This document shows positions 1 to 64,000 of a stretch of DNA of 64,000 nucleotides, piece by piece. How positions within the stretch are numbered: position 1 is the stretch's first letter; each line of letters starts with the position of its first letter. Where the stretch lies: NCBI RefSeq assembly GCF_020463795.1, contig NZ_CP080025.1:1739001-1803000 (forward strand), given 5' to 3'. The notes under the pieces are model-generated. The model was not told the origin of the DNA, made no database searches, and was given only the letters and a program-made list of their open reading frames with translations. The stretch is from Echinicola marina. Its GTDB lineage: Bacteria > Bacteroidota > Bacteroidia > Cytophagales > Cyclobacteriaceae. The translations under genes and the position numbers were made by a program.

Positions 1-1048
1 TTTTGATATATTTCCCTTTTATGGAATCCGTTTTATACTGGTTTAATTTTAGGGTATCTTCAATCAACAATTCCCAGGAACTGGTTAATTTTACTTCTTT
101 GGATTTCTTGAACTGATATTTTTCTACCAGATAATTTTCAACGACCGTTTTATCCATTGAACCTGAATCCAATTTGTTTTTATAATTGATCAGAAAACTC
201 TTGTCCATTTTCTTTTCATTATTTGACTGGATTTGCCAAGTGTCCACTTCTGAATAGTGACTTATTAAATTCCTTAATTGGTAATTATTGAAAATAAGGG
301 AGTCAGAAAATGCTACGTAAAACTTTTTCGGTAAGCCATCAGGTGAAACTTCCTCTATACGGACAGAATAATCCTCAGTTTCTTTTTGGAATACCTCCGT
401 ACCATTATCCATAAGGAATAATGGCGATAGGAATATCATATTATGAAAGGCATGCAAAATGATACTCCAAACAAGGCCATAGCGAACACGTAAGTATCCT
501 CCTAAAAGTCCAAATGAGATTTGTGGCAATGTGAGGAGCGGAAAGATATAGATCAGCTGTTTATAATCCCCAAAATTGAATATATGGATAAAGCCAAAGA
601 GCAAAGCAGAGAAATAGAAAACATATCTGTACTTTCCATACCATAGCTTTTTGATCCTTTTTTCCATTTCTTGCTGGGTTTCCTTTCCCGCTATAAAAAA
701 TAGTGAGCTAAATAACCGAAGAAGAAAATTGTATTTGTACCTGAGGTAGGATCTGAATAGGAGCTCTTCTATGAATGGTACAAAAAGTACGGCGAGAAAA
801 AATAGACTTGACTTGGGGAGGCTTTCTAATTGCTCCAACAGTTTATGATTTTCAAAAGCATTGATTCCAAGTTTTTCCAATAACACAAATACACCTGATA
901 GGCCAGCCACGATGACTAAATCAATGAGTAAGATCCAAATAAAACTTGAAATATTCTGCCTAAATGATTGGTCATCATTAGGTTGATCTTGCGGACTTTT
1001 TAGAAAAAGTAATAGGTCGGAGTAGGTGCTTTTAAAAGTTTTGGGCAT
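1..1048 (-). CDS. CPBP-family intramembrane protease with C-terminal extension (partial)
   Basis: Read by hand on the minus strand from an ATG at 1048; it runs off the left edge, so the C-terminus is missing (about 349 codons visible). The N-terminal part has several hydrophobic helices and the CPBP (Abi/Rce1-like) signatures: EELLFR followed by SYLR, then FIHIF, then HAFHN. These are the Glu/His residues expected for membrane-embedded glutamic proteases. After the last helix there is a soluble extension of at least 110 residues, with patterns such as LRNLISHYSEVDTWQI and VENYLVEKYQF that loosely recall DUF3738 (TIGR03435) domains. The fusion is visible; the DUF3738 assignment is a guess. Substrate unknown. 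Same strand as the small lipoprotein genes that follow it in the window. Confidence 0.75.
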   Translation of the reverse strand, partial: MPKTFKSTYSDLLLFLKSPQDQPNDDQSFRQNISSFIWILLIDLVIVAGLSGVFVLLEKLGINAFENHKLLEQLESLPKSSLFFLAVLFVPFIEELLFRSYLRYKYNFLLRLFSSLFFIAGKETQQEMEKRIKKLWYGKYRYVFYFSALLFGFIHIFNFGDYKQLIYIFPLLTLPQISFGLLGGYLRVRYGLVWSIILHAFHNMIFLSPLFLMDNGTEVFQKETEDYSVRIEEVSPDGLPKKFYVAFSDSLIFNNYQLRNLISHYSEVDTWQIQSNNEKKMDKSFLINYKNKLDSGSMDKTVVENYLVEKYQFKKSKEVKLTSSWELLIEDTLKLNQYKTDSIKGKYIK

Positions 1049-1112
1049 GGTTTTTTTAAAATGATAATGACCGTTTGAAGGCTTTTAGGTTGTATGAAAT
1101 AGCTCAATTAGG

Positions 1113-1835
1113 CTATTGTGCTGGGTGTTTAATAAAGTCCCATCTTTTGAAATTCTTGTCTTCAGGGAAAAAATGGAGTATGCCATCATAGGTATAGTCT
1201 AGTTGAAAACTATAATCCGAATTACTAAAGACAATAGTATTATTGGTTAAAGTATAATCGAAGATCTCATTAGTGTTATTGGGATATTTTAAAAGGGATT
1301 GGGCCACCTTCGGATTTATATTGACGGTGTTGTTTTCCTTGAAATCAAAGGCTATTCCCTCCGTTAATTCATCACGGTATTTGCTGATCGTATCCAGATT
1401 GGCTTGCGGATGTCTTTCATAACTGACAATGCTATATTTTCCCACCAAATCAAGTTGCAGCTTTTTAAAGTATAATTGGGTATTGTCATGGATATCAATC
1501 CGCAATAAACTGTCCTGGTCAAAGCTAAGGGGAAATTTTTCCAAATAGCTACTGTTTTGTAGGTGTAGCTTATTTCCTGTCAGTTGGTATTTAAAATGAT
1601 CATTATCAAAAAAGTGTTGGCCTATATTCTTATTTCCTTCAAAAATGAGGGAATCTTGGCCTTTTACCTGTAGTACTCCGCTACGGATATCCAAATCTTC
1701 TAGCTTGTTATTTTCTTTTTTGACTATTTTCTCCAAAAGATAGTAGCCTTCCTCCAACTGCTGGTTTTTTTCAGTTTGGCAAGATAAAATCAATAGCGAG
1801 GAAAAAATAATGAATGTGGTTTTTAGGGGCTTCAT
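1113..1835 (-). CDS. Lipoprotein of unknown function, 240 aa
   Basis: A lipoprotein signal peptide is clear: basic start MKPLK, a hydrophobic stretch, and a lipobox LSCQ at about residues 17-20, so the mature protein should be anchored by its cysteine. The rest is polar and beta-rich, with alternating short hydrophobic strands and many Asn, Lys and Asp residues. I do not recognise a family. It lies upstream of the CPBP protease gene on the same strand, 64 bp away, so the two could be co-transcribed. Confidence 0.7.
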   Translation of the reverse strand: MKPLKTTFIIFSSLLILSCQTEKNQQLEEGYYLLEKIVKKENNKLEDLDIRSGVLQVKGQDSLIFEGNKNIGQHFFDNDHFKYQLTGNKLHLQNSSYLEKFPLSFDQDSLLRIDIHDNTQLYFKKLQLDLVGKYSIVSYERHPQANLDTISKYRDELTEGIAFDFKENNTVNINPKVAQSLLKYPNNTNEIFDYTLTNNTIVFSNSDYSFQLDYTYDGILHFFPEDKNFKRWDFIKHPAQ

Positions 1836-1884
1836 AGTTTAGGATTGTTAATTCTAAAAATGTTAAGGTCGACCAATATTAATC

Positions 1885-2310
1885 TTATAAAGGTAAAGTT
1901 TTCTTTTTTTCTATATTGTTTTCGGGCCATTTCAAGACAAGTGTTATTTGGTTAAAACTATCAACATTGTCTATAAATTGGACACAACTTTCCTTGATTT
2001 TAGAGGTGAGCTGGTTCATAACTGAATCTGGAACAGTAGCTAGTTTAGGGTTAAGTTGTTCTATGATAATTTCGTTGTTTAGAAATAGAACTGGTTGTGT
2101 ATGGTTAGTTTTGAATATATAATCCTTAGAGCCAAGTGTCTCTGCTATATTGTTTTTCAGCTCCAAAATATTGTTTAGGCTTTCATACTTAGGAGTCGTA
2201 TATTCAAATTGGAAAATTAGTGATCTGATACATACACAGAGCCGCCAAAGAAGAGTTATGGTCAAAGCAAGTGAATTAAAGAATGACTTTATTTTGGTTC
2301 GATTTTCCAT
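1885..2310 (-). CDS. Hypothetical membrane-anchored protein, 141 aa
   Basis: Has a hydrophobic N-terminal segment (about residues 10-33, with SLALTITLLWRLCVCIRSLIF) followed by a soluble domain of about 100 residues. No family recognised. It lies 27 bp downstream of the lipoprotein gene at 2338-2763 on the same strand and 49 bp before the 1113-1835 lipoprotein gene, which suggests a small operon of envelope proteins. An overlapping plus-strand frame exists but lacks any coding features. Confidence 0.55.
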   Translation of the reverse strand: MENRTKIKSFFNSLALTITLLWRLCVCIRSLIFQFEYTTPKYESLNNILELKNNIAETLGSKDYIFKTNHTQPVLFLNNEIIIEQLNPKLATVPDSVMNQLTSKIKESCVQFIDNVDSFNQITLVLKWPENNIEKKKTLPL

Positions 2311-2337
2311 CTTTTTGGGTTAGGTTAAAAGCATTTT

Positions 2338-2763
2338 TTAATATAAAATCCATTGATCCTGGTCTTTGACCAAGTACATGGAAACCAATTGCGTTTGATG
2401 ATCTATACTGAGGTAATAAAATAAATCAACTTTGTCCTTTGATTCGTTGACGGCAAAGGAAACACTGTCAATTTGAAATGACTCTGGGTTTTTAAGATCA
2501 ATTTTACTTTCAAAGTCGGATTTACCAATGATTTTATGGATATCATGCTCGAGTCCATTGAAAGAGATTTTATTTTCTAGCTTAAACCCCTTTGAAAAAG
2601 GAGATTTAAAACTTTTTGATGTGAGCCGGTTTATGAACCTGTATTCGACACCATCAACGGTTTTTTCTTTGATTTTTATAAAATTTTTCTCAGAATACGA
2701 AAGTCCACATGAGGTAAAGACTAATGTGATCAGGCCGAAAAAAAGTAGGTCTCTCTTGGTCAT
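2338..2763 (-). CDS. Lipoprotein of unknown function, 141 aa
   Basis: Starts MTKRDLLFFGLITLVFTSCG: a typical lipoprotein signal with lipobox FTSC, cleavage expected before Cys19. The mature part is a small charged domain, with FNGLEHDIHKIIGKSDF in the middle and strands near the end (LFYYLSIDHQTQLVSMYLV). It looks like a small ligand-binding or SnoaL-like fold but no family is certain. First gene of the minus-strand group 2763-1113; a 188-bp gap separates it from the cupin gene. Confidence 0.6.
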   Translation of the reverse strand: MTKRDLLFFGLITLVFTSCGLSYSEKNFIKIKEKTVDGVEYRFINRLTSKSFKSPFSKGFKLENKISFNGLEHDIHKIIGKSDFESKIDLKNPESFQIDSVSFAVNESKDKVDLFYYLSIDHQTQLVSMYLVKDQDQWILY

Positions 2764-2892
2764 GGTTATTTTTATTTGGTCAACCCTCTAAATAGCATTG
2801 CCCATAGGGCTGTTTTTAAAATGATTGATAATAAATGGTTTATGTAATGTCTGTCCAATGGAATAAAAACTAAAACTAAGGATTTGGTATAA

Positions 2893-2923
2893 ATAAAAAA
2901 ATACCCTATATGGGGTATTTTGT
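2893..2923 (-). terminator. Intrinsic terminator of the cupin gene
   Basis: AAAATACCC (2898-2906) pairs with GGGTATTTT (2913-2921) around a 6-nt loop. Read on the minus strand the stem is followed by a run of T (complement of the A-run at 2895-2900). It lies about 30 bp past the stop of the minus-strand cupin lipoprotein gene. Confidence 0.6.
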
Positions 2924-2951
2924 CTTTAAATGGAAAGAAAATTCAAGAAAA

Positions 2952-3410
2952 CTAGGGAGCCAGAGAGTAGAGCTCATGGGAGAGAACCTTAATTGGGGTA
3001 TCTCCTATATTAACCGCAGCATCTCCTAGTGGCTCTCCTAACATACCGTAGCCAGTAGGAAATTCCATTATTTGTTTTTCCCCACCATTAAAATAGACAG
3101 CAGCTTTTCCTCCTTCTAAAACATAGAGGGTATGATAAGGATGTTCGTGCCATGCAATAGAGTCGCCAGGATTCATAGTAAATTCATACATTACTACGCC
3201 TAGTGTATCCACCAATACCTTGGACATATCCGCACCCACAATATGACATGCTTTTGACATATCATATTTCTTGCTTGGGGTAGGCATTGCCTCGATATTT
3301 TCTGCGATTTCTTCCACTTTTTCAGTGGTTGAGCTTGATTGGTTGCAGGATGTGAAAGGTATCCATAGTATTGCAATCAAAATGCTGTTAAGCCAATTGA
3401 ATGATTTCAT
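2952..3410 (-). CDS. Cupin-domain lipoprotein
   Basis: 152 aa with a lipoprotein signal (MKSFNWLNSILIAILWIPFTSC, Cys22-23 region), then a low-complexity linker rich in Glu and Thr, then a single small cupin barrel. The metal-binding cupin motif 1 is visible as GDSIAWHEHPYHTLYVLEGG (His, Glu and His in the expected G(X)5HXH(X)3-4E(X)6G pattern). This is a periplasm- or membrane-facing single-domain cupin; substrate unknown. It is monocistronic: a 441-bp gap lies upstream and a hairpin terminator follows. Confidence 0.75.
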   Translation of the reverse strand: MKSFNWLNSILIAILWIPFTSCNQSSSTTEKVEEIAENIEAMPTPSKKYDMSKACHIVGADMSKVLVDTLGVVMYEFTMNPGDSIAWHEHPYHTLYVLEGGKAAVYFNGGEKQIMEFPTGYGMLGEPLGDAAVNIGDTPIKVLSHELYSLAP

Positions 3411-3851
3411 AGAATGATAATTTAAAAGTTAATAAACCAAGCAGCCTGTAGGAATATACTTGGTATGGTTTATTGTAGGAAATTTTACAGATCTGGGATT
3501 GGTTTACCCTCCAGGTGCTGTCACCAAAAAGCTAAAGTATTAAATTGTTATTTGTAGTTTTAGTACTAAAATACGTATTATATATCTTAATTTCAATTGG
3601 TTGATGTTGTTTGGGGTGTTCGGGTTAGAAAAAATGATGAACAGTTCCTTACTATAAATCAGCGGATAAGAAGAAGACTCAGAATGAGTAGTGACTTCAG
3701 GAAAATTCCGGATTATTCTTTAAAAAGTAGAGAAGAAAAAAATATTGGAATGCAGTAAATGGAGTTTTACAGATAAAAAATGTCAAAAAGATTGCAGGGA
3801 TTTTAGCACGTTCTATTCCTAACCTTGTCCCTGCAATCTATCTTAATTTAT
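3411..3851. other. Intergenic region, mostly featureless
   Basis: 441 bp, AT-rich, between mnmD and the cupin gene. The only clear element is the terminator described at 3785-3840. The part next to 3410 must hold the cupin promoter on the minus strand, but no convincing -7/-33 pair was picked out. No open frame looks coding. Confidence 0.5.
3785..3840 (-). terminator. Hairpin terminator downstream of mnmD
   Basis: AGATTGCAGGGA (3789-3800) and TCCCTGCAATCT (3828-3839) form a perfect 12-bp stem around a 27-nt loop. On the minus strand the stem is followed by TTTTT (complement of 3785-3789). It is placed just past the mnmD stop codon. Confidence 0.6.
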
Positions 3852-4535
3852 TTACAGCTTAGTTCCCCTGATCATTTCTTTTTTACCTGGAGGTCCAGGT
3901 AAGGTTTCCACCTGAAGTCCCAATTCAGCCAAATCCCTTTTGAGCTGACCTTTGGCACAATAGGTGACAAATACTCCCCCAGGATTCATGGCATCCACTA
4001 CTTTTTTAAGTAGCTCTTTGGACCATAGTTCAGGCTGCTTGCTTGGAGCAAAGGCATCGAAGAAGACCACATCTGTAGGATAAAGTTTGACTTCTTCCAG
4101 TGTGGTTTTGTCCTTTTTCATATTGAAATAAGGTGTAATAGCATCTCCTTTGTCCCATTCAGCCTTATGCAATTCTTCAAAATAGCCTTTATAATGGCTG
4201 ATTTCCTCATCTATCGAAGTATAATTTAACTTGTTATAGATGTCTTCTGGAATAGGGAAAGGCTCAATGGTGTGATAGAGCATAGGGAGCTTGTTTTGCT
4301 CTGCCCATACCAATGCTAGCCAGGAATTCAGTCCTGTGCCAAAGCCCACCTCAAAAATGCGTATGGGCTGTTTACCATGGTTATGCATGAACCAATGGTC
4401 CAAGCCATAGAGAAAGAAAACATGGATAGATTCCCTGTAGGCACCATGAAAGGAATGGTAAGTTTCATTCAATTCAGGTACATAAAGTGAATGTGAGCCA
4501 TCCTCTGTTTCTATGAGTTTGATTTCTCTGTCCAT
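3852..4535 (-). CDS. mnmD: tRNA 5-methylaminomethyl-2-thiouridine methyltransferase MnmD
   Basis: 227 aa, the stand-alone form of the MnmC methyltransferase domain (DUF752 / Methyltransf_30). It should methylate the wobble uridine 34 of certain tRNAs using SAM. The SAM-binding glycine loop is FEVGFGTGLN at residues 61-70, and the later VVFFDAFAPSKQPELW segment (about 155-170) is the family signature around the active site, followed by GGVFVTYCAKG. There is no fused FAD oxidase domain, as is usual outside Gammaproteobacteria. It begins 1 bp after the ispF stop on the same strand, so the two are almost certainly co-transcribed. Confidence 0.88.
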   Translation of the reverse strand: MDREIKLIETEDGSHSLYVPELNETYHSFHGAYRESIHVFFLYGLDHWFMHNHGKQPIRIFEVGFGTGLNSWLALVWAEQNKLPMLYHTIEPFPIPEDIYNKLNYTSIDEEISHYKGYFEELHKAEWDKGDAITPYFNMKKDKTTLEEVKLYPTDVVFFDAFAPSKQPELWSKELLKKVVDAMNPGGVFVTYCAKGQLKRDLAELGLQVETLPGPPGKKEMIRGTKL

Positions 4536-4536
4536 T

Positions 4537-5022
4537 TTAACTGTTTTTGTAAATCAATGCTACACAATAGGCAGAAACGCCTTCTTGTCTACCTACAAAT
4601 CCCAATTTTTCTGTGGTGGTGGCTTTGATGGAAACATTGTTTTCTGGAATTTCCATCACCTCAGCCAAGCAGGCTTTGATGCTGTCAATATGTGGGTTTA
4701 CCTTGGGGAGTTGTAGGCAAACAGTGGTGTCGAGATTGCCAATTTCGTAGCCTTCTTTACGGATGAGTTTCATCACTTCCCTAAGTAAGATTTTGCTATC
4801 TATGCCCTTATATTGTGGGTCTTGATCAGAAAAGTGATAGCCAATATCCCTTAGGTTGGCGGCACCAAGAAGTGCATCGCAGATGACATGAATCAATACA
4901 TCAGCGTCCGAATGCCCCACGGCACCTTTGGTATGTTCTAGTTTAATGCCCCCCAGCCAGAAGTCATAACCTTCCTGCAATTGGTGAACATCATATCCAA
5001 ATCCAATTCTAAAGTTATTCAT
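4537..5022 (-). CDS. ispF: 2-C-methyl-D-erythritol 2,4-cyclodiphosphate synthase
   Basis: 161 aa, normal length for IspF, which closes CDP-ME 2-phosphate to the cyclic diphosphate in the MEP isoprenoid pathway. Metal ligands are in place: DVH at residues 11-13 and the GHSDADVLIH block (about 36-45). The C-terminal signature VSIKATTTEKLGFVGRQEGV is also present. Upstream partner of mnmD with only 1 bp between them. Confidence 0.95.
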   Translation of the reverse strand: MNNFRIGFGYDVHQLQEGYDFWLGGIKLEHTKGAVGHSDADVLIHVICDALLGAANLRDIGYHFSDQDPQYKGIDSKILLREVMKLIRKEGYEIGNLDTTVCLQLPKVNPHIDSIKACLAEVMEIPENNVSIKATTTEKLGFVGRQEGVSAYCVALIYKNS

Positions 5023-5199
5023 GCGGTGAAGATAATGGTTTTACTTTAGATTTTTGGTACAGGAGGGCTTTGGTAGTTTGGTGTCCCCATGAGCAATGAT
5101 CAAATCTTGGTTAAGATAATATGTCCAGAGTCAAGCAGCTCAGGTGGCTGGACATTTTAAAAGCATGGTGGGGTTAGGCAGGTACTATTTAATCAGGTT

Positions 5200-6441
5200 T
5201 TAGCTTTTTTTGCTTTTATAGTACAGTACAGAGGAGTTTTGTTCGGTAATGTAGTTTTGGGCGGCAGCGGTGATTTGTTCGGCAGTGATTTTGGTTTTCT
5301 TATCGTATTCTATTTGATACAGATCAGGACTGCCCAGTTGGGTATAATAGGCAAGGTTCATGGCCCTATTCATCAGCTGAATGGATTCATAGGTCTTCAT
5401 CGCTTCAGCTTGGTTTTTAACCTTTTCTAATGTTTCTGAGGAGATCGGGGTTTCAATAAATTTCTGCACTACTTCGTCCAATATTTTTTCGGCTTCTTCA
5501 GCAGTTTTCCCTTTTTCCATTTTTCCAGTAAAGACCATTAATCCCGGGTCTATAGAACCCAGCACATAGGCATTACAGGAGGCAAACACATCAGTGTTTT
5601 TTACCAGTTTTTGTTCCAACAGGGATGATCGGCCGAAGCCCAGAATGTCGGTAATCAAATCACATTCCAAATAGCCTTCCTGAAGTCTTCCGGGGACATG
5701 GTAGGCTTTGTATAAGGTGTCTGTGGGTACATCAGCAAAGTGGGTTTGCACTCTTTTTGCCTGCTGTGCACATTCTACAGGGATTGTTTTGGCCTTTTTG
5801 CCTGATGGAGGTATTGGACCAAACCATTTCTTGGCCATTTCAAGAATGTCTTCACTGTCCACATCACCCGCTACTACCAAGATAGCGTTATTGGGAGCAT
5901 AATGTTGCTGGTAAAAAGAACGAATGTCTTTTTCTGTAAATCCTTCTATATCGGCAATTTCAGCTCCAATGGTCGGCCATTGATAAGGGTGGCTTTTATA
6001 ACAAAGCTTCCTCAGCAGGTGCATGGCATCCCCATAAGGTTGGTTGAGATACCTTTGCTTGAATTCCTCGATGACCACCTTACGCTGGGTTTCAATGGTC
6101 TTTTTGCTGAGATTTAATTGCAGCATCCTATCCGATTCCAGCCAAAAAGCAGTTTCTATATTGGTGGCTGGCAAGGTGATATAATAATTGGTGATATCGG
6201 TATTGGTAAAGGCATTGCATTCCCCGCCTACCCTTTCCAAGGCGCCGTCAAAGCTGGGGACATTTTTGGAGCCGCCAAACATCAAGTGCTCAAAATAATG
6301 GGCCAAGCCTGTTTTTCCAGGGACTTCATTTCTGGAACCTACTTTATAAATGATATTACTCACCGCCATCTTACTGCTATGGTCCTCATGCACCAATACC
6401 TGTAAGCCGTTCTCCAATATAAATCTCTCGTAATTAATCAT
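5200..6441 (-). CDS. M16-family zinc metallopeptidase
   Basis: 413 aa, the length of a two-domain (half-size) M16 peptidase such as processing-protease-like bacterial enzymes. The inverted zinc motif HYFEH is at residues 48-52 and the third ligand region follows in the TNTDITNYYITL to LQLNLSKKTIETQRKVVIEEFKQR segment (about 80-130). The second domain (from about 200) is the non-catalytic M16C half, with YKAYHVPGR. No signal peptide is evident, so it may be cytoplasmic. In many Bacteroidota such a subunit is followed by a second, inactive M16 partner; none is next to it here. Confidence 0.88.
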   Translation of the reverse strand: MINYERFILENGLQVLVHEDHSSKMAVSNIIYKVGSRNEVPGKTGLAHYFEHLMFGGSKNVPSFDGALERVGGECNAFTNTDITNYYITLPATNIETAFWLESDRMLQLNLSKKTIETQRKVVIEEFKQRYLNQPYGDAMHLLRKLCYKSHPYQWPTIGAEIADIEGFTEKDIRSFYQQHYAPNNAILVVAGDVDSEDILEMAKKWFGPIPPSGKKAKTIPVECAQQAKRVQTHFADVPTDTLYKAYHVPGRLQEGYLECDLITDILGFGRSSLLEQKLVKNTDVFASCNAYVLGSIDPGLMVFTGKMEKGKTAEEAEKILDEVVQKFIETPISSETLEKVKNQAEAMKTYESIQLMNRAMNLAYYTQLGSPDLYQIEYDKKTKITAEQITAAAQNYITEQNSSVLYYKSKKS

Positions 6442-6609
6442 AGGTTGGTTGCTATCACTTTCAAAAAATCTCTTAGGAAATTAGCTGAAGGGATATCTGA
6501 ATGAAAATGCTGGTACTAAATTTATGCGCAAAACAACTGCTGACAGTATATCAAAACAGTTGTCTTGCGCAAAGCTAATAAAATCTGGCAAAAGGTTATC
6601 GAAGAATGG

Positions 6610-6807
6610 TTAAATCGATTCCCCTTGGTAGCCAGCAGTCTCCAATGCTGCTTTAATTTCCGTTTCGCTGGCAGCTCCTTCTACCGTAAGTATCCTGTCG
6701 GGATGGTTTAGGTCTACTTCCCATTTAGAATCGGGCAATGCATCTAGTTGAGGGCTGACAGTGGCGACGCAGGCGCCACATTTGATATTGGTTTTTAGTT
6801 TGATCAT
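6610..6807 (-). CDS. Heavy-metal-associated (HMA) domain protein, putative copper chaperone
   Basis: 65 aa, a single ferredoxin-like HMA domain with the metal-binding pair in KCGACVATV (residues 10-13, CxxC). It resembles CopZ-type chaperones that pass Cu(I) to a P-type ATPase. It lies 27 bp downstream of copA on the same strand, which supports that role. Confidence 0.82.
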   Translation of the reverse strand: MIKLKTNIKCGACVATVSPQLDALPDSKWEVDLNHPDRILTVEGAASETEIKAALETAGYQGESI

Positions 6808-6834
6808 TTTCTGTTTTTATTTATTAAGTTGAAA

Positions 6835-9051
6835 TTATCTGTTTAAACGTAAACTATTGGTGACCACAGAGACAGAACTTAGGGCCATGGCAGCTCCTGC
6901 AATCATGGGATTTAATAAGAAGCCAAATGCAGGGAATAAAATGCCTGCGGCAATCGGTATTCCGATGATATTATAGATAAATGCCCAGAATAAGTTTTGA
7001 CGAATGGTCTTGACCGTCTTTTTGGTCAAGGAAAGCATTTGGGGAATTTGTAGTAGGTCTGAATGGATCAAGGTGACTTTGGCCACATCCATGGCAATGT
7101 CAGTTCCTTTTCCCATGGCAATGCTTAAATCTGCCAATGCCAGTGCCTCACTGTCATTGATCCCGTCTCCCACCATGGCCACGGTTTTGCCATTGGCTTG
7201 AAGGGCTTTCAGATAATTGCCTTTGTCTTCAGGGAGCATTTTGGCCTTGAAATGGTCAATGCCCACCTTTTCTGCCAATGCTGCAGCGGTCTTTTCTTGG
7301 TCTCCTGTCAGCATGTGCACTTCCAGTCCCATTTCCTTCATCTGGGTGATGGCCTTGGTAGAACTTTTCTTGATTTGGTCTGCAATACTGATGATCCCTA
7401 TAAATTGGTTTTCCTTGGCCAGGTAAATTACTATATTTCCTTTTTCTAAATGACGTTCTTCAAATTCGTCCATCCAATTACAGGTTTTCACGCCTTTTGA
7501 AACCAACCAATCTTTTTGGCCAATGGTATAAAGCTTATTGTCATTGCTTAGGGCAGAAACGCCTTTGCCAGTGTGGGATTGGAACTTGTCAATAGCCGAC
7601 TTTTGGTAGCTTTTGCTTAAGTACTGCACCACCGCTTCAGCCAAGGGATGTTCGCTTTCTGATTCCATGGCCAAGAAAATAGCTAGGTCATCTTCTACAC
7701 CAGTGAGTGTTGGTGACATCAATATTTCCTGCACCACTGGTTTGCCCACGGTGATCGTGCCCGTTTTGTCCAATAAGATAGTGTCTATTTTTGGTCCTAT
7801 TTCAAGGCTCTCAGCATCTTTGATCAACATGCCCATAGAGGCACCCTTTCCTATTCCAGCCATAATGGCCGTGGGAGTGGCCAGACCTAATGCACAGGGG
7901 CAGGCAATAACGAGTACCGTAATAAAGGCCAACATGCCGTGTAACCATGAATCTTCTATTCCGCTAAAACCCCAAACCAGTAAGGCCACTAGCCCAATGC
8001 TGATCACTATGGGAACGAAAATGGCGGTGATTTTATCTACCAATTTTTGTACCGGTGCTTTGGATCCCTGAGCTTCTTTTATCCTTTGAATAATTTGGGA
8101 CAGAAAGGTGTCTCCTCCGGCCTTTTCCACTTCAAATTTGATGCTTCCTGCCTGATTAATGGTGCCGGCAAATACCTGATCGCCCTTTTGCTTGTCCACA
8201 GGAATGGGTTCCCCGGTGAGCATACTTTCATCTACATGACTGTTCCCCGAGATAATTTTTCCATCCAAAGGGATTTTTTGTCCTGGTTTTACCAAAACAA
8301 GCTCTCCAATACCGACTTCAGCGGTTTTTTTTATTTGTTCATTTCCACCGCTTATGACGGTTACTTCATCAGCTTGCAAGCCCATCAACTTTTTAAGGGC
8401 TTGACCAGTGCCAGCCTTGGCGCCTGATTCCAGCATCCTTCCCAGAAGGATAAAGAACACGATGACGGCAGCAGCTTCGAAATATACATGGGGATCAATT
8501 CCTCTTTGGCTGAGCCACTCCGGCAAAAAGGTGTTGAAAGAACTGTATAGATAGGCTACCCCTGTACTTAAGGCCACCAAAGTGTCCATATTGGCCTGTC
8601 TGTGTTTCAGCTGGCGCAGGGCATTGATAAAAAACTGCCTGCCAAAGATAAATAGAACGGGCGTGGTCAGGGTCCACATGATATAATTGCCATAGGGGAT
8701 TTCATGAAAGAACATGCCTATAACGAAAACAGGGAAAGCTAGGATTCCTGAAGCGATGGTGTTTTTTTTGAGCGATTTGTAGGCTTTGAGCTGTAGGGCT
8801 TCTAGGTCCTGTTCTGCGATATTATCAATGATCATATCATATCCTGATTCCCTGACTGCCTTTTGCAGGGCTTTGGGATCTGTATTTTTTTCCAATTCAA
8901 GAATGGCGGTATGATTGGCAAAATTGACATTGGCCGAGCGGACACCGGTTTGTTTTTTTAAGGTGTTTTCTATGGAAGTAGCACAGGCAGCACAGCTCAT
9001 GCCTGTGACTGGCCATTCGTTTTTCTTTGATGTTAAAGTATTTCCAGACAT
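6835..9051 (-). CDS. copA: Copper-translocating P1B-type ATPase
   Basis: 738 aa. One N-terminal HMA domain with GMSCAAC (Cys20 and Cys23), then the membrane helices, the transmembrane metal site in [11 protein letters not shown] (CPC), the actuator loop LTGEPIPV, the phosphorylation site DKTGTIT, the HP motif SEHPLAEAV, and the hinge [15 protein letters not shown] with a single HMA domain is typical of Cu(I) exporters (P1B-1). It should pump Cu(I) out of the cytoplasm. Followed by the HMA chaperone gene. No CopY/CueR-type regulator gene is adjacent. Confidence 0.93.
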
Positions 9052-9269
9052 TTTATTCTTCTTTTAATGACATAAAATTAGCTAGAATGCTATAATGTCT
9101 ATTTATACAATTTTTGAAATGATTAAACAGCTAAGCGAGAAAGCACTTTTATTAAGGTTCTGTAAATTGATCTCAGATTGAGTTCCTGCCTTCCTGAGGA
9201 TAGGGAGTATAAGAACAGAGAGTGGACCTAGCCCTCAGTCTGACACTTAGATGCTTTAATCTCTTAGGG

Positions 9270-9806
9270 TCAAATTCCCCGAGGCTAGCCTCGTTTTACT
9301 ATCTTGTGACTCGATGTCGCAAGAAAGTAAGTATATCCATAAGAGTCATAATGTATCAGTTTTGCTGTACCATATAGTTTGCTCAGCAAAATATAGACGA
9401 GTAGTGTTCAGTAAAGAGGTTGATAAAGTTCTGACATCGACGTGTGAACAGATAGAACTAAGATATGAGATTAAATTTCTGGAAATCGGTACAGATGCTG
9501 ACCATGTACATTTTCTGATCCAATCGGTTCCAACGTATAGTATAACCAAAATAGTGAGAAAGATAAAGAGTTTAGTGTCACGAGAGGTGTTTAAAGAATG
9601 CCCAGAGGTGAAAAAACAGCTCTGGGGAGGGGAGTTTTGGGGTAAGGGATATTTTGTCAATACGGTAGGCCAACATGGAACAGAGGAAAAGATCGCTAAT
9701 TATGTAAAGAGTCAAGGGCTGGAAAAAGGATATAAAAAACTGAAGACCAATTATCAATTAAAAATATTCGATTGACCAATAATGCCTCGTGGGCTTGCCC
9801 CGAGGA
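9270..9806 (+). mobile_element. IS200/IS605-type insertion sequence, tnpA only
   Basis: The Y1 transposase gene is bracketed by two imperfect hairpins, as expected for the left and right ends of IS200-like elements. The left one is the palindrome CGAGGCTAGCCTCG at 9280-9293; the right one is CCTCG(T)GGG-CTTG-CCC-CGAGG at 9785-9805. Both stems share the CGAGG/CCTCG arms. Exact tips and the 4-5 nt target cannot be fixed from one copy. No tnpB/RNA-guided nuclease gene is present. Confidence 0.7.
9314..9775 (+). CDS. tnpA: IS200-family Y1 (HUH) transposase
   Basis: 153 aa, normal length for TnpA of the IS200/IS605 group, which moves single-stranded DNA by a tyrosine nucleophile. The HUH metal motif is in DADHVHFLIQ (about residues 58-67), and the nucleophile Tyr is in the C-terminal helix IANYVKSQG (about 137-145). 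The gene looks intact and could be active. Confidence 0.92.
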   Translation: MSQESKYIHKSHNVSVLLYHIVCSAKYRRVVFSKEVDKVLTSTCEQIELRYEIKFLEIGTDADHVHFLIQSVPTYSITKIVRKIKSLVSREVFKECPEVKKQLWGGEFWGKGYFVNTVGQHGTEEKIANYVKSQGLEKGYKKLKTNYQLKIFD

Positions 9807-9959
9807 TTATTTACTTAAATAATAACTATAGTTGAAGTGATTTCCATGAAACAGCACGCGGCCTATTCATGAATTCTAAAAAAAATCACGAACTTTAATG
9901 ACTTGTTTCTAGTTTAAAAACACAAAACCATAAATTGCCTAGCAAAATCTTTTAGACTC

Positions 9960-11534
9960 ATGATGAAATCCACCCTTGAGCCGGAGTGTACCGGTCAGTT
10001 TTCACCATTGTTTATTGACTATATCCGAAAAGACGAAAAACTTCGACCTTTTTATAATCAATATCCGAGCTTGGAAAATTTTGAATCCATTATTCAGGAA
10101 AGAAAGTTTGACCAAGTAAAGAGAACAGTGCTCAAGGAGGCTTTGGAAAAACAATATGTGGGTTTTGAGCTGAGTGAAAAAGTCCAGGATAATATACAGG
10201 CCTTGAAAGGCAATAAGACTTTTACTGTCACCACCGGCCATCAACTCAATCTTTTCACCGGTCCTCTTTATTTCATCTACAAAATCGTATCTACCATAAA
10301 TTTGGCAGAGCAGCTCCAGCAGCGCTACCCTGAATATCATTTTGTACCAGTTTACTGGATGGCAACTGAGGACCATGATTTTGAAGAAATCAACCATTTC
10401 ACCTATGAAGGGAAGAAATATAGTTGGCAAACAGATCAAAAAGGTGCGGTGGGCGATTTCAAATTGGATGCAAAGCTTCAGGCCTTATTAAAGGAATTAA
10501 ACTTTGCGCCAGATTTCTTTAAGAGGGCCTATACAGAGCAGGAGAACTTGGCCCAAGCGGTGAGGTATTATGTGAATTATCTCTTTGGGGATAAGGGCCT
10601 GGTGATTGTAGACGGACATGATGTTGCCTTGAAACAGCTTTTTAAACCAGTCATCAAGGATGACTTACAGTCCAATCAGGCCAATGATTTGGTGAACGAG
10701 CAAACAGGGAATTTGGAAAACCTGGGGTATAAAAGCCAAATTTTTCCTCGGGAAATCAACTTTTTTTACTTGGACAAAGGGCTTCGTTCCAGGATCGTAA
10801 AAACCAAGTCAGGATTTGAGATTTTGGATACAGGAGAGCAGTTCCAAGAGAATGAACTATTGGAATTGGTGGAGGAGCATCCGGAAAAGTTCAGCCCCAA
10901 TGTGGTTTTAAGGCCCCTTTACCAAGAATATATTTTACCAAATATTGCCTATTTGGGAGGTCCGGCTGAAGTAGCCTATTGGCTGCAGTTGAAATTGGTG
11001 TTTGATAGGTACCAAACGGATTTTCCGATGGTAATGCCCCGGAATTTTGCAATGATATTAAATGCAAATGCCCAGAGGAGGACAAAGACATTGGGACTAG
11101 GACATGCTGAAATTTTCGTGGAATATGCTGATTGGAAAAAACAATATGTTTTGGAGCATTCCCGGACAGATTTAAGTTTGGAAAAGGAAAAGGAAGCGCT
11201 AAAGGCCCTTTTTGAAAAAATGGGAGAAGAGGCTGCTGAAATAGATCCCACACTCAAACCTTCCTCTGAAGCGGCCAAAACCCGGGCAGTAAAAGTACTG
11301 GAACATTTCGGTAAAAAGCTGAGAAAAGCAGAAGAGAGGAACTTAGAGACTGCATTGAGACAAATGCAGGATTTGAAGGAATTATTATTTCCTGGCGGAA
11401 CCCCTCAGGAAAGAAAGAATAATTTTTTGGAGTTTTATCTAGCGGATAATGATTTTATCGCCTCCCTATACCATCATTTTGATCCCTTGGATTTTAACTT
11501 TATTATCTTGGAGCAAGATGGAAGGAAAAGCTGA
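9960..11534 (+). CDS. bshC: Putative cysteine ligase BshC (bacillithiol synthesis)
   Basis: 524 aa, full length for BshC, the enzyme assigned to the last step of bacillithiol synthesis (adding Cys to GlcN-malate). The nucleotide-binding-like core is recognisable: TVTTGHQLNLFTGPLYFIYK (about 80-100), then FVPVYWMATEDHDFEEI, and later YLGGPAEVAYWLQLK and FPMVMPRN. The C-terminal coiled-coil (about 395-480) used for dimerisation is also visible. The ATG at 9960 directly follows another ATG-compatible context (TCATGATGAAATCC); 9960 or 9963 could be used. The next gene starts inside its end. Confidence 0.92.
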   Translation: MMKSTLEPECTGQFSPLFIDYIRKDEKLRPFYNQYPSLENFESIIQERKFDQVKRTVLKEALEKQYVGFELSEKVQDNIQALKGNKTFTVTTGHQLNLFTGPLYFIYKIVSTINLAEQLQQRYPEYHFVPVYWMATEDHDFEEINHFTYEGKKYSWQTDQKGAVGDFKLDAKLQALLKELNFAPDFFKRAYTEQENLAQAVRYYVNYLFGDKGLVIVDGHDVALKQLFKPVIKDDLQSNQANDLVNEQTGNLENLGYKSQIFPREINFFYLDKGLRSRIVKTKSGFEILDTGEQFQENELLELVEEHPEKFSPNVVLRPLYQEYILPNIAYLGGPAEVAYWLQLKLVFDRYQTDFPMVMPRNFAMILNANAQRRTKTLGLGHAEIFVEYADWKKQYVLEHSRTDLSLEKEKEALKALFEKMGEEAAEIDPTLKPSSEAAKTRAVKVLEHFGKKLRKAEERNLETALRQMQDLKELLFPGGTPQERKNNFLEFYLADNDFIASLYHHFDPLDFNFIILEQDGRKS

Positions 11535-12090
11535 GCTGAGAAGACGCTATAAGGAAAAGAGAAAATCCTTAGGAGCTCAAAAAAGGGCAGAATACTCCCG
11601 AAAAATAGTCGATCAAGTACAAAAATATCTAGAGGCCCAAAATAGGTTTCAGCATTTTCATCTATTTTTGCCCATTGAAAAGCTATTTGAGATAGATACT
11701 TTTCTATTGTTGGAATCTTTAATAAAAGAGGGGAAGCAAGTCTATACCTCTATTTCAGATTTTGATTCGGGAAATTTGATGTCTGTGAAAATAGACTCAG
11801 CAACTACCTTTATATTGGACGAATGGGGCATACCTGTACCAAATGAGGTAATAAAAATCGATGATGAAGTGCTTGAGGTGGTGTTTGTGCCGCTTTTGGC
11901 ATATGATTTGAAAGGTAACCGAATTGGGTATGGAAAGGGCTTTTATGATAAGTTTTTATCAGGGCTGTCCCCTAAGGTGTTAAAAATTGGCTTGTCCTAT
12001 TTTTTGCCTGAGGTATCCATTTCCGCATTAGAGGAACATGACGTTGCTTTGGATTTATGTATTTTACCGAGCGGAATTATAGAATTTTAA
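11518..12090 (+). CDS. 5-formyltetrahydrofolate cyclo-ligase
   Basis: 190 aa from the ATG at 11518, chosen because MEGKAELRRRYKEKRKSLG matches the usual N-terminus of the family; a longer frame from 11449 would only overlap bshC. It converts 5-formyl-THF to 5,10-methenyl-THF with ATP. Signatures: FLPIEKLFEIDT in the middle and the C-terminal RIGYGKGFYDKFL block that binds phosphate/Mg. It overlaps the bshC stop by 17 bp, so translation is probably coupled. Confidence 0.9.
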   Translation: MEGKAELRRRYKEKRKSLGAQKRAEYSRKIVDQVQKYLEAQNRFQHFHLFLPIEKLFEIDTFLLLESLIKEGKQVYTSISDFDSGNLMSVKIDSATTFILDEWGIPVPNEVIKIDDEVLEVVFVPLLAYDLKGNRIGYGKGFYDKFLSGLSPKVLKIGLSYFLPEVSISALEEHDVALDLCILPSGIIEF

Positions 12091-12123
12091 ATAAACCATC
12101 TATTTCACTAAATTTTACTTGAT

Positions 12124-12609
12124 ATGTTAAAAAAAGCGATTGTAGCCATTGTTGTAGTATTCATAATGGTTATTAGTCAAGAGGCTGAAGCCCAGACCTA
12201 CAGTACGGGAGTGGGCCTTAGAGCAGGTGTGACAAACGGGTTAACCGTAAAACATTTTCTAGGTTATGATGCGGCGATTGAAGGGATTTTGCATACCCGT
12301 TGGAAAGGCCTAGTGATTACAGGCTTGTATGAAGTGCATAAGGATGTGAGAGAAGTCAGGGGCTTAAAGTGGTTTTATGGTGGTGGTGCTCATTTGGGAA
12401 CATGGGGAAATAAGAGTAATCCTCCTTTTGATGATCCTAATGATGAATACACTGTCTTTGGTATTGACGGGATCATAGGTTTGGATTACAAGTTTGTAGA
12501 TGCGCCGATCAACCTTTCATTGGATTATAAGCCGGCTTTTAACTTGACAGACAATGTTGGCTGGTGGGGTGATGAGATAGCACTGTCTATCCGTTTTACT
12601 TTCCACTGA
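12124..12609 (+). CDS. Outer-membrane beta-barrel-like protein, 161 aa
   Basis: Signal peptide (MLKKAIVAIVVVFIMVISQEAEAQ, cleavage after AEAQ) then a Gly- and aromatic-rich beta-strand pattern ending in LSIRFTFH, the aromatic C-terminus typical of outer-membrane proteins. Size fits a small 8-stranded barrel. No specific function can be given. Followed by a strong terminator. Confidence 0.7.
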   Translation: MLKKAIVAIVVVFIMVISQEAEAQTYSTGVGLRAGVTNGLTVKHFLGYDAAIEGILHTRWKGLVITGLYEVHKDVREVRGLKWFYGGGAHLGTWGNKSNPPFDDPNDEYTVFGIDGIIGLDYKFVDAPINLSLDYKPAFNLTDNVGWWGDEIALSIRFTFH

Positions 12610-12626
12610 TAAAACGATTAGTATAA

Positions 12627-12667
12627 ACAAAGGCAAATGTCAAAAGGCATTTGCCTTTGTTTTTTTA
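12627..12667 (+). terminator. Intrinsic terminator
   Basis: ACAAAGGCAAATG (12627-12639) pairs with CATTTGCCTTTGT (12648-12660) in a 13-bp stem with an 8-nt loop, followed by a T-run. It ends the bshC / cyclo-ligase / barrel transcription unit. Confidence 0.85.
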
Positions 12668-12706
12668 AATTTAGTTGAGTAATAATTAAGAATAAAAAGA
12701 GATAAT

Positions 12707-13831
12707 ATGAATAATCCGATTTGGATCATGACCTCAGCCTTTGACCAGTTGAGTTTGGAAGAAGTTATCCATAAAGCAAAGGAAACTGGTGTACAAGGAT
12801 TGGATGTATGTGTATTTAGGAAGGATGGAACTAGAGATGATTTTGTGGCCACCCATATGGACTATGACAATTTCAGCTTGGACACCGCCAAAACAACCCT
12901 TGGGAAATTTAATGAGGCAAAATTGCGCATGTCTTTGGGCGCATTTGATAATCTGATCGGGGGAGATCCAGCGCAAAGAATCAAGAATCAAAATCATTTG
13001 CTCAAGTTGATCCGGATGGCCCATTTGATGGGGGGAGATGCCAATGATATCAAGGTAGGGACATTTGTTGGTTATAACCATGAGCTGGGAAATGAAGAGA
13101 ATGGTTTTGAGAAAAACCTAGAAGAGTATGCCAAGGTTTTTGGGCCAATTATCAAATATGCAGAAGACCTTGGGGTAACAGTTTTATATGAAAATTGTCC
13201 CATGGAAGGCTGGAGGGCTGCCGGTTATACAGGGACTTTCAATAACCTACCCGGGGTGCTAGCCGCTAGGAAGTTGATGTATGCCATGATACCGAGCAAG
13301 GCACATGGTGAAATTTATGATCCTTCCCATGATGTTTGGCAACATACAGATCCTGTGGAGGTGATCAAAAATACGGATATGGATAGGCTGAAGCGTATTC
13401 ATGTGAAGTCTACCAGAAATAATGCAGATCCATTTTGGGGTAATATGTATCCTACCCAGTTGGTAAATGAAACCCTTGCCAAAAAGGCTGGAGTGCCTCA
13501 CCCACAAAATGAATGGGACAGGCATCATTATGAAGCAACTTTGCCTGGCTTTGGTGTGGGTGATAGCATGGATTGGAGAAAATTTATCAATACCCTTCAG
13601 GAAAGGGGCTTTTCAGGCCCTTTTGAGATTGAGAATGAAGCTGGATTATCCAAAGGCACGGGCAATATGGCAGCTATTATGCAGGGGTATAAGGCCACTG
13701 TGTTGAACTTGAGTCCCTTGCTTTGGCCACTTACTGAGGAAGGATACCAATATCCAAAGGAAGACTTTAAGAAAATGAATGCTTTAGCTTCCAAGGATAT
13801 TCCTGTGGTGACCATGGATGATTTGAGATAA
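12707..13831 (+). CDS. Sugar phosphate isomerase/epimerase-family TIM-barrel protein
   Basis: 374 aa, AP-endonuclease-2/xylose-isomerase-like TIM barrel. Metal-ligand segments in the family's order are visible: VLYENCP (Glu), EIYDPSHDVW (Asp and His), RIHVKSTRNN (His), and the final GPFEIENEAG (Glu). These proteins isomerise or epimerise sugars or inositols; the true substrate is not readable from sequence. It has no signal peptide and stands alone between two terminators. Confidence 0.83.
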   Translation: MNNPIWIMTSAFDQLSLEEVIHKAKETGVQGLDVCVFRKDGTRDDFVATHMDYDNFSLDTAKTTLGKFNEAKLRMSLGAFDNLIGGDPAQRIKNQNHLLKLIRMAHLMGGDANDIKVGTFVGYNHELGNEENGFEKNLEEYAKVFGPIIKYAEDLGVTVLYENCPMEGWRAAGYTGTFNNLPGVLAARKLMYAMIPSKAHGEIYDPSHDVWQHTDPVEVIKNTDMDRLKRIHVKSTRNNADPFWGNMYPTQLVNETLAKKAGVPHPQNEWDRHHYEATLPGFGVGDSMDWRKFINTLQERGFSGPFEIENEAGLSKGTGNMAAIMQGYKATVLNLSPLLWPLTEEGYQYPKEDFKKMNALASKDIPVVTMDDLR

Positions 13832-13854
13832 TAAGATTAAAAAGTAATGATATG

Positions 13855-13885
13855 AAAAAGCCCCGCAATGCGGGGCTATATTTTT
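13855..13885. terminator. Bidirectional intrinsic terminator
   Basis: AGCCCCGC (13859-13866) pairs with GCGGGGCT (13870-13877) around AAT, with A-rich sequence to the left and T-rich sequence to the right. It serves the isomerase gene on the plus strand and the small gene at 13886-14074 on the minus strand. Confidence 0.85.
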
Positions 13886-14074
13886 CTAGGCGAGTTTTAC
13901 AAAATATTTATTTAGTACGGATAAATAAATTTTTGAAAACGTCTTATAACACCAAACTTTTAATTCCTGAACCTCAGAGGGCACAAGCATATTGAGGCCC
14001 TTCCTTAACTCTTTCTCGAAAAGCTTTTTGTCAAAACTCACCTTCAATAAAATGGTTTTAACATATTCAATCAT
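13886..14074 (-). CDS. Small conserved-looking protein, 62 aa
   Basis: Helical, basic 62-aa protein beginning MIEYVKTILLKVSFDKKLFEKEL with a single Trp and Cys (VWCYKTF). It has its own terminator arm directly after the stop and no competing frame on the other strand. From memory, similar 60-aa proteins with the MIEYVKTILLKVSFD start occur in other Cytophagales, but this cannot be checked here. No function known. Confidence 0.6.
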   Translation of the reverse strand: MIEYVKTILLKVSFDKKLFEKELRKGLNMLVPSEVQELKVWCYKTFSKIYLSVLNKYFVKLA

Positions 14075-14196
14075 GGCTCATTTGGTTTTAAATTATGTTA
14101 AACAATACTAAATTCAATACGACAACACGACTAATTTGTTGCGTTTAAAATATACTCGTTAATTTGCGTTCATTATTAAAAGCAGCACATGTGTCT

Positions 14197-15642
14197 ATGA
14201 AAAGAACGAAACTTTACCTCAATCTAGTATTCCTCTGTACAATGTTGGTTTCAAAAGCATTCGCACAGGATATCAAGGTTGATCTTGGTCCAGAAGAGAT
14301 AGGGTTGAATGAAACGTTCAGTATAAAAATAACGATTTCGGATGAAAAAATAAAGTCCTATGATCAATTCCCCGAGATCCCGGGCTTTCAGAAGCAGGGC
14401 ATTTCCCAGTCCTCTTCCATGAATGTGATCAACGGGCAGATGAGCAGCACCAATAGTATTGTGCAGTATTACCGTCCCACAAAGAAGGGGCAGTTTGTGC
14501 TCCCAGATTTCACCTTGCAGATCAATGGTCAGCCGGTTTCTGCCCAAGGAATGACCATTATGGTTACCGATGCCAGCCAAAATCAACAAAGCCAACGCTC
14601 CAGGGATCCTTTTGATGATTTCTTTGGAAGGACAGAGCAGGAACCCCAAGAATTTGTAGAGATAGATGATGAGGCATTTTTCTCCATGAATGTGAATAAG
14701 GATGAGATCTATTTGGGTGAAGGTTTCAATGTAAGTTTGGCTTTTTATATGTCTGCATCCAATCAGGCTCCTTTTGACTTTTATGAGCCAGGTAAACAGC
14801 TGGAGGAGATTGTAAAAAAGATCAAGCCTACCAGTGCATGGGAGGAGAACTTTAATATTACCAATATCCAGCCGGAAAGGGTAACCATTGATGGGAAGAA
14901 TTGGACACGTTTTAAAGTCTATGAAGCCACTTTCTATCCCTTTAATGAGGGAGAGATAGAATTGCCACAGGTAGCCTGGGAAATGATAAAATACAAAGTG
15001 GCAAAGAATCCTACTTTCTTTGGGAACAATAGGCAACAGGATTTTAAAACATTTTATGCTCCAGCCAAAACGGTAAGGGTGAAGCCATTGCCACCACATC
15101 CTTTGAAAAATGAGGTGAGCGTAGGTGTTTTCAGGTTGAGGGAAAATTTTAAGACCAAAAAGGTAGAAACGGGCGAAGGGGTAACCTACGATTTTGGTAT
15201 TGCTGGGGAAGGAAATATCAGTGCCATCAAAGCTCCTCGAAAAATGGACATGAGCAAATTGAACACTTATGATCCCAATGAACGCCAGCAGATTAATCGA
15301 GGAAGAGGTCGGGTAACAGGTATCAAGCAGTTTGAATATTATATTACCGTCAATGAGCCAGGAGAAGTAGATCTGAATGATCACTTCGAATGGATATACT
15401 TCAATACGGACAGAGAAACGTATGATACTTTACGTCCGCAGGCAGTCTTGGAAGTGGTAGGAGAAAGTAAGATCAACCAGTCCATTTCTTCGACAAGGTT
15501 GGGAGGAATATACGATTTAATCGAACTTGAGGACAATAAGCTTTTAAACCAACGATATAAGTATTATTTTTCGACTTTTATCAATATACTACTGGTCGGC
15601 GCAGTAATTCTGCTGGCCGTACTGATTATGAAAAAGAGGTAA
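14197..15642 (+). CDS. batD: BatD family protein
   Basis: 481 aa from the ATG at 14197 ([24 protein letters not shown] is a clean signal peptide; a TTG at 14164 would add 11 residues before it). The exported part is a run of Ig-like beta domains, with the DPFDDFFGR segment and [10 protein letters not shown]-type repeat typical of BatD, and one C-terminal membrane helix ([18 protein letters not shown]) ending in KKR. BatD proteins belong to the Bat aerotolerance operons. The usual batA/B/C/E neighbours are not next to it. Its TAA stop overlaps the aroC ATG by one base. Confidence 0.88.
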
Positions 15643-16724
15643 TGGGTAATTCATTCGGAAGAGTATTTAAGATTAGCACCTTTGGTGAATCACACGGAAA
15701 AGGGCTAGGAGTTATAATTGATGGTTGTCCTGCAGGACTGCCAATTGACGAGGATTTTATCAGACAGGAGCTTCAAAGAAGGAAGCCTGGACAGTCCAAA
15801 ATAACCACACAACGTAAGGAAGAAGATGAATGTCAGATTCTTTCTGGGGTATTTGAGGGGAAGAGCACTGGAACACCCATAGCGATAGTGATCATGAATA
15901 CGGATCAAAAGAGCAAGGATTATTCCCATATTGCGGACAAGTACAGGCCTTCTCATGCCGATTTTACCTATCAGGAGAAATATGGTATCCGTGATTATAG
16001 AGGGGGAGGAAGAAGCAGTGCCAGAGAAACTGCAGCAAGGGTAGCTGCGGGTGCTGTGGCTAAGTTGATGCTGAAGCATTTTGGTATTGAAATCAATGCT
16101 TATGTAAGTCAGGCAGGTCATATCAAATTGGAAAAACCTTATCAAGAGCTCGATTTTTCTGAAATAGAAAAAAACATCGTTCGCTGTCCAGATCCAAAAA
16201 AAGCGGAGGAAATGATCGAGTATATTGACTTAATAAGAAAGAACCGTGATACGGTAGGTGGAGTGGTCAGCTGTGTAGCCAAAAATGTTCCCGTAGGACT
16301 TGGAGAGCCAGTTTTTGATCGTCTTCATGCAGATCTGGGCAAGGCCATGTTGAGTATCAATGCAGTGAAAGGTTTTGAATATGGAAGTGGTTTCGATGGT
16401 GTTTCCATGAAAGGCTCAGAGCATAATGATGCTTTTTATCAGGATGGAGACCGGGTGAGGACCAAAACCAATTTCTCAGGCGGTATCCAAGGTGGTATTT
16501 CCAATGGGGAGGATATTTATTTCAGGGTAGCTTTTAAGCCTGTAGCGACCATCATGACCGATCAGGAAAGTGTTAACCAAGCAGGGGAAAGTGTTACCGT
16601 TTCCGGAAAAGGTAGACATGATCCTTGTGTAGTGCCAAGAGCGGTGCCGATTGTGGAAGCTATGGGTGCTTTAGTTTTAGCGGACTTTTTGTTATTGAAC
16701 AGACTAAATAAATTGGAAGAATAG
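15642..16724 (+). CDS. aroC: Chorismate synthase
   Basis: 360 aa, full length. Converts EPSP to chorismate, the last step of the shikimate pathway, with reduced FMN. Signatures: [20 protein letters not shown] at the start (first family pattern with the catalytic His), then [20 protein letters not shown] (about 118-138), and the C-terminal [21 protein letters not shown] shares its first base with the batD stop, so translation is likely coupled. Confidence 0.97.
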
Positions 16725-16741
16725 GATTTAAACCCAACAAG

Positions 16742-18073
16742 ATGATTAAAAAGATACCCCTTCATACCCAAATTATCATAGGCCTTGTGCTGGGATTGGT
16801 GTTTGGTTTGGTGATTGTGAAAATGCAGATTTCGCCGGATTTTACACTTGATTATATCAAACCTATAGGTACCATCTTTATCAACTCCCTTAAGATGATC
16901 GCAGTACCCTTGGTCTTGGCCTCATTGATTGTAGGGGTGTCCAATTTGGGTGATATCTCAAAATTAAGTAGGATTGGAGGGAAGACCATTGTCACGTATA
17001 TGCTGACTACGGTGATAGCCGTTTCTTTAGGCTTGGTGCTAGTGAATGTGTTTGCACCTGGGAAGAGCCTTCCAGTAGAGACCCGAGAAAACCTGATGGG
17101 ATTGTACGATGATGTGGTAGGGGATAAAACCAATCAGGCGGCGCAGTTTCAGGAGCAGAGCCCGCTTCAGCCATTGGTGGATATTGTGCCACAAAATGTT
17201 TTCCAGGCGACTACGGATAATGGAGCCATGTTGCAAGTAGTGTTTTTTGCCATTATTGTGGGGATAGCATTGTTGCAGATTCCTAAAGAAAAAGCCAGTT
17301 CAGTGATTGCTTTTTTTGATGGGATGAATGATGTGATCATCAAGATTGTGGGCTATATTATGTTGATTGCCCCATATGGTGTTTTTGCTTTGATGGCTTC
17401 CTTGATTGTGGAAATTGCTGGAGACAATCCTGATTCGGCTTTTGAACTTTTATTTGCTTTGTTGAAGTATAGTTTGGTAGTAGTGGGAGGCTTGCTTATT
17501 ATGATTTTGGTGGTTTACCCAAGCATTCTAAAGCTATTTACCAAGGTCCCTTATAAGGATTTCTTTAAGGCCATGCGCCCTGCCCAGCTATTGGCATTCT
17601 CAACAAGTTCAAGTTCTGCCACACTTCCGGTAACCATGAAGCAGGTGGAGGAAGAAATTGGTGTTTCTGAAGAAGTAAGCAGTTTTGTCTTGCCTTTAGG
17701 GGCCACTATAAATATGGATGGAACCAGCCTTTACCAAGGTGTGGCTGCAGTATTTATCGCGCAGGCTTTGGGAATGGATCTGAGCATTACGCAGCAGTTG
17801 ATGATTGTATTGACCGCTACTTTGGCATCAATAGGAACTGCGGGTGTACCAGGAGCAGGATTGATTATGCTTCTGATCGTATTGGAGTCCATAGGAGTGC
17901 CAGCAGCAGGTCTTGCTTTGATTTTGGCACCAGATAGGATTTTGGATATGTTCAGAACCGTGGTGAACGTCACTGGAGATGCAACGGTTTGTACTGTAGT
18001 GGCCAGTACAGAGGGTGAATTGCCTGATGGCCTGATTCGTGAATCCAATCCATTGACAGCTGTAGAACAATAA
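16742..18073 (+). CDS. Dicarboxylate/amino acid:cation symporter (DAACS family)
   Basis: 443 aa, many membrane helices. Family signatures: the serine-rich hairpin loop FSTSSSSATLPVTMKQVEE (about 280-300), NMDGTSLYQGVAAVFIAQ (about 320-340) with the NMDGT cation-binding motif, and VPGAGLIMLLIVLESIG. It should import glutamate, aspartate or C4-dicarboxylates with Na+ or H+. Starts 17 bp after aroC, probably read through from it. Confidence 0.92.
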   Translation: MIKKIPLHTQIIIGLVLGLVFGLVIVKMQISPDFTLDYIKPIGTIFINSLKMIAVPLVLASLIVGVSNLGDISKLSRIGGKTIVTYMLTTVIAVSLGLVLVNVFAPGKSLPVETRENLMGLYDDVVGDKTNQAAQFQEQSPLQPLVDIVPQNVFQATTDNGAMLQVVFFAIIVGIALLQIPKEKASSVIAFFDGMNDVIIKIVGYIMLIAPYGVFALMASLIVEIAGDNPDSAFELLFALLKYSLVVVGGLLIMILVVYPSILKLFTKVPYKDFFKAMRPAQLLAFSTSSSSATLPVTMKQVEEEIGVSEEVSSFVLPLGATINMDGTSLYQGVAAVFIAQALGMDLSITQQLMIVLTATLASIGTAGVPGAGLIMLLIVLESIGVPAAGLALILAPDRILDMFRTVVNVTGDATVCTVVASTEGELPDGLIRESNPLTAVEQ

Positions 18074-18141
18074 ATTAGGCAAAACAGGAACTTATCGCTT
18101 ATTTTGCTGTTTGAATTGCTAGAAAGCTAAAAATTAAAACC

Positions 18142-18726
18142 ATGTTACAAGCGCAGAAAAAGCCAGTACATATTTATATGGAAGCCAATCCCAATCCAAA
18201 TTCATTGAAATTTGTGGTGAATTTCATGTTGACGGATGATGGAGTAAGCTTTGATTATCCTGATGAGAAAAGCACAGAGAACTCCCCATTGGCCAAAGAA
18301 CTATTTAATTTTGCGGCTGTGGAGAGAGTGTTTATCACTTCTAACTTTGTGACCGTTACGAAGAAGGATGATGTAGAATGGCCGGAAATTCAAGATCATA
18401 TCAGGGAGCATATCAAGCAGTACCTTGAAGCTGGGAAGTCAGCCATCAATGTGGTGTTGGATAAAGATCCCTTGTTTGATGAGAATGACAGCGAAACGGT
18501 TAAGAAAATCAAAGGGATTTTGGACGAGTATATCCGTCCGGCTGTGGAGCAAGATGGTGGAGCCATCATTTTCCATAGTTTTAATGAAGGAACTGTTAAG
18601 GTATTATTGCAAGGCGCTTGTTCAGGCTGTCCATCCAGTACAGTGACTTTAAAGGCAGGAATTGAGAATTTACTTACCAGAATGCTTCCTGATGAAGTAA
18701 AGGCAGTAGAAGCTGAAGGTATATAA
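18142..18726 (+). CDS. Nfu/NifU-type Fe-S cluster carrier protein
   Basis: 194 aa with two domains: an N-terminal Nfu_N/scaffold domain (ANPNPNSLKFVVNF to about residue 90) and a C-terminal NifU domain with the cluster-binding pair CSGCPSSTVTLKAGIENLL (CxxC, about 158-161). It should carry or transfer a [4Fe-4S] cluster to apo-proteins. Followed by a strong terminator. Confidence 0.93.
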   Translation: MLQAQKKPVHIYMEANPNPNSLKFVVNFMLTDDGVSFDYPDEKSTENSPLAKELFNFAAVERVFITSNFVTVTKKDDVEWPEIQDHIREHIKQYLEAGKSAINVVLDKDPLFDENDSETVKKIKGILDEYIRPAVEQDGGAIIFHSFNEGTVKVLLQGACSGCPSSTVTLKAGIENLLTRMLPDEVKAVEAEGI

Positions 18727-18742
18727 GAGATAAATAACAAAA

Positions 18743-18779
18743 TTGAAGGTCATTCGCCTAGGCGAATGACCTTTTTTTG
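18743..18779 (+). terminator. Intrinsic terminator after the Nfu gene
   Basis: AAGGTCATTCGCC (18746-18758) and GGCGAATGACCTT (18761-18773) form a perfect inverted repeat followed by seven T. The next gene (DUF3810) begins 16 bp later. Confidence 0.9.
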
Positions 18780-18794
18780 TATTATTACACCAGT

Positions 18795-19880
18795 ATGCAC
18801 TTGGATAAAATCATAAAGGGAAATTGGACATGGGCTGTGCTTGGGCTAATAGCATTGCTCGTTCGATATTTCTTTCTTCAGTTTCCTGAGGATACCGAGC
18901 AAATTTATTCCCGAGGGATTTTTCCGGCCATTAGAAATCTTATTGACTTTAGTTTTGGGAAATTCCCCGTGCCCAGTATCTATCTGTTTTTTACAGGTTT
19001 GTTGGTAGCACTGTATTATTTTTGGAAAGGCTGGAGACATCAAAAGGGCTGGTTGAATAGTTTGGTTTTTACAGCGAGGAATATCTTGAATTTTCTAGGT
19101 TTTCTGGTTTTTGTCTTTCTCTTGCTTTGGGGATTTAATTATCAAAGGATTCCCATTTTTCAGCAGCTAAGTTTGGAGCCCTTGCCCCTTGAGCAGGAGG
19201 AGTTACTGAGTGAGCTTCAGCTTACCAGGGATGATCTTCAAGCATGGCGCGACCAGATTTCGAATGATACCTCAGCATTGGATCAAAATATCGATTATGA
19301 TGAATTGGAGGACATGGTGCGTCAAACAATAGAAGAGAAAATAACCATGCTGGGGCTTGAATATTCCGGGAATCCGCGAACGAGGCAGTTATATCCCGGG
19401 GGTTTTTTGAGGAAATTGGGCATATTGGGTATTTATTTTCCTTTTACTGGGGAAAGTTATATCGATCCTACCTTGCACCATCTGGAAAAGCCTTTTACGC
19501 TTGCCCATGAAATGGCCCATAGCTGTGGGGTTACTGATGAGGGAGAAGCTAATTTCTTTGCTTGGGTGGTTTGTACCCAAAGTGAAATACCTTTGTTGAA
19601 CTATTCTGCACAGTTAAGGCTGTTCAGTTATCAGCTTAAGGATCTTTATCGCCAAGATGAGGAGGCTTATAAGACATTCATTAAGACCCTTGGAAAGGGA
19701 ATCCGCAATGATTTTGCGGACATTTCTGAAAACCATAGGAAGATTGAACCCTTTTCCTTGGAGCTCAGCCGGAAATCAAATGACTTATATTTAAAGGCCC
19801 AAGGCGTTAAGGCAGGCGTAGGCAGTTATGCGCAGCTGACCATGTTGGCCTATGCTTGGAGGAATAAAATGGACAGATGA
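18795..19880 (+). CDS. DUF3810 membrane protein with zinc-protease-like HExxH
   Basis: 361 aa from the ATG at 18795 (a TTG at 18777 lies inside the terminator and is unlikely). Three N-terminal hydrophobic segments, then a soluble domain containing LAHEMAHSCGVTDEGEANF: an HExxH-type zinc motif with a downstream Glu. This is the Bacteroidota family DUF3810. A peptidase activity is likely from the motif but no substrate is known. Confidence 0.85.
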   Translation: MHLDKIIKGNWTWAVLGLIALLVRYFFLQFPEDTEQIYSRGIFPAIRNLIDFSFGKFPVPSIYLFFTGLLVALYYFWKGWRHQKGWLNSLVFTARNILNFLGFLVFVFLLLWGFNYQRIPIFQQLSLEPLPLEQEELLSELQLTRDDLQAWRDQISNDTSALDQNIDYDELEDMVRQTIEEKITMLGLEYSGNPRTRQLYPGGFLRKLGILGIYFPFTGESYIDPTLHHLEKPFTLAHEMAHSCGVTDEGEANFFAWVVCTQSEIPLLNYSAQLRLFSYQLKDLYRQDEEAYKTFIKTLGKGIRNDFADISENHRKIEPFSLELSRKSNDLYLKAQGVKAGVGSYAQLTMLAYAWRNKMDR

Positions 19881-19907
19881 GAGTTAAACCTTAAATACTT
19901 TGGATAG

Positions 19908-21371
19908 ATGATATTGACTGCTGAAAATATACTTCTTGTCGGAGCTATCTTGCTAATCGCAAGTATATTGGCGAGTAAGACTGCTGGAAGGGCAGGGATT
20001 CCTGTCCTGTTGTTGTTTTTGGGAATAGGAATGCTTGCAGGTTCTGATGGCTTAGGGGGAATCGCTTTTGATGACCCTAAAATAGCTCAGTTGTTGGGGG
20101 TAGTTTCCTTGGCTTATATACTGTTTTCAGGAGGTCTGGATACAAAATGGCAAAGCATCAAGCCTGTTTTGGGATCTGGATTGACGCTTTCTACTTTGGG
20201 GGTGCTGCTTACCGCTGCGTCCGTTGGTGGCTTTGCCTATTGGATTGGAGAGTTTAGTTTGTTGGAGAGTTTATTGCTTGGAGCTATAGTTTCATCGACT
20301 GATGCCGCTGCAGTATTTTCCATTTTGAGGACAAAGAGTATCGGTTTGAAGGGGAATTTGCGTCCCTTATTGGAGCTGGAGTCTGGGAGTAATGATCCCA
20401 TGGCTTATTTTTTAACTATAGGGTTGACTTCTTTAATAAGCTTGGAGGGATTTACCATCCAAAGCCTTTTGCCGGTTTTTGTACTTCAAATGTTGGTTGG
20501 TGGACTTGGTGGATATTTGTTTGGAAGAGGAACTGTTTTGCTTTTTAATAAAATTCAACTGGAATATGAAGGCCTTTATCCTGTATTAATGCTGGCATTG
20601 GTGATGTTGGTTTATGGCGTGCTTGATATATTGGGAGGGAATGGTTTTTTGGGTGTCTATATCGCAGCTGTTACTATAGGTAATGGTAAAATGATCCATA
20701 AGAAAAGTATTATTAAATTTTTCGATGGTATTGCCTGGTTAATGCAGATTATCATGTTCATAACACTAGGCTTATTGGTGTTCCCAAGTCAAGTGATTCC
20801 GGTAATGGGTATTGGTTTTGTCATTGCCTTATTTTTGATTGTTGTAGCAAGGCCTATAGGGGTTTTTGTTTCCTTGGCATTTTTTAAATTTAGCTTTAAG
20901 GATAAATTGTTTGTTAGTTGGGTAGGACTTAGAGGGGCAGTACCCATTGTTTTTGCTACTTTTCCTCTTATTGCAGGGGTTGAAAGTGCCAATATGATTT
21001 TTAATGTAGTCTTCTTTATTGTTTTGACTTCAGTGGCTTTACAGGCCACTTCTCTTTCATTTGTTGCCAAGCTATTAAAACTGGCGGTTCCCGAAGGAAT
21101 GAAAAAGAAGTCTTTGTTGGATCTGGAGCTGTCAGAGAGCTTTAAGAATGCTTTGATAGAGGTAGAAATACCAGAGAATTCTTCCATTGATGGAAAGAAA
21201 ATAGTTGAACTGGGTTTTCCAAATACTTCTCTGATAGTACTGATCAATAGAGACGGGAAGTTTGTTACTCCCAATGGGCATACGGAAATTGTTTCTGGCG
21301 ATAAGTTAATGGTGATGATGAATTCAGAAGACGAAGAGGAAAAGGTGAAAGAAGCTTTAGGTTTAACTTGA
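19908..21371 (+). CDS. Potassium/proton antiporter, CPA1 (NhaP2-like)
   Basis: 487 aa: about 12 membrane helices followed by a cytoplasmic regulatory domain. The ion-path motif is seen as SSTDAAAVFSIL (about 127-138) and ELESGSNDPMAY (about 155-166), characteristic of CPA1 exchangers with the ND motif. The tail (about 400-487) is a TrkA-C/RCK_C domain (ENSSIDGKKIVELGFP, VSGDKLMVMM). It should exchange K+ or Na+ for H+. Its stop overlaps the converging EamA gene by 9 bp. Confidence 0.9.
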   Translation: MILTAENILLVGAILLIASILASKTAGRAGIPVLLLFLGIGMLAGSDGLGGIAFDDPKIAQLLGVVSLAYILFSGGLDTKWQSIKPVLGSGLTLSTLGVLLTAASVGGFAYWIGEFSLLESLLLGAIVSSTDAAAVFSILRTKSIGLKGNLRPLLELESGSNDPMAYFLTIGLTSLISLEGFTIQSLLPVFVLQMLVGGLGGYLFGRGTVLLFNKIQLEYEGLYPVLMLALVMLVYGVLDILGGNGFLGVYIAAVTIGNGKMIHKKSIIKFFDGIAWLMQIIMFITLGLLVFPSQVIPVMGIGFVIALFLIVVARPIGVFVSLAFFKFSFKDKLFVSWVGLRGAVPIVFATFPLIAGVESANMIFNVVFFIVLTSVALQATSLSFVAKLLKLAVPEGMKKKSLLDLELSESFKNALIEVEIPENSSIDGKKIVELGFPNTSLIVLINRDGKFVTPNGHTEIVSGDKLMVMMNSEDEEEKVKEALGLT

Positions 21372-22295
21372 AGAACTAGGGCTGAGCTGTCTGGCCTTTT
21401 TACGGTTTCCAACCCAAACTCCGGTGATGACTGCAAGAATGCCTACATAATGCCCCGGCAATAATACTTCGCCATCAACCACTCCCCATGCAATCGCCAC
21501 TATAGGGATCAGGTAGGTGACCATGCTGGCAAATACAGGAGAGGCGATTTTAACCAATCCGTTAAATATGATCAGGGCAAAGGCTGTGCCCAGTACCCCC
21601 AGGATAGTCAGGTAGCCAGCCGCCAATTTTGCTCCTTCCACATGACTCAGTTTATAGGTGAAGTCTGTCGCAAATAATAAATAGCCTAATGCCACGGGCA
21701 AAACCAATAGTAGGGAAATGGCGGTGATTTCCACAGGCTTGAGTTTAACAAACCAGTGTTTGATGATATTTAGGTTTATGCCATAGCATATTGTGGCCAA
21801 GATTACCAAAAGGGCATATGCATTGATATTGGCCAAGCCGGAGAAGCCTGCGCCTGCCTTTACGGTGATAAGTACCAATACTCCAATAAAAGCGATAATT
21901 AACCCGATACTATTTCTAGCCGTGATTCTTGCTCCAAAGAACAAGGCGCCTATGATCACTACAAATAGTGGGGTGAGGGCATTGAGTACTCCCGTGATGG
22001 AACTGCTGATCTGTGTTTGGGCTGCGGCAAAGAGAAAGGCCGGGATAAAGCTGCCCACCATTCCAGCTATGACCAGGTTGAAGAGCTGTTTTTTGTTCAA
22101 TTTTTTTAGCCTAGGAATGGAAAGAGGAAGTAGGACAATGGCTGCAGAAACAATCCTGTAGGCTCCCACTTCACCTGCTGAGAAAACCACAAGTCCTTTT
22201 TTGATAAGGATAAAGGAACTTCCCCAAATTAAAGAAAGAAAGGCCAATAATAGCCAGCTGCGCAAATTTTGATCACCTGATTGGTTTTGAGTCAT
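21363..22295 (-). CDS. EamA/DMT-superfamily transporter
   Basis: 310 aa with ten hydrophobic segments in two EamA repeats; FLSLIWGSSFILIKKGL near the N-terminus and the start of the second repeat near residue 160 are typical. Exporter of small metabolites, substrate unknown. Converges with the antiporter gene and overlaps its 3' end by 9 bp, with no room for a separate terminator between them. Confidence 0.87.
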   Translation of the reverse strand: MTQNQSGDQNLRSWLLLAFLSLIWGSSFILIKKGLVVFSAGEVGAYRIVSAAIVLLPLSIPRLKKLNKKQLFNLVIAGMVGSFIPAFLFAAAQTQISSSITGVLNALTPLFVVIIGALFFGARITARNSIGLIIAFIGVLVLITVKAGAGFSGLANINAYALLVILATICYGINLNIIKHWFVKLKPVEITAISLLLVLPVALGYLLFATDFTYKLSHVEGAKLAAGYLTILGVLGTAFALIIFNGLVKIASPVFASMVTYLIPIVAIAWGVVDGEVLLPGHYVGILAVITGVWVGNRKKARQLSPSSSS

Positions 22296-22535
22296 TATAT
22301 TAGGGTTATATCTGTTGCTAAATTATTCACAAAAGTAAACTTTTCAATTAACAGCCTAGGGTAAAATTTAGTTGCCTTATGTGAAAAATGGTTTTAGGCA
22401 AAGTGCGACAAGTTAAAGTTTAGATTATATCTATTCTTTACGTGCTTGGCGACTTCTTAGTGTTCCTCTGCATGAAAAAAAAGTAAATCGCGGCTCTTTA
22501 AGATCAAAGTGTTTTCGATTTAGATACTAGACAAA

Positions 22536-22566
22536 AAAAAGGTTGGCTTTATGGGCCAACCTTGGG
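22536..22566 (-). terminator. Intrinsic terminator after dusB
   Basis: AAGGTTGGC (22539-22547) pairs with GCCAACCTT (22555-22563); on the minus strand the stem is followed by a T-run (complement of the A-run 22533-22540). It ends the dusB transcript. The rest of the 22296-22584 gap shows nothing else. Confidence 0.85.
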
Positions 22567-22584
22567 TAATGTAAGTTTATTGAA

Positions 22585-23583
22585 TTAACCGGCTACAAAC
22601 TGGTAATCGGCAAATTGTACCGCTACTTCGTCAAGAATAGCGGCCACTTCGTCATAAGTGTCTGCAGTGACCATTTGCATTCTGTAAGGCTTGAAATTAG
22701 GCATGCCACGGAAGTAGTTCGTATAATGTCTACGCATTTCAAGAATGCCCAATTTTTCACCCTTCCACTTCACAGAAAAGTCCAAGTGCTTTTTGGTCAC
22801 GCGGATCCTTTCGGCCAAATCTGGTGCGGCTAGTTTTTCTCCGGTTTCAAAAAAGTGCTTGACCTCATTGAAGATCCATGGGTAGCCAATGGCTGCTCGG
22901 CCGATCATCATGCCATCCACTCCAAATCGGTTTCTATAATCGAGGGCGCGTTCTGGACTGTCGATGTCCCCATTTCCAAATAATGGGATATGGATGCGTG
23001 GGTTTTCTTTGATTTTGGCCAAATAGGTCCAATCAGCTTCACCTTTGTACATTTGCTTTCTGGTACGGGCATGCACACTGATGGCCTGAATGCCCACATC
23101 CTGTAGCCTTTCTACTACTTCAACGATACGGATGGTTTCGTGGTCCCAGCCCAGTCGGGTTTTTACAGTAACGGGAATCTTTACGGCTTTGACGATTTCA
23201 GCGGTCATTTCCACCATTTTGTCAATATCCAATAAAATACCCGCTCCAGCGCCTTTGCAGGCCACTTTGTTTACTGGACAACCGTAATTGATATCCAAAA
23301 TGTCCGGTCCGGCAGCTTCTGCGATGGCAGCGGCTTCCCGCATGGATTCGATTTCATTGCCGAAAATCTGAATACCAATAGGTCTTTCGTATTCGAAAAT
23401 ATCGAGTTTTTGGACACTTTTGGCAGCGTCACGGATCAATCCCTCAGAGCTGATAAACTCTGTGTACATCAAATCGGCACCATTTTCCTTGCATACGGCC
23501 CTAAAAGGCGGATCGCTGACATCCTCCATGGGGGCCAGTAGCAATGGAAATTCCCCTAAGTCTAAGTTTCCTATTTTTACCAC
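22585..23583 (-). CDS. dusB: tRNA-dihydrouridine synthase, DusB type
   Basis: 332 aa FMN-dependent TIM barrel that reduces uridines in the tRNA D-loop. Start MVKIGNLDLGEFPLLLAPMEDVSDPPFR is the family N-terminus, DINYGCPVNKVACKGAGAG (about 97-115) carries the catalytic Cys, and VKTRLGWD, SVHARTRKQMYKG and GNGDIDSPERA follow in order. Complete and normal in length. Confidence 0.93.
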   Translation of the reverse strand: MVKIGNLDLGEFPLLLAPMEDVSDPPFRAVCKENGADLMYTEFISSEGLIRDAAKSVQKLDIFEYERPIGIQIFGNEIESMREAAAIAEAAGPDILDINYGCPVNKVACKGAGAGILLDIDKMVEMTAEIVKAVKIPVTVKTRLGWDHETIRIVEVVERLQDVGIQAISVHARTRKQMYKGEADWTYLAKIKENPRIHIPLFGNGDIDSPERALDYRNRFGVDGMMIGRAAIGYPWIFNEVKHFFETGEKLAAPDLAERIRVTKKHLDFSVKWKGEKLGILEMRRHYTNYFRGMPNFKPYRMQMVTADTYDEVAAILDEVAVQFADYQFVAG

Positions 23584-23620
23584 GACTGATTTATAATTTT
23601 CCTGTAAATTTACCCCAATT

Positions 23621-24580
23621 ATGGAGATTTATAAAACTCAAAGCCAAATAGCTGCAAAACACAACTGGATATTGTCCTTAGTTGTACTCGTTTTGATCAC
23701 TTTTGGTGTACTTGCTCTTACACAAGGACTGGCACTGATCCTTATCCCTTTCATGTTTGATATTCCCTATGATGATATTCTGCCGCTTTTTGAGGGGCAG
23801 CTAGATCACCCTAACGGACGGGCAGCCATGTTATTTCTTCAGGGTTTGGGCGGTGGACTGGCCTATTTCCTCGCGGCTTACTTATATATTAAGTTAGTAG
23901 AAAAAGCCGATCTCGACTGGAAACAACAGTTTAATCGAGTAAAGTTCAATGTTTTACTGATTATTTTCCCCTTGCTTTTTGGCTTTATTCTTTTTGACTC
24001 TGCTATAGTGGAGTGGAATATGAATATTAGCTTCCCTTCTTTTATGTCTGGCTTTGAGCGTTTTGCTAGGGAAATGGAGGACAAGGCCATGGTTTTGACC
24101 AAATATCTTACCGATTTCCAAAGCCCTGTTGAGTTTCTGTTTGGGCTGCTGGTGATTGGTGTGATGGCGGGTATTGGAGAGGAATATTTGTTTCGTGGCT
24201 TGATTCAGCCTAAGTTTCACCGATATACTGGAAATGCCCATATGGGAATTTGGATTTCTGCATTTATCTTCTCGGCCATTCATTTTCAGTTTTATGGCTT
24301 TTTCCCAAGGATGTTTTTAGGAGCACTGTTTGGTTATCTGTATTTATATTCGGGTAGTTTGGTATACCCGATGTTGGCACATGTGCTGAATAATTCTTTT
24401 ACCTTGATCATGGTTTACCTGAACAAGCTGGGCATGGTAGAGTTTAATATGGAGGAACCGGATGATTTTTCCTGGTATACAGTTTTGATGGGGCTGATTG
24501 TCTTTGTTTTCTGTATGCGTATTTTTATTTCTCAAAACAGAAATGTCACTTCACATGGAAAAATGGCAGAAGGTATTTGA
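23621..24580 (+). CDS. CPBP-family intramembrane metalloprotease
   Basis: 319 aa, about eight hydrophobic segments. CPBP signature motifs: GIGEEYLFRGLIQPKF (EExxxR, about 185-195), FIFSAIHFQFYGFFPR (FxxxH), and YPMLAHVLNNS near the end. Membrane-embedded protease, substrate unknown. Divergent from dusB with 37 bp between starts. The DUF2007 gene begins inside its 3' end. Confidence 0.88.
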   Translation: MEIYKTQSQIAAKHNWILSLVVLVLITFGVLALTQGLALILIPFMFDIPYDDILPLFEGQLDHPNGRAAMLFLQGLGGGLAYFLAAYLYIKLVEKADLDWKQQFNRVKFNVLLIIFPLLFGFILFDSAIVEWNMNISFPSFMSGFERFAREMEDKAMVLTKYLTDFQSPVEFLFGLLVIGVMAGIGEEYLFRGLIQPKFHRYTGNAHMGIWISAFIFSAIHFQFYGFFPRMFLGALFGYLYLYSGSLVYPMLAHVLNNSFTLIMVYLNKLGMVEFNMEEPDDFSWYTVLMGLIVFVFCMRIFISQNRNVTSHGKMAEGI

Positions 24581-24761
24581 AAGTAGTACACCAATTAGGG
24601 CTGAAATCGTCAAAGGTGTATTAAGCGAACATGATATTACGGCCATTGTACTCAATAAAAAAGAATCAGTTTATCAAATTCATGGCAGTTATCAGGTAAT
24701 GGTGGCTGCAGAAAAGGCCCTTGTGGCGATTAATATAATAAAGAATGAGATCTCGTTTTAA
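24555..24761 (+). CDS. DUF2007 domain protein
   Basis: 68 aa from the ATG at 24555 (MEKWQKVFESSTPIRAEIVKG), which is the natural start of this small ferredoxin-like putative signal-transducing domain. It overlaps the CPBP gene by 26 bp and cdsA by 17 bp, so the three are a tightly coupled operon. Function of DUF2007 is not established. Confidence 0.85.
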   Translation: MEKWQKVFESSTPIRAEIVKGVLSEHDITAIVLNKKESVYQIHGSYQVMVAAEKALVAINIIKNEISF

Positions 24762-25584
24762 TATTTCCAATTATAGTGAGCTGGGACAACGTGTCATCAC
24801 GGCAATAATAGGCGCAGCAGCTATAATTGGGGGTTGTATTTATAGTGAGTGGACCTATTTTGTAGTATTTGGGGGGATTTTGGTGTTTTCTCAAATGGAA
24901 TTTTATAAGCTGTCAGGTTTGGATGGGATGCTTCCTCTGAAATCTTTTGGTACTTTTTTGGGTGCAATGATCTTTTCCATGTCTTTTTTGGTGGAGATGC
25001 AGCATATGGCGGATAAGTATTACTTTCTTATCTTTCCGATGGTCTCCCTGATATTCTTTATTAAATTGTACAAGAAAACGGATAAAAAGCCATTCACGGG
25101 GATAGCCTATACCTTTTTGGGGCTGTTTTATGTGGCAGTTCCATTTTCATTGTTGAACATGGCCGCTTTTTCTGTGGATGAAACCTTTCACTATGAAGTC
25201 ATCGTAGGTAGCTTATTGCTGTTATGGGCAAGTGATACTGGAGCTTATTTTTCCGGAACAAAGTTTGGCAAAACGAAGTTGTTTGAAAGGGTGTCTCCAA
25301 AAAAATCCTGGGAAGGTAGCTTGGGAGGCGCTTTGATGGCATTGGTAGTGGCCTATTTCCTGGGGATTAACTTTGTCATAATCGCACCTTGGAAATGGTT
25401 TTGCATAGCTGGAATCATCGTTATTGCCGGCACCTATGGGGATTTGATTGAGTCCTTGTTCAAGAGAAGTATTGCAATCAAAGACTCAGGAAAAGGATTG
25501 CCAGGCCACGGTGGTTTTATGGATCGTTTTGACGGATTGTTAGTTTCAGCGCCTTTTATTGTTGCTTTTTTGAAAATGTTTTAA
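24745..25584 (+). CDS. cdsA: Phosphatidate cytidylyltransferase
   Basis: 279 aa, several membrane helices and the CTP-transferase signature near the C-terminus: KRSIAIKDSGKGLPGHGGFMDRFDG (about 235-260). It makes CDP-diacylglycerol from phosphatidic acid and CTP. GTKFGKTKLFERVSPKKSWEG upstream of that is also typical. Before the mobile element inserted, psd (phosphatidylserine decarboxylase) lay just beyond the next gene, so this was a phospholipid neighbourhood. Confidence 0.94.
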   Translation: MRSRFNISNYSELGQRVITAIIGAAAIIGGCIYSEWTYFVVFGGILVFSQMEFYKLSGLDGMLPLKSFGTFLGAMIFSMSFLVEMQHMADKYYFLIFPMVSLIFFIKLYKKTDKKPFTGIAYTFLGLFYVAVPFSLLNMAAFSVDETFHYEVIVGSLLLLWASDTGAYFSGTKFGKTKLFERVSPKKSWEGSLGGALMALVVAYFLGINFVIIAPWKWFCIAGIIVIAGTYGDLIESLFKRSIAIKDSGKGLPGHGGFMDRFDGLLVSAPFIVAFLKMF

Positions 25585-25658
25585 AAAAGTATTGGGTGTT
25601 TTGGAAATGTATTAATATTGCATTGTAATTCAATTGCTAAATAAACTAGAACCCAATT

Positions 25659-26936
25659 ATGGCTTACATTGAACCGGCCCCTATAAAGGACAAAGAAAAT
25701 CCTTTGGAGTCAATGATGGAGAGGTTTAATATCGCAGCAGAAAAATTAGGCCTCTCTGAGGAGGTTTATAGCGTGCTGAAAAACCCCGCTAAACAAGTGA
25801 TAGTTTCCCTACCCATTACCATGGACAATGGTAAAATAAAAGTTTTTGAGGGCATTAGGGTGGTACATTCCAATATTCTCGGGCCTGCTAAAGGCGGAAT
25901 TCGTTTTGCTCCTGATGTACACATTGATGAGGTCCGAGCTTTGGCAGCCTGGATGACTTGGAAATGTGCTGTGGTGGATATCCCCTACGGTGGTGGAAAA
26001 GGAGGTGTTCGCTGTAATCCTAGAGAAATGTCTAAGGGAGAAATTGAGCGTTTGGTGAGGGCATATACCATGGCTATGATTGATGTGTTTGGTCCTGATA
26101 AGGATATACCTGCCCCGGATATGGGGACGGGGCCTAGGGAAATGGCCTGGCTGATGGATGAATACTCCAAGGCACATGGTACGACAGTGAACGCAGTGGT
26201 GACGGGTAAGCCTTTGGTACTTGGAGGTTCTTTGGGAAGAACAGAAGCTACTGGTAGAGGTGTTATGGTATCTGCCCTGGCGGCCATGGAAAAATTGAAA
26301 ATCAATCCTTTTCAGGCAACCTGTGTTGTTCAGGGCTTTGGTAATGTTGGTTCTTGGGCTGCACAGCTTTTGGAGGAAAGGGGGCTGAAGATTGTTTCTA
26401 TCTCAGATATTTCGGGGGCTTATTATAACAGTAATGGTATTAATATTCAGGAGGCCATTAAATTTAGGAATGAAAATAATGGTATCTTGGAAGGCTTCCA
26501 TGGTGCGGAGAAACTTTCCAGTCCAGATGAATTGTTTGAATTAGAGGTGGATGTGTTGGTTCCCGCGGCTGTAGAGGATGTGATTACCAAAAAGAATGTG
26601 GATAAGATCAAGGCCAAATTGATCGTCGAGGGTGCTAATGGGCCTACTTCTTTCAATGCAGATAAAATCATCAATGAGAAGGGAATCATGGTGGTGCCGG
26701 ATATCCTGGCCAATGCAGGAGGGGTGACTGTTTCTTATTTTGAATGGGTACAGAACCGTTTAGGATATAAGTGGACTGCCGAAAGGGTGAACAGAAGGTC
26801 AGACAGAATTATGAAGGAAGCCTTTGATCATGTATACAAAGCTTCTGTAAAATATGATGTTCCTATGAGGATAGCTGCTTATATTGTAGCTATTGACAAG
26901 GTAGCCCAGACTTACCAATATAGGGGCGGCTACTAA
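25659..26936 (+). CDS. Glu/Leu/Phe/Val dehydrogenase (glutamate dehydrogenase)
   Basis: 425 aa. The substrate Lys region is GPAKGGIRFAPDVHIDEV (about 82-100), with the second Lys in CAVVDIPYGGGKGGV; the nucleotide-binding glycine loop is VQGFGNVGSWAAQLL (about 225-238), and ILANAGGVTVSYFEWVQN near the end is a family pattern. It interconverts glutamate and 2-oxoglutarate with NAD(P). Coenzyme preference cannot be read with certainty. Last host gene before the integrated element. Confidence 0.93.
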   Translation: MAYIEPAPIKDKENPLESMMERFNIAAEKLGLSEEVYSVLKNPAKQVIVSLPITMDNGKIKVFEGIRVVHSNILGPAKGGIRFAPDVHIDEVRALAAWMTWKCAVVDIPYGGGKGGVRCNPREMSKGEIERLVRAYTMAMIDVFGPDKDIPAPDMGTGPREMAWLMDEYSKAHGTTVNAVVTGKPLVLGGSLGRTEATGRGVMVSALAAMEKLKINPFQATCVVQGFGNVGSWAAQLLEERGLKIVSISDISGAYYNSNGINIQEAIKFRNENNGILEGFHGAEKLSSPDELFELEVDVLVPAAVEDVITKKNVDKIKAKLIVEGANGPTSFNADKIINEKGIMVVPDILANAGGVTVSYFEWVQNRLGYKWTAERVNRRSDRIMKEAFDHVYKASVKYDVPMRIAAYIVAIDKVAQTYQYRGGY

Positions 26937-27036
26937 AACGCTTGGTAATGCACTGAATAATATTTGTTAAGCGGGCAAAAAATAAAATTTGATTGTCTAA
27001 ATGATAAGTAATTATCCTTAATTGGTTATTTATAGT

Positions 27037-27044
27037 TAAATTTG
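27037..27044 (+). promoter_or_regulatory. Probable original psd promoter, -7 element
   Basis: TAAATTTG fits the Bacteroidota -7 consensus TAnnTTTG and lies 18 bp before the orphan psd start codon at 27063. No good -33 TTTG at normal spacing was found. After insertion of the element, this promoter only drives a short stub. Confidence 0.45.
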
Positions 27045-27062
27045 CCTCCTTAATTTTAAATC

Positions 27063-27078
27063 ATGACCATACATAAAG
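27063..27078 (+). repeat. Left attachment site (attL), 16-bp copy of the psd start
   Basis: ATGACCATACATAAAG here matches ATGACTATACATAAAG at 45629-45644 with one silent difference. It encodes MTIHK, the first five residues of Psd. After it the frame reads nine more codons and stops at 27105-27107, leaving a 14-codon stub. The pair of repeats bounds the integrated element. Confidence 0.75.
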
Positions 27079-27114
27079 TTGTAATAATTGCATTTTCTGA
27101 TATTTAAATAATTG

Positions 27115-27140
27115 AAAAGGGGCTAAAAAGCCCCTTTTTT
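27115..27140 (+). terminator. Terminator insulating the element from the psd promoter
   Basis: AAGGGGCT (27117-27124) pairs with AGCCCCTT (27129-27136) around AAAA, followed by six T. It lies between attL and the integrase promoter and should stop transcription entering from the original psd promoter. Confidence 0.85.
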
Positions 27141-27169
27141 GCTATTGTTCGCATTTCCTTATATTTATC

Positions 27170-27178
27170 TATGTTTGC
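27170..27178 (+). promoter_or_regulatory. Integrase promoter, -7 element
   Basis: TATGTTTGC matches TAnnTTTGc. A TTG at 27145-27147 sits 22 bp upstream, near the expected -33 position. The site overlaps one of the TTTGCAA repeats (27173-27180), so integrase binding at its arm sites could repress its own promoter; that last point is inference. Confidence 0.5.
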
Positions 27179-27202
27179 AACTAGTTTGAAAAATGTTTGC
27201 AA
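27173..27202 (+). repeat. GTTTGCAA repeats at the left end (possible integrase arm sites)
   Basis: Two identical GTTTGCAA octamers at 27173-27180 and 27195-27202, 22 bp apart. The same octamer occurs twice at the right end (45553-45560 and 45564-45571). Symmetric placement near both att sites fits arm-type binding sites of a tyrosine recombinase. Confidence 0.45.
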
Positions 27203-27218
27203 ATTTTTATATTCGATA

Positions 27219-28502
27219 ATGGCAACAGTAGATTTATATTTGGACACAAGGAGAGCACTCAAAGACGGTACCTATCCTTTGAAGCTTAGAGTTTCACATG
27301 AAAGGAAAACCAAGTATTTCAAAACAGATCCTTCATACAGTTTTAGTCTTAAGGGGTATGAGAAAATAATCAAGACCAAGAAAGGTTCTAGACTGGATGA
27401 GAATCAAGCAGAGATTAGAGATATTGTTTTCGCCCAGTTAAGCAAAGCCAGTAGTATAATTAAAGAGCTCGAGTTTTTTAATTTTGCAGCCTTCCAATTA
27501 AGGTTTACGGGAAAGGGAGACCGAAATGATATTCTTTTTCGTCTTGAAGAATTATGTGATTCAGGGAATAATCCAGGTAGTACCGGTGTAAACAAAGATG
27601 CTTACTCAGCATTGACCCATTATATCAATCGGGACAATCCTAAATTTATACCAGGGAAAAAGGGTAAGGGCAAAAATCAAAAAAGCGATATCATAAGTAA
27701 GCTACCGATGAATGCCATTACCCCAAAATGGTTGAATGAGTTTGAGGCTTGGCAAATAAAAAGGGGGCTAAGCCCAACAACTATTGCTATAATTCTAAAT
27801 AGGGTAAAAGCGGTATTCAATCAAGCAATAAGAGACCAAGAAATAGACCCAAACAGGTACCCATTCGGAAAAGGGAAATATCAACCTCCGGCACCTAGGA
27901 AATCAAAGAAGTATCTTAAAGATGATCAACTGGTTGAATTCTTTAAATATGAAGCTAAAACCAGCCCAGAAGAATTTGCAAAAGACTTCTTTATCTTTAG
28001 TTATTTGGCCAGTGGTATGAATTTGGGGGATATCTTTTTACTGAAGTGGTCAAACTTTAATGGTAGGGATAGCTTTAGTTTCTTTCGTAGAAAAACAGTA
28101 AGCCGAAGTACAGACCCAAAAGAAATAACGGTCCATTTAAATGAACACTTATGGGCTATAATCGATAAGCATGGAAGCCGGAAGATAAATAATGATTATG
28201 TTTTTAATATAGTGGATCCTTCAATGGATACCGAAAGAGCCTACGTGGTGATAAAAATGGCGATCAATAAAGTAAATGTAAACCTTAAAAAGATTGGAGA
28301 ATCATTGGGCTTTGATGTTCCTCTGACCTCGTACCATGCCCGCCATGCCTATGCCACTAAATTAATGAAGGTCGCTCCGGTTGCCTACATTTCAAAGCAG
28401 CTGGGGCATTCAAATATTCAAACTACTGAAGATTATCTCGGACAGTTTGAAAAGGATGAGGCTTTAAAATATGAGGCTAATCTTATTCCAAAGATTAATT
28501 AA
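27219..28502 (+). CDS. Tyrosine recombinase / integrase of the element
   Basis: 427 aa from the ATG at 27219 (MATVDLYLDTRRALKDGTYP is the usual Bacteroidota arm-binding N-terminus); an in-frame ATG at 27171 lies inside the promoter and is less likely. Domains: arm-binding (1-75), SAM-like core-binding (about 120-210), catalytic domain (about 230-420). Box II Arg is in YHARHAYATKL, box III His in QLGHSNIQTT, and the nucleophile Tyr is in EDYLGQF (about residue 406). The classical first Arg (GLR) is replaced by GMN in YLASGMNLGDI, as in several Bacteroidota recombinases. It should integrate and excise the element at psd. Confidence 0.93.
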   Translation: MATVDLYLDTRRALKDGTYPLKLRVSHERKTKYFKTDPSYSFSLKGYEKIIKTKKGSRLDENQAEIRDIVFAQLSKASSIIKELEFFNFAAFQLRFTGKGDRNDILFRLEELCDSGNNPGSTGVNKDAYSALTHYINRDNPKFIPGKKGKGKNQKSDIISKLPMNAITPKWLNEFEAWQIKRGLSPTTIAIILNRVKAVFNQAIRDQEIDPNRYPFGKGKYQPPAPRKSKKYLKDDQLVEFFKYEAKTSPEEFAKDFFIFSYLASGMNLGDIFLLKWSNFNGRDSFSFFRRKTVSRSTDPKEITVHLNEHLWAIIDKHGSRKINNDYVFNIVDPSMDTERAYVVIKMAINKVNVNLKKIGESLGFDVPLTSYHARHAYATKLMKVAPVAYISKQLGHSNIQTTEDYLGQFEKDEALKYEANLIPKIN

Positions 28503-28869
28503 ATTAAAGAGGGGTTTTAAGTACTTGTAAATAAAATGTAATATAAACTGTCAATAAAAAGTAATAAATTCGTTTACTTTTAGATTTTTTTAGTAAAAAT
28601 TCTATCAAATTAATTTTTATTTATAAAAAAATATGTGCTTGTTTGTTGTGCTGGGTAACAACAACGACACGGGAAACTGTGGTTATCGAGCAAAATCCGC
28701 GACAACGACGCAACAGATTTTTTAACAACTTAAACAACAACGACACGGACGCCCTGTGAGCAATGAGGGGTAAACTGCTGATATGTCCAGCGGGGTACAA
28801 CTATGGTAGCTCTTAGGTGCGGACAACCTTATTAATTTAAGTCGGGGACATATCCCGAAAGGTTAAAAT
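28503..28869 (+). promoter_or_regulatory. 367-bp regulatory region with repeats and a long inverted repeat
   Basis: No open frame. It holds two exact copies of AACAACAACGACACGG (28657-28672 and 28733-28748), a related GACAACGACG copy at 28701-28710, and then an inverted repeat GATATGTCC (28780-28788) / GGACATATC (28846-28854) just before the first HTH gene. Between the arms lies a GC-richer segment (CAGCGGGGTAC, GGTAGCTCTTAGGTGCGGAC) that could fold. This is the likely control region for the early operon. Confidence 0.5.
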
Positions 28870-29082
28870 GTGTATGTTATGTTTTGTTTAAACACTAAAA
28901 GCTCTAGCACTATAAAGGGGCTAAAAGGACTTGCCAATTTTCTCAATTGCACATTACCCACGGCTCAGCGGTACAAGTCAAGTGGGAAAATCCCTTTTTA
29001 TCAATTGACTAAAAGTGGGACCATCTATTTTGATAAGGACGAGGTTTTAAAAGCCCTAAAAAAAGGAGGTCAAAATGGATAA
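28870..29082 (+). CDS. Small HTH DNA-binding protein, DUF3853/excisionase-like
   Basis: 70 aa as written from a GTG at 28870; an ATG at 28879 would give 67 aa. GLKGLANFLNCTLPTAQRYKSSGKI is a helix-turn-helix of the MerR/excisionase type as found in Bacteroidota DUF3853 proteins, followed by TIYFDKDEVLKAL (wing). It could be an excisionase or early regulator. Its end overlaps the next gene by 8 bp, and the long repeat-rich leader lies directly upstream. Confidence 0.7.
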   Translation: MYVMFCLNTKSSSTIKGLKGLANFLNCTLPTAQRYKSSGKIPFYQLTKSGTIYFDKDEVLKALKKGGQNG

Positions 29083-29404
29083 GCCAACGATCCAGGAAGT
29101 AACCTTCAACAATCTCCCTGAAGCTATTCAAGTCCTATTGCAAAAAGTTGAGAAACTAGAAAGGCAATTAAGCCAAAAACAAGCTCCTGTTAAATTACCT
29201 CGGATTATTCCGATGGCTAAAGCCGTAGAGCTAACTGGCCGAAGTGCTAACGCCCTCAGAATTCAAATTAGCCAAGGTAATTTGAAATCGATCAAAAAGG
29301 ATGGATATCATTATTTCGACACGGAATACCTGCTATCCTGGATGGAAGGTAAAACTGGCGCCCCGAAAAAAGACTCATCTGAAATCCTCGTTGCCTCGAG
29401 GTAA
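29075..29404 (+). CDS. HTH-domain protein, 109 aa
   Basis: A short coiled-coil (QVLLQKVEKLERQLSQKQ, about 20-37) followed by an HTH domain with IPMAKAVELTGRSANALRIQISQGNLKSIKKDG and HYFDTEYLLSWME, resembling excisionase-family winged helix proteins. It overlaps the preceding HTH gene, so both are translated together. Probably regulatory for the element (excision or early transcription); exact role unknown. Confidence 0.65.
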   Translation: MDKPTIQEVTFNNLPEAIQVLLQKVEKLERQLSQKQAPVKLPRIIPMAKAVELTGRSANALRIQISQGNLKSIKKDGYHYFDTEYLLSWMEGKTGAPKKDSSEILVASR

Positions 29405-29415
29405 AATTCCCAAAC

Positions 29416-29433
29416 AACAACAACGACGACAAC
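29416..29433 (+). repeat. Third copy of the AACAACAACGAC repeat
   Basis: AACAACAACGACGACAAC sits in the gap before the 29487 gene and is a near copy of the 16-mers at 28657 and 28733. It is again upstream of a gene start, which suggests a binding or leader motif. Confidence 0.4.
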
Positions 29434-29486
29434 TGAAAGCTTGATAATAAATGAATGAGAAATTAGAAACGTAAAAAGTAGTTGTT

Positions 29487-29810
29487 ATGAAAGCAAAAAA
29501 AGCTTGTCTTGGTTTGGAAGGCCGGACGACAAGCTCAGGAGACGGAAAGTCACTGGGCAAAGATACCAATGTGAAATGGTATAAACAAGAAATAGAAGTG
29601 TTTAACAGATTTTTTGGAGTACCCCAAAGCATGCTTCAGGTGGCCCTCCAAACGGATGTATTACGCGCGAATATCTGTCGCTATGTAGACAAATGGCTCA
29701 AAGAAGGAAAGGTAAAAAGAGTGTACAAAGGTATTTGCCCTATCACCAAGCGAAAAGTAGGAAAATACAGCACTGATCCGAAGTACTGGGAAGGAGGTCA
29801 CAATGACTAA
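29487..29810 (+). CDS. Hypothetical early protein, 107 aa, winged-helix-like
   Basis: Basic protein. QTDVLRANICRYVDKWLKEGKVKRVYKGICPITKRKVGKYSTDP looks like a recognition helix followed by a beta-wing, as in small winged-helix proteins, but no family is identified. It overlaps the next gene by 8 bp. Conserved placement in the early operon of the element suggests a role in replication or control. Confidence 0.6.
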   Translation: MKAKKACLGLEGRTTSSGDGKSLGKDTNVKWYKQEIEVFNRFFGVPQSMLQVALQTDVLRANICRYVDKWLKEGKVKRVYKGICPITKRKVGKYSTDPKYWEGGHND

Positions 29811-30093
29811 GTTTAGCGGTGATCATCTATTTAATCATCCTCTTGTAGAGGTATATGAAGAGTGCTACCGCCTAGTATACGAAGCCAACAGGTTAGCGGA
29901 AAAGGCAAATAAGGCCATTCCAGATGCTAAAGGTATGCTATACCAGGAAATGTATTCATTGGTGGAAGGTATGCGATTCGAAGCCAGAATGCTAGCAAGC
30001 GTACTCGACATAAGGATTCAGAACACAGGATGGCCGGACTATGTCCTCGATACCTTGGATGAAATTTTTGGGGAAGGAGGGATGGAAGCATGA
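29803..30093 (+). CDS. Hypothetical early protein, 96 aa
   Basis: Acidic, mostly helical protein with no recognised domain (VEVYEECYRLVYEANRLAEKA; MLASVLDIRIQNTGWPDYV). Starts 8 bp inside the previous gene and its stop overlaps the next ATG by 4 bp (ATGA). It is part of one tightly packed operon from 28870 to 30389 and on. Confidence 0.55.
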   Translation: MTKFSGDHLFNHPLVEVYEECYRLVYEANRLAEKANKAIPDAKGMLYQEMYSLVEGMRFEARMLASVLDIRIQNTGWPDYVLDTLDEIFGEGGMEA

Positions 30094-30389
30094 AACAAAG
30101 AAGTTTTTGCGCGGGTTGCCCTGACTACTCTATTGAGAGACTAGAGGTGGCCAACATGACTTTTGATGAGCTTTTAAAAAGCCATAAACATCATTCCAAA
30201 ACGATAATTGAGTATGGTCAAAAACTGGCGAAAGGGCCATTTGGTAACGATCCGTATTATGAGTTTTTGCCTTTATGGTTGCGTACTCACGCTGCTTATC
30301 TTAAGCACATACAGGACGAACTACAGGTCAGGGCTGAAAGTGAATTTTCACCCTATTTGGGAAAAGTATTAGAGGAGGTTCTAGCATGA
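30090..30389 (+). CDS. Hypothetical early protein with CxxC, 99 aa
   Basis: N-terminal MKQRSFCAGCPDYS contains a CxxC pair; the rest is helical, with two His in KSHKHHSKTIIEYGQ. It could bind a metal, but no family is recognised. ATGA overlaps link it to both neighbours: its start overlaps the 29803 gene and its stop overlaps the start codon at 30386 of the interrupted initiator gene. Confidence 0.55.
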   Translation: MKQRSFCAGCPDYSIERLEVANMTFDELLKSHKHHSKTIIEYGQKLAKGPFGNDPYYEFLPLWLRTHAAYLKHIQDELQVRAESEFSPYLGKVLEEVLA

Positions 30390-31367
30390 GCAAGGAAAAG
30401 ATGAACGGGTACTCTCTCAGTAGGGCATGGCACAATTTCGCTTTTGATAATCCAGACAAGGTAAGTCCTAAACATGGTGCACTGTTTTTTTTTTATTATC
30501 GAGCATTTCAACAGAATGGGCTGGAAGGATAAAGTCGGTTTACCTGCCTCATTGGCTATGGATGCTATTGGTGTAACATACAATACCTATAAGGGTGCCA
30601 TGAATGATTTGATTGACTGGGGCTTTATCCAAATGATTGAAAAATCGAAAAATCAATATAGTGCTAACATAATTGCCCTATCAAATTTTGACAAAGCACT
30701 TGATAAAGCACTTGACAAAGCATTTGCAGAGCATTTCACAAAGCACTTGCAAGGCAATTCACAAAGCATTTGCGACATAATAAAACAACTTAACCATCTA
30801 ACAATAGAACAAAAAAACAAGATAGTAACTATCCTTTCTAATAATGATAATGAAGAAAACAATGAAGATGAAATAGTAGAATCAAATGCTACTTCACCAG
30901 AAGAAGAACCTCCAAAATTCCCAGATCCAGAACAGCTAACTGAAGAGGGGAAAAAGGCTAATCAGGTTCTAGCAGAATATTTCGGGATCTCGGAGATTAA
31001 CCAGCCGAACCATTACATGGCCATTGGGAGGTTCGTGAATACCATGAGTAAAAAAGGAAAGCTGAGATATGTTCATGACCAATATTACTTCTACAAGCGA
31101 CTTAAAGAAAAAAATCCATCCTTTAAACATTCCTGGAAAAACTTTATTGGCTCTCCTGAAAAACAATATGAAGATGGTGCTTGGAATGCTGAGAACTGGC
31201 AACAGAAATATAAGGATTCTTTGAAAGTAGAAAATGACAATCCAAAGAGATTGAGCTATTCAATTAATTCACATGTAAGCCAGACCAATTACGCTCCCAT
31301 TTTCGAACGCACAAGAGAGCTAATGAGTGAATCCACAGAAAAAGAAAATAAGAACAATCAAAATTAA
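30386..31367 (+). pseudogene. Replication-initiator-like protein, frameshifted at a T10 run
   Basis: The frame that starts at ATG 30386 (MSKEKMNGYSLSRAWHNFAF) is coupled to the previous gene by ATGA but ends at 30532 after 48 codons. Removing one T from the T10 run at 30485-30494 joins it to the frame that ends at 31367, giving a 326-aa protein: an N-terminal winged-helix domain (GALFFFIIEHFNRMGWKDK, GVTYNTYKGAMNDLIDWGFI), a repeat-coded linker, an acidic stretch and a C-terminal basic part. This layout resembles DnaD/phage-O-like initiators of Bacteroidota phages. A downstream ATG at 30474 could still make a 297-aa protein lacking the first 30 residues. The indel may be real, a sequencing error or a slippage site. 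Confidence 0.65.
30688..30769 (+). repeat. Iteron array inside the initiator gene (putative replication origin)
   Basis: Seven near-tandem copies of a TTGACAAAGCAC-like unit: three of 12 bp (30688-30723), then 11, 12, 11 and 12 bp (30724-30769). The change between 12- and 11-bp spacing shifts the reading frame of the repeat, so selection seems to act on DNA rather than on protein. An AT-rich segment (about 30775-30880) follows, which could be an unwinding region. This resembles the lambda O gene, where the origin iterons lie in the initiator gene. Confidence 0.6.
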
Positions 31368-31373
31368 ATATAC

Positions 31374-31754
31374 ATGACACAAGAAGAGAGAGTATCAGCC
31401 TTAACCGAAAAATTAGAAGGCGCACCGGAAAGCTACAAAGAAGCACGAATTAATAATCTTGGAAGAATGACATTCAAGGATGATGATGATTTCAACGGAT
31501 TTCTCGATGACATTGATACTGACATAAAAGAACTGCAGCAAATGCAAGCTGACAGCAAGATGAAAGGCTTTGGGGGCATTCCAAGAAGATCGAAAAAAGA
31601 TATCTCATCAGAAGCCGATAAGGAAAAGGTGAGTGATATTGTCAGCTCCATGATGGGGTTGCCCCCTAAAAAAAAGACAAGCCCCGAAAGCAAGTCTGAA
31701 AAAGATTCGACCACCAAAAATATTGTTAAAAACATAATGAGATGGGACAAATGA
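31374..31754 (+). CDS. Hypothetical protein, 126 aa, acidic then basic
   Basis: No family recognised. N-terminal half helical and acidic (DDDDFNGFLDDIDTDIKELQQM), C-terminal half rich in Lys and Ser with KKKTSPESKSEKDS, likely disordered. It starts 4 bp after the initiator stop and overlaps the next gene by 13 bp. Possibly a replication-associated or loader-like accessory factor, but this is only from position. Confidence 0.55.
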   Translation: MTQEERVSALTEKLEGAPESYKEARINNLGRMTFKDDDDFNGFLDDIDTDIKELQQMQADSKMKGFGGIPRRSKKDISSEADKEKVSDIVSSMMGLPPKKKTSPESKSEKDSTTKNIVKNIMRWDK

Positions 31755-32440
31755 AAAAAATCACTATCAAAACCAATGAAACAGACAAGCGCAATGCGCT
31801 TGCTAAATTGAATCAATTCAGAATTAACCATTTACCGGCCTTGGTGGAGGCTTACGCTAAATTTTCCGAGGAAACAGAACTTGAACCATTGACCAAAAAT
31901 ACCCTAAAAGGAATTATTGAAAATGGTATTTCTCCGGTTGAGAGAAAAATAGAAGAAACGGTGAAAACCTTCCCAAAGCTTACCCAAGGGTATGCTCGAG
32001 AAGAAGGTTATAAGCACTTGAACACCATTTTGAAACCAGTTATTGAAGGGATGCAAAAATGGAAACAGAATCTCGCTCCGAGTGATGGCAGTTTTCCGCA
32101 CGAGCTTTTGGATGTTGATAAAATGCCTATCAGCCAGGATTTTCAACTGACCGTGGAGGGTGTAAAGGAGTATGTTGAAGCGAATAAAGAACTCTTTGAG
32201 ATATCGATTAGCGACCCCGTCGATATTGAACTTTACAATAGACAACAGGTCCTTTCAAAAGCCTTCAATAGCTTCATTGAATACGCTCAGGAAAACGATG
32301 TGGTACTTCCCAATCTTGTTGCTGAAATTATCGGTATGCAGGGCGTTGGGAAAGATTTCCGATCCAAACCTAATCCCTCTTTGTTTCTGCCACATCGTAC
32401 TAATGAGCAGATAAAAAAGTTAATGTCCTGGAAAGATTGA
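31742..32440 (+). CDS. Hypothetical protein, 232 aa
   Basis: Helical, soluble, no recognised domain; an ATG at 31751 (MKKITIKTNETDKRNALAKL) is an alternative start that would cut the overlap with the gene before it. Contains NLVAEIIGMQGVGKDFRSKPNPS, which is not a P-loop. It overlaps the following gene start by 4 bp if the TTG at 32437 is used. Function unknown. Confidence 0.55.
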   Translation: MGQMKKITIKTNETDKRNALAKLNQFRINHLPALVEAYAKFSEETELEPLTKNTLKGIIENGISPVERKIEETVKTFPKLTQGYAREEGYKHLNTILKPVIEGMQKWKQNLAPSDGSFPHELLDVDKMPISQDFQLTVEGVKEYVEANKELFEISISDPVDIELYNRQQVLSKAFNSFIEYAQENDVVLPNLVAEIIGMQGVGKDFRSKPNPSLFLPHRTNEQIKKLMSWKD

Positions 32441-32454
32441 TAACCAAGAAGGCT

Positions 32455-32691
32455 ATGAAAATTATAGAGCCATACAGCGAAGAGCTAAGAGAATTGAAGG
32501 AAAAAGCCATTGTAAATATGGATAAGCCTTTATTAAATGATCTGCGAAAAGTGGAAGGTGAAAAATTCATCTATTGTGAGACGTTTTTTGATGCTCTACA
32601 GGCCACGTCGATAGAAAACAATGCTTTGCTATTGATCGAAAGTACAGAGCTTAAAGAGCTTCTTAGAAAAGCCAAAGCAGGGGAACTTTAA
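32455..32691 (+). CDS. Hypothetical protein, 78 aa
   Basis: Start set at the ATG at 32455 (MKIIEPYSEELRELKEKA); a TTG at 32437 would add six residues and overlap the previous stop. Helical, with no recognised family. Lies between two genes of the same operon. Confidence 0.5.
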   Translation: MKIIEPYSEELRELKEKAIVNMDKPLLNDLRKVEGEKFIYCETFFDALQATSIENNALLLIESTELKELLRKAKAGEL

Positions 32692-32732
32692 CCCCTGCTA
32701 CTATTTGAAAAGTACAAAAAATACAGAAAGCC

Positions 32733-33035
32733 ATGCCAAAAAAGGGAATTACAAATAATCCATCAGGAAGGCCGAAGGGAACGCCAAACAAAGCTAACAG
32801 GCCTTTAAAGGAAAATATTTCAAACTTCCTGCAAAAGAACTGGACCAAAATCGAGCGGGATATCAATAAACTTGAACCACGGGACAGAGTGGCCATTTAC
32901 GAAAAGCTATTATCGTATGTCATGCCTCGGCTTAAAGCTGTTGATGCTAATGTTTCACTTGAGCAAAAGCTTGAAAACCTTGATACAGAGCAACTAAACA
33001 AACTGATTGATCATATTTTACTTGAAGAATCATGA
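32733..33035 (+). CDS. DUF5681-like protein (GRPKGTPNK motif), 100 aa
   Basis: N-terminus MPKKGITNNPSGRPKGTPNKA matches the basic GRPKGxxNK motif of DUF5681 and of proteins that precede the terminase genes in many phages. The rest is helical (RDRVAIYEKLLSYVMPRLKAVD). It could be a DNA-packaging-associated protein, yet no large terminase follows. Overlaps the next gene by 4 bp (ATGA). Confidence 0.6.
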   Translation: MPKKGITNNPSGRPKGTPNKANRPLKENISNFLQKNWTKIERDINKLEPRDRVAIYEKLLSYVMPRLKAVDANVSLEQKLENLDTEQLNKLIDHILLEES

Positions 33036-33346
33036 ACGATAATATCAGAAAAGCAGCTATCCAAGCCATTAAAGAGGGTGATATATCCCGTTTGAAGGCC
33101 TTAAAGCGAATGATAGGCCAGGGTAATGATATACCTGTGTATTTCCAGTTGTACGGCCATGAGCAAATTTATAACACCAAGGGCGAAGAGGTACTCAACG
33201 AAGCGGATCAAGTGGAAGATATGAAGATTGAAGGGGTATTACCCCAGGTATCAAGTATTGTAGTGGTATTTCCTGATCGCAAGGACATGGAGGCCAGCAT
33301 TCGGGAAATAGAACCTGAAAATGAAACGCTTAAAAAGTGGGATTAA
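33032..33346 (+). CDS. Hypothetical protein, 104 aa
   Basis: Coupled to the DUF5681-like gene by an ATGA overlap. Contains a helical start and a short beta segment (VSSIVVVFPDRKDME). No family recognised. In complete Bacteroidota prophages this is about where the terminase large subunit would follow; here two more tiny genes follow instead. Confidence 0.55.
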   Translation: MNDNIRKAAIQAIKEGDISRLKALKRMIGQGNDIPVYFQLYGHEQIYNTKGEEVLNEADQVEDMKIEGVLPQVSSIVVVFPDRKDMEASIREIEPENETLKKWD

Positions 33347-33369
33347 TTAAAAAAAAATAATAGTAAAAC

Positions 33370-33717
33370 ATGAAAAGTATAGAAAACCAAAGAACGCTCA
33401 TGCACGAGCTAAACACAATCAGAAAAAGCTTGGCCACTCTGGAACAAATACCAGACACGGACCATCTATTCAAAAACCTAGTGTACACTTGTATGGTAAC
33501 AGTCGGAAACCTCCACGCCTACCACGTTAAGCAGCTGAATGAATTTGGTAAAGAAATAGCACAAATAAATAAGGCCTCAATTAATGTCCATAACAACGTG
33601 AAATACAATTTGAGCCAATTGGATGAAGATGAGATCGAGCAGCTAAAAGTATTAATGCAAGAAGCTGAAAAGATCCAAAATGAGGCGAAAATCAGGAATA
33701 AGCTATTGGGTAACTGA
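33370..33717 (+). CDS. Hypothetical coiled-coil protein, 115 aa
   Basis: All-helical protein with a heptad-like pattern near the C-terminus (VKYNLSQLDEDEIEQLKVLMQEAEKIQNEAKIR). No family recognised. Last gene of the early operon; a 213-bp gap with a strong hairpin follows. Confidence 0.5.
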   Translation: MKSIENQRTLMHELNTIRKSLATLEQIPDTDHLFKNLVYTCMVTVGNLHAYHVKQLNEFGKEIAQINKASINVHNNVKYNLSQLDEDEIEQLKVLMQEAEKIQNEAKIRNKLLGN

Positions 33718-33852
33718 CCACTACATAAGTAGTCATTTAACCTCTCATAATGAGTCTAATTGGGTGATTTAGTAGTTTGTTTTATAAACTGTACGAACAA
33801 TTTGCAACCAATTATAATAAAATGACTTTTTGTCATAAAAATATCAATAAAA

Positions 33853-33885
33853 AAGCACGGTCTAAAGTGCAATTTAGCCGTGCTT
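33853..33885. terminator. Strong hairpin between early and late parts of the element
   Basis: AAGCACGG(T)CTAAA (33853-33866) pairs with TTTAGCCGTGCTT (33873-33885) with one bulged T and loop GTGCAA; A-rich on the left, T-poor on the right. It can act as a terminator on the minus strand or as a leader structure for the 33931 gene. Confidence 0.5.
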
Positions 33886-33930
33886 AAGTTTCAAATTTTC
33901 AATCATATTAATTCTAAAATTTAAGGTAAC

Positions 33931-34140
33931 ATGGAAAACGCTAAAAATCAAATCAACGAAATCAATTCTGGACTAACCAAAATCCAAGAGGGACTCGATC
34001 AAATCAAGTCGAATGAAAGTGCTTTTGGGGATGATCAATTCTTTTTTGATTGGTATGCAGCATTAAGCGAACGAGTTAAGGTATTCCAAACAGCAGTGGA
34101 ATGCGAGCTTGAAAACCAAAATGAAATGATCCATGGCTAA
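33931..34140 (+). CDS. Hypothetical small protein, 69 aa
   Basis: Helical 69-aa protein (MENAKNQINEINSGLTKIQEGLDQIKS), acidic, coiled-coil-like. Overlaps the next small gene by 8 bp. Function unknown. Confidence 0.5.
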   Translation: MENAKNQINEINSGLTKIQEGLDQIKSNESAFGDDQFFFDWYAALSERVKVFQTAVECELENQNEMIHG

Positions 34141-34288
34141 GATAGTTTCAATCGGTAATCCATTCAAACCTAAGAAGGTGCCACTTTGGAAAAACGAGGT
34201 GTACTTGGAGGAACTGGAAAAACAGATAGTCGCGGATCACAACCGCAAGATCAGGGAGCAAAAAGAAGCCCGTGAAAGGTCCCAGTGA
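34133..34288 (+). CDS. Hypothetical small basic protein, 51 aa
   Basis: Read by hand: ATG at 34133 to TGA at 34286-34288. Basic and charged, beginning MAKIVSIGNPFKPKKVPLWK and ending in a Lys/Arg/Glu-rich helix. It overlaps the preceding gene by 8 bp and is followed by a terminator, so it is likely real. No family recognised. Confidence 0.5.
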   Translation: MAKIVSIGNPFKPKKVPLWKNEVYLEELEKQIVADHNRKIREQKEARERSQ

Positions 34289-34318
34289 CAAAAGGTTTAA
34301 CAGCTTAAAGCAACGACA

Positions 34319-34343
34319 AGAGCCGGGGTAATTCCCGGCTTTT
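34319..34343 (+). terminator. Intrinsic terminator
   Basis: AGCCGGG (34321-34327) pairs with CCCGGCT (34334-34340) around GTAATT, followed by TTT. It ends the 33931-34288 transcript and touches the stop of the minus-strand gene at 34343. Confidence 0.8.
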
Positions 34344-34519
34344 CACGGTTTAAGAAATAGATATATCCCCGCCAAAATCCCTAACACAAGCACAACCAAA
34401 ACTACATCACTGAGGAATTTTAAATTATTGTCTATTCTCTCAAGATGATACGCCTGCTTTTCTTTTAAAGCCCTATCAGAAAGGTCTTCTATTTTTTGTT
34501 TTGTACCGAATCCAAACAT
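34343..34519 (-). CDS. Small membrane protein, 58 aa, opposite strand
   Basis: Read by hand: ATG at 34519, stop at 34343-34345. A charged helical N-terminus (MFGFGTKQKIEDLSDRALKE) is followed by one hydrophobic helix (about 37-55, VVLVVLVLGILAGIYLFL) and a short KP tail. It is the only minus-strand gene of the element. Holin-like size, but a single helix and a long charged head do not prove it; it may instead be a small membrane effector. Confidence 0.5.
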   Translation of the reverse strand: MFGFGTKQKIEDLSDRALKEKQAYHLERIDNNLKFLSDVVLVVLVLGILAGIYLFLKP

Positions 34520-34714
34520 AGTAGTATTGTTTATTTAATGAATAAAACTAACAGTTTGTTTCCGTGTATGAAATACCCCATCTATGGTATTTTTATTATC
34601 ACTGTTTAGCTGAACAGTGGTGTTTCACTGATTGATTAGCTACCATTTCCATTTGTTTTTAAGGTACTTAGCAATAGATATTTTTTTAGCTACACGAAAA
34701 AAAAGAATTAAGAA
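34520..34714. promoter_or_regulatory. Divergent intergenic region before the tail genes
   Basis: 195 bp, AT-rich, with an inverted repeat AAATACC (34570s) / GGTATTT and a CTGTTCAGC-like inverted pair nearby (GCTGAACAG at about 34610). It should hold the promoters for the minus-strand small gene and for the tail operon. No clear TAnnTTTG was chosen. Confidence 0.35.
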
Positions 34715-35185
34715 ATGTTAAAAATCAAATCAAAATTCAAGGGGAAAAACCTTGAAAAATTTCTGCTTAACCAAGTGGAAAAGATCGAGAGAAACTTAGA
34801 AAATGAGCTCCTTATAGTTGGGTTAGAGTTTGTTAGGGATGCTAGGATAAAGGCTGATTTTACCGACCGAACCGGAAACCTAAGAAGCTCAATTGGTTTT
34901 GTGCTTTTAAAAGATGGACGACCAATATTCCAGAATTTCGAAGAATCAACAAAAAAGGGGACCGATAAAAAGACAGGAGTTGATCAGGCCATAAAATATG
35001 TTAAAGAAGTAGCTGGAGCTGAACTTATCCTTGGTTATAGTTTAGTTGTAGTTGCTGGAATGGACTATGCCGCCTATGTCGAATCTCAAGGGAAAGACGT
35101 GCTTACGGGGTCAAGCCTGATAGCAGAAAGAAACTTGAAAAAAGCGTTTAAAAATTTAGAAAGGAGGGTGAACAATGCCAGTTAA
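34715..35185 (+). CDS. HK97 gp10-like tail-completion / head-tail connector protein
   Basis: 156 aa. The pattern of HK97-gp10-like proteins is visible: an N-terminal helix, then VRDARIKADFTDRTGNLRSSIGF (about 50-72), a beta part, then VVVAGMDYAAYVESQGKDVLTGS (about 112-134). In siphophages this protein completes the tail or joins it to the head. Here it is directly followed by, and overlaps by 11 bp, the tape-measure gene; the genes for tail terminator, major tail protein and chaperones normally in between are absent. Confidence 0.75.
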   Translation: MLKIKSKFKGKNLEKFLLNQVEKIERNLENELLIVGLEFVRDARIKADFTDRTGNLRSSIGFVLLKDGRPIFQNFEESTKKGTDKKTGVDQAIKYVKEVAGAELILGYSLVVVAGMDYAAYVESQGKDVLTGSSLIAERNLKKAFKNLERRVNNAS

Positions 35186-38100
35186 ATTTGACGATGGGAG
35201 ATTGAGTTTTGAGACCGGACTAGATAATTCAGGTCTGAAAAAAGACGCAAAAAAGGCAGAGCAAATTCTTAGTGACCTGAGGAAAATGCAAGAAAGAAAC
35301 GAAAGGGAGTTTATTGCTAAGATGCAGGGTATTAACGATAGCATCCAGAAGAGTTCTCAAGAATCCAGAAAGCAAATAAAAGGACTTGGGACAATAGCCG
35401 GAACACTTGGGGGAGCTTTGGCAGGTGCTTTTTCCGTTCAGTTGCTAATCCAATTTGAAAAGCAGTTAGCTAGAATTGTTGGTGAGTTCGAAAAAATGGA
35501 AGCCGTTTTAACCAATACATTGGGAAGTAAATCCGATGCGCAAGCGGCAATGGCTCAAATAGTCCAATTCGCAAGCCAAACACCTTTCCAGGTTGATCAG
35601 CTCACAGATTCTTTTGTAAAGCTAGCCAACCAAGGGTTTAAACCTACAGTTGATGAATTGAGGAACTTGGGAGACTTGGCCAGTAGTACCGGTAAGGACT
35701 TTGATCAATTGGCAGAGGCCATAATTGATGCCCAAGTAGGTGAATTTGAAAGGTTAAAGGAATTCGGGATCAGGGCCAGTAAAGAAGGTGATAATGTAAC
35801 CTTCACTTTTAAGGGGGTTCAGGAGCAGGTTGAGTTCACAGAAAGCTCAATCAGAAAATACATACTAAGCTTAGGAGATGCAGAGGGAGTAAGTGGTGCC
35901 ATGGCTGCTATATCTGATACAGTAGCGGGCAAAATTTCCAATCTAGATGACAATATTACTGTTCTAGCAAAAACAATTGGAGACAGGCAATCAGGGGTTT
36001 TCAAGACTTCATTAGATTGGTTAAATGAGTTCATATCATTGGCCACATTGGCAGTCAGCAGTACAAGTGAGATCCGCAACCAAATGCGCCTAGTTACTGG
36101 AGCTGCAGGATTCCAGCAAACGAATAAGGAAGTTGACGAGCTTATAAGCAAATTATCAAAAAGAATGGGGATGGAAGAGGCAATCAATAAAGCGGTTGAC
36201 CTCACTATTAAATCCTATAGGGACCTTTCCGATAATATCGATGGGGACATTACATTTGGCAGATTGAACAAGCAAATCCATGAGCTGGAAAAGTACAGAA
36301 AACAATTGCTTTCTGGTTATTCCAATGGAGGTATTGAAACCTTAAATACGCTTAATAAGGAACTTGCGAATCTTCAAAAACAAAGATCGGAAATTGACAT
36401 CACAAACACCGATGCACTCAATAAAAATCTTCAACAACAACTTAAGATCAAAAAGAAGATTGAAGCTGTTGACATCAAAGCGATCAAAAACCAAAAAAGC
36501 ATTACCAAACAGATATCATATTTTTCAGATCGCCAATTTTTGGATCAAGCTGAAAAACTTAAGGGCAGTCTACTGGATCAAACCGAGACTTTCAATAAGT
36601 TCCAAGAAAACCTTGGTAAGGCAGGTCTTTCAACTATGGAGAATACAGGAGCAAAAGCTCTTGATCTTCAAAAAGAGTTTTACCAAAGCACAGCTATATT
36701 AACAGTTAGAGCGGCAAAAGTACTTCTCCAAAAAGCGGAAAATGAACTTGATTCCTCTACAATCACCAAAGAAAGAAAAGAAGAGCTAAAGCAGTTTATT
36801 AGGGATTTAAATAAGTTCCAGCTTGATGATATTTTCAAACTCGGTAATGCTCTTGGTAATTTAGGACAATCACTAATCCAACTTGGAGAATCTTCTCGAT
36901 CAGCAGGGCTAGCCAATATTGGCGGTTTATTATCTGGACTTGCATCAGGGGTAAATGATGTATTGGTAGCGTTTGATAAAGAGGCTAGAGATTCAGATAA
37001 AATATTCGCTGGGGTTAATGGCCTGATCAAAGTAATTGACACTCTTTCCAGCGCAGCCGCCCAAAGAAAAAAAGCAGAAGAGGATTATTACAGATCGGTG
37101 ATTGGCTTTCAACAAGATTATAATCTAAGTCTCCAGGAACAAATCAGGCTACAGTCGATTCTTGGTGAAAGTGCTTTCATAACCGATTATGAAGGGAGGA
37201 TTAAAGACGGTTTAGCAGCCAGCGAAAACGCAATAAGCAACTATCAAAAAGCTATTGAAGCCCTTACGGGAGGAACTGTAAAGTCAGGTCAAAGGAATGC
37301 TATTGATTGGGGTAATGTAGGTCAATCTGCCGCAGGTGGAGCAGCTGCAGGAGCCGCAATAGGTTCTATTGTTCCTGTAATTGGTACAGCCATAGGCACC
37401 ATATTTGGAGGAATTGCCGGTGCTATCGGAGGCTTATTCGGAGGCAAAAAGAAAGTTGATAATTATGTTCCCCTATTGCAGGAATACCCTGAGCTTGTCC
37501 AAGAAACATCCGAAGGGGTTTATGAAATCAACCGTGGATTAGCTGAATCTCTTATCCAAAACGATTTATTGAGCGATAGCACAAAAGAACTTGTCCAAGA
37601 TGTTTTAGACTGGGGTGATGCTTTAGATGAGGCTAGGGAGCAAATAAAAGGTGTTATTTCTGATTTAGCAGGGTCACTAGGCAATGATTTAAGGGATGAC
37701 CTTGTAGAATCGTTTAAAGCCGGTGAAGATGCAGCTAAAAAGATGGGAAAAACAGTATCTGAAGTGCTAGAAAACATCCTTTCGCAATTGTTGTTCAATA
37801 AAATCTTTGCGGACAACTTTGAACAACTAGAAAAGGATATGGCCGCAAGTATGGATATTGGAGGGGATCAATCTTGGACGGATGATCTAGCACGATTCTA
37901 TAAAGGCTTTGCAGCAGAGCAGAAGGACTTTAATAAGCTATTAGAGGAAAACAGGAAACAATCTAAAGCATACGGATTTGATGTATTTGGGGCCTCACCC
38001 ACCGCTAAACAGGGGCTAACTAGACAAGTGCAGTCACTAACAGAAGATACTGGCAAAGAATTATCAGGGCTTTTTAGAGGGTTTTACGATCTGCAAAAAA

Positions 38101-38285
38101 AGAATAACAATACTTTGTATACCCACATGAAACATGGAGTTGATCAGTTGATGGAGCTTCAAAGAATCGAGTACAATACTAAAATGAACATAGTCAAATG
38201 GGATCAGGCTATTCCCATATTTAGGCAAATTCAGGAAAACACCAAAGCGAGTAAAGGTAATAGAGACTTAGGTATAAACGACTAA
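35175..38285 (+). CDS. Phage tail tape-measure protein
   Basis: 1036 aa, the largest gene of the element. N-terminal part contains a hydrophobic patch (about 71-94, GTIAGTLGGALAGAFSVQLL), then the TMP signature around NTLGSKSDAQAAMAQIVQFA and TPFQVDQLTDSFVKLANQGF (about 120-165), long coiled-coils, and a glycine-zipper membrane-inserting segment (about 716-757, GGAAAGAAIGSIVPVIGTAI). TMPs set tail length and help DNA entry. A long TMP of this size would suggest a tail of about 150 nm if the usual 0.15 nm per residue holds. Confidence 0.9.
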   Translation: MPVKFDDGRLSFETGLDNSGLKKDAKKAEQILSDLRKMQERNEREFIAKMQGINDSIQKSSQESRKQIKGLGTIAGTLGGALAGAFSVQLLIQFEKQLARIVGEFEKMEAVLTNTLGSKSDAQAAMAQIVQFASQTPFQVDQLTDSFVKLANQGFKPTVDELRNLGDLASSTGKDFDQLAEAIIDAQVGEFERLKEFGIRASKEGDNVTFTFKGVQEQVEFTESSIRKYILSLGDAEGVSGAMAAISDTVAGKISNLDDNITVLAKTIGDRQSGVFKTSLDWLNEFISLATLAVSSTSEIRNQMRLVTGAAGFQQTNKEVDELISKLSKRMGMEEAINKAVDLTIKSYRDLSDNIDGDITFGRLNKQIHELEKYRKQLLSGYSNGGIETLNTLNKELANLQKQRSEIDITNTDALNKNLQQQLKIKKKIEAVDIKAIKNQKSITKQISYFSDRQFLDQAEKLKGSLLDQTETFNKFQENLGKAGLSTMENTGAKALDLQKEFYQSTAILTVRAAKVLLQKAENELDSSTITKERKEELKQFIRDLNKFQLDDIFKLGNALGNLGQSLIQLGESSRSAGLANIGGLLSGLASGVNDVLVAFDKEARDSDKIFAGVNGLIKVIDTLSSAAAQRKKAEEDYYRSVIGFQQDYNLSLQEQIRLQSILGESAFITDYEGRIKDGLAASENAISNYQKAIEALTGGTVKSGQRNAIDWGNVGQSAAGGAAAGAAIGSIVPVIGTAIGTIFGGIAGAIGGLFGGKKKVDNYVPLLQEYPELVQETSEGVYEINRGLAESLIQNDLLSDSTKELVQDVLDWGDALDEAREQIKGVISDLAGSLGNDLRDDLVESFKAGEDAAKKMGKTVSEVLENILSQLLFNKIFADNFEQLEKDMAASMDIGGDQSWTDDLARFYKGFAAEQKDFNKLLEENRKQSKAYGFDVFGASPTAKQGLTRQVQSLTEDTGKELSGLFRGFYDLQKKNNNTLYTHMKHGVDQLMELQRIEYNTKMNIVKWDQAIPIFRQIQENTKASKGNRDLGIND

Positions 38286-38286
38286 T

Positions 38287-40419
38287 ATGCACATTTATAG
38301 GAATGGGGCTATCATAGCCTCCACACCCATAGACGAAAATACTGTGCTCACCTATCAGTTAATGGGTGAACATAAAGTAGCCTGTAACATAGTAAGGCAA
38401 TCCCCACTTGAAATAAAAGTTGGTGATTATATTATGGTAAACGAGGAACGGTTTATCATGAATCAAGATCCAGTAGTTAAAAATGAGGCAAACTTCTACT
38501 ACAATATTATATTCGAGGCTGAGATATACACCCTATACAATAAAATATTGATGGATGAGGGGTCAGCTATATTTACCTATTTTGGCACACCTGAAGAGTT
38601 TTTGACTTTATTAATCAATAACATAAATTCAATTGACAGTGACTGGACCTTAGGAGATGTGGAGGCCATGGAACCCAAATTTATATCCTTTCAGGGTGAT
38701 AGCTGTAGGTCAGCATTAACCAGGATAGCGGAAACCTTCAAGCTCGAATATAAGGTAAAAAACAAAGAAATATCGCTAAGCAAATCAATAGGAGTAGATA
38801 CACCTTATACATTCCAATATGGCAGGAATAACGGATTGTACTCGTTGACTAGGCGTTCTATTGATAACAACAACATAATAACTAGGCTTTATGCTTTTGG
38901 TAGCACCCGAAACCTTTCAGTAAACTATAGGGACGGCCAAAAGAACCTTGTATTTGAATCGAAGTATTTAGAGGCGAATACAGACCTCTATGGCGTTCGT
39001 GAAGGTATTGTAACCTTTGAGGATATTTACCCCAACAGAACAGGAGAAGTAACCTCCACAAGCGAAGAAACCAAGGTTATCGATACCTCCATTGACTTTG
39101 ATATCAATGATTATTTGTTAGCTGGCCAGACTGCAAAGATCGTTTTCAAATCTGGAGCTTTGAGCGGATACGAGTTTGAAATCACCAATTATGATCATGG
39201 TACAAAAGAGATAACGTTCAACACCTTTACTGAGGCCAATGATTATGTTTTACCAAATGAAATCAGCAAGCCAGAGGTAGGTGATAAATATACCCTTATC
39301 GGTATTGATATGCCCCAAAGCTACATTGATGCAGCAGAGGCAAAGTTATTGGAGAAAGCTCAAGAAAGGTTAGTCCAGGTAAGTTCTCCAAGGGTAACGT
39401 ATGAGCTCGAAATGGATCGTATCTATATCAGACAAAAGGGGCTGAAAAACAATATTTTCCCAGGTGACAGAATCAGGGTATTGGATGATAAATTGGGCAT
39501 AGATCAAATGATAAGGATTAGTAGCGTGTCATACCCGTTAAAGCAACCCGATGTTATACAAGCCACAATATCCGATCAAGTAACTTATACTACCTCAGAG
39601 AGGATCATAAAAGAAACGGTCAACAATAAGAGCAAGATCAATATAGAAGAAAGCACTAGAGCGGAAGGTGATAGGCTGAACCTTCAAAAGATCAAAGCTA
39701 TAAACGCTGAAATACTCAACCTGATTGTTAAGAACCTTCGTACCAATGAAACTGGGCAAAGGATTGAGATTTTGGAGGCTGAAAACTCACTCAAGTTCTA
39801 TGATCAGGATGATGAGCTAGTGTTGCAGATTGATGATGATTTGGGCAACGATATAGATGGTAATCCTATCAGTGGATTAAGGGTGACCAATCCAGCAAAC
39901 GGAAGGACAAGTTATATTTCAGCAGGGGGAATGTTTACTAATGCCGGATCAGTGCCTTTTATATCAGAGGCAGCAGGAAGTAAGACTAATGCAAGTATAG
40001 CAGGACTATTGTTTGATAGGAATACAGATCCTAATGGGATCAGTGCCGCCGTTGCTGGTTTGGACGGCACAAGCTCGGGAGATAGTGCCAGTTATGGAGG
40101 TTGGTTCAATAGTGTTTGGTTCGGAGGCATTCATTTGGCTATACGGTCGATAACCGCAGACCACACTATATTAAAGACAGATTCTTTTATAAGCTGTGAT
40201 AATTCAACCGCCATAACCGTAACATTGCCATTAAGTCCAAGAAAAGGAGCAACATATTTTATAAGGCGAAATAATGCCAGTGGAGTTTCCATAGCTTCAG
40301 GATCCGCAAATATTAAAGACAACGGAACGCCTGTAAGTTCAATTGGTGTGCCCTCACAGGGGGATTTGGTAAGAATAACCTGGGAGGGGGGTTATTGGCT
40401 ATTTAATAAGATGGGGTAA
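38287..40419 (+). CDS. Phage tail tip / fibre protein
   Basis: 710 aa, starting 1 bp after the tape-measure stop. The N-terminal 430 residues resemble tail-associated (Tal/gp27-like, prophage endopeptidase tail) proteins, with GDRIRVLDDKLGIDQMIRI as a hub-domain end. A coiled-coil linker (about 445-500) leads to a beta-rich fibre region. The C-terminal 80 residues (ADHTILKTDSFISCDNST, TLPLSPRKGATYFIRR) are a common fibre head domain of phages. It should form the distal tail and bind the host surface. Confidence 0.82.
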   Translation: MHIYRNGAIIASTPIDENTVLTYQLMGEHKVACNIVRQSPLEIKVGDYIMVNEERFIMNQDPVVKNEANFYYNIIFEAEIYTLYNKILMDEGSAIFTYFGTPEEFLTLLINNINSIDSDWTLGDVEAMEPKFISFQGDSCRSALTRIAETFKLEYKVKNKEISLSKSIGVDTPYTFQYGRNNGLYSLTRRSIDNNNIITRLYAFGSTRNLSVNYRDGQKNLVFESKYLEANTDLYGVREGIVTFEDIYPNRTGEVTSTSEETKVIDTSIDFDINDYLLAGQTAKIVFKSGALSGYEFEITNYDHGTKEITFNTFTEANDYVLPNEISKPEVGDKYTLIGIDMPQSYIDAAEAKLLEKAQERLVQVSSPRVTYELEMDRIYIRQKGLKNNIFPGDRIRVLDDKLGIDQMIRISSVSYPLKQPDVIQATISDQVTYTTSERIIKETVNNKSKINIEESTRAEGDRLNLQKIKAINAEILNLIVKNLRTNETGQRIEILEAENSLKFYDQDDELVLQIDDDLGNDIDGNPISGLRVTNPANGRTSYISAGGMFTNAGSVPFISEAAGSKTNASIAGLLFDRNTDPNGISAAVAGLDGTSSGDSASYGGWFNSVWFGGIHLAIRSITADHTILKTDSFISCDNSTAITVTLPLSPRKGATYFIRRNNASGVSIASGSANIKDNGTPVSSIGVPSQGDLVRITWEGGYWLFNKMG

Positions 40420-40459
40420 AAATATCTTAATTCGATTTTTTAGGTTCAATTCGGGGGAG

Positions 40460-40492
40460 AGGGTACTCATAAAGTGAGTGCCCTTCTTTTTA
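40460..40492 (+). terminator. Terminator of the tail operon
   Basis: AGGGTACTCA (40460-40469) pairs with TGAGTGCCCT (40475-40484; one G-U pair) around TAAAG, followed by a T-rich run. Confidence 0.8.
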
Positions 40493-40564
40493 TAATTGCA
40501 AAAATCTGGTTAACCGCAATCATATTGTTTTGTAATTGCAGATTGAAAGGCTTGATGAAGACGA

Positions 40565-40692
40565 AAGGGTGTCGGTTATAGTGGACACCCTTGGGGGGGG
40601 AATACTTAGATGAACGACGAACGACCTATGTTTAATATAGGTCGTCAAGGAGATTAGATGAAAAGAATACCGTCGTTTTAAACGACGGTATT
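40565..40692. repeat. Three consecutive stem-loops (possible structured RNA)
   Basis: Stem 1: AAGGGTGTC (40565-40573) with GACACCCTT (40584-40592). Stem 2: ACGACCTAT (40621-40629) with ATAGGTCGT (40637-40645). Stem 3: AATACCGTCGTTT (40666-40678) with AAACGACGGTATT (40680-40692). Stems 2 and 3 share ACGAC/GTCGT arms. Perfect 9- to 13-bp arms close together in a noncoding gap suggest a small RNA or protein-binding operators. Confidence 0.5.
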
Positions 40693-40999
40693 AAAGGAAA
40701 AAGAAAGGAAATATCTAAATATAAAAAAGGTTAAAGAATAGGGGCTGTTTGTGAAATTATTTAAATGTTAGGCTTGTGTAGTGCGTTATAAATTAGGGGG
40801 GTAGGATTATTGGTGAGTTCTATTTAATTAGGAGGGGTTTGTAATATTTGAATTTTGATAATTAATACCCTATTTGTGGTATTTTTTTATAATGACAAAT
40901 TGTCTAATATTGAAATTAAATTCTGTGATCTGTGTAATATTAAGGTCATAGATGTAGAATCAGGAATTTTAATTGAATAGTAAAAACTACTAAAAGAAC

Positions 41000-41998
41000 A
41001 TGGCAGGCCATAAATTAAAACTTAACTCCTACTCCATTAGGCTGAAAAAGTATAGAAAAAAAGATGTTGGAGATGTGTTGTTTGAAGAGTATTTTGACAC
41101 ATTTAGAACTGAAAGTGATGATTCAACTGTAAATTACAATATTCTTTTTAGAAGGTTTTTTGACGGTTTTGTTAAATCATTTAATTCGGAATATTTAGAG
41201 GATAAAGACAAAACAAAGGCTTTTACTATTTCAGATTCAGTAAATCATAGTCCTTCAAATTTTATAATAGATGGTTTCTTTGAAGGAGGTTTAACGGGAA
41301 TAGAACAGTATGTTGAGAACAAAAAGAGGAGAGGAGAAAAAAAACCAATAAAAAAAGATGATGTATCTTCTCTTCCTTTTTATTTTTTGTTTTGGTTTCC
41401 CAGGGACACTAATTATGGCGTCGTTATGATTCAAAGCTATAATAATTCTACAATAAATTCTCTTATTAAAACTCATTTGAGACGTTATTTTAACATCAGT
41501 AAATTCACTTTTGATGAAGACATGTGTATTACTAAGAAAGATAAAGATGATTTTTTTAATCAGTCAAAAGTGCAAGAATTATCATTTTTAAATATAATGG
41601 AAACTACTAAAGATGGTGAATTTTCAACTTTACTTGGTGGTCATAAGAAATATAAGGTTGAAGTTAGGATTAAAAATATTGATGAAAATAGTAATGTGTT
41701 TTTCAGGAAGTATAAGGATTTAAAAAAATCTGTTAATGATTTGTTTGATTTGAGTATAGAAGATTCTAAGGTGATTGAAAGGCATGAGGCTAAGGCATAT
41801 TATAAGACAGAAACATCTAGTTCTCATGCTGTAATTAGTGATCACAAGAATTTTATTCCATCTATGGTTCTAGATGAAAGTTTGAAAAAAGAAGATAGCC
41901 AAATACCAGATTTAGATAAAATTCGCGCTTATTGTCGCACTTACTTGAAGCAATTGCAGGTTGAAAATAAATACAATAGCAATTTTACATTTAAGTGA
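41000..41998 (+). CDS. Unknown soluble cargo protein, 332 aa (candidate defence gene)
   Basis: Low-GC gene, unlike the tail genes before it. No signal peptide or membrane helix. The N-terminus (KLKLNSYSIRLKKYRK) and a central beta block (SLPFYFLFWFPRDTNYGVVM, then IQSYNNSTINSLIKTHLRRYF) give the look of a two-domain alpha/beta protein. No family is certain; the layout recalls soluble partners of two-gene phage-defence pairs. It is 41 bp upstream of an IS-broken membrane-protein gene and the two probably form one operon. Confidence 0.6.
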   Translation: MAGHKLKLNSYSIRLKKYRKKDVGDVLFEEYFDTFRTESDDSTVNYNILFRRFFDGFVKSFNSEYLEDKDKTKAFTISDSVNHSPSNFIIDGFFEGGLTGIEQYVENKKRRGEKKPIKKDDVSSLPFYFLFWFPRDTNYGVVMIQSYNNSTINSLIKTHLRRYFNISKFTFDEDMCITKKDKDDFFNQSKVQELSFLNIMETTKDGEFSTLLGGHKKYKVEVRIKNIDENSNVFFRKYKDLKKSVNDLFDLSIEDSKVIERHEAKAYYKTETSSSHAVISDHKNFIPSMVLDESLKKEDSQIPDLDKIRAYCRTYLKQLQVENKYNSNFTFK

Positions 41999-42039
41999 TT
42001 ATTTTTATGTAACAATATAAAAAGCTGTTCGTCTAGCAG

Positions 42040-42531
42040 ATGAAATTCATTTTAATTGCAATGGATATTTTAAGCCAAAAATGGAAAATTGAATTTAAGA
42101 TTTATTTATTGTTCCTGTTCTTGTTTTCGGTCACGATTTCTTTGTATTCAAAGATTGACACAGATATTATGGGGACTATTAGTTCCTTTGTGGGGTTGTT
42201 TAGTGGACTGATGTTTTCTTTTTCTTTTGTTCTTTTCGAAGCGTCAAAAAAAAAGAAGTCAGAATTAACCCATATTTTCAAGGAATTAAAGACAAACTAT
42301 GTGAATTTTGTGAGTAAGCAAGAGCTTCCTGAAAGTGATTTGTACAATATTTCAGATGTTAATTACTTACTCAGATACATTGATTTTGCTAAAAATTCAT
42401 TTAAGCTAATTGTTTGGCTAATTGTTGTTTCAATTTTGATTTTTATTGCAGTAATTTCTTTAGGATTTGCAATAGATCTTCCTTTTTTTCAGAAAATACA
42501 AGGTGTTTTGAACAAAACGGGAGTCTTTAGT
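42040..42531 (+). pseudogene. Membrane protein gene of the cargo pair, 5' part, broken by IS21
   Basis: 164 codons remain before the IS21 insertion; the present frame runs on into the IS to 42648. Three hydrophobic helices are visible (IYLLFLFLFSVTISLYS; MGTISSFVGLFSGLMFSFSF; LIVWLIVVSILIFIAVISL) with a charged loop between the second and third. Joining this part to 45182 after removing the IS and one copy of the 7-bp duplication restores an open frame of about 194 aa with a fourth helix. An ATG at 42061 is an alternative start. Confidence 0.75.
42525..42531. repeat. IS21 target-site duplication, left copy
   Basis: CTTTAGT is repeated at 45175-45181 on the other side of the IS. Seven bp is within the range made by IS21-family elements. 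Confidence 0.85.
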
Positions 42532-42781
42532 TGTATATTCCGATTCATGTTGACCACCTGTTCCAGTGATGCTGACCACTTTTTTCCGATGATGTTGACC
42601 ACCCCCCTTCTGGGTATCAACTTTTGTCGAAGGGTAAAATTCCGGTGATATTGACCACTGTCAATCCGGCCATGTTGACCACCACTTTAAGTGGTCAGAA
42701 TGGCCAGAATGACATTATTGACCACCTTTAATTTTTCAGTTATCGTTTCCTTTACGGTTGATTTAAAACCAACCGTAAAGC

Positions 42782-44329
42782 ATGGCAGGAAAAACGATAA
42801 CCATGAGTAATCTCAAACAGATAATTCGCCACCGTGACAACGGAATGGCACTGCAGACCATCTCCAAAACCTTGGGAATTGCCCGGAACACGGTCAAGAA
42901 GTACCTTCAGCTGATTGATTCCAAAGGTTTTTCTTACGGAGAGCTTTTGTCCATGAATGACGAAGAGCTTGATGCCCTACTTTCTGATCCGGACCATGTT
43001 TCAGGGGAGCGGTACCAGGAGCTTATATCTTTTTTTCCCTATATGGAACCGGAGCTTAAACGGACCGGTGTGAACCGTTGGGTCCTGTGGGGAGAATACA
43101 GACAAAAACATCCTGACGGATACAGTTACTCACAGTTCTGTGAAAGCTTCAGGCAGTGGCGTACCGGTCTATCTGCCAGTATGAGAATTGAACATGTTCC
43201 GGGAGATAAATTCTATATAGACTTTACGGGTGATAGGCTGTCCATAGTAGATCCTGTAACAGGTGAACTCACTGATCTGGAAGTGTATGTTGCCACACTC
43301 GGAGCCAGTCAATACAGCTATGTAGAAGCCATTCCCTCCCAAAGAAAAGAAGACTTCATAGCAGCCACTGAAAATGCTTTACATTACCTGGGCGGTGTTC
43401 CCAGGGCCCTGGTGCCCGACAACCTCAAAAGCGCGGTCACCAAAGCCGACAAGTATGAACCGGCCATCAACCCCGATTTCCTGGACTTTGCCAACCATTA
43501 CGGCTGTGTGGTCTTTCCGGCAAGGAGCAGGAAGCCGCAGGACAAGGCCTTGGTGGAAAAGACCGTCAGCATTGTCTACAGCAGGATATACGCCCCGCTC
43601 AGAAACAAAGTTTACCATGACATCAATACACTGAATGCGGATATACGGCACTACCTCAATATCCATAACAATACCCCTTTCCAGAAAAGACCGGAAACAA
43701 GGAAGGAGCTTTTCGACAGGGAAGAAAAGGGAACCCTGGCCCCCCTGCCTGCCGAAAGATATGAACTCAAACAGTTCAAGTATGCCACCGTCACTAAAAC
43801 CTCCCACATATCCCTGAACCCTGAAAACCATTATTATTCTATTCCCTACAGGTATATCGGCAAAAAAGTCAAGGTTGTGTACTCAGCCAGTTACGTTTCT
43901 GTTTTCTACGATGGGGAAAGGATCGCTTTTCATAAAAGAAGCCTTAAGGAGCGCGGATACACTACGGTCCAGGACCATATGCCTTCAGCCCACAGGTTTG
44001 TAAGTGACTGGAACCCTGAATTCTTCCTGAACTGGGCAAAAGGGATACATCCTGAAGTCCGGCATTATTTACAGGTTATCCTCGACAGTTACCCGTATCC
44101 GGAACAGGCCTATAAAAGCTGTCTGGGGATTTTGGGATATGATAAAAAGGCAGGCAGGGAAAGGCTCATAAACGCAGTAATACGTGCCAAACACTACAAC
44201 ACTTATAATTATTCGGTCATCACCAGAATACTCAACAGCGGGATGGATTCAATCCCTTTAGATACTGAAAACAAGTCCGATAAATCAGTTGACCACGAAA
44301 ACATAAGGGGAGCGGAAAGCTTCAGGTAA
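42782..44329 (+). CDS. istA: IS21-family transposase IstA
   Basis: 515 aa. N-terminal HTH (MALQTISKTLGIARNTVKKYL, about 18-38), then an rve (DDE) core starting at FYIDFTGDRLSIVD (first Asp about 144), the second Asp in LVPDNLKSAVTKAD, and the Glu in KALVEKTVSIVYSRIY about 35 residues later. C-terminal beta-barrel (HISLNPENHYYSIPYRYIGK). Complete. Confidence 0.95.
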   Translation: MAGKTITMSNLKQIIRHRDNGMALQTISKTLGIARNTVKKYLQLIDSKGFSYGELLSMNDEELDALLSDPDHVSGERYQELISFFPYMEPELKRTGVNRWVLWGEYRQKHPDGYSYSQFCESFRQWRTGLSASMRIEHVPGDKFYIDFTGDRLSIVDPVTGELTDLEVYVATLGASQYSYVEAIPSQRKEDFIAATENALHYLGGVPRALVPDNLKSAVTKADKYEPAINPDFLDFANHYGCVVFPARSRKPQDKALVEKTVSIVYSRIYAPLRNKVYHDINTLNADIRHYLNIHNNTPFQKRPETRKELFDREEKGTLAPLPAERYELKQFKYATVTKTSHISLNPENHYYSIPYRYIGKKVKVVYSASYVSVFYDGERIAFHKRSLKERGYTTVQDHMPSAHRFVSDWNPEFFLNWAKGIHPEVRHYLQVILDSYPYPEQAYKSCLGILGYDKKAGRERLINAVIRAKHYNTYNYSVITRILNSGMDSIPLDTENKSDKSVDHENIRGAESFR

Positions 44330-44358
44330 TTATCAAACATATAACCGATCACACAATT

Positions 44359-45084
44359 ATGACACAGAGCATCGCATTGAACCAGATGTCCAAAATGAAG
44401 TTTCACGGAATGATGGAAGCATACAAAACCATTCTGGACAGCAACAAACATCATGATCTCAATCCCGAAGAGCTTATAAACCATCTCTTGCAGGCAGAAT
44501 GGGAAGAAAGAGAGAACAGGAAAATCAACAGACTGTACAAAACGGCAAAGTTCAGGTACAGTGCCACTGTTGAAGAGCTTGAGTTCTCTCCAAACCGGGG
44601 GCTGGATAAAATGCAGGTCCTCAGACTTGCTGATATGTCCTTTATTAAACGAAAAGAAAACATACTGATCACAGGAGCAACAGGGGCCGGCAAAAGCTAC
44701 ATTGCTTCGGCCCTGGGAAACCAAGCCTGTATGCAAGGGGTCAGAACCCAATATTATAATACCACCAAGCTGTTCCCGAAACTCAAAATGCTGAAAGCTG
44801 ACGGCTCATATATCAAAGAGATAGCGAGAATAGAAAAACAGGATTTATTGATCCTGGATGACTTCGGCATTCAGCAACTGGATGAAATGGCAAGAATGGC
44901 CCTGCTTGAAATCATAGAAGACCGCCATGGAAGGGCTTCAACAATAGTGGTATCACAACTTCCGGTTACAAAATGGTTCGAAACCATAGGTGACAGTACC
45001 ATAGCCGACGCTGTTCTCGACAGACTGGTGCACACCGCACACAGAATCGAGCTAAAAGGAGAATCAATGAGAAAAAAACAATAA
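44359..45084 (+). CDS. istB: IS21-family helper ATPase IstB
   Basis: 241 aa AAA+ protein related to DnaC. Walker A in ITGATGAGKSYIASAL (about 107-118), Walker B in LLILDDFGIQQLD (about 155-167), sensor region in TIVVSQLPVTKWFE. It regulates target choice for IstA. Starts 29 bp after istA. Confidence 0.95.
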   Translation: MTQSIALNQMSKMKFHGMMEAYKTILDSNKHHDLNPEELINHLLQAEWEERENRKINRLYKTAKFRYSATVEELEFSPNRGLDKMQVLRLADMSFIKRKENILITGATGAGKSYIASALGNQACMQGVRTQYYNTTKLFPKLKMLKADGSYIKEIARIEKQDLLILDDFGIQQLDEMARMALLEIIEDRHGRASTIVVSQLPVTKWFETIGDSTIADAVLDRLVHTAHRIELKGESMRKKQ

Positions 45085-45174
45085 CTTTAACAGCCTCCAA
45101 ACGGTAACTGAAAACCCTAATTGAAAGGGTGGTCAGGATGACCGGATTGGTGGTCAAGATCATCGGAATATACA

Positions 45175-45181
45175 CTTTAGT
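45175..45181. repeat. IS21 target-site duplication, right copy
   Basis: CTTTAGT, identical to 42525-42531. Confidence 0.85.
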
Positions 45182-45274
45182 TACTATTTTTTAAATGGAA
45201 TTTATCTGTGGATAGTTTTTGTGTTGATTTACAAAGTATATCATTTTTACATTGAAGACCTCAAACTTAAATAG
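45182..45274 (+). pseudogene. 3' end of the IS21-broken membrane protein gene
   Basis: Thirty in-frame codons after the target duplication, beginning YYFLNGIYLWIVFVLIYK and ending at TAG 45272-45274. The segment is a further hydrophobic helix followed by a charged tail (EDLKLK), exactly what the truncated 5' part lacks. Confidence 0.75.
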
Positions 45275-45628
45275 TGTAATGAAAGGAATAACTGTTCACT
45301 GTCCGCATTTCCCCAAATTAATCCCCTAAAAATAAAAACCGCTTCATAAATCAATTTGAAACGGGTTTTTGTAGACTCGTTAGGGTTGTCCATTTGGAAT
45401 CGGGGCTGTTTTATCATTCAATTTATTATTTAAGGAAAATCAATTTTTAAACAAGTAAGTAATAGTCTGTTGTAATTATCGGAATTGCCAAATAAAAGTT
45501 TTTCTTTAACATACCGATAAATATTGGCAAATTGCAGTCTTATTTGAATGTGGTTTGCAATTTGTTTGCAAATAAGGAACTTTAAAACAATTTAACTTAT
45601 TGACCTTTAGTAGGTTAATCGTATTAAA
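45275..45628. other. Right end of the element: noncoding, with possible terminator and arm sites
   Basis: 354 bp, no coding frame. A weak terminator-like hairpin lies at about 45338-45370 (AAACCGCTTCA / TTGAAACGGGTTT with T-run). Further right are TTGCCAA (45485-45491), TTGGCAA (45524-45530) and two GTTTGCAA octamers (45553-45560, 45564-45571), matching the octamers at the left end. It now serves as the psd upstream region; no convincing TAnnTTTG promoter was found in it. Confidence 0.5.
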
Positions 45629-45644
45629 ATGACTATACATAAAG
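45629..45644 (+). repeat. Right attachment site (attR), first 16 bp of psd
   Basis: ATGACTATACATAAAG is the start of the intact psd gene and matches attL at 27063-27078 except C to T in the wobble position of codon 2 (ACC versus ACT, both Thr). Confidence 0.75.
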
Positions 45645-46291
45645 AAGGAAGAAGTTTGCTTTTCTGGATGTTGGTGATTTTGACGGGTGTCAATTTTGCC
45701 ATGCACCAGCTTTTGCCAGGACAGGATACTGTGCTGAACTTGATTCTATTGGCCAGTATTATCATTTATTTGCTGGTATTGCAGTTTTTCAGAAACCCAA
45801 CTATCCCATTGCCGGATGATGAGAATTTAGTCTTTGCTCCAGCAGATGGTAAGGTAGTAGTGATAGAAGAAGCACAAGAAGATGAAGTGCTAAAAGAAAG
45901 GAGAAAACAAATCTCTATCTTTATGTCTCCTGTGAACGTACATGTTAATCGTTCTCCAATCAGTGGAATAGTCGATTACTTCGTTTATCATCCTGGGAAG
46001 TATATGGTTGCTTGGCATCCTAAGGCCAGCTATGAGAATGAGCGCACGACCATGGTGATCAAGCATGCCAAGTCGGATGTTAAATTATTGGTAAGGCAAA
46101 TCGCGGGGGCTGTTGCTCGAAGAATCAAATATTATGTGAAGGAGGGAGACCCTTTGGTACAGGGAGGTGAATTTGGATTTATCAAATTCGGTTCCCGTGT
46201 CGATGTATTTGTTCCGCTTGATGCAGAAATCTTAGTGAATATCGATGATGTGACCAAGGGAGGGATTACGCCATTGGCCAGATTGAAATAA
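45629..46291 (+). CDS. psd: Phosphatidylserine decarboxylase family protein
   Basis: 220 aa, the short type common in Bacteroidota. Two N-terminal hydrophobic segments (about 10-50) anchor it. VFAPADGKVVVIEEA, FMSPVNVHVNRSPISG and the cleavage/pyruvoyl site FIKFGSRVDVFVP (Gly-Ser) are all present. It converts phosphatidylserine to phosphatidylethanolamine after self-cleavage at the GS bond. Its original upstream region was displaced 18.6 kb to the left by the integrated element; only the first five codons are repeated, so the protein is unchanged. Confidence 0.94.
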   Translation: MTIHKEGRSLLFWMLVILTGVNFAMHQLLPGQDTVLNLILLASIIIYLLVLQFFRNPTIPLPDDENLVFAPADGKVVVIEEAQEDEVLKERRKQISIFMSPVNVHVNRSPISGIVDYFVYHPGKYMVAWHPKASYENERTTMVIKHAKSDVKLLVRQIAGAVARRIKYYVKEGDPLVQGGEFGFIKFGSRVDVFVPLDAEILVNIDDVTKGGITPLARLK

Positions 46292-46368
46292 GCATTATCA
46301 TCATTTAGGAAAACAAAAGGCTGTCTCAAAACAAGAGTTAAAAAAGTGGGACAGTCGATTTTAGCCAA

Positions 46369-46406
46369 TAGAGGCCGATTTTCATTAATCGGCCTCTATT
46401 TTTTTT
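46369..46406 (-). terminator. Terminator inside the IS1182 left end
   Basis: GAGGCCGATT (46371-46380) pairs with AATCGGCCTC (46387-46396), then ATTTTTTTT on the plus strand. It blocks read-through from psd into the transposase gene in antisense; a reverse T-run is weaker. Confidence 0.75.
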
Positions 46407-46507
46407 GACTCACAGTCAATTCAACTCTAGGTTCTTTGTTCTGAAGCGACAGTTTAAACTTGGGGGATCAGAGGGTTTTTGAACTTAAAAACGGCGTCAG
46501 CTCCTTC

Positions 46508-48037
46508 TTACCCGGCCATTTTTGCCAGGTTGTGGGCGATGGCAATCAATCCGGTTTCAATTGCTACTTTTTCGGCTCCTCTTAACATAAACCTTGCTCT
46601 CCCTTTGTTGTGTTTGAAGTCCGCAAATACCGGTTCCACATCGGTGGCCCGTTGCCTTCGTTTATGGACTCCCTGCTCAGAGGTGAGTCGTTGTTTTGCC
46701 CTTGTCTTCTGTTGCTGTAACCTGGTGTTTACCCTGAGGGTTTTGTTACCGGCCTCTGGTCTACAACTAGCAGCCAGTGGGCACCCCTGGCAATTTTTGG
46801 CTGCATAGTGCCGGTAATGCTGGACAAAACCGGTCGAGGTTTTTCCGGTACTTTCCCCACTGGGTTTCATCGCCTGTCCCATCGGACAGATGTAGTGATC
46901 TTTCTGTGGATCGTAATACAGGTTTTCCAGCAAGCCATGGACTTTCTTTGATTTGGATTCCTGACGGAGTTCTTTGTGGAAGGTGTTGTACTTGACGTAA
47001 GCTTCGATCCGGTTCTGCTCCAGAAAGCAATAGTTCTCTTCACTTCCGTATCCTGCATCTGCTGTACAACAGGAAGGGTAGAATCCGTAATACTGCTGTA
47101 GATGAGGCTTCAGGGTTAAGGTGTCATTGGGATTGGGATGCAGGGAATAGTTGACCACGAACCGTCCATGGGTGCTGAGTTGAAGGTTGTAGGCTGGTTT
47201 AAGTTGGCCATTTCTCATATGGTCTTCTTTCATCCTCATGAACGTGGCATCCGGATCGGTTTTGGAATAACTGTTCCGTCCAGCCAGTACTTCCTCTTTC
47301 TGGGCATATTCTTCCAATTTGGCAGGCCAGTTCTTTTGGGCATAACCCAACTTCTGTTTCACCTTCTTGTCAACGGCTTTCCCTTCCAGCGCCTGATTGA
47401 TCTTTTCGATGGTCCGGGAAACTTTCTCTGCATTCGGATTCACAAAGTCGGGTTCTTCTGTCCCCAACTCAGCGGAGGCTACCGAACCGGCATAGTTCCA
47501 AAGTTCCTGAAGCTGGGAACTGATCCGTTCCTTGCTCTTCTTGATCGCCTTGCCCCAGACAAAGGTGTAGCGGTTGGCATTGGCTTCTATCTTGGTCCCA
47601 TCGGTGTACACTTCTTTGATGTCCAAAAGTCCTTCTTCATGCAGCAACAGCACCACTTGGGCAAAAATATCACCAATCACATCTCGGAGACGTTCTGAAC
47701 GGAACCGATTGATTGTATGGTGATCGGGACGCTGCATTCCGGCAAGCCACATGAACACAATGTTCTCCCGAACCGCTTTTTCAAGCTTGCGGGATGAATA
47801 ACAGTTCTCTAAATATCCATAGACCAGGACCTTTAACAACATCTTGGGATGATAGCTGCTGGATCCGTTCTCTGAGTATCGACCATACACCTCACTCAGA
47901 TCTATCCGCTCAATGATCTGGTGAACTACACGGCCTGGATGGTGGGCGGGAATCAATTCCTCCAAACTGGGAGGAAGAAACATCAGTTGGTTGGGATTGT
48001 AGTCTTTAAAAGCTACATTTAAGTCTTGTTTTTGCAC
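46508..48037 (-). CDS. IS1182-family DDE transposase
   Basis: 509 aa. N-terminal DUF772-type domain (SSYHPKMLLKVLVYGYLENC, MQRPDHHTINRFRSERL), DDE core with Asp in EVYTDGTKIEANANRYTF (about 140-157), the second Asp in CTADAGYGSEEN, and the Glu in the C-terminal VEPVFADFKHNKGRARFM. A Cys-rich zinc knuckle (CQGCPLAASC) precedes the end. Complete length for the family; may be active. Confidence 0.95.
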   Translation of the reverse strand: MQKQDLNVAFKDYNPNQLMFLPPSLEELIPAHHPGRVVHQIIERIDLSEVYGRYSENGSSSYHPKMLLKVLVYGYLENCYSSRKLEKAVRENIVFMWLAGMQRPDHHTINRFRSERLRDVIGDIFAQVVLLLHEEGLLDIKEVYTDGTKIEANANRYTFVWGKAIKKSKERISSQLQELWNYAGSVASAELGTEEPDFVNPNAEKVSRTIEKINQALEGKAVDKKVKQKLGYAQKNWPAKLEEYAQKEEVLAGRNSYSKTDPDATFMRMKEDHMRNGQLKPAYNLQLSTHGRFVVNYSLHPNPNDTLTLKPHLQQYYGFYPSCCTADAGYGSEENYCFLEQNRIEAYVKYNTFHKELRQESKSKKVHGLLENLYYDPQKDHYICPMGQAMKPSGESTGKTSTGFVQHYRHYAAKNCQGCPLAASCRPEAGNKTLRVNTRLQQQKTRAKQRLTSEQGVHKRRQRATDVEPVFADFKHNKGRARFMLRGAEKVAIETGLIAIAHNLAKMAG

Positions 48038-48141
48038 ACCTCAAAATAACATTTTTGAGTTAAACAAGAAAGGCTAGCCGAGAAATCGACTAGCCTTTTA
48101 AACTATCTACTTTTGAGACAGCCTCTTGTTTTTTAAAGGAT

Positions 48142-48576
48142 TTACTTTTTCCCTTCTATGGTGTACCTTAAACCAAAATTTCCACGAAAGGCTATCAAGC
48201 CGTTGTATAGAGGAGTGGCCTCGAGTATCAAAGCGAGTTTGCGGTGGTTTTCAATAGGTTTAATGGCCAAAAGGACAGGTAATCCCACTCTAGCATCATC
48301 AAATTCATGATAGCCGGCCATCAATCCTCCAGAAAGATTGTACCAGTCAGATTGGATAAAATTGTACTGTCCAATGACTTCAGCTCCGAAAAACCGGTTG
48401 ATAAACTCTCCTGCGAACAGACGGGCTTCCCCAAAGATCTTTTTTTCAGGGTCAGTTCCTACACCTAAGTAGGTCATGATGCTATTGGTGTACAAGCCCG
48501 CTGTTACTTGGGCCTTTGAAAGATGTGCAGTGAAAAAGAGAATAACTGCCAAAAAACTTAATTTTAAATAATTCAT
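48142..48576 (-). CDS. Small outer-membrane beta-barrel-like protein, 144 aa
   Basis: Signal peptide MNYLKLSFLAVILFFTAHLSKAQ (cleavage after KAQ), then Gly- and Tyr-rich alternating strands (GGLMAGYHEF, FRGNFGLRYTIEG). Similar in build to the protein at 12124-12609. Function unknown. It directly follows the IS1182 right end. Confidence 0.65.
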   Translation of the reverse strand: MNYLKLSFLAVILFFTAHLSKAQVTAGLYTNSIMTYLGVGTDPEKKIFGEARLFAGEFINRFFGAEVIGQYNFIQSDWYNLSGGLMAGYHEFDDARVGLPVLLAIKPIENHRKLALILEATPLYNGLIAFRGNFGLRYTIEGKK

Positions 48577-48662
48577 CTGAAAATGTGTTTATTATAAGAT
48601 TTAGCGAAAATAATTCAACAAGTCCAATGCCCTAAATCTTATTCAAGCTATTTGAGAAAGTT

Positions 48663-50054
48663 TTAGTTGTTTAAATAATAAATCCCTTTTCCTTTTAGAG
48701 CATACATATCTGCCAATGCTGGGATATGCTGCAGCAATTCTTTGAAAGTGCCTTCCTGATCGTATATTACTTCGGGTTTCTCTTCTAAGAAGTGTAGGTA
48801 GACCTCGATCATTTTTTCGTGACTTTCGTAATTGGTCAAGACTCTTTTAGACAGTCGGTAATTGAGGTAGGGGCTGGCCAATGTGTTGCCGAGGTAAGGG
48901 CTGATATTATCGCCCAATACCAAGATTTTTTTGCCATCGTTTTTAGTGTCTTCATTTAGGGTGTAGTTCCAGTTTTTATTGGGCTGGCTTTTGTAGATGG
49001 CCCAGCTGTAACCAATCATTGGCACCAATAAAATAAATAGAAAAAACAGTAAGTTAAGCTGTTTTTTATTGCGGATGTACACGAAGATCTGGCTGATAAA
49101 ATAGGTCATGCCGGGAAGAAAAACTACCATCTGATAAGGAGTGGTTCTATTGGCCAGGATGATGGATAGTGGTGCGACGATGGAAAATATAATCATCAAT
49201 TGTTTTTGCTTCTGCTGATTGACCGTGATGCTTTTATTAACTGTGCCTACGAGGTAACCAAATACCGAAAAGGCAAGCGGTGCAGCTATAATGATGGCCA
49301 AGTCCAAAAAAGTGACATGGGGATAGCTCCCCCTTATTCTAGTGGCAAGAATAAATTCATTGATGAATTCTTGGAGACCTCCTATCCAAAAGAAATAAAT
49401 GCAGCAAAGCAAAAAGGGCTGAAAATATCCAAACAGGGCTAGGAGCAATTGGTTGAATGAAAAACCACTTACAGAAATTCCAGTGATAATCAAAAAAGGC
49501 AAGAAGATGACCAGAGGGAAGTGAAAGCATGCTGCCAGTCCTCCGAAGATGCCTACCAATAAGACGGATTCAGTATTCTGTTCATTGATCAGTGTTTGGG
49601 AAAATAGTTGGCCCAAAGCAAGAACAATAAAAGTGCTTCCCAAAAGTGTAGGCGATAGTGTTAGAAAATCAAATGACAAATGAAACAAGATGACCATAAC
49701 CAATCCAGGGATATAGCTGCTTTCCTCAAAAGCCCTGTATTGGGTCAGAAGACCATTTACATAATATACCTGAAAGAGGATAATTAAAGAGGCCAGTATT
49801 TTGTAGGTCCACCAAGACCTTCCAACCAATAGATCGATCGACCAGTAAGTATAAGCTGATAAGGGGCCAATATCATCAATAATGTCCACATATAGGAAAT
49901 GTCCAGCACTCATCCTTTCCCCTATCAGCATCCATGATAACTCGGGTGATAGCAAGGGAATATCCATAAATAAATATGGAATGCTTAGGATGATCATCAG
50001 GAGGGCTATTCCTAGGATCCTAAAGGGGTCGTTGATTCTAAAAAAACTAAGCAA
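48663..50054 (-). CDS. Polytopic membrane protein, 463 aa (DUF6427-like)
   Basis: About ten to twelve hydrophobic helices spread over the first 350 residues, then a soluble C-terminal part with ILVLGDNISPYLGNTLASPYL and VIYDQEGTFKELLQHIPAL. The start MLSFFRINDPFRILGIALLM resembles Bacteroidota DUF6427 membrane proteins; the overall layout also recalls GT39/ArnT-like glycosyltransferases (PMT fold), but no catalytic loop motif is clear. Function unresolved. Confidence 0.7.
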   Translation of the reverse strand: MLSFFRINDPFRILGIALLMIILSIPYLFMDIPLLSPELSWMLIGERMSAGHFLYVDIIDDIGPLSAYTYWSIDLLVGRSWWTYKILASLIILFQVYYVNGLLTQYRAFEESSYIPGLVMVILFHLSFDFLTLSPTLLGSTFIVLALGQLFSQTLINEQNTESVLLVGIFGGLAACFHFPLVIFLPFLIITGISVSGFSFNQLLLALFGYFQPFLLCCIYFFWIGGLQEFINEFILATRIRGSYPHVTFLDLAIIIAAPLAFSVFGYLVGTVNKSITVNQQKQKQLMIIFSIVAPLSIILANRTTPYQMVVFLPGMTYFISQIFVYIRNKKQLNLLFFLFILLVPMIGYSWAIYKSQPNKNWNYTLNEDTKNDGKKILVLGDNISPYLGNTLASPYLNYRLSKRVLTNYESHEKMIEVYLHFLEEKPEVIYDQEGTFKELLQHIPALADMYALKGKGIYYLNN

Positions 50055-50146
50055 ATATAATATCTGTTGTAGGTTGCGTATTCTGAACGTACGAAATTAA
50101 AGGTTAGTCATTTAATTCACTAAATTTGCAATGAAAATTATACAAT

Positions 50147-50521
50147 ATGGAAAGTAAGAGACAGCAAAAGTATTCAAAGTTGATTCAAAAGGAGCTTGGT
50201 GAGATATTTCAAAGGGAATCGCGTCCATTGGTGGGCAATGCCATGGTGACGGTGACCAGGGTACTGATGAGTCCGGATCTTGGTGTGGCTAAAATTAACC
50301 TTAGCTTTTTATTGGCCAATAAGGAAGAGTTATTTGACAAGATCAATGCCCATAAAAGCGAAATCCGTAAGCATCTGGGTAAGAGAATTGGAAAATCAGT
50401 ACGTATAGTGCCTGAATTGGTGTTTTATCCAGATGATTCATCTGCCTACGCCCAGCATATGGACAAGATAATTGGAGATTTGGATATCCCTGAGGCTCCA
50501 GAGGAGGATGAAGAGGACTGA
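50147..50521 (+). CDS. rbfA: 30S ribosome-binding factor A
   Basis: 124 aa. KH-type fold with start MESKRQQKYSKLIQKELGEIF, TVTRVLMSPDLGVAKINLSF, and KRIGKSVRIVPELVFYPDDS followed by an acidic tail. RbfA helps mature the 5' end of 16S rRNA in the small subunit. In Bacteroidota it is often followed by an FtsX-type permease gene, as here (78 bp later). Confidence 0.93.
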   Translation: MESKRQQKYSKLIQKELGEIFQRESRPLVGNAMVTVTRVLMSPDLGVAKINLSFLLANKEELFDKINAHKSEIRKHLGKRIGKSVRIVPELVFYPDDSSAYAQHMDKIIGDLDIPEAPEEDEED

Positions 50522-50598
50522 TTATTCGCTAGAAATTATTAAATTTTAGTTTAAAGTACTATTGGATATTAATTGCGCTGATTAGAAATAAGTAAATT

Positions 50599-51822
50599 GT
50601 GAATCTCTCATTTTTCATTGCCTCCCGGTATTTCAGAAGTAAGAAGAAAAGGAATTTTATCAATGTCCTGTCCAGGATCGCCATGGTAGGCGTGGCAGTT
50701 GGAACCATGGCCTTGATCATTGTTCTTTCAGTATTTAATGGATTGGAGGATTTGATCCGAGGACTTTATGCGTCATTTGACGCAGAACTGGAAATTCAGG
50801 CAGTGAAGGGGAAGTCCTTTGTGAGCACAGCAGAATGGATGGATAGCCTTAGAGCAGTGGAAGGAGTGGAAGGTTTGGTAGAAGTGATAGAGGATAATGC
50901 CCTATTGAAGTACAGGGATGATCAATTGGTAGTGACCATGAAGGGCGTCTCTAATAATTTTTTGGATGAGGAGAGGTTTAGCCAGGGAGTGTTTAATGGG
51001 GAGATGAATTTGGGTACAGAACAGCGTCCAAAGGCTATTTTAGGAAGTGGGGTTGGCTATTTTCTTGGTGTTGACCCCAATAATCAATTTGAAAAGCTGA
51101 GAATGTACTACCCTAAAGCCCCTAGGGCAGGAACCATCGATCCTACTAAAATGTACAATTCCAATATGCTGGATTTTGCTGGTTTTTTTAGGGTGGAGAA
51201 GCAGTTTGATGATAATTATGTTTTGGTGCCGCTTACTTTTGCGAAGGACTTGATGGATTATGGGAATAAGCGCACCTCCTTGGAGGTGAAGGTGGCTGAG
51301 GGCTATGGGATACAGGAGGTGAAGGCTTCTTTAAAGGAGTTTTTGGGAGATGATTTTGCAGTAAAAGATACCGACGAACAGCATGCTAGCCTGTTAAGGG
51401 CTATTCGTATAGAAAAGCTTTTTGTCTTTATCACCCTTACTTTTATTCTTGCGGTTGCATCATTTAATATCTTTTTCTCCCTAAGTATGTTGGCTATTGA
51501 GAAGAAAAAAGATATTGCTGTAATGCTGGCCATGGGTGCTTCTACTAGTTTGATCAAAAAAATATATATCAAGCAAGGGGTGATTATTGCTTTTAGTGGA
51601 GCAATAGTAGGTTTGGTTTTGGGCTTTTTGGTTTGCTGGCTACAGGATCATTTTGGTTTGGTATCATTAGGGATTGCTTCTTCAGTAGTGGAAAACTATC
51701 CGGTGAAGATGATCTGGTCCGATTTTCTTTGGACTAGTCTGAGTGTGGTGATCATTACTTTTTTTGCCTCATATAGACCCGCCAGTATTGCTGCCAAGGT
51801 CAATACTTTGGAGAATTTGTAA
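50599..51822 (+). CDS. ABC transporter permease, LolC/FtsX type
   Basis: 407 aa from a GTG at 50599 (MNLSFFIASRYFRSKKKRNFI is the usual family start). One N-terminal helix (IAMVGVAVGTMALIIVLSVF), a long periplasmic MacB_PCD domain, then the FtsX domain with three helices (FVFITLTFILAVASFNIFFSL; VIIAFSGAIVGLVLGFLVC; final SLSVVIITFFASYRPASIAA). It probably works in lipoprotein release or a related envelope export; its ATPase partner is not adjacent. Confidence 0.88.
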   Translation: MNLSFFIASRYFRSKKKRNFINVLSRIAMVGVAVGTMALIIVLSVFNGLEDLIRGLYASFDAELEIQAVKGKSFVSTAEWMDSLRAVEGVEGLVEVIEDNALLKYRDDQLVVTMKGVSNNFLDEERFSQGVFNGEMNLGTEQRPKAILGSGVGYFLGVDPNNQFEKLRMYYPKAPRAGTIDPTKMYNSNMLDFAGFFRVEKQFDDNYVLVPLTFAKDLMDYGNKRTSLEVKVAEGYGIQEVKASLKEFLGDDFAVKDTDEQHASLLRAIRIEKLFVFITLTFILAVASFNIFFSLSMLAIEKKKDIAVMLAMGASTSLIKKIYIKQGVIIAFSGAIVGLVLGFLVCWLQDHFGLVSLGIASSVVENYPVKMIWSDFLWTSLSVVIITFFASYRPASIAAKVNTLENL

Positions 51823-51888
51823 AAACCCACGATCGGGCATCTATTCAAAGCTGGATCATGGGTTTTGTTGAGATTTAATTGATAAGGT

Positions 51889-53469
51889 TTACTGATAAGC
51901 AAAGGTTTTCTCAAATTCTAATTTGGCCATTTGATAGGAATTATTGTCTTGTCCTAAGATGACCATTTCATTTTTCGAAACTTGTTGGCATGCATCAGGT
52001 TTGGTCAGGATGTTAATGTTTTTAGAAAATGGAAGGGCTCTTTTGGTGATGGAACCATGCCAATCCAACTCCACCAGTGTGATCAATACCTCCTTTTTGA
52101 TTGATTTTGGATTAAAGCGCACGGGTTTGCAAGTGCCTTCACAAAGGTTTTCTGGGTGATCGTTAAATACCAGGTAGATCTTATCGTGCATTATGGCCTG
52201 GGCAAATGAAGAAAAGAAGCTGAATCCACCTGAGGAAACTTGGTTTTTTTGAATTTCTTGGGTCCAAAGGATTTTGCCTTCCGGCGCGATACTGATGACG
52301 GCAATATTATTAAAGCTCATCCTGGATCCCGGGATATTGTTTCGGGGATTATTGCCTGAGGTGTAGGTTGCCTGTTCTCCCATAAGTACTGAGCTACCAT
52401 CATTTCTGATAACCAAATCTTTAAGGGTGTAGGTGAAAATGCGTTGAGGATCGTTTTGCCTGCGATCATCCATTTCGTTTTGCTCAGGGGTAAATGCTTG
52501 AAAGTCTGAATGGCTGATTTTGCCATTCTCCGCTGATAAGGTAAGGAAATAGCTTCCTGTTTGGTCAGTATTGATTTGGTCAACATAAAATCCTGCACAA
52601 AGTAAATCTCCATTTGGTCTGCTGGCTATCTGCATTTTGCTTAGGAATTTGCCTTTTATTGCTGGCTGAATCAGCTGATGATCTTTTTCGTTTTTATTGA
52701 TCTGTAAAATTTGATAGGCATAATCGGATGCCCAGAAAGAGTCGAGGTCATTTGCGTTTTTTACTGTTTTGGCCAGGATATAGGCATTTGCTTCGTTCGA
52801 AATATGATAATTCTCTATGCTGAATCGCCCCTTTTCGAAAGGACTGGATATTTCTTTTGTCCAGATCTCACTTAGGTCCTTGTCAAATACAGAAATAAGG
52901 AATTCCTGTACTGGTTTTTTGTCCACAGGCTTTGGAGAGCTTATCAATAGGTTTCGGCGGTTGGGAGATAATTTAAAATGGAATTCAGGGCTTTGATAGA
53001 CAGGCATTCCTTTAAAACTCACTGATTGCAGATGGATGATTTCGTTTTCCAAAGAAAGGCTGTTCTTGTTGATTTTTTGCGCCATTAAAGTTTTGGACTT
53101 AGAACTTCTGTCTGTGATGCTGTAAAAGCAAAAGAGCTGGTTGTCTAGTTCTATTATGCCTTCGAAATAAGGTGCAGTTTCGGTATTGTCTACTTTTAAT
53201 TCCCTGAACTTGGTGAGGACCATTTGGTCGTTATAATGTTCCAAAATGGGGAAGCTGTTTGCTGCCCTTATCTCATGTTTCAATTTTACTTTGGTCATGT
53301 AAATACCGCTTTCGTCGCTTCCGACGATTTGGCTGGGCATCATATTATTTTTGACATAATTTTGGTTTCCAAGTTTGAGATTTGCCATGGTTCCTGGAAC
53401 CATTTGAGCATAAGAATTCATGCATAGGCACAGCCATGCTGTCAAAAGGGTAAATAAGAAATTTTTCAT
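51889..53469 (-). CDS. Exported protein of unknown function, 526 aa
   Basis: Signal peptide MKNFLFTLLTAWLCLCMNSYAQ, then a repetitive beta-rich sequence with blades such as FHFKLSPNRRNLLISSPKPV, EIWTKEISSPF and KILWTQEIQKNQVS, which suggests a beta-propeller. No family identified. It converges with the permease gene; a plausible shared terminator (AACCCACGATC / GATCATGGGTT) lies near 51824-51864. Confidence 0.7.
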   Translation of the reverse strand: MKNFLFTLLTAWLCLCMNSYAQMVPGTMANLKLGNQNYVKNNMMPSQIVGSDESGIYMTKVKLKHEIRAANSFPILEHYNDQMVLTKFRELKVDNTETAPYFEGIIELDNQLFCFYSITDRSSKSKTLMAQKINKNSLSLENEIIHLQSVSFKGMPVYQSPEFHFKLSPNRRNLLISSPKPVDKKPVQEFLISVFDKDLSEIWTKEISSPFEKGRFSIENYHISNEANAYILAKTVKNANDLDSFWASDYAYQILQINKNEKDHQLIQPAIKGKFLSKMQIASRPNGDLLCAGFYVDQINTDQTGSYFLTLSAENGKISHSDFQAFTPEQNEMDDRRQNDPQRIFTYTLKDLVIRNDGSSVLMGEQATYTSGNNPRNNIPGSRMSFNNIAVISIAPEGKILWTQEIQKNQVSSGGFSFFSSFAQAIMHDKIYLVFNDHPENLCEGTCKPVRFNPKSIKKEVLITLVELDWHGSITKRALPFSKNINILTKPDACQQVSKNEMVILGQDNNSYQMAKLEFEKTFAYQ

Positions 53470-54011
53470 TTTGGGATCGGGTGATTAATTTTCAAATCTC
53501 ACAAATTATAAATAAACAGTCAAGTTTTTGTATTATTTATAAAATGATCTTATTTTAAATTGTAATAAACCATGAGTATTTGAATTATTTTGTTATTCAA
53601 TGTTTGGTGCACATGGTGGGTTGCCAAATTTCATTTTGGGCAGGTGATTGATGTTTTTAAACATATATATAACTAATTACGACAAAAAATGTTTTTTGGA
53701 TTACATATAAATGCAAAATTGGTTTCATAATATCAGTGTAGAGGTAGTTCAATGTGGACCATTTCAATTGAACTTGCGGCTGTAGGCCTTGTGATAATTA
53801 AGGGAGAAAAAAGCTGAACATCATAAAGCAGGGTGTGAAGGTTACAAAAAATGATACAACCGGATTTTCGTTAAAGATTTTGTAAAATTTCCCTTTTTTC
53901 TTTTCTTTTTTCTATTAAAAGTTCTGATTATTAATTACTTTGCAAGCTAGTATATTTTAGAAAATTATTGCCTAATCAGTGATTTAGGTTGGTTGGATTG
54001 TTGAAAGTGTT
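53470..54011. other. 542-bp intergenic region, divergent
   Basis: AT-rich, between the exported protein (minus) and the SNF2 helicase (plus). It must contain both promoters. I found no convincing coding frame, repeat or strong hairpin. A short inverted pair AGTTCAATGTGG / TTCAATTGAAC sits near 53750-53780. Confidence 0.5.
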
Positions 54012-56951
54012 ATGAAAGTTTCTCCAGAGAAGCCATTTGAAATTGTTTATTCTCTTTTCAGTCACGAATACTTGGGAATCCTTTTTGAGTCCTTTGTTAT
54101 ACAATTGGACGATAAGGGTAGGCTTTCCTTTGCTTATCAGAATATAGCTTCACAAAATGCCCCTGAGTTTGGTAATGGACTGGATGAGGAAGACTATGAA
54201 CTGATCAAGCTGATGGATAGCATGCAACATGATGCTATAGTCAAGCAATTCAATACCAAAAAGCTCAAGCCTAAAGAGTACCTGCGCAAGGTATATGATA
54301 CTAATAGTGAGACTGCAGCGAATAAGGAGATTCGCAATATGATAGAAATCCGTCTGGAAGGATTGCGCGCCAATATTTTGGAGAAGATTAAAGGTAAGCG
54401 CCTTTTCGAAATGGGGAATGATGGCAACCCTATTTGGAAGGAAATCAATGTGATGCCTGATAAGGCTAGTGTGCTTTTCCACTTTAGAAGAAATGAAGAT
54501 AATACCCATTATTTCCCTACCCTGAAATATGGTGAGGAAAAAATGGAGTGGCAGTATAGAGGTGGTTACCTGATTTGTGAAGAGCCTGCTTGGTTGGTGG
54601 TAAATGGCAATCTCTATAATTTTGAGAAGAATGTAGATGGCAAAAAACTGAAGCCATTTTTAAATAAAAAGTTTATAGTCATTCCTAAAAATGTAGAACG
54701 GTCTTATTATCAGAAGTTCATCACACAGCTAGTGGCGTCCTTTGATGTGTATGCAAAAGGATTTGACATAAAAGTTCAGCGGAGTAAGCCTGAGGCTTTG
54801 CTAAGCCTAAGCGACTTGCCCAGTGCTGGGGCAGGAACAGATTTGTTTGGGCAGGCACAGGAATCCGAAGAAGAAGATAGAATCGTTTTTGATCTCAAAT
54901 TCCAGTATGGGAATTATTCCTTCCGCTCGGAAGAAAAGAAATCCAATAATGTGGAGTTGGAAGAGCAGGGGGATAATTATATTTTCCACAAAGTCATCCG
55001 GGATTTGGAGAAAGAAAAATCCTATGGAGATTATCTAAAGGATTTGGGACTGCCAGTTAGAGCTTCTCGATTCAGTTTGGGTAAATCCAAAGCTTTTGAT
55101 TGGTTGAACTCCCACCGTGAGGCACTTGAAGGAATGGGAGTTAAGATCCTCCAAAACCAAAGTGGAAAAGGTAAGAAATACTTCATTGGTAATGCTTCCA
55201 TAAAGGTAGAAATCAAGGAAAATATAGATTGGTTTGATGTAAACGCCATCATTCGCTTTGGTGAATTTGAAATACCTTTTAGTCAACTTAGAAAGTTATT
55301 GGTAAAGGGTAAGTCGGAGTTTGAGCTGCCTAATGGGGAAATAGCTGTGATTCCAGATTCGTGGTTTGTCAACTATTCTGAGATTTTTTCATTCCTTGAA
55401 AATGGTGAGCAACAACATGAACATATGAAGCTTAAAAAGCATCATATTGCGCTGGCCCAAGAATTACAAAAAGGTAACCTCATAGATCTTACGCTAAGCA
55501 GAAAATTGGAGAAGCTCAAGGATTTCTCTGAAATGGAATCTTATGATATTTCTCCTAATTTTAAAGGGACTTTGCGTCCTTACCAAAAGGCTGGTTACGA
55601 TTGGTTGAGGTTCTTGAACGAATATAATTTTGGAGGCTGTTTGGCAGATGATATGGGTTTGGGTAAAACTGTGCAGACCTTGGCATTGCTGGCTCACGAA
55701 AAACAGCGAACTGAAGGGGCTACTTCCCTTTTGGTAATGCCTACTTCATTGATATACAACTGGGAATTAGAAGCCAAAAAGTTTACTCCTGACCTGAGAA
55801 TCCTCGTCTATACAGGCTCCCAACGAATTAAAGACAGCAGCAGGTTCTCAAAATATGATTTGGTCCTGACTTCATATGGTATTACCCGTTTGGATGTGGA
55901 TATCTTAAAAGATTTTTTCTTCAATTATATCATTTTGGACGAATCTCAGGCGATTAAAAATCCCGGGAGTATTATTTCCAAAGCGGTTAATCAATTGGTG
56001 TGTAGGCACAGGCTGATACTGACCGGTACTCCGGTAGAAAATGGGACCATGGATCTTTGGTCACAAATGAATTTTGTGAATCAAGGTCTTCTAGGGACGC
56101 AAGGGGTGTTTAAGAAGCAATTCCTGCAGCCCATAGAAAAGAAAAATGACATGGATAAGGCTGCTAAGCTGCATGCTATGATCAAGCCGTTTGTGCTTAG
56201 GAGACTGAAGACCCAAGTGGCTACAGATCTCCCAGAAAAGGTCATTAATGTAAAATATTCCAATATGACTTCTGAGCAGGAAAGGGCCTATGAGGAGGTG
56301 AAGGCGTATTACCGGGAGAAAATTGTCCAGGAAATGTCCATTCCAGGAATGAAAAGGCAAGCTTTTACACTTTTAAGGGGATTGACCCAGCTGCGGCAAA
56401 TAGCCAATCACCCAAGGCTTACCGATCCTGCGTATACGGGAGATTCCGGTAAGATGGAAGATATTATCCATATGTTGGATTCTACTGCCAGAGAAGGTCA
56501 TAAGGTTTTGGTATTTAGTCAGTTTGTAAAGCATCTTGCCATAGTGAAGGAGTATTTGGAAGCCAATCAGATTCCCTATGCTTATCTGGATGGCACCACT
56601 AAGGACAGGCAAGCTCAGGTAAATGCATTTCAGGAAAATGACAGGGTGAAGATTTTCCTGATATCGCTAAAAGCTGGCGGTGTAGGGCTCAATTTGACCA
56701 AGGCGGAGTATGTATTCCTCTTGGATCCATGGTGGAATCCTGCCGTGGAGGCTCAGGCAATTGACCGGGCACACAGAATTGGTCAGGAAAACAAAGTGAT
56801 CATCTATAAATTTATCACCCATAATACGGTAGAAGAAAAAATCATGGCCCTGCAAGAAAGGAAAATGGCCCTCGCAGGAGAACTGATCAGTACGGAAGAA
56901 AGCTTTATGAAGAACCTTAACAAGGAGGACATTGAGGCCTTGTTAGCGTAA
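54012..56951 (+). CDS. SNF2-family DNA translocase/helicase
   Basis: 979 aa. A variable N-terminal half (1-500) is followed by the SNF2 ATPase: motif I LADDMGLGKTVQTL (about 542-555), motif Ia LLVMPTSLIYNW, motif II as ILDESQAIKNP (DESQ, about 642-652), motif III LTGTPVEN, and the helicase C domain with KVLVFSQFVKHL, SLKAGGVGLNLT and DRAHRIGQ (motifs IV-VI). It probably remodels protein-DNA complexes or RNA polymerase (RapA/HepA-like). Stand-alone, not next to restriction or defence genes. Confidence 0.92.
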   Translation: MKVSPEKPFEIVYSLFSHEYLGILFESFVIQLDDKGRLSFAYQNIASQNAPEFGNGLDEEDYELIKLMDSMQHDAIVKQFNTKKLKPKEYLRKVYDTNSETAANKEIRNMIEIRLEGLRANILEKIKGKRLFEMGNDGNPIWKEINVMPDKASVLFHFRRNEDNTHYFPTLKYGEEKMEWQYRGGYLICEEPAWLVVNGNLYNFEKNVDGKKLKPFLNKKFIVIPKNVERSYYQKFITQLVASFDVYAKGFDIKVQRSKPEALLSLSDLPSAGAGTDLFGQAQESEEEDRIVFDLKFQYGNYSFRSEEKKSNNVELEEQGDNYIFHKVIRDLEKEKSYGDYLKDLGLPVRASRFSLGKSKAFDWLNSHREALEGMGVKILQNQSGKGKKYFIGNASIKVEIKENIDWFDVNAIIRFGEFEIPFSQLRKLLVKGKSEFELPNGEIAVIPDSWFVNYSEIFSFLENGEQQHEHMKLKKHHIALAQELQKGNLIDLTLSRKLEKLKDFSEMESYDISPNFKGTLRPYQKAGYDWLRFLNEYNFGGCLADDMGLGKTVQTLALLAHEKQRTEGATSLLVMPTSLIYNWELEAKKFTPDLRILVYTGSQRIKDSSRFSKYDLVLTSYGITRLDVDILKDFFFNYIILDESQAIKNPGSIISKAVNQLVCRHRLILTGTPVENGTMDLWSQMNFVNQGLLGTQGVFKKQFLQPIEKKNDMDKAAKLHAMIKPFVLRRLKTQVATDLPEKVINVKYSNMTSEQERAYEEVKAYYREKIVQEMSIPGMKRQAFTLLRGLTQLRQIANHPRLTDPAYTGDSGKMEDIIHMLDSTAREGHKVLVFSQFVKHLAIVKEYLEANQIPYAYLDGTTKDRQAQVNAFQENDRVKIFLISLKAGGVGLNLTKAEYVFLLDPWWNPAVEAQAIDRAHRIGQENKVIIYKFITHNTVEEKIMALQERKMALAGELISTEESFMKNLNKEDIEALLA

Positions 56952-57084
56952 AACCTCAAAATTTAGATGAAGATTGCTTAGAAGGGAGCTTTGTTTGAAA
57001 ATCTTCCAATAATAATGGTGGGAAACTAAAAAAGATATAATTTTAAAGCAGTATTTAGTCTTGTTTCCCTAATTTTTGATAAGT

Positions 57085-57939
57085 ATGGAAAGTGCGATTT
57101 TGATCATACAGTGCAAGGACCAGAAAGGTATCGTGGCAGCTGTTTCCCAGTTCCTTTATTTCCACAATGGAAATGTAGAGGAAGTTGATCAGTATATAGA
57201 TAATGAAACCGGTGATTTTTTTATGAGGGCTAAGTGGGAGCTGAGTACCTTTGCGATCAAAAAAGATCAAATTGAAAGAATTTTTTCAGAAACAGTAGGG
57301 ACTAAGTTTGGCATGAACTTTACCTTGCATTTTACGGAACCTAAGCCAAAGATGGCAATCATGGTTTCACAGCATTCGCACTGTCTGTTTGACATTCTTT
57401 CGCGCTATTACTCGGGGCAGTTTCAGGTGGAGATTCCAATGGTGATTTCCAATCATGAAAAGTTAAAATCAGTGGTAGAGGCATTTGATATTCCTTTTTA
57501 CCATTTTCCCATTACTAAGGAAAATAAGGCTGATCAAGAAGCAAGACAATTGGAATTAATGGCCGAAAAAGGTATTGATTTTGTGGTTTTGGCCAGGTAT
57601 ATGCAGATTTTAAGTCCTCAATTTATCGCACAATATCCCAATAAAATCATCAATATTCATCATTCGTTTTTGCCGGCTTTTGTAGGGGCCAAACCATATC
57701 ATGCCGCGCATAAGCGAGGGGTGAAAATCATAGGGGCCACAGGGCATTATGTGACAGAGGAATTGGATGCTGGGCCTATTATTGAGCAGGATATTGCCCG
57801 AGTCAAACACCATAATACAGTGGAAGAACTGGTGCAAATCGGTCAAGATGTGGAGAAAGTAGTGCTGTCAAAAGCGATAAAATACCATATTGCCCAAAAA
57901 GTAATGGTCATGGGGAACAAGACCATTATATTTAATTAA
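57085..57939 (+). CDS. purU: Formyltetrahydrofolate deformylase
   Basis: 284 aa from the ATG at 57085 (MESAILIIQCKDQKGIVAAV). N-terminal ACT domain (about 1-75), then the formyl-transferase fold with SHCLFDILSRYYSGQF, VVLARYMQILSPQF and INIHHSFLPAFVGAKPY (catalytic His block, about 190-205), then GATGHYVTEELDAGPIIEQD. It hydrolyses 10-formyl-THF to formate and THF, feeding purine synthesis and one-carbon balance. Confidence 0.95.
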   Translation: MESAILIIQCKDQKGIVAAVSQFLYFHNGNVEEVDQYIDNETGDFFMRAKWELSTFAIKKDQIERIFSETVGTKFGMNFTLHFTEPKPKMAIMVSQHSHCLFDILSRYYSGQFQVEIPMVISNHEKLKSVVEAFDIPFYHFPITKENKADQEARQLELMAEKGIDFVVLARYMQILSPQFIAQYPNKIINIHHSFLPAFVGAKPYHAAHKRGVKIIGATGHYVTEELDAGPIIEQDIARVKHHNTVEELVQIGQDVEKVVLSKAIKYHIAQKVMVMGNKTIIFN

Positions 57940-58041
57940 AAAGTTTAGGCTGCCCGATAGGTTTCTGGTTTGATTGATTTTAGGTCATTGGCCAGTAATT
58001 CTTTATGGGACAGCCTTGATTATTTTTCCAAAAGATGTTGT

Positions 58042-58446
58042 TTAGTTGATTTTTTCTAACTCTACAGTAATATTCCCTTTATCATCATAAAAGACCAGTC
58101 TATTGGCAGTTTGACTGTATTTTTTGCTCATTTCTAGGGATGTTAAGTAAGCTTGTTCTATAAATCTTTCATCGCAAGGCTTGCTGTCTGCATACAGTGT
58201 TGAGAATTTTACCTTTTCCTCATTATAGACAGCTTGTCCTTTAAAATCATTGCAGATTGACGAGCCTGATACCTTTTTGTCTTCTCCGAATTTTAGGGTC
58301 ATATCCGCAAGTTGTTCTCGGGTGGCTGGGGCTCCTTTGATAGATCTTACTTTCCAGTCATGGGCTCCAATATCAGTAGGACCACTACAAGAAAAAAATG
58401 TTAAGGATAGCAAGCAGATTAAGAATAGAACATTAAGGAACTTCAT
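58042..58446 (-). CDS. META-domain lipoprotein
   Basis: 134 aa. Lipoprotein signal (MKFLNVLFLICLLSLTFFSCS, lipobox FFSC, Cys20), then a HslJ/META-like domain: WKVRSIKGAPATREQLADMT, VSGSSICNDFKG, and a closing NRLVFYDDKGNITVELEKI. META proteins are linked to stress or motility; exact role unknown. The gene converges with purU. Confidence 0.78.
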   Translation of the reverse strand: MKFLNVLFLICLLSLTFFSCSGPTDIGAHDWKVRSIKGAPATREQLADMTLKFGEDKKVSGSSICNDFKGQAVYNEEKVKFSTLYADSKPCDERFIEQAYLTSLEMSKKYSQTANRLVFYDDKGNITVELEKIN

Positions 58447-58624
58447 GTTTAAAGTTTTTTTGTGAACAAATTTTTTAATAAATCAGAAGAAACTATCTCT
58501 GATCAATTCAAAGATCGGCCAACTGATTTGTTATCAAACTCCACAAAAAGCATACGGAAAGCGCCATATTAGGAAAAAATGTACTGATATTTTTATTTAT
58601 GGTTTAAGGGCTTTATCGATGGGA

Positions 58625-59779
58625 TCAATAGACAATTTTTCTGGGGATGTCTTGAGGCAAGCGTGTCAAAAGTTCATAGTTGACTTGTTGGCTGGATTCA
58701 CTGAAGGAGGCCACGGTTATTTCATTGCTTTTTTGCTTACCAATAATCACTACTTCATCGCCTTTCTTGACTTCTTTAAGGTCTGTCACGTCGACACATA
58801 TAGAGTTCATAGTAACAGTGCCAACCACAGAGACGATTTTTCCGCAGATCAAGACCTTGCCCAGATTGGAAAGCATTCGGCTAAAACCATGGCCATAACC
58901 TACAGGAACCATGGCGACTAACATGTTTCTGGGAGCCATATAGGTGTTACCGTAGCCGATGAAATCACCTATTTCTACCCTTTTTAAGCTCATGATCTTG
59001 CTTTTCCAAGTGATCAGGCGCTTAAGCGGATTTTTCCTGTTGACCGCCAGTTGTTTGAATTTGCTCATATAGGTTTCTTGGCTGGGCCAAAAGCCATATT
59101 GGGCGATGCCTATTCTTACCATGTCCATGATGGTCTCTGGATAGCTTAAGCTGGCCGCTGAGCAGGCGGTGTGATGGGTTTCGAATTTAATTCCCTTACT
59201 GAGAAACCATTTTTTGAATTCATGGTATTTTTTGATTTGGTTTTGCACGCGTACATAATTGGCAATACTTTCTGCTCCTGCGTAATGGGTGCATAGTCCA
59301 GAGAGCTCTAGGAAAGCTTGGTTTTCTACTAGCATTTCTGCCAAAATTTCCTTTTCCTTCCATTCAAAACCAGTTCTGTGAAAGCCGGTTTCTACTTCTA
59401 TATGGATTTTTGCCCGTATCTTTAGTCTTTTGGCCGTTTTGATGCTTGCCAATAACCTGTCAAACTCAAACACAAAAAATTCCACATTGTTTTTGATGGC
59501 CCATTCCAAGTCTTTGTTTTCAATCATGCCCATGATCATGATGGTACTGTTTTTTTGGGAGGAAGCAAATACTCGCTGTGCTTCATCCGTGCTAAAAGTG
59601 CTAAAATGCCTTATGCCAACAGATTCAGCGATAGGGATAATGTTTTCAATACCATGGCCGTAGGCATTGCCTTTCACTACAGAAGAGATGACGGTTTCAG
59701 TACCCAGTTGATTTTGAAGGAACTTAATGTTTCTTCGGTAGGCTGATTTACTGATTTCCAAATGGGAAGTATGTGGCAT
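58625..59779 (-). CDS. alr: Alanine racemase
   Basis: 384 aa PLP enzyme making D-alanine for peptidoglycan. The PLP lysine is Lys36 in SSVVKGNAYGHG, the substrate-side motif RTGFEWKE follows, and the C-terminal beta domain has the catalytic Tyr in GYGNTYMAPRNMLVAMVPVGYGHGF and the MNSICVDVTDL block. Complete. 21 bp downstream of the M20 hydrolase gene on the same strand. Confidence 0.93.
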   Translation of the reverse strand: MPHTSHLEISKSAYRRNIKFLQNQLGTETVISSVVKGNAYGHGIENIIPIAESVGIRHFSTFSTDEAQRVFASSQKNSTIMIMGMIENKDLEWAIKNNVEFFVFEFDRLLASIKTAKRLKIRAKIHIEVETGFHRTGFEWKEKEILAEMLVENQAFLELSGLCTHYAGAESIANYVRVQNQIKKYHEFKKWFLSKGIKFETHHTACSAASLSYPETIMDMVRIGIAQYGFWPSQETYMSKFKQLAVNRKNPLKRLITWKSKIMSLKRVEIGDFIGYGNTYMAPRNMLVAMVPVGYGHGFSRMLSNLGKVLICGKIVSVVGTVTMNSICVDVTDLKEVKKGDEVVIIGKQKSNEITVASFSESSQQVNYELLTRLPQDIPRKIVY

Positions 59780-59800
59780 GGGGTGATGGCTTTACGCTGT

Positions 59801-60934
59801 TTAATGGTGAATTTGTTCTAGGATTTTTTCAAACATATTTATTCCAGTGGGGATGATCTTATCGGGGAAGTCATAATGGGCTTCATGGAGCCTAGGTTGA
59901 TTTTTGCCTGATCCTAGGCCAAAGAGCAGTGTTTTGCTTTCTGAAGAGAATTGGCCAAAATCCTCCGACCATTTAAAAGGGCTTCTGATATGCTTGGTTT
60001 TCAACTCTAGTTTTTTTGCGGCCTCATTGGCGTAGTTCCAGGCTAGATCATCATTTATGGTACAAGCAAATTCCTCTGTATAAGAAATGCTTAGTTCCAG
60101 CTGGTATTCCTTAGCAATTAAACTGCAAAGCTGTTCCGCATAGTCTAAGAGTCTGCCCATATTTTGGTCGTCAATGGTGCGTAGGGTGGCGCGGATACTG
60201 GCTTTGCCTGGGCTGGTGCCAAAGGAAATTTCTCCCAGTTCTGCATGAATGACCGTGACCAAGGAGAATGAATCGATACTTTTGGTGATCAAGGGTAATC
60301 CTACGATGATTTTGGACATGGCTTGAGCCGGACTAATGCCGTCTTCTGGATGGGCCGCATGGGAAGTCCTGCCCTGTAGCTCAATGATCATACCTTTTGA
60401 AGCTGCAGTAAAGACACCTTTTTTGAGTATTATTTCATTTTCCGGTTCTCCGGGGAGGTTGTGTAGGGCAAATGAAAAATCTGATTTGATTTTATGGTAT
60501 TTTGGATCCTGGAGTACTTTTTTTGCTCCATCTCCAGTTTCTTCAGCAGGTTGGAAAAGCAAGTTTATTTGCCCCTTTTTGGGTTTTTGAGCGGCTATAG
60601 ACATACCCAATCCGGCTACTATGGCCATATGGCCATCATGTCCGCAACTGTGGGCGCAGTTTGGGACTTTACTTTTATGTTTGATATGCAGGCTTTCCTG
60701 TATGGGCAAGGCGTCCAATTCACAACGGATCAAAGTGCTGGGGCCATCTTCTTTGCCTTTAAAAATAAATGCCAGACCATGTCCTCCCAACTCTTCGATA
60801 CATTCGTCTGGATTTAATGAACTAAAAAAATCCTTCACGCTTTTTGCGGTGGATTTTTCTTTTCCGGACAATTCAGGATGCTGATGGAGCTCCTTTCTAA
60901 AATTGACTAATTTTTGAAAATCTGCTTTTTTCAT
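59801..60934 (-). CDS. M20-family amidohydrolase/metallopeptidase
   Basis: 377 aa from the ATG at 60934 (MKKADFQKLVNFRKELHQHPELSG is the normal family start; a longer frame from 60988 adds 18 non-matching residues). Zinc-site segments in order: CAHSCGHDGHMAIVAGL (His-Asp), FQPAEETGDGAKKVL (Glu-Glu), ALHNLPG, and LHEAHYDFPD near the end (final His). Likely hydrolyses N-acyl amino acids. Same strand as alr. Confidence 0.9.
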   Translation of the reverse strand: MKKADFQKLVNFRKELHQHPELSGKEKSTAKSVKDFFSSLNPDECIEELGGHGLAFIFKGKEDGPSTLIRCELDALPIQESLHIKHKSKVPNCAHSCGHDGHMAIVAGLGMSIAAQKPKKGQINLLFQPAEETGDGAKKVLQDPKYHKIKSDFSFALHNLPGEPENEIILKKGVFTAASKGMIIELQGRTSHAAHPEDGISPAQAMSKIIVGLPLITKSIDSFSLVTVIHAELGEISFGTSPGKASIRATLRTIDDQNMGRLLDYAEQLCSLIAKEYQLELSISYTEEFACTINDDLAWNYANEAAKKLELKTKHIRSPFKWSEDFGQFSSESKTLLFGLGSGKNQPRLHEAHYDFPDKIIPTGINMFEKILEQIHH

Positions 60935-61243
60935 GCGCCTAAAAGTTTGTTGGATCCTTATCTGTGCCAAGATCATGCCGTTTGACACTAATTATCTATG
61001 TTTTCGTATTTATAGGAGGGTACACTTGTAATGGCTGGGAAATTATAGTTTGCATTTAAATTAGCTTAATTCTGGGTAATTCACAACCCCCCTTCTTGTA
61101 TAGGCCTTTAGTTTAAAAGAGTGGTTTTTATGAAATTTTTGAGCTTGGAATCAGCTGCTTATATAAAACTTGAAAATGATAGATTATTTGGCTGAACTTA
61201 TTTATATTCAATTTTGCTTTCTATCTACTAAAACTTTCATCCT
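60935..61243. other. 309-bp intergenic region
   Basis: Divergent gap between the M20 gene (minus) and the small gene at 61244 (plus). No coding frame or strong hairpin found. Confidence 0.5.
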
Positions 61244-61420
61244 ATGAACGCAGAACAAAAAACAGCTCTTACCGACGAAATTGAAAAGTTAAAAGCATCA
61301 TTGACTGGTGACATGTTTAGTGACATGGAAGTTCGTGACAAAATCCACAATCTTGAAATGCAGCTGAATGGAACTAAGCCTATGGATAGCCATTTTGATT
61401 GTATTGGATGCGGTAGTTAA
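61244..61420 (+). CDS. Small CxxC protein, 58 aa
   Basis: Read by hand: ATG 61244, TAA 61418-61420. Helical (MNAEQKTALTDEIEKLKASL) with a C-terminal FDCIGCGS, a CxxC that could bind a metal. It has its own terminator at 61448-61472 and no competing frame. From memory, small proteins with a similar C-terminal CxxCGS tail occur in other Bacteroidota, but this cannot be checked here. Function unknown. Confidence 0.65.
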   Translation: MNAEQKTALTDEIEKLKASLTGDMFSDMEVRDKIHNLEMQLNGTKPMDSHFDCIGCGS

Positions 61421-61445
61421 ACCATCGACAAACAGAAATTGAATG

Positions 61446-61474
61446 AGAGGCCCTTAATTGGGCTTTTTTTTGTC
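61446..61474 (+). terminator. Terminator after the small CxxC gene
   Basis: AGGCCC (61448-61453) pairs with GGGCTT (61460-61465) around TTAATT, followed by a T-run. Confidence 0.75.
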
Positions 61475-61545
61475 TAAATAATTTTGGTTCTTTTTTTTAT
61501 GAACTAACAAAACCTTTTGTATATTTGCATCGTTTACTCCCTTAA

Positions 61546-62022
61546 ATGTCAAAATATTGTATGAAGTTATCTGACAAAGAACAAGAAATAATTGAGCGAA
61601 TTGGGGTCTTTTTTGAGAAGAAAGGACATCAACCCATATTGGGAAGAATTATGGGGCTTCTGTTGGTATTGGATAAAGCAGAGGCCACTTTTGATGAGAT
61701 ACAGGAATATTTGTCTGTCAGTAAAAGTGCCGTCAGCAATGCCCTTACACTCTTGCAGAGCCTTGATAGGGTAGAGTATACGACCAAACCAGGAGAGAGA
61801 AAAAGGTATTTTCGTTTGAAGGTCAGAAACTGGAGAAGGGATATGCAGGATGATATGAATGGTGTTTTTAGGATCAGTGCCCTATTAAAGGAAGTGATGG
61901 AAGTAAGGTCCAATTCCAATGTTGATTTTAATCATGTTATTACAGATTTTCAAAAGTTCATTGATTTCATGAAAGAAGAAATGCCAAAACTTATTGAAAA
62001 ATATGATCGGCTTCACAGCTGA
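61546..62022 (+). CDS. GbsR/MarR-family transcriptional regulator
   Basis: 158 aa. Winged HTH with GRIMGLLLVLDKAEATFDEI, LSVSKSAVSNALTLLQSLD (recognition helix) and VEYTTKPGERKRYFRLK (wing). C-terminal helices for dimerisation. It heads a gene cluster for an efflux system (TolC and adaptor follow, 74 bp and more) and most likely represses it. Confidence 0.88.
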   Translation: MSKYCMKLSDKEQEIIERIGVFFEKKGHQPILGRIMGLLLVLDKAEATFDEIQEYLSVSKSAVSNALTLLQSLDRVEYTTKPGERKRYFRLKVRNWRRDMQDDMNGVFRISALLKEVMEVRSNSNVDFNHVITDFQKFIDFMKEEMPKLIEKYDRLHS

Positions 62023-62096
62023 TATATTTTTTGTTTTGTAAGTTCTTAAAACACAGAACAAAGTAATAATTAAGGAAATAACTATAATATAATAAA

Positions 62097-63464
62097 ATGA
62101 AAAAACAGTATTTGATCGGTTTTTTAGCTGCTTTTATAGTCTCGGGGAGCGTATTTGCTCAGAACAAGTTTGAGGAGGGCGGTGTATTTACGCTCAAGGA
62201 ATGTATTGACCTGGGCTTAAAGCACAATACCGAAATCAAAAAGGCCCAGCTGGATGAAGAAGCGGCAGATTTTCAGCGTAAGGAAATTACAGGTAGTGGT
62301 TTGCCACAGATAGATGCTTATGGGCAGTATAATAATTTCTTGGATGTATATCCGCAGGCGATTCCTGGTGGGGTATTGAACCCAGAATCCGATCCGAATG
62401 GAGTAGATGTGATCTCTTTTGGGGTGCCACAGAGCATGAAAGCTGGGTTTAAATTAAACCAGCTGGTATTCAGTCAATCCTATTTGGTTGGGCTAAAAGC
62501 AGCCAAAACTTCCGAAGAATTCTACAGACTGCTCACCAGAATGACCGAAGAGGACATTATTTATGATATTTCTTTGAACTATTATAATGTAATCGCCACC
62601 CAGCTTCAGATGGATAATCTTCAGGCCAACCATGATAAATTGAAGAAGCTTGAAGAAATCATCAAGGCCCAATATGAGAATGATCTGGCCAGAAAAGTGG
62701 ATTATAACCGTGTGAAGGTCAATTTGACCACTTTGGAAACGCAGATGGACAATTTGGAGATTGTCACAGAACAAAGGACTAATTACTTGAAGCTGATGAT
62801 GGGGATGCCAGTGGATCTCCCATTGGAACTGGCACCTTATAACTTTACGGACAAAGATTTGCCTTTGCAGGCCTTGCAATCCGACAGTGACTTGAGTGAG
62901 CGATATGACCTCCAAGTGCTGGATAAGCAATTGGAGCTTCATTCCTTGAATATCAAGAATATCAAATCGGGGTATTATCCAACCTTGGCGGCTTTTGCTG
63001 ACGTAAATTACAATGCCTTCTCAAAGGAATTCGATTTTATTTCAGATAGCCATGTGTGGTATAGAGGAGCATTGATTGGCTTGCAATTGAATGTACCGAT
63101 CTTTGACGGCTTTCAGAAGAAGAACAGAATTGCGCAGGCAAAAGTGGAATCAGAAAAGGTCAAATATGATCAGTTTATGGCCGAGCAATCAGCAGAGGCA
63201 GAATACCTCAATGCTATCAAGAAACTTGGGAATAGTATCAAAAGCTTGAAGGCCCAAGAGTCCAATTTGGAACTTTCAGAGACTGTGTTTGATGAAACGG
63301 CTCAATTGTACAGGGAAGGACTTTCCCCTTTGACCGATCTATTAGATGCAGAAACGTCGCTCAGAGAAGCCCGGTCCACTTATTATCAGCAGATTATCAG
63401 TGTTAAGACAGCAGAGGCTGATTTGTATAAATCAAAAGGGCAGATTGAAAAAATCATTAAATAA
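62097..63464 (+). CDS. TolC-family outer-membrane efflux protein
   Basis: 455 aa. Signal peptide (MKKQYLIGFLAAFIVSGSVFAQ), then the long alternating coiled-coil/beta structure of TolC channels in two repeats; FTLKECIDLGLKHNTEIKKAQLDEEAADFQ and LYREGLSPLTDLLDAETSLREA are family patterns. It should form the outer-membrane duct of an efflux pump with the adaptor encoded next. Confidence 0.92.
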   Translation: MKKQYLIGFLAAFIVSGSVFAQNKFEEGGVFTLKECIDLGLKHNTEIKKAQLDEEAADFQRKEITGSGLPQIDAYGQYNNFLDVYPQAIPGGVLNPESDPNGVDVISFGVPQSMKAGFKLNQLVFSQSYLVGLKAAKTSEEFYRLLTRMTEEDIIYDISLNYYNVIATQLQMDNLQANHDKLKKLEEIIKAQYENDLARKVDYNRVKVNLTTLETQMDNLEIVTEQRTNYLKLMMGMPVDLPLELAPYNFTDKDLPLQALQSDSDLSERYDLQVLDKQLELHSLNIKNIKSGYYPTLAAFADVNYNAFSKEFDFISDSHVWYRGALIGLQLNVPIFDGFQKKNRIAQAKVESEKVKYDQFMAEQSAEAEYLNAIKKLGNSIKSLKAQESNLELSETVFDETAQLYREGLSPLTDLLDAETSLREARSTYYQQIISVKTAEADLYKSKGQIEKIIK

Positions 63465-63514
63465 TCAAACAAAGAACAAAAGAGGAGATTCCTCCAACCA
63501 TATCATCTAAAGTC

Positions 63515-64000
63515 ATGAAAAAACTTATAACACCATTAGTACTCATCATTATAGCTGCCTCGATTGGCTTTACACTTTTCAAAAACAAGCAAGAAATGGA
63601 GGTTAAGGCCGAGGAAGCGATGAAAATCAGTGAGTCTATTCCAGTAAAGACCACTAGGGTGAAAAAAGAGCCACATGAAATTGCTTTTTCATCCAATGGG
63701 ACTTTTGAGCCTAGTCAGGAACTTTCTTTAAAATCCGAAGCCAATGGAAAGGTGGTGAAGATCTATAAGAAAAAAGGAGCTTTTGTAAATACTGGTGATA
63801 TCATTGCCAAACTGGATGATGAGTTTATCCAACAGGAGTTGGCCATTGCAGAAATTAAACTTCAGCAGAATAAAAAGGATTTGGCGAGATATGAAAACTT
63901 GGCAGGTACTGAGGCCATCACAGAAAAGCAATTGGAAGAAATCCGTAATGCTACTAAAATGGCGGAAGCAGATGTCATCATGAAAAAGAAGCGGTTGGCC
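63515..64000 (+). CDS. HlyD/RND-type periplasmic adaptor subunit (partial)
   Basis: Begins at ATG 63515 and runs off the right edge. One N-terminal membrane helix (KKLITPLVLIIIAASIGFTLF), then the start of a lipoyl/barrel-sandwich domain: SNGTFEPSQELSLKSEANGK, KGAFVNTGDIIAKLDDEF, and the start of the coiled-coil hairpin. It would link TolC to an inner-membrane RND pump, expected just outside the window. Confidence 0.9.
   Translation, partial: MKKLITPLVLIIIAASIGFTLFKNKQEMEVKAEEAMKISESIPVKTTRVKKEPHEIAFSSNGTFEPSQELSLKSEANGKVVKIYKKKGAFVNTGDIIAKLDDEFIQQELAIAEIKLQQNKKDLARYENLAGTEAITEKQLEEIRNATKMAEADVIMKKKRLA

Follow-up and report, generated by a model that had tools for sequence, protein, structure and literature searches.

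The window analysed in this study is the whole stretch of 64,000 nucleotides (G000:C1:1739001-1803000, hereafter genome G000, a single contig of 5.69 Mb). It contains a bounded element flanked by psd, at the 5' end of which it is integrated, and by a glutamate dehydrogenase gene; the integrase is its first gene, followed by replication-like and hallmark genes and, further downstream, by a cluster of three tail genes (Table 1). Copies of the 16-bp start of psd, differing in a single base, lie at 27063 and 45629. The empty site was found in the close relative G005, in which the left flank of the window continues directly into an intact psd. Each of the other 10 genomes of the genus compared lacked an insertion at psd, and the site is considered element-free in them because their 3.7-kb psd loci include the dehydrogenase gene. 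The size of about 16 kb given in the preliminary description agrees with the element without its IS21-family insertion (~15.9 kb), but falls short of the full extent from attL to attR (18.6 kb). The copy of the element in the window, bearing this IS, may be inactive. At the right end of the element, positions 45460-45628 resembled, by eye, the psd upstream region of five congeners (L098, L100, L102, L103 and L104), from which that of G001, G005 and G008 differed, also by eye; the likeness could have been left by old insertions as a scar or could stem from promoter exchange by the element.

Table 1. Features of the bounded element of the window (positions refer to the window).
Feature	Position	Strand	Basis or remarks
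Bounded element	27063-45644		18.6 kb; ~15.9 kb without IS21 insertion
attL core ATGACCATACATAAAG	27063..27078		displaced copy of psd start; 15/16 bases identical to attR
Tyrosine integrase	27171..28502	+	PF00589, PF13102, PF17293
w1, small gene kept in G318	28870..29082	+	59% to L039 8767-8970
w2, candidate excisionase	29075..29404	+	phrog_66 excisionase, E=0.001; homologue in G318
w3, in 3/4 elements	29487..29810	+	phmmer 9.7e-26 (G318), 2e-18 (G062)
w6, candidate replication initiator, in 4/4 elements	30474..31367	+	phmmer: G062, G318, G004, phage G041
w7, truncated homologue of scaffold-position phage protein; candidate capsid-size switch	31374..31754	+	phrog_5824
w8, hallmark gene of four elements	31742..32440	+	strong in G000, G004, G318 and G062 of 390 genomes
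w10, weak DUF5681-like	32733..33035	+	PF18932, E=6e-4, below cutoff
w12, common to G004	33370..33717	+	58-59% identity
w13, upstream of tail cluster, in 4/4 elements	33931..34140	+	phmmer 5.3e-11 (G004), 4.3e-9 (G318), 2.1e-5 (G062)
NECK, head-tail neck protein	34715..35185	+	phrog_5377, phrog_5
TMP, tape measure protein, 1036 aa	35175..38285	+	tape-measure PHROGs
TAL, tail hub plus presumed tip, 710 aa	38287..40419	+	PF06605
w18, orphan, 332 aa, cargo position	41000..41998	+	no PHROGs, Pfam or PADLOC hits
w19, membrane-protein-like (by eye), 3' end enters IS	42040..42648	+	no PHROGs, Pfam or PADLOC hits
IS21-family insertion	42532..45174		13-base inverted match at ends
istA	42782-44329		PF22483
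istB	44359-45084		PF01695
attR core	45629..45644		at psd start codon; psd ORF stays intact

The tail genes are tightly arranged, NECK and TMP overlapping by 11 bases and TMP and TAL being separated by 1 base, and the cluster is not a product of chance, since it consists of long intact ORFs with strong homology. NECK matched phrog_5377 (E=9.6e-36) and phrog_5, labelled 'tail completion or Neck1' (3e-6), and the neck genes of phage loci were 32-50% identical to it, the highest value corresponding to the neck of the siphophage of genome G041. Its AlphaFold model (pLDDT 66) gave no match in the PDB at E<=0.001. TMP matched many tape-measure PHROGs (best labelled, phrog_5062, 3.3e-41), PF20155 at 3.2e-8, under the cutoff of that family, and, weakly, a PHROG labelled 'endolysin' (2.8e-4). 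TAL matched PF06605 (Prophage_tail) over its cutoff (2.5e-20), as well as PHROGs with a head label, namely phrog_1067 ('minor head protein', 2.5e-13) and others of the head category called 'virion structural protein' (5.8e-12 and 4.6e-10); on account of the PF06605 match and of the alignment with tail proteins of annotated phages, these head-labelled PHROGs are read as tail-hub/tip families. The annotated order in Porphyromonas phage005 is neck, tail completion, major tail, hypotheticals, TMP, hypothetical, distal tail and tail protein, and the order in Riemerella phage CRP34, with some roles assigned by synteny, is similar. From the order of phage005, the window keeps the first gene, TMP and the last gene, packed together. 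Relatives of the phage genes of the window were found in Flavihumibacter and in phages of Riemerella, Porphyromonas and Bacteroides.

Scans of the 20 annotated ORFs of the element and of istA with PHROGs recognized no terminase, portal, capsid, tail tube, Dit or lysis gene. The combination reported in the preliminary description, gp10-like (here NECK), tape-measure and tail-tip genes without head, packaging, tube or lysis genes, was confirmed with PHROGs and Pfam, and no capsid or terminase, considered there as possibly hidden among the small genes, was identified in profile searches; w7 is head-related but is not a capsid gene. The proposal of w10 as a small terminase subunit is unsupported, its sole basis being the weak DUF5681-like match, and a tailocin was rejected, as no tube or sheath was identified. 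No tail assembly chaperone was recognized beside TMP, either by comparison with the chaperone-position genes of three reference phages or with PHROGs; the chaperone-position gene of the G041 phage itself matches just an unnamed PHROG. At the cargo end of the element, the two orphan genes w18 and w19 (41000-42648) constitute a candidate cargo system.

A profile of w8 gave matches in 6 of the 390 genomes sampled from the family, clear in G000, G004, G318 and G062; those in G070 and G112 (about 1e-4) were dropped, as they fell in long frames and no phage genes were matched in the 20-kb loci. In the remaining samples, which overlap with each other and with that of the family, w8 was found in 2 of 390 genomes of the order (G000 and G062), 1 of 395 of the class, 1 of 291 of the order around G062 (searched with a single protein), 1 of 72 of the genus of G318 and 1 of 2 of the genus of G062. 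It was found neither in the viral contigs by pattern scans nor in the phage collection by tblastn. The w8 element family is thus rare as sampled, with four members in three genera. Viral contigs with w3 or with a gene similar to the 210-aa gene of G004 (L087-L092; fragments or parts of large contigs) yielded no further satellite with TMP in the DNA covered. As a target for structure prediction w8 was dropped, the single-sequence AlphaFold model having a pLDDT of 50.

The four elements occupy three insertion sites, the start of psd (G000 and G318), tRNA-Arg (G004) and tmRNA (G062), with repeats of 40 bp at tRNA-Arg in G004 and of 17 bp at tmRNA in G062, and a looser repeat at psd in G318. Their sizes are 18.6 (15.9 without IS), 16.9, 14.4 and 13.3 kb; phage satellites range from about 7 to 20 kb (PMC13376191). 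As discrete integrated elements of 13.3-18.6 kb with integrase and att repeats, they bear out the satellite size noted from the window. The element of G318 comprises an integrase 49% identical to that of the window, which is likewise inserted at psd, followed by w1, w2, w3, w5, w6, w7, w8, a 240-aa gene, w13, w14, TMP (1544 aa), TAL (930 aa), a 302-aa gene and psd. That of G004 carries another integrase, an excisionase, a nuclease, w6, w7, w8, a 210-aa gene, w12, w13, an Ig-domain gene and TMP (1554 aa), and that of G062 an integrase, w3, w6, w8, a 205-aa gene, a ParB-like gene, w13 and TMP (1540 aa). Thus, TMP is present in all four elements, always as an intact long frame, TAL in two and NECK in one.

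The preliminary description had regarded independent copies of the same minimal set as a sign of a satellite, and a head module in close relatives at the place corresponding to 33346-34715 as a sign against it. Three more bounded elements with hallmark genes and an intact TMP were found, one of them also at psd, and the head module was absent at that place in all three; no relative with hallmark genes plus a head module was present among the w8 hits. Head and packaging genes were identified in none of the four elements by PHROGs scans, part of the ORFs of the relatives (some of the smallest, the integrases, w6, w12 and w13 of G004, and TMP of G062) being assigned by homology, and on these scans the lack of a complete virion gene set holds in all four. 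No satellite small terminase subunit was firmly identified in the four elements; the xis-like genes of G004 and G062 gave secondary hits to terminase small subunits, below their excisionase/DNA-binding hits. The Ig-domain gene of G004 matches families of the head and tail categories through about 80 Ig-like residues. An Ig-domain gene of this kind lies in opposite orientation immediately upstream of TMP both in the G004 satellite (L046 9629-10387) and in a Riemerella phage (L047 12353-13045). Resident prophages of two tested types, searched with terminase alignments A9 and A11, were not found in G000, G004 or G318; these alignments were used instead of phrog_2, which gave weak hits only and missed the terminase of the Mu-type prophage of G062.

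Two of the small genes have relatives in phages. The w6 homologue of G062 matches phrog_18020, replication initiation O-like (1.1e-5), and w6 of the window just an unnamed PHROG (0.0038). w7 aligns with residues 131-203 of the 228 residues of phrog_5824 (E=8e-9), and in three of the four elements it corresponds to the C-terminal half of a scaffold-position phage protein, the full-length relative of which is encoded ahead of the capsid gene, with one small gene in between, in the G041 phage and in Porphyromonas phage005. A profile built from four phage forms finds w7 in G000 (1.5e-16), G004 (4.1e-14) and G318 (9.7e-5), the E-values being given at a nominal database size of 1000. The w7 of G318 (80 aa) has no PHROG match and was assigned by phmmer and by this phage-only profile. 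In G062 an 84-aa gene was rejected as w7, as it scores under several of its shuffled copies. The phage collection gave nothing for w7 at E 0.01, and its relation with phages is based on the PHROGs, phmmer and profile results. Judging from gene position, the phrog_5824 protein is presumably a scaffold. A staphylococcal study located the scaffold gene between the minor and major capsid genes and described CpmB of SaPIs, and by hypothesis also Rcm, as scaffold mimics yielding small capsids (PMC12409344). Since w7 is a truncated relative of a scaffold-position protein, and given these mimics, a CpmB-like role in capsid size can reasonably be inferred for it. w7 resembles CpmB and Rcm in that its phage relative is encoded between a minor and a major capsid gene, the place of the scaffold in that study, and in being a shortened form; the likeness concerns gene position and truncation.

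TMP and TAL are separated by 1 and 14 bp in the two TAL-bearing satellites versus 430-7746 bp in 10/10 phage or prophage loci, a count that covers the loci with both genes and leaves out several other TMP loci without detected TAL. The gene or genes between them, present in the 10 phage loci, are absent from both of these elements. This junction, together with the four elements, their common genes, the intact TMP and the missing head genes, argues for a satellite family and not for a one-off deleted prophage. The latter had been the other reading of the preliminary description: a prophage would have been stripped by deletion of head, packaging and most tail genes, the present tail genes being remnants. 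It is now unlikely, the same reduced set occurring at different sites; although homologues of NECK, TMP and TAL occur in complete phages, the window TMP is shorter than the other three and an IS lies inside the element, the three additional elements (three sites among the four) share w8, w13, w6 and an intact TMP, two of them also w3, the genes are tightly packed, and no w8 match came from the phage collection or from the viral contigs scanned by pattern.

On a tree of 18 TMPs, of which the coarse result alone is trustworthy because the protein is a mosaic, the proteins of G318, G004 and G062 form a group in which that of the G041 siphophage is nested, and that of the window is placed elsewhere, beside the TMPs of prophages with Mu-phage-type terminase and of an element in G147. 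A single clade of satellite TMPs was rejected, since the label needs 3 changes on this tree. The window TMP is considered a mosaic because it resembles short TMPs (L041 and L042) in its N-terminal part, with 49-57% identity, and TMPs of the prophages of G117, G062:C2 and G265 in its C-terminal part, with 43-56%. We read these data as a TMP slot that is kept and the content of which would be exchanged with phages. The TMPs of three elements (1540-1554 aa) are about as long as that of the G041 phage (1537 aa), with 1036 aa in the window, and a change of length is therefore probably not the common purpose. The C-terminal domain of TAL is 45% identical to that of G318, 43% to that of phage locus L067 and 34% to that of phage locus L036; it was rejected as satellite-specific, being also found in these two loci and partly in Cellulophaga phages. 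An isolated remnant of this domain, in two adjoining pieces and with no other phage gene matched nearby, was observed in G007 (L050, about 17131-17872). In addition, a prophage with Mu-phage-type terminase (L037/L057, G062:C2) shares its genome with the G062 satellite; the C-terminus of its TMP and its TAL are 44% and 45% identical, respectively, to those of the window.

The siphophage prophage of G041 (G041:C5; L069 and L070) resembles the elements in NECK (50%) and TAL (42%), possesses relatives of w6 and w7, and its TMP is 47% identical to that of G062 and, to that of G004, 57% along the first 590 residues and about 40% over the whole length. It differs from them in having portal, capsid, tail tube and connectors, and no match to w3 or w8 was found within 39 kb. 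On these similarities, it is a candidate helper lineage.

Taken together, the element is probably a member of an undescribed phage satellite family of one bacterial family, apparently of the Bacteroidota to judge from the integrase type and the hosts of related phage genes. It would refit a helper siphophage with tail parts of its own. During replication of a helper siphophage in the host cell, the satellite would excise and replicate, and the helper would supply capsid, terminase and tail tube. The truncated scaffold w7 would probably shrink the helper capsid, and the satellite TMP and hub/tip, in the window also NECK, would be built into the helper tail. The product would be a chimeric virion in which the satellite sets tail length, DNA-injection properties and receptor tip, and the exchange of TMP content with phages could match it to new helpers or hosts. 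A satellite that re-tails its helper had already been put forward in the preliminary description: the satellite half is upheld by the three further bounded elements, and the re-tailing half is suggested by gene content and by the precedent of the PLEs discussed below. TMPs have a role in DNA injection. More likely purposes of the satellite TMP than length would be DNA injection, evasion of interference directed at TMP, or exclusion by resident prophages.

A different function, in which TMP and TAL would be decoys poisoning the tail assembly of the helper, as a defence and not as part of the satellite's own virions, is quite unlikely; satellites and prophages are known to direct defences at tail assembly (PLE11 Rta, PMC12987554; Tai, PMC11364771), but full-length intact TMPs, a neck and a tip would exceed the needs of a decoy, and the satellite TMP of PLE11 is present in virions and required for transduction (PMC12987554). 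It is very improbable that the element moves by other means with the tail genes as passively captured cargo, for which the lack of an identified helper and of an identified packaging gene of its own could speak, but TMP is kept in 4/4 elements, from different phage lineages, and no conjugation gene was found by Pfam in 15 of the 20 window ORFs, the relatives being covered by one gene each of G062 and G318.

Within the re-tailing satellite family, we tentatively raise the possibility that both ends of the helper virion are reprogrammed, the truncated scaffold shrinking the head, and the satellite's own TMP and receptor tip (and neck) being swapped in. If true, the satellite would decide host entry, and an exchangeable tail slot would let it change helpers or hosts.

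With regard to known systems, cf-PICIs (capsid-forming PICIs) bring heads and borrow tails. The element shares with them an integrase and part of the virion but, unlike in them, no head gene was identified in the element of the window. Apparently nearer to the cf-PICI type is L044 (5197-14744, G147:C55), an element of about 10 kb with an integrase, an excisionase-like gene, a 615-aa TMP-like gene and an HK97-type capsid gene (phrog_10, 2.8e-46), in addition to ATPase-like and portal-like genes recognized by eye; it has the look of a capsid-forming satellite with a TMP in addition. According to a figure legend, cf-PICIs sometimes carry a putative tmp (PMC12987554, Extended Data Fig. 10).

The closest precedent is that of the PLEs of Vibrio cholerae, satellites with chimeric tails and their own TMP published in 2026 (PMC12987554). 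PLE11 virions contain the satellite TMP and hub, the phage versions being absent; their tails are 10 nm shorter, and deletion of tmp causes about 99.9% loss of transduction (PMC12987554). The authors indicate that a satellite-encoded tape measure had not been reported outside the PLEs and that PLEs are the first chimeric-tail family, and leave open the benefit of chimeric tails (PMC12987554). The elements described here are similar in the satellite-encoded TMP, accompanied by a hub in PLE11, and in the remaining head and tail parts coming from the helper, shown there and expected here. They differ in their siphophage-type genes, in a hub fused to the presumed tip, in the neck protein of the window, in the lack of a detected tail assembly chaperone and in their hosts, the comparison being made with the published description of the PLEs; a Vibrio host and an ICP1 helper, as in the PLEs, do not fit the window, given the hosts of the relatives of its phage genes. 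No earlier description of this satellite family was found among the matches listed for the open-licence literature, preprints excluded. Satellites with their own TMP thus have a precedent in PLEs, and the siphophage-type variant, apparently in Bacteroidota, is new as far as the listed literature shows. Why satellites bring their own tape measure can now be tested in terms of helper choice, DNA injection, superinfection exclusion and host range, and the occurrence of such a lineage in apparently another phylum, in two cases with hub/tip, suggests a convergent strategy.
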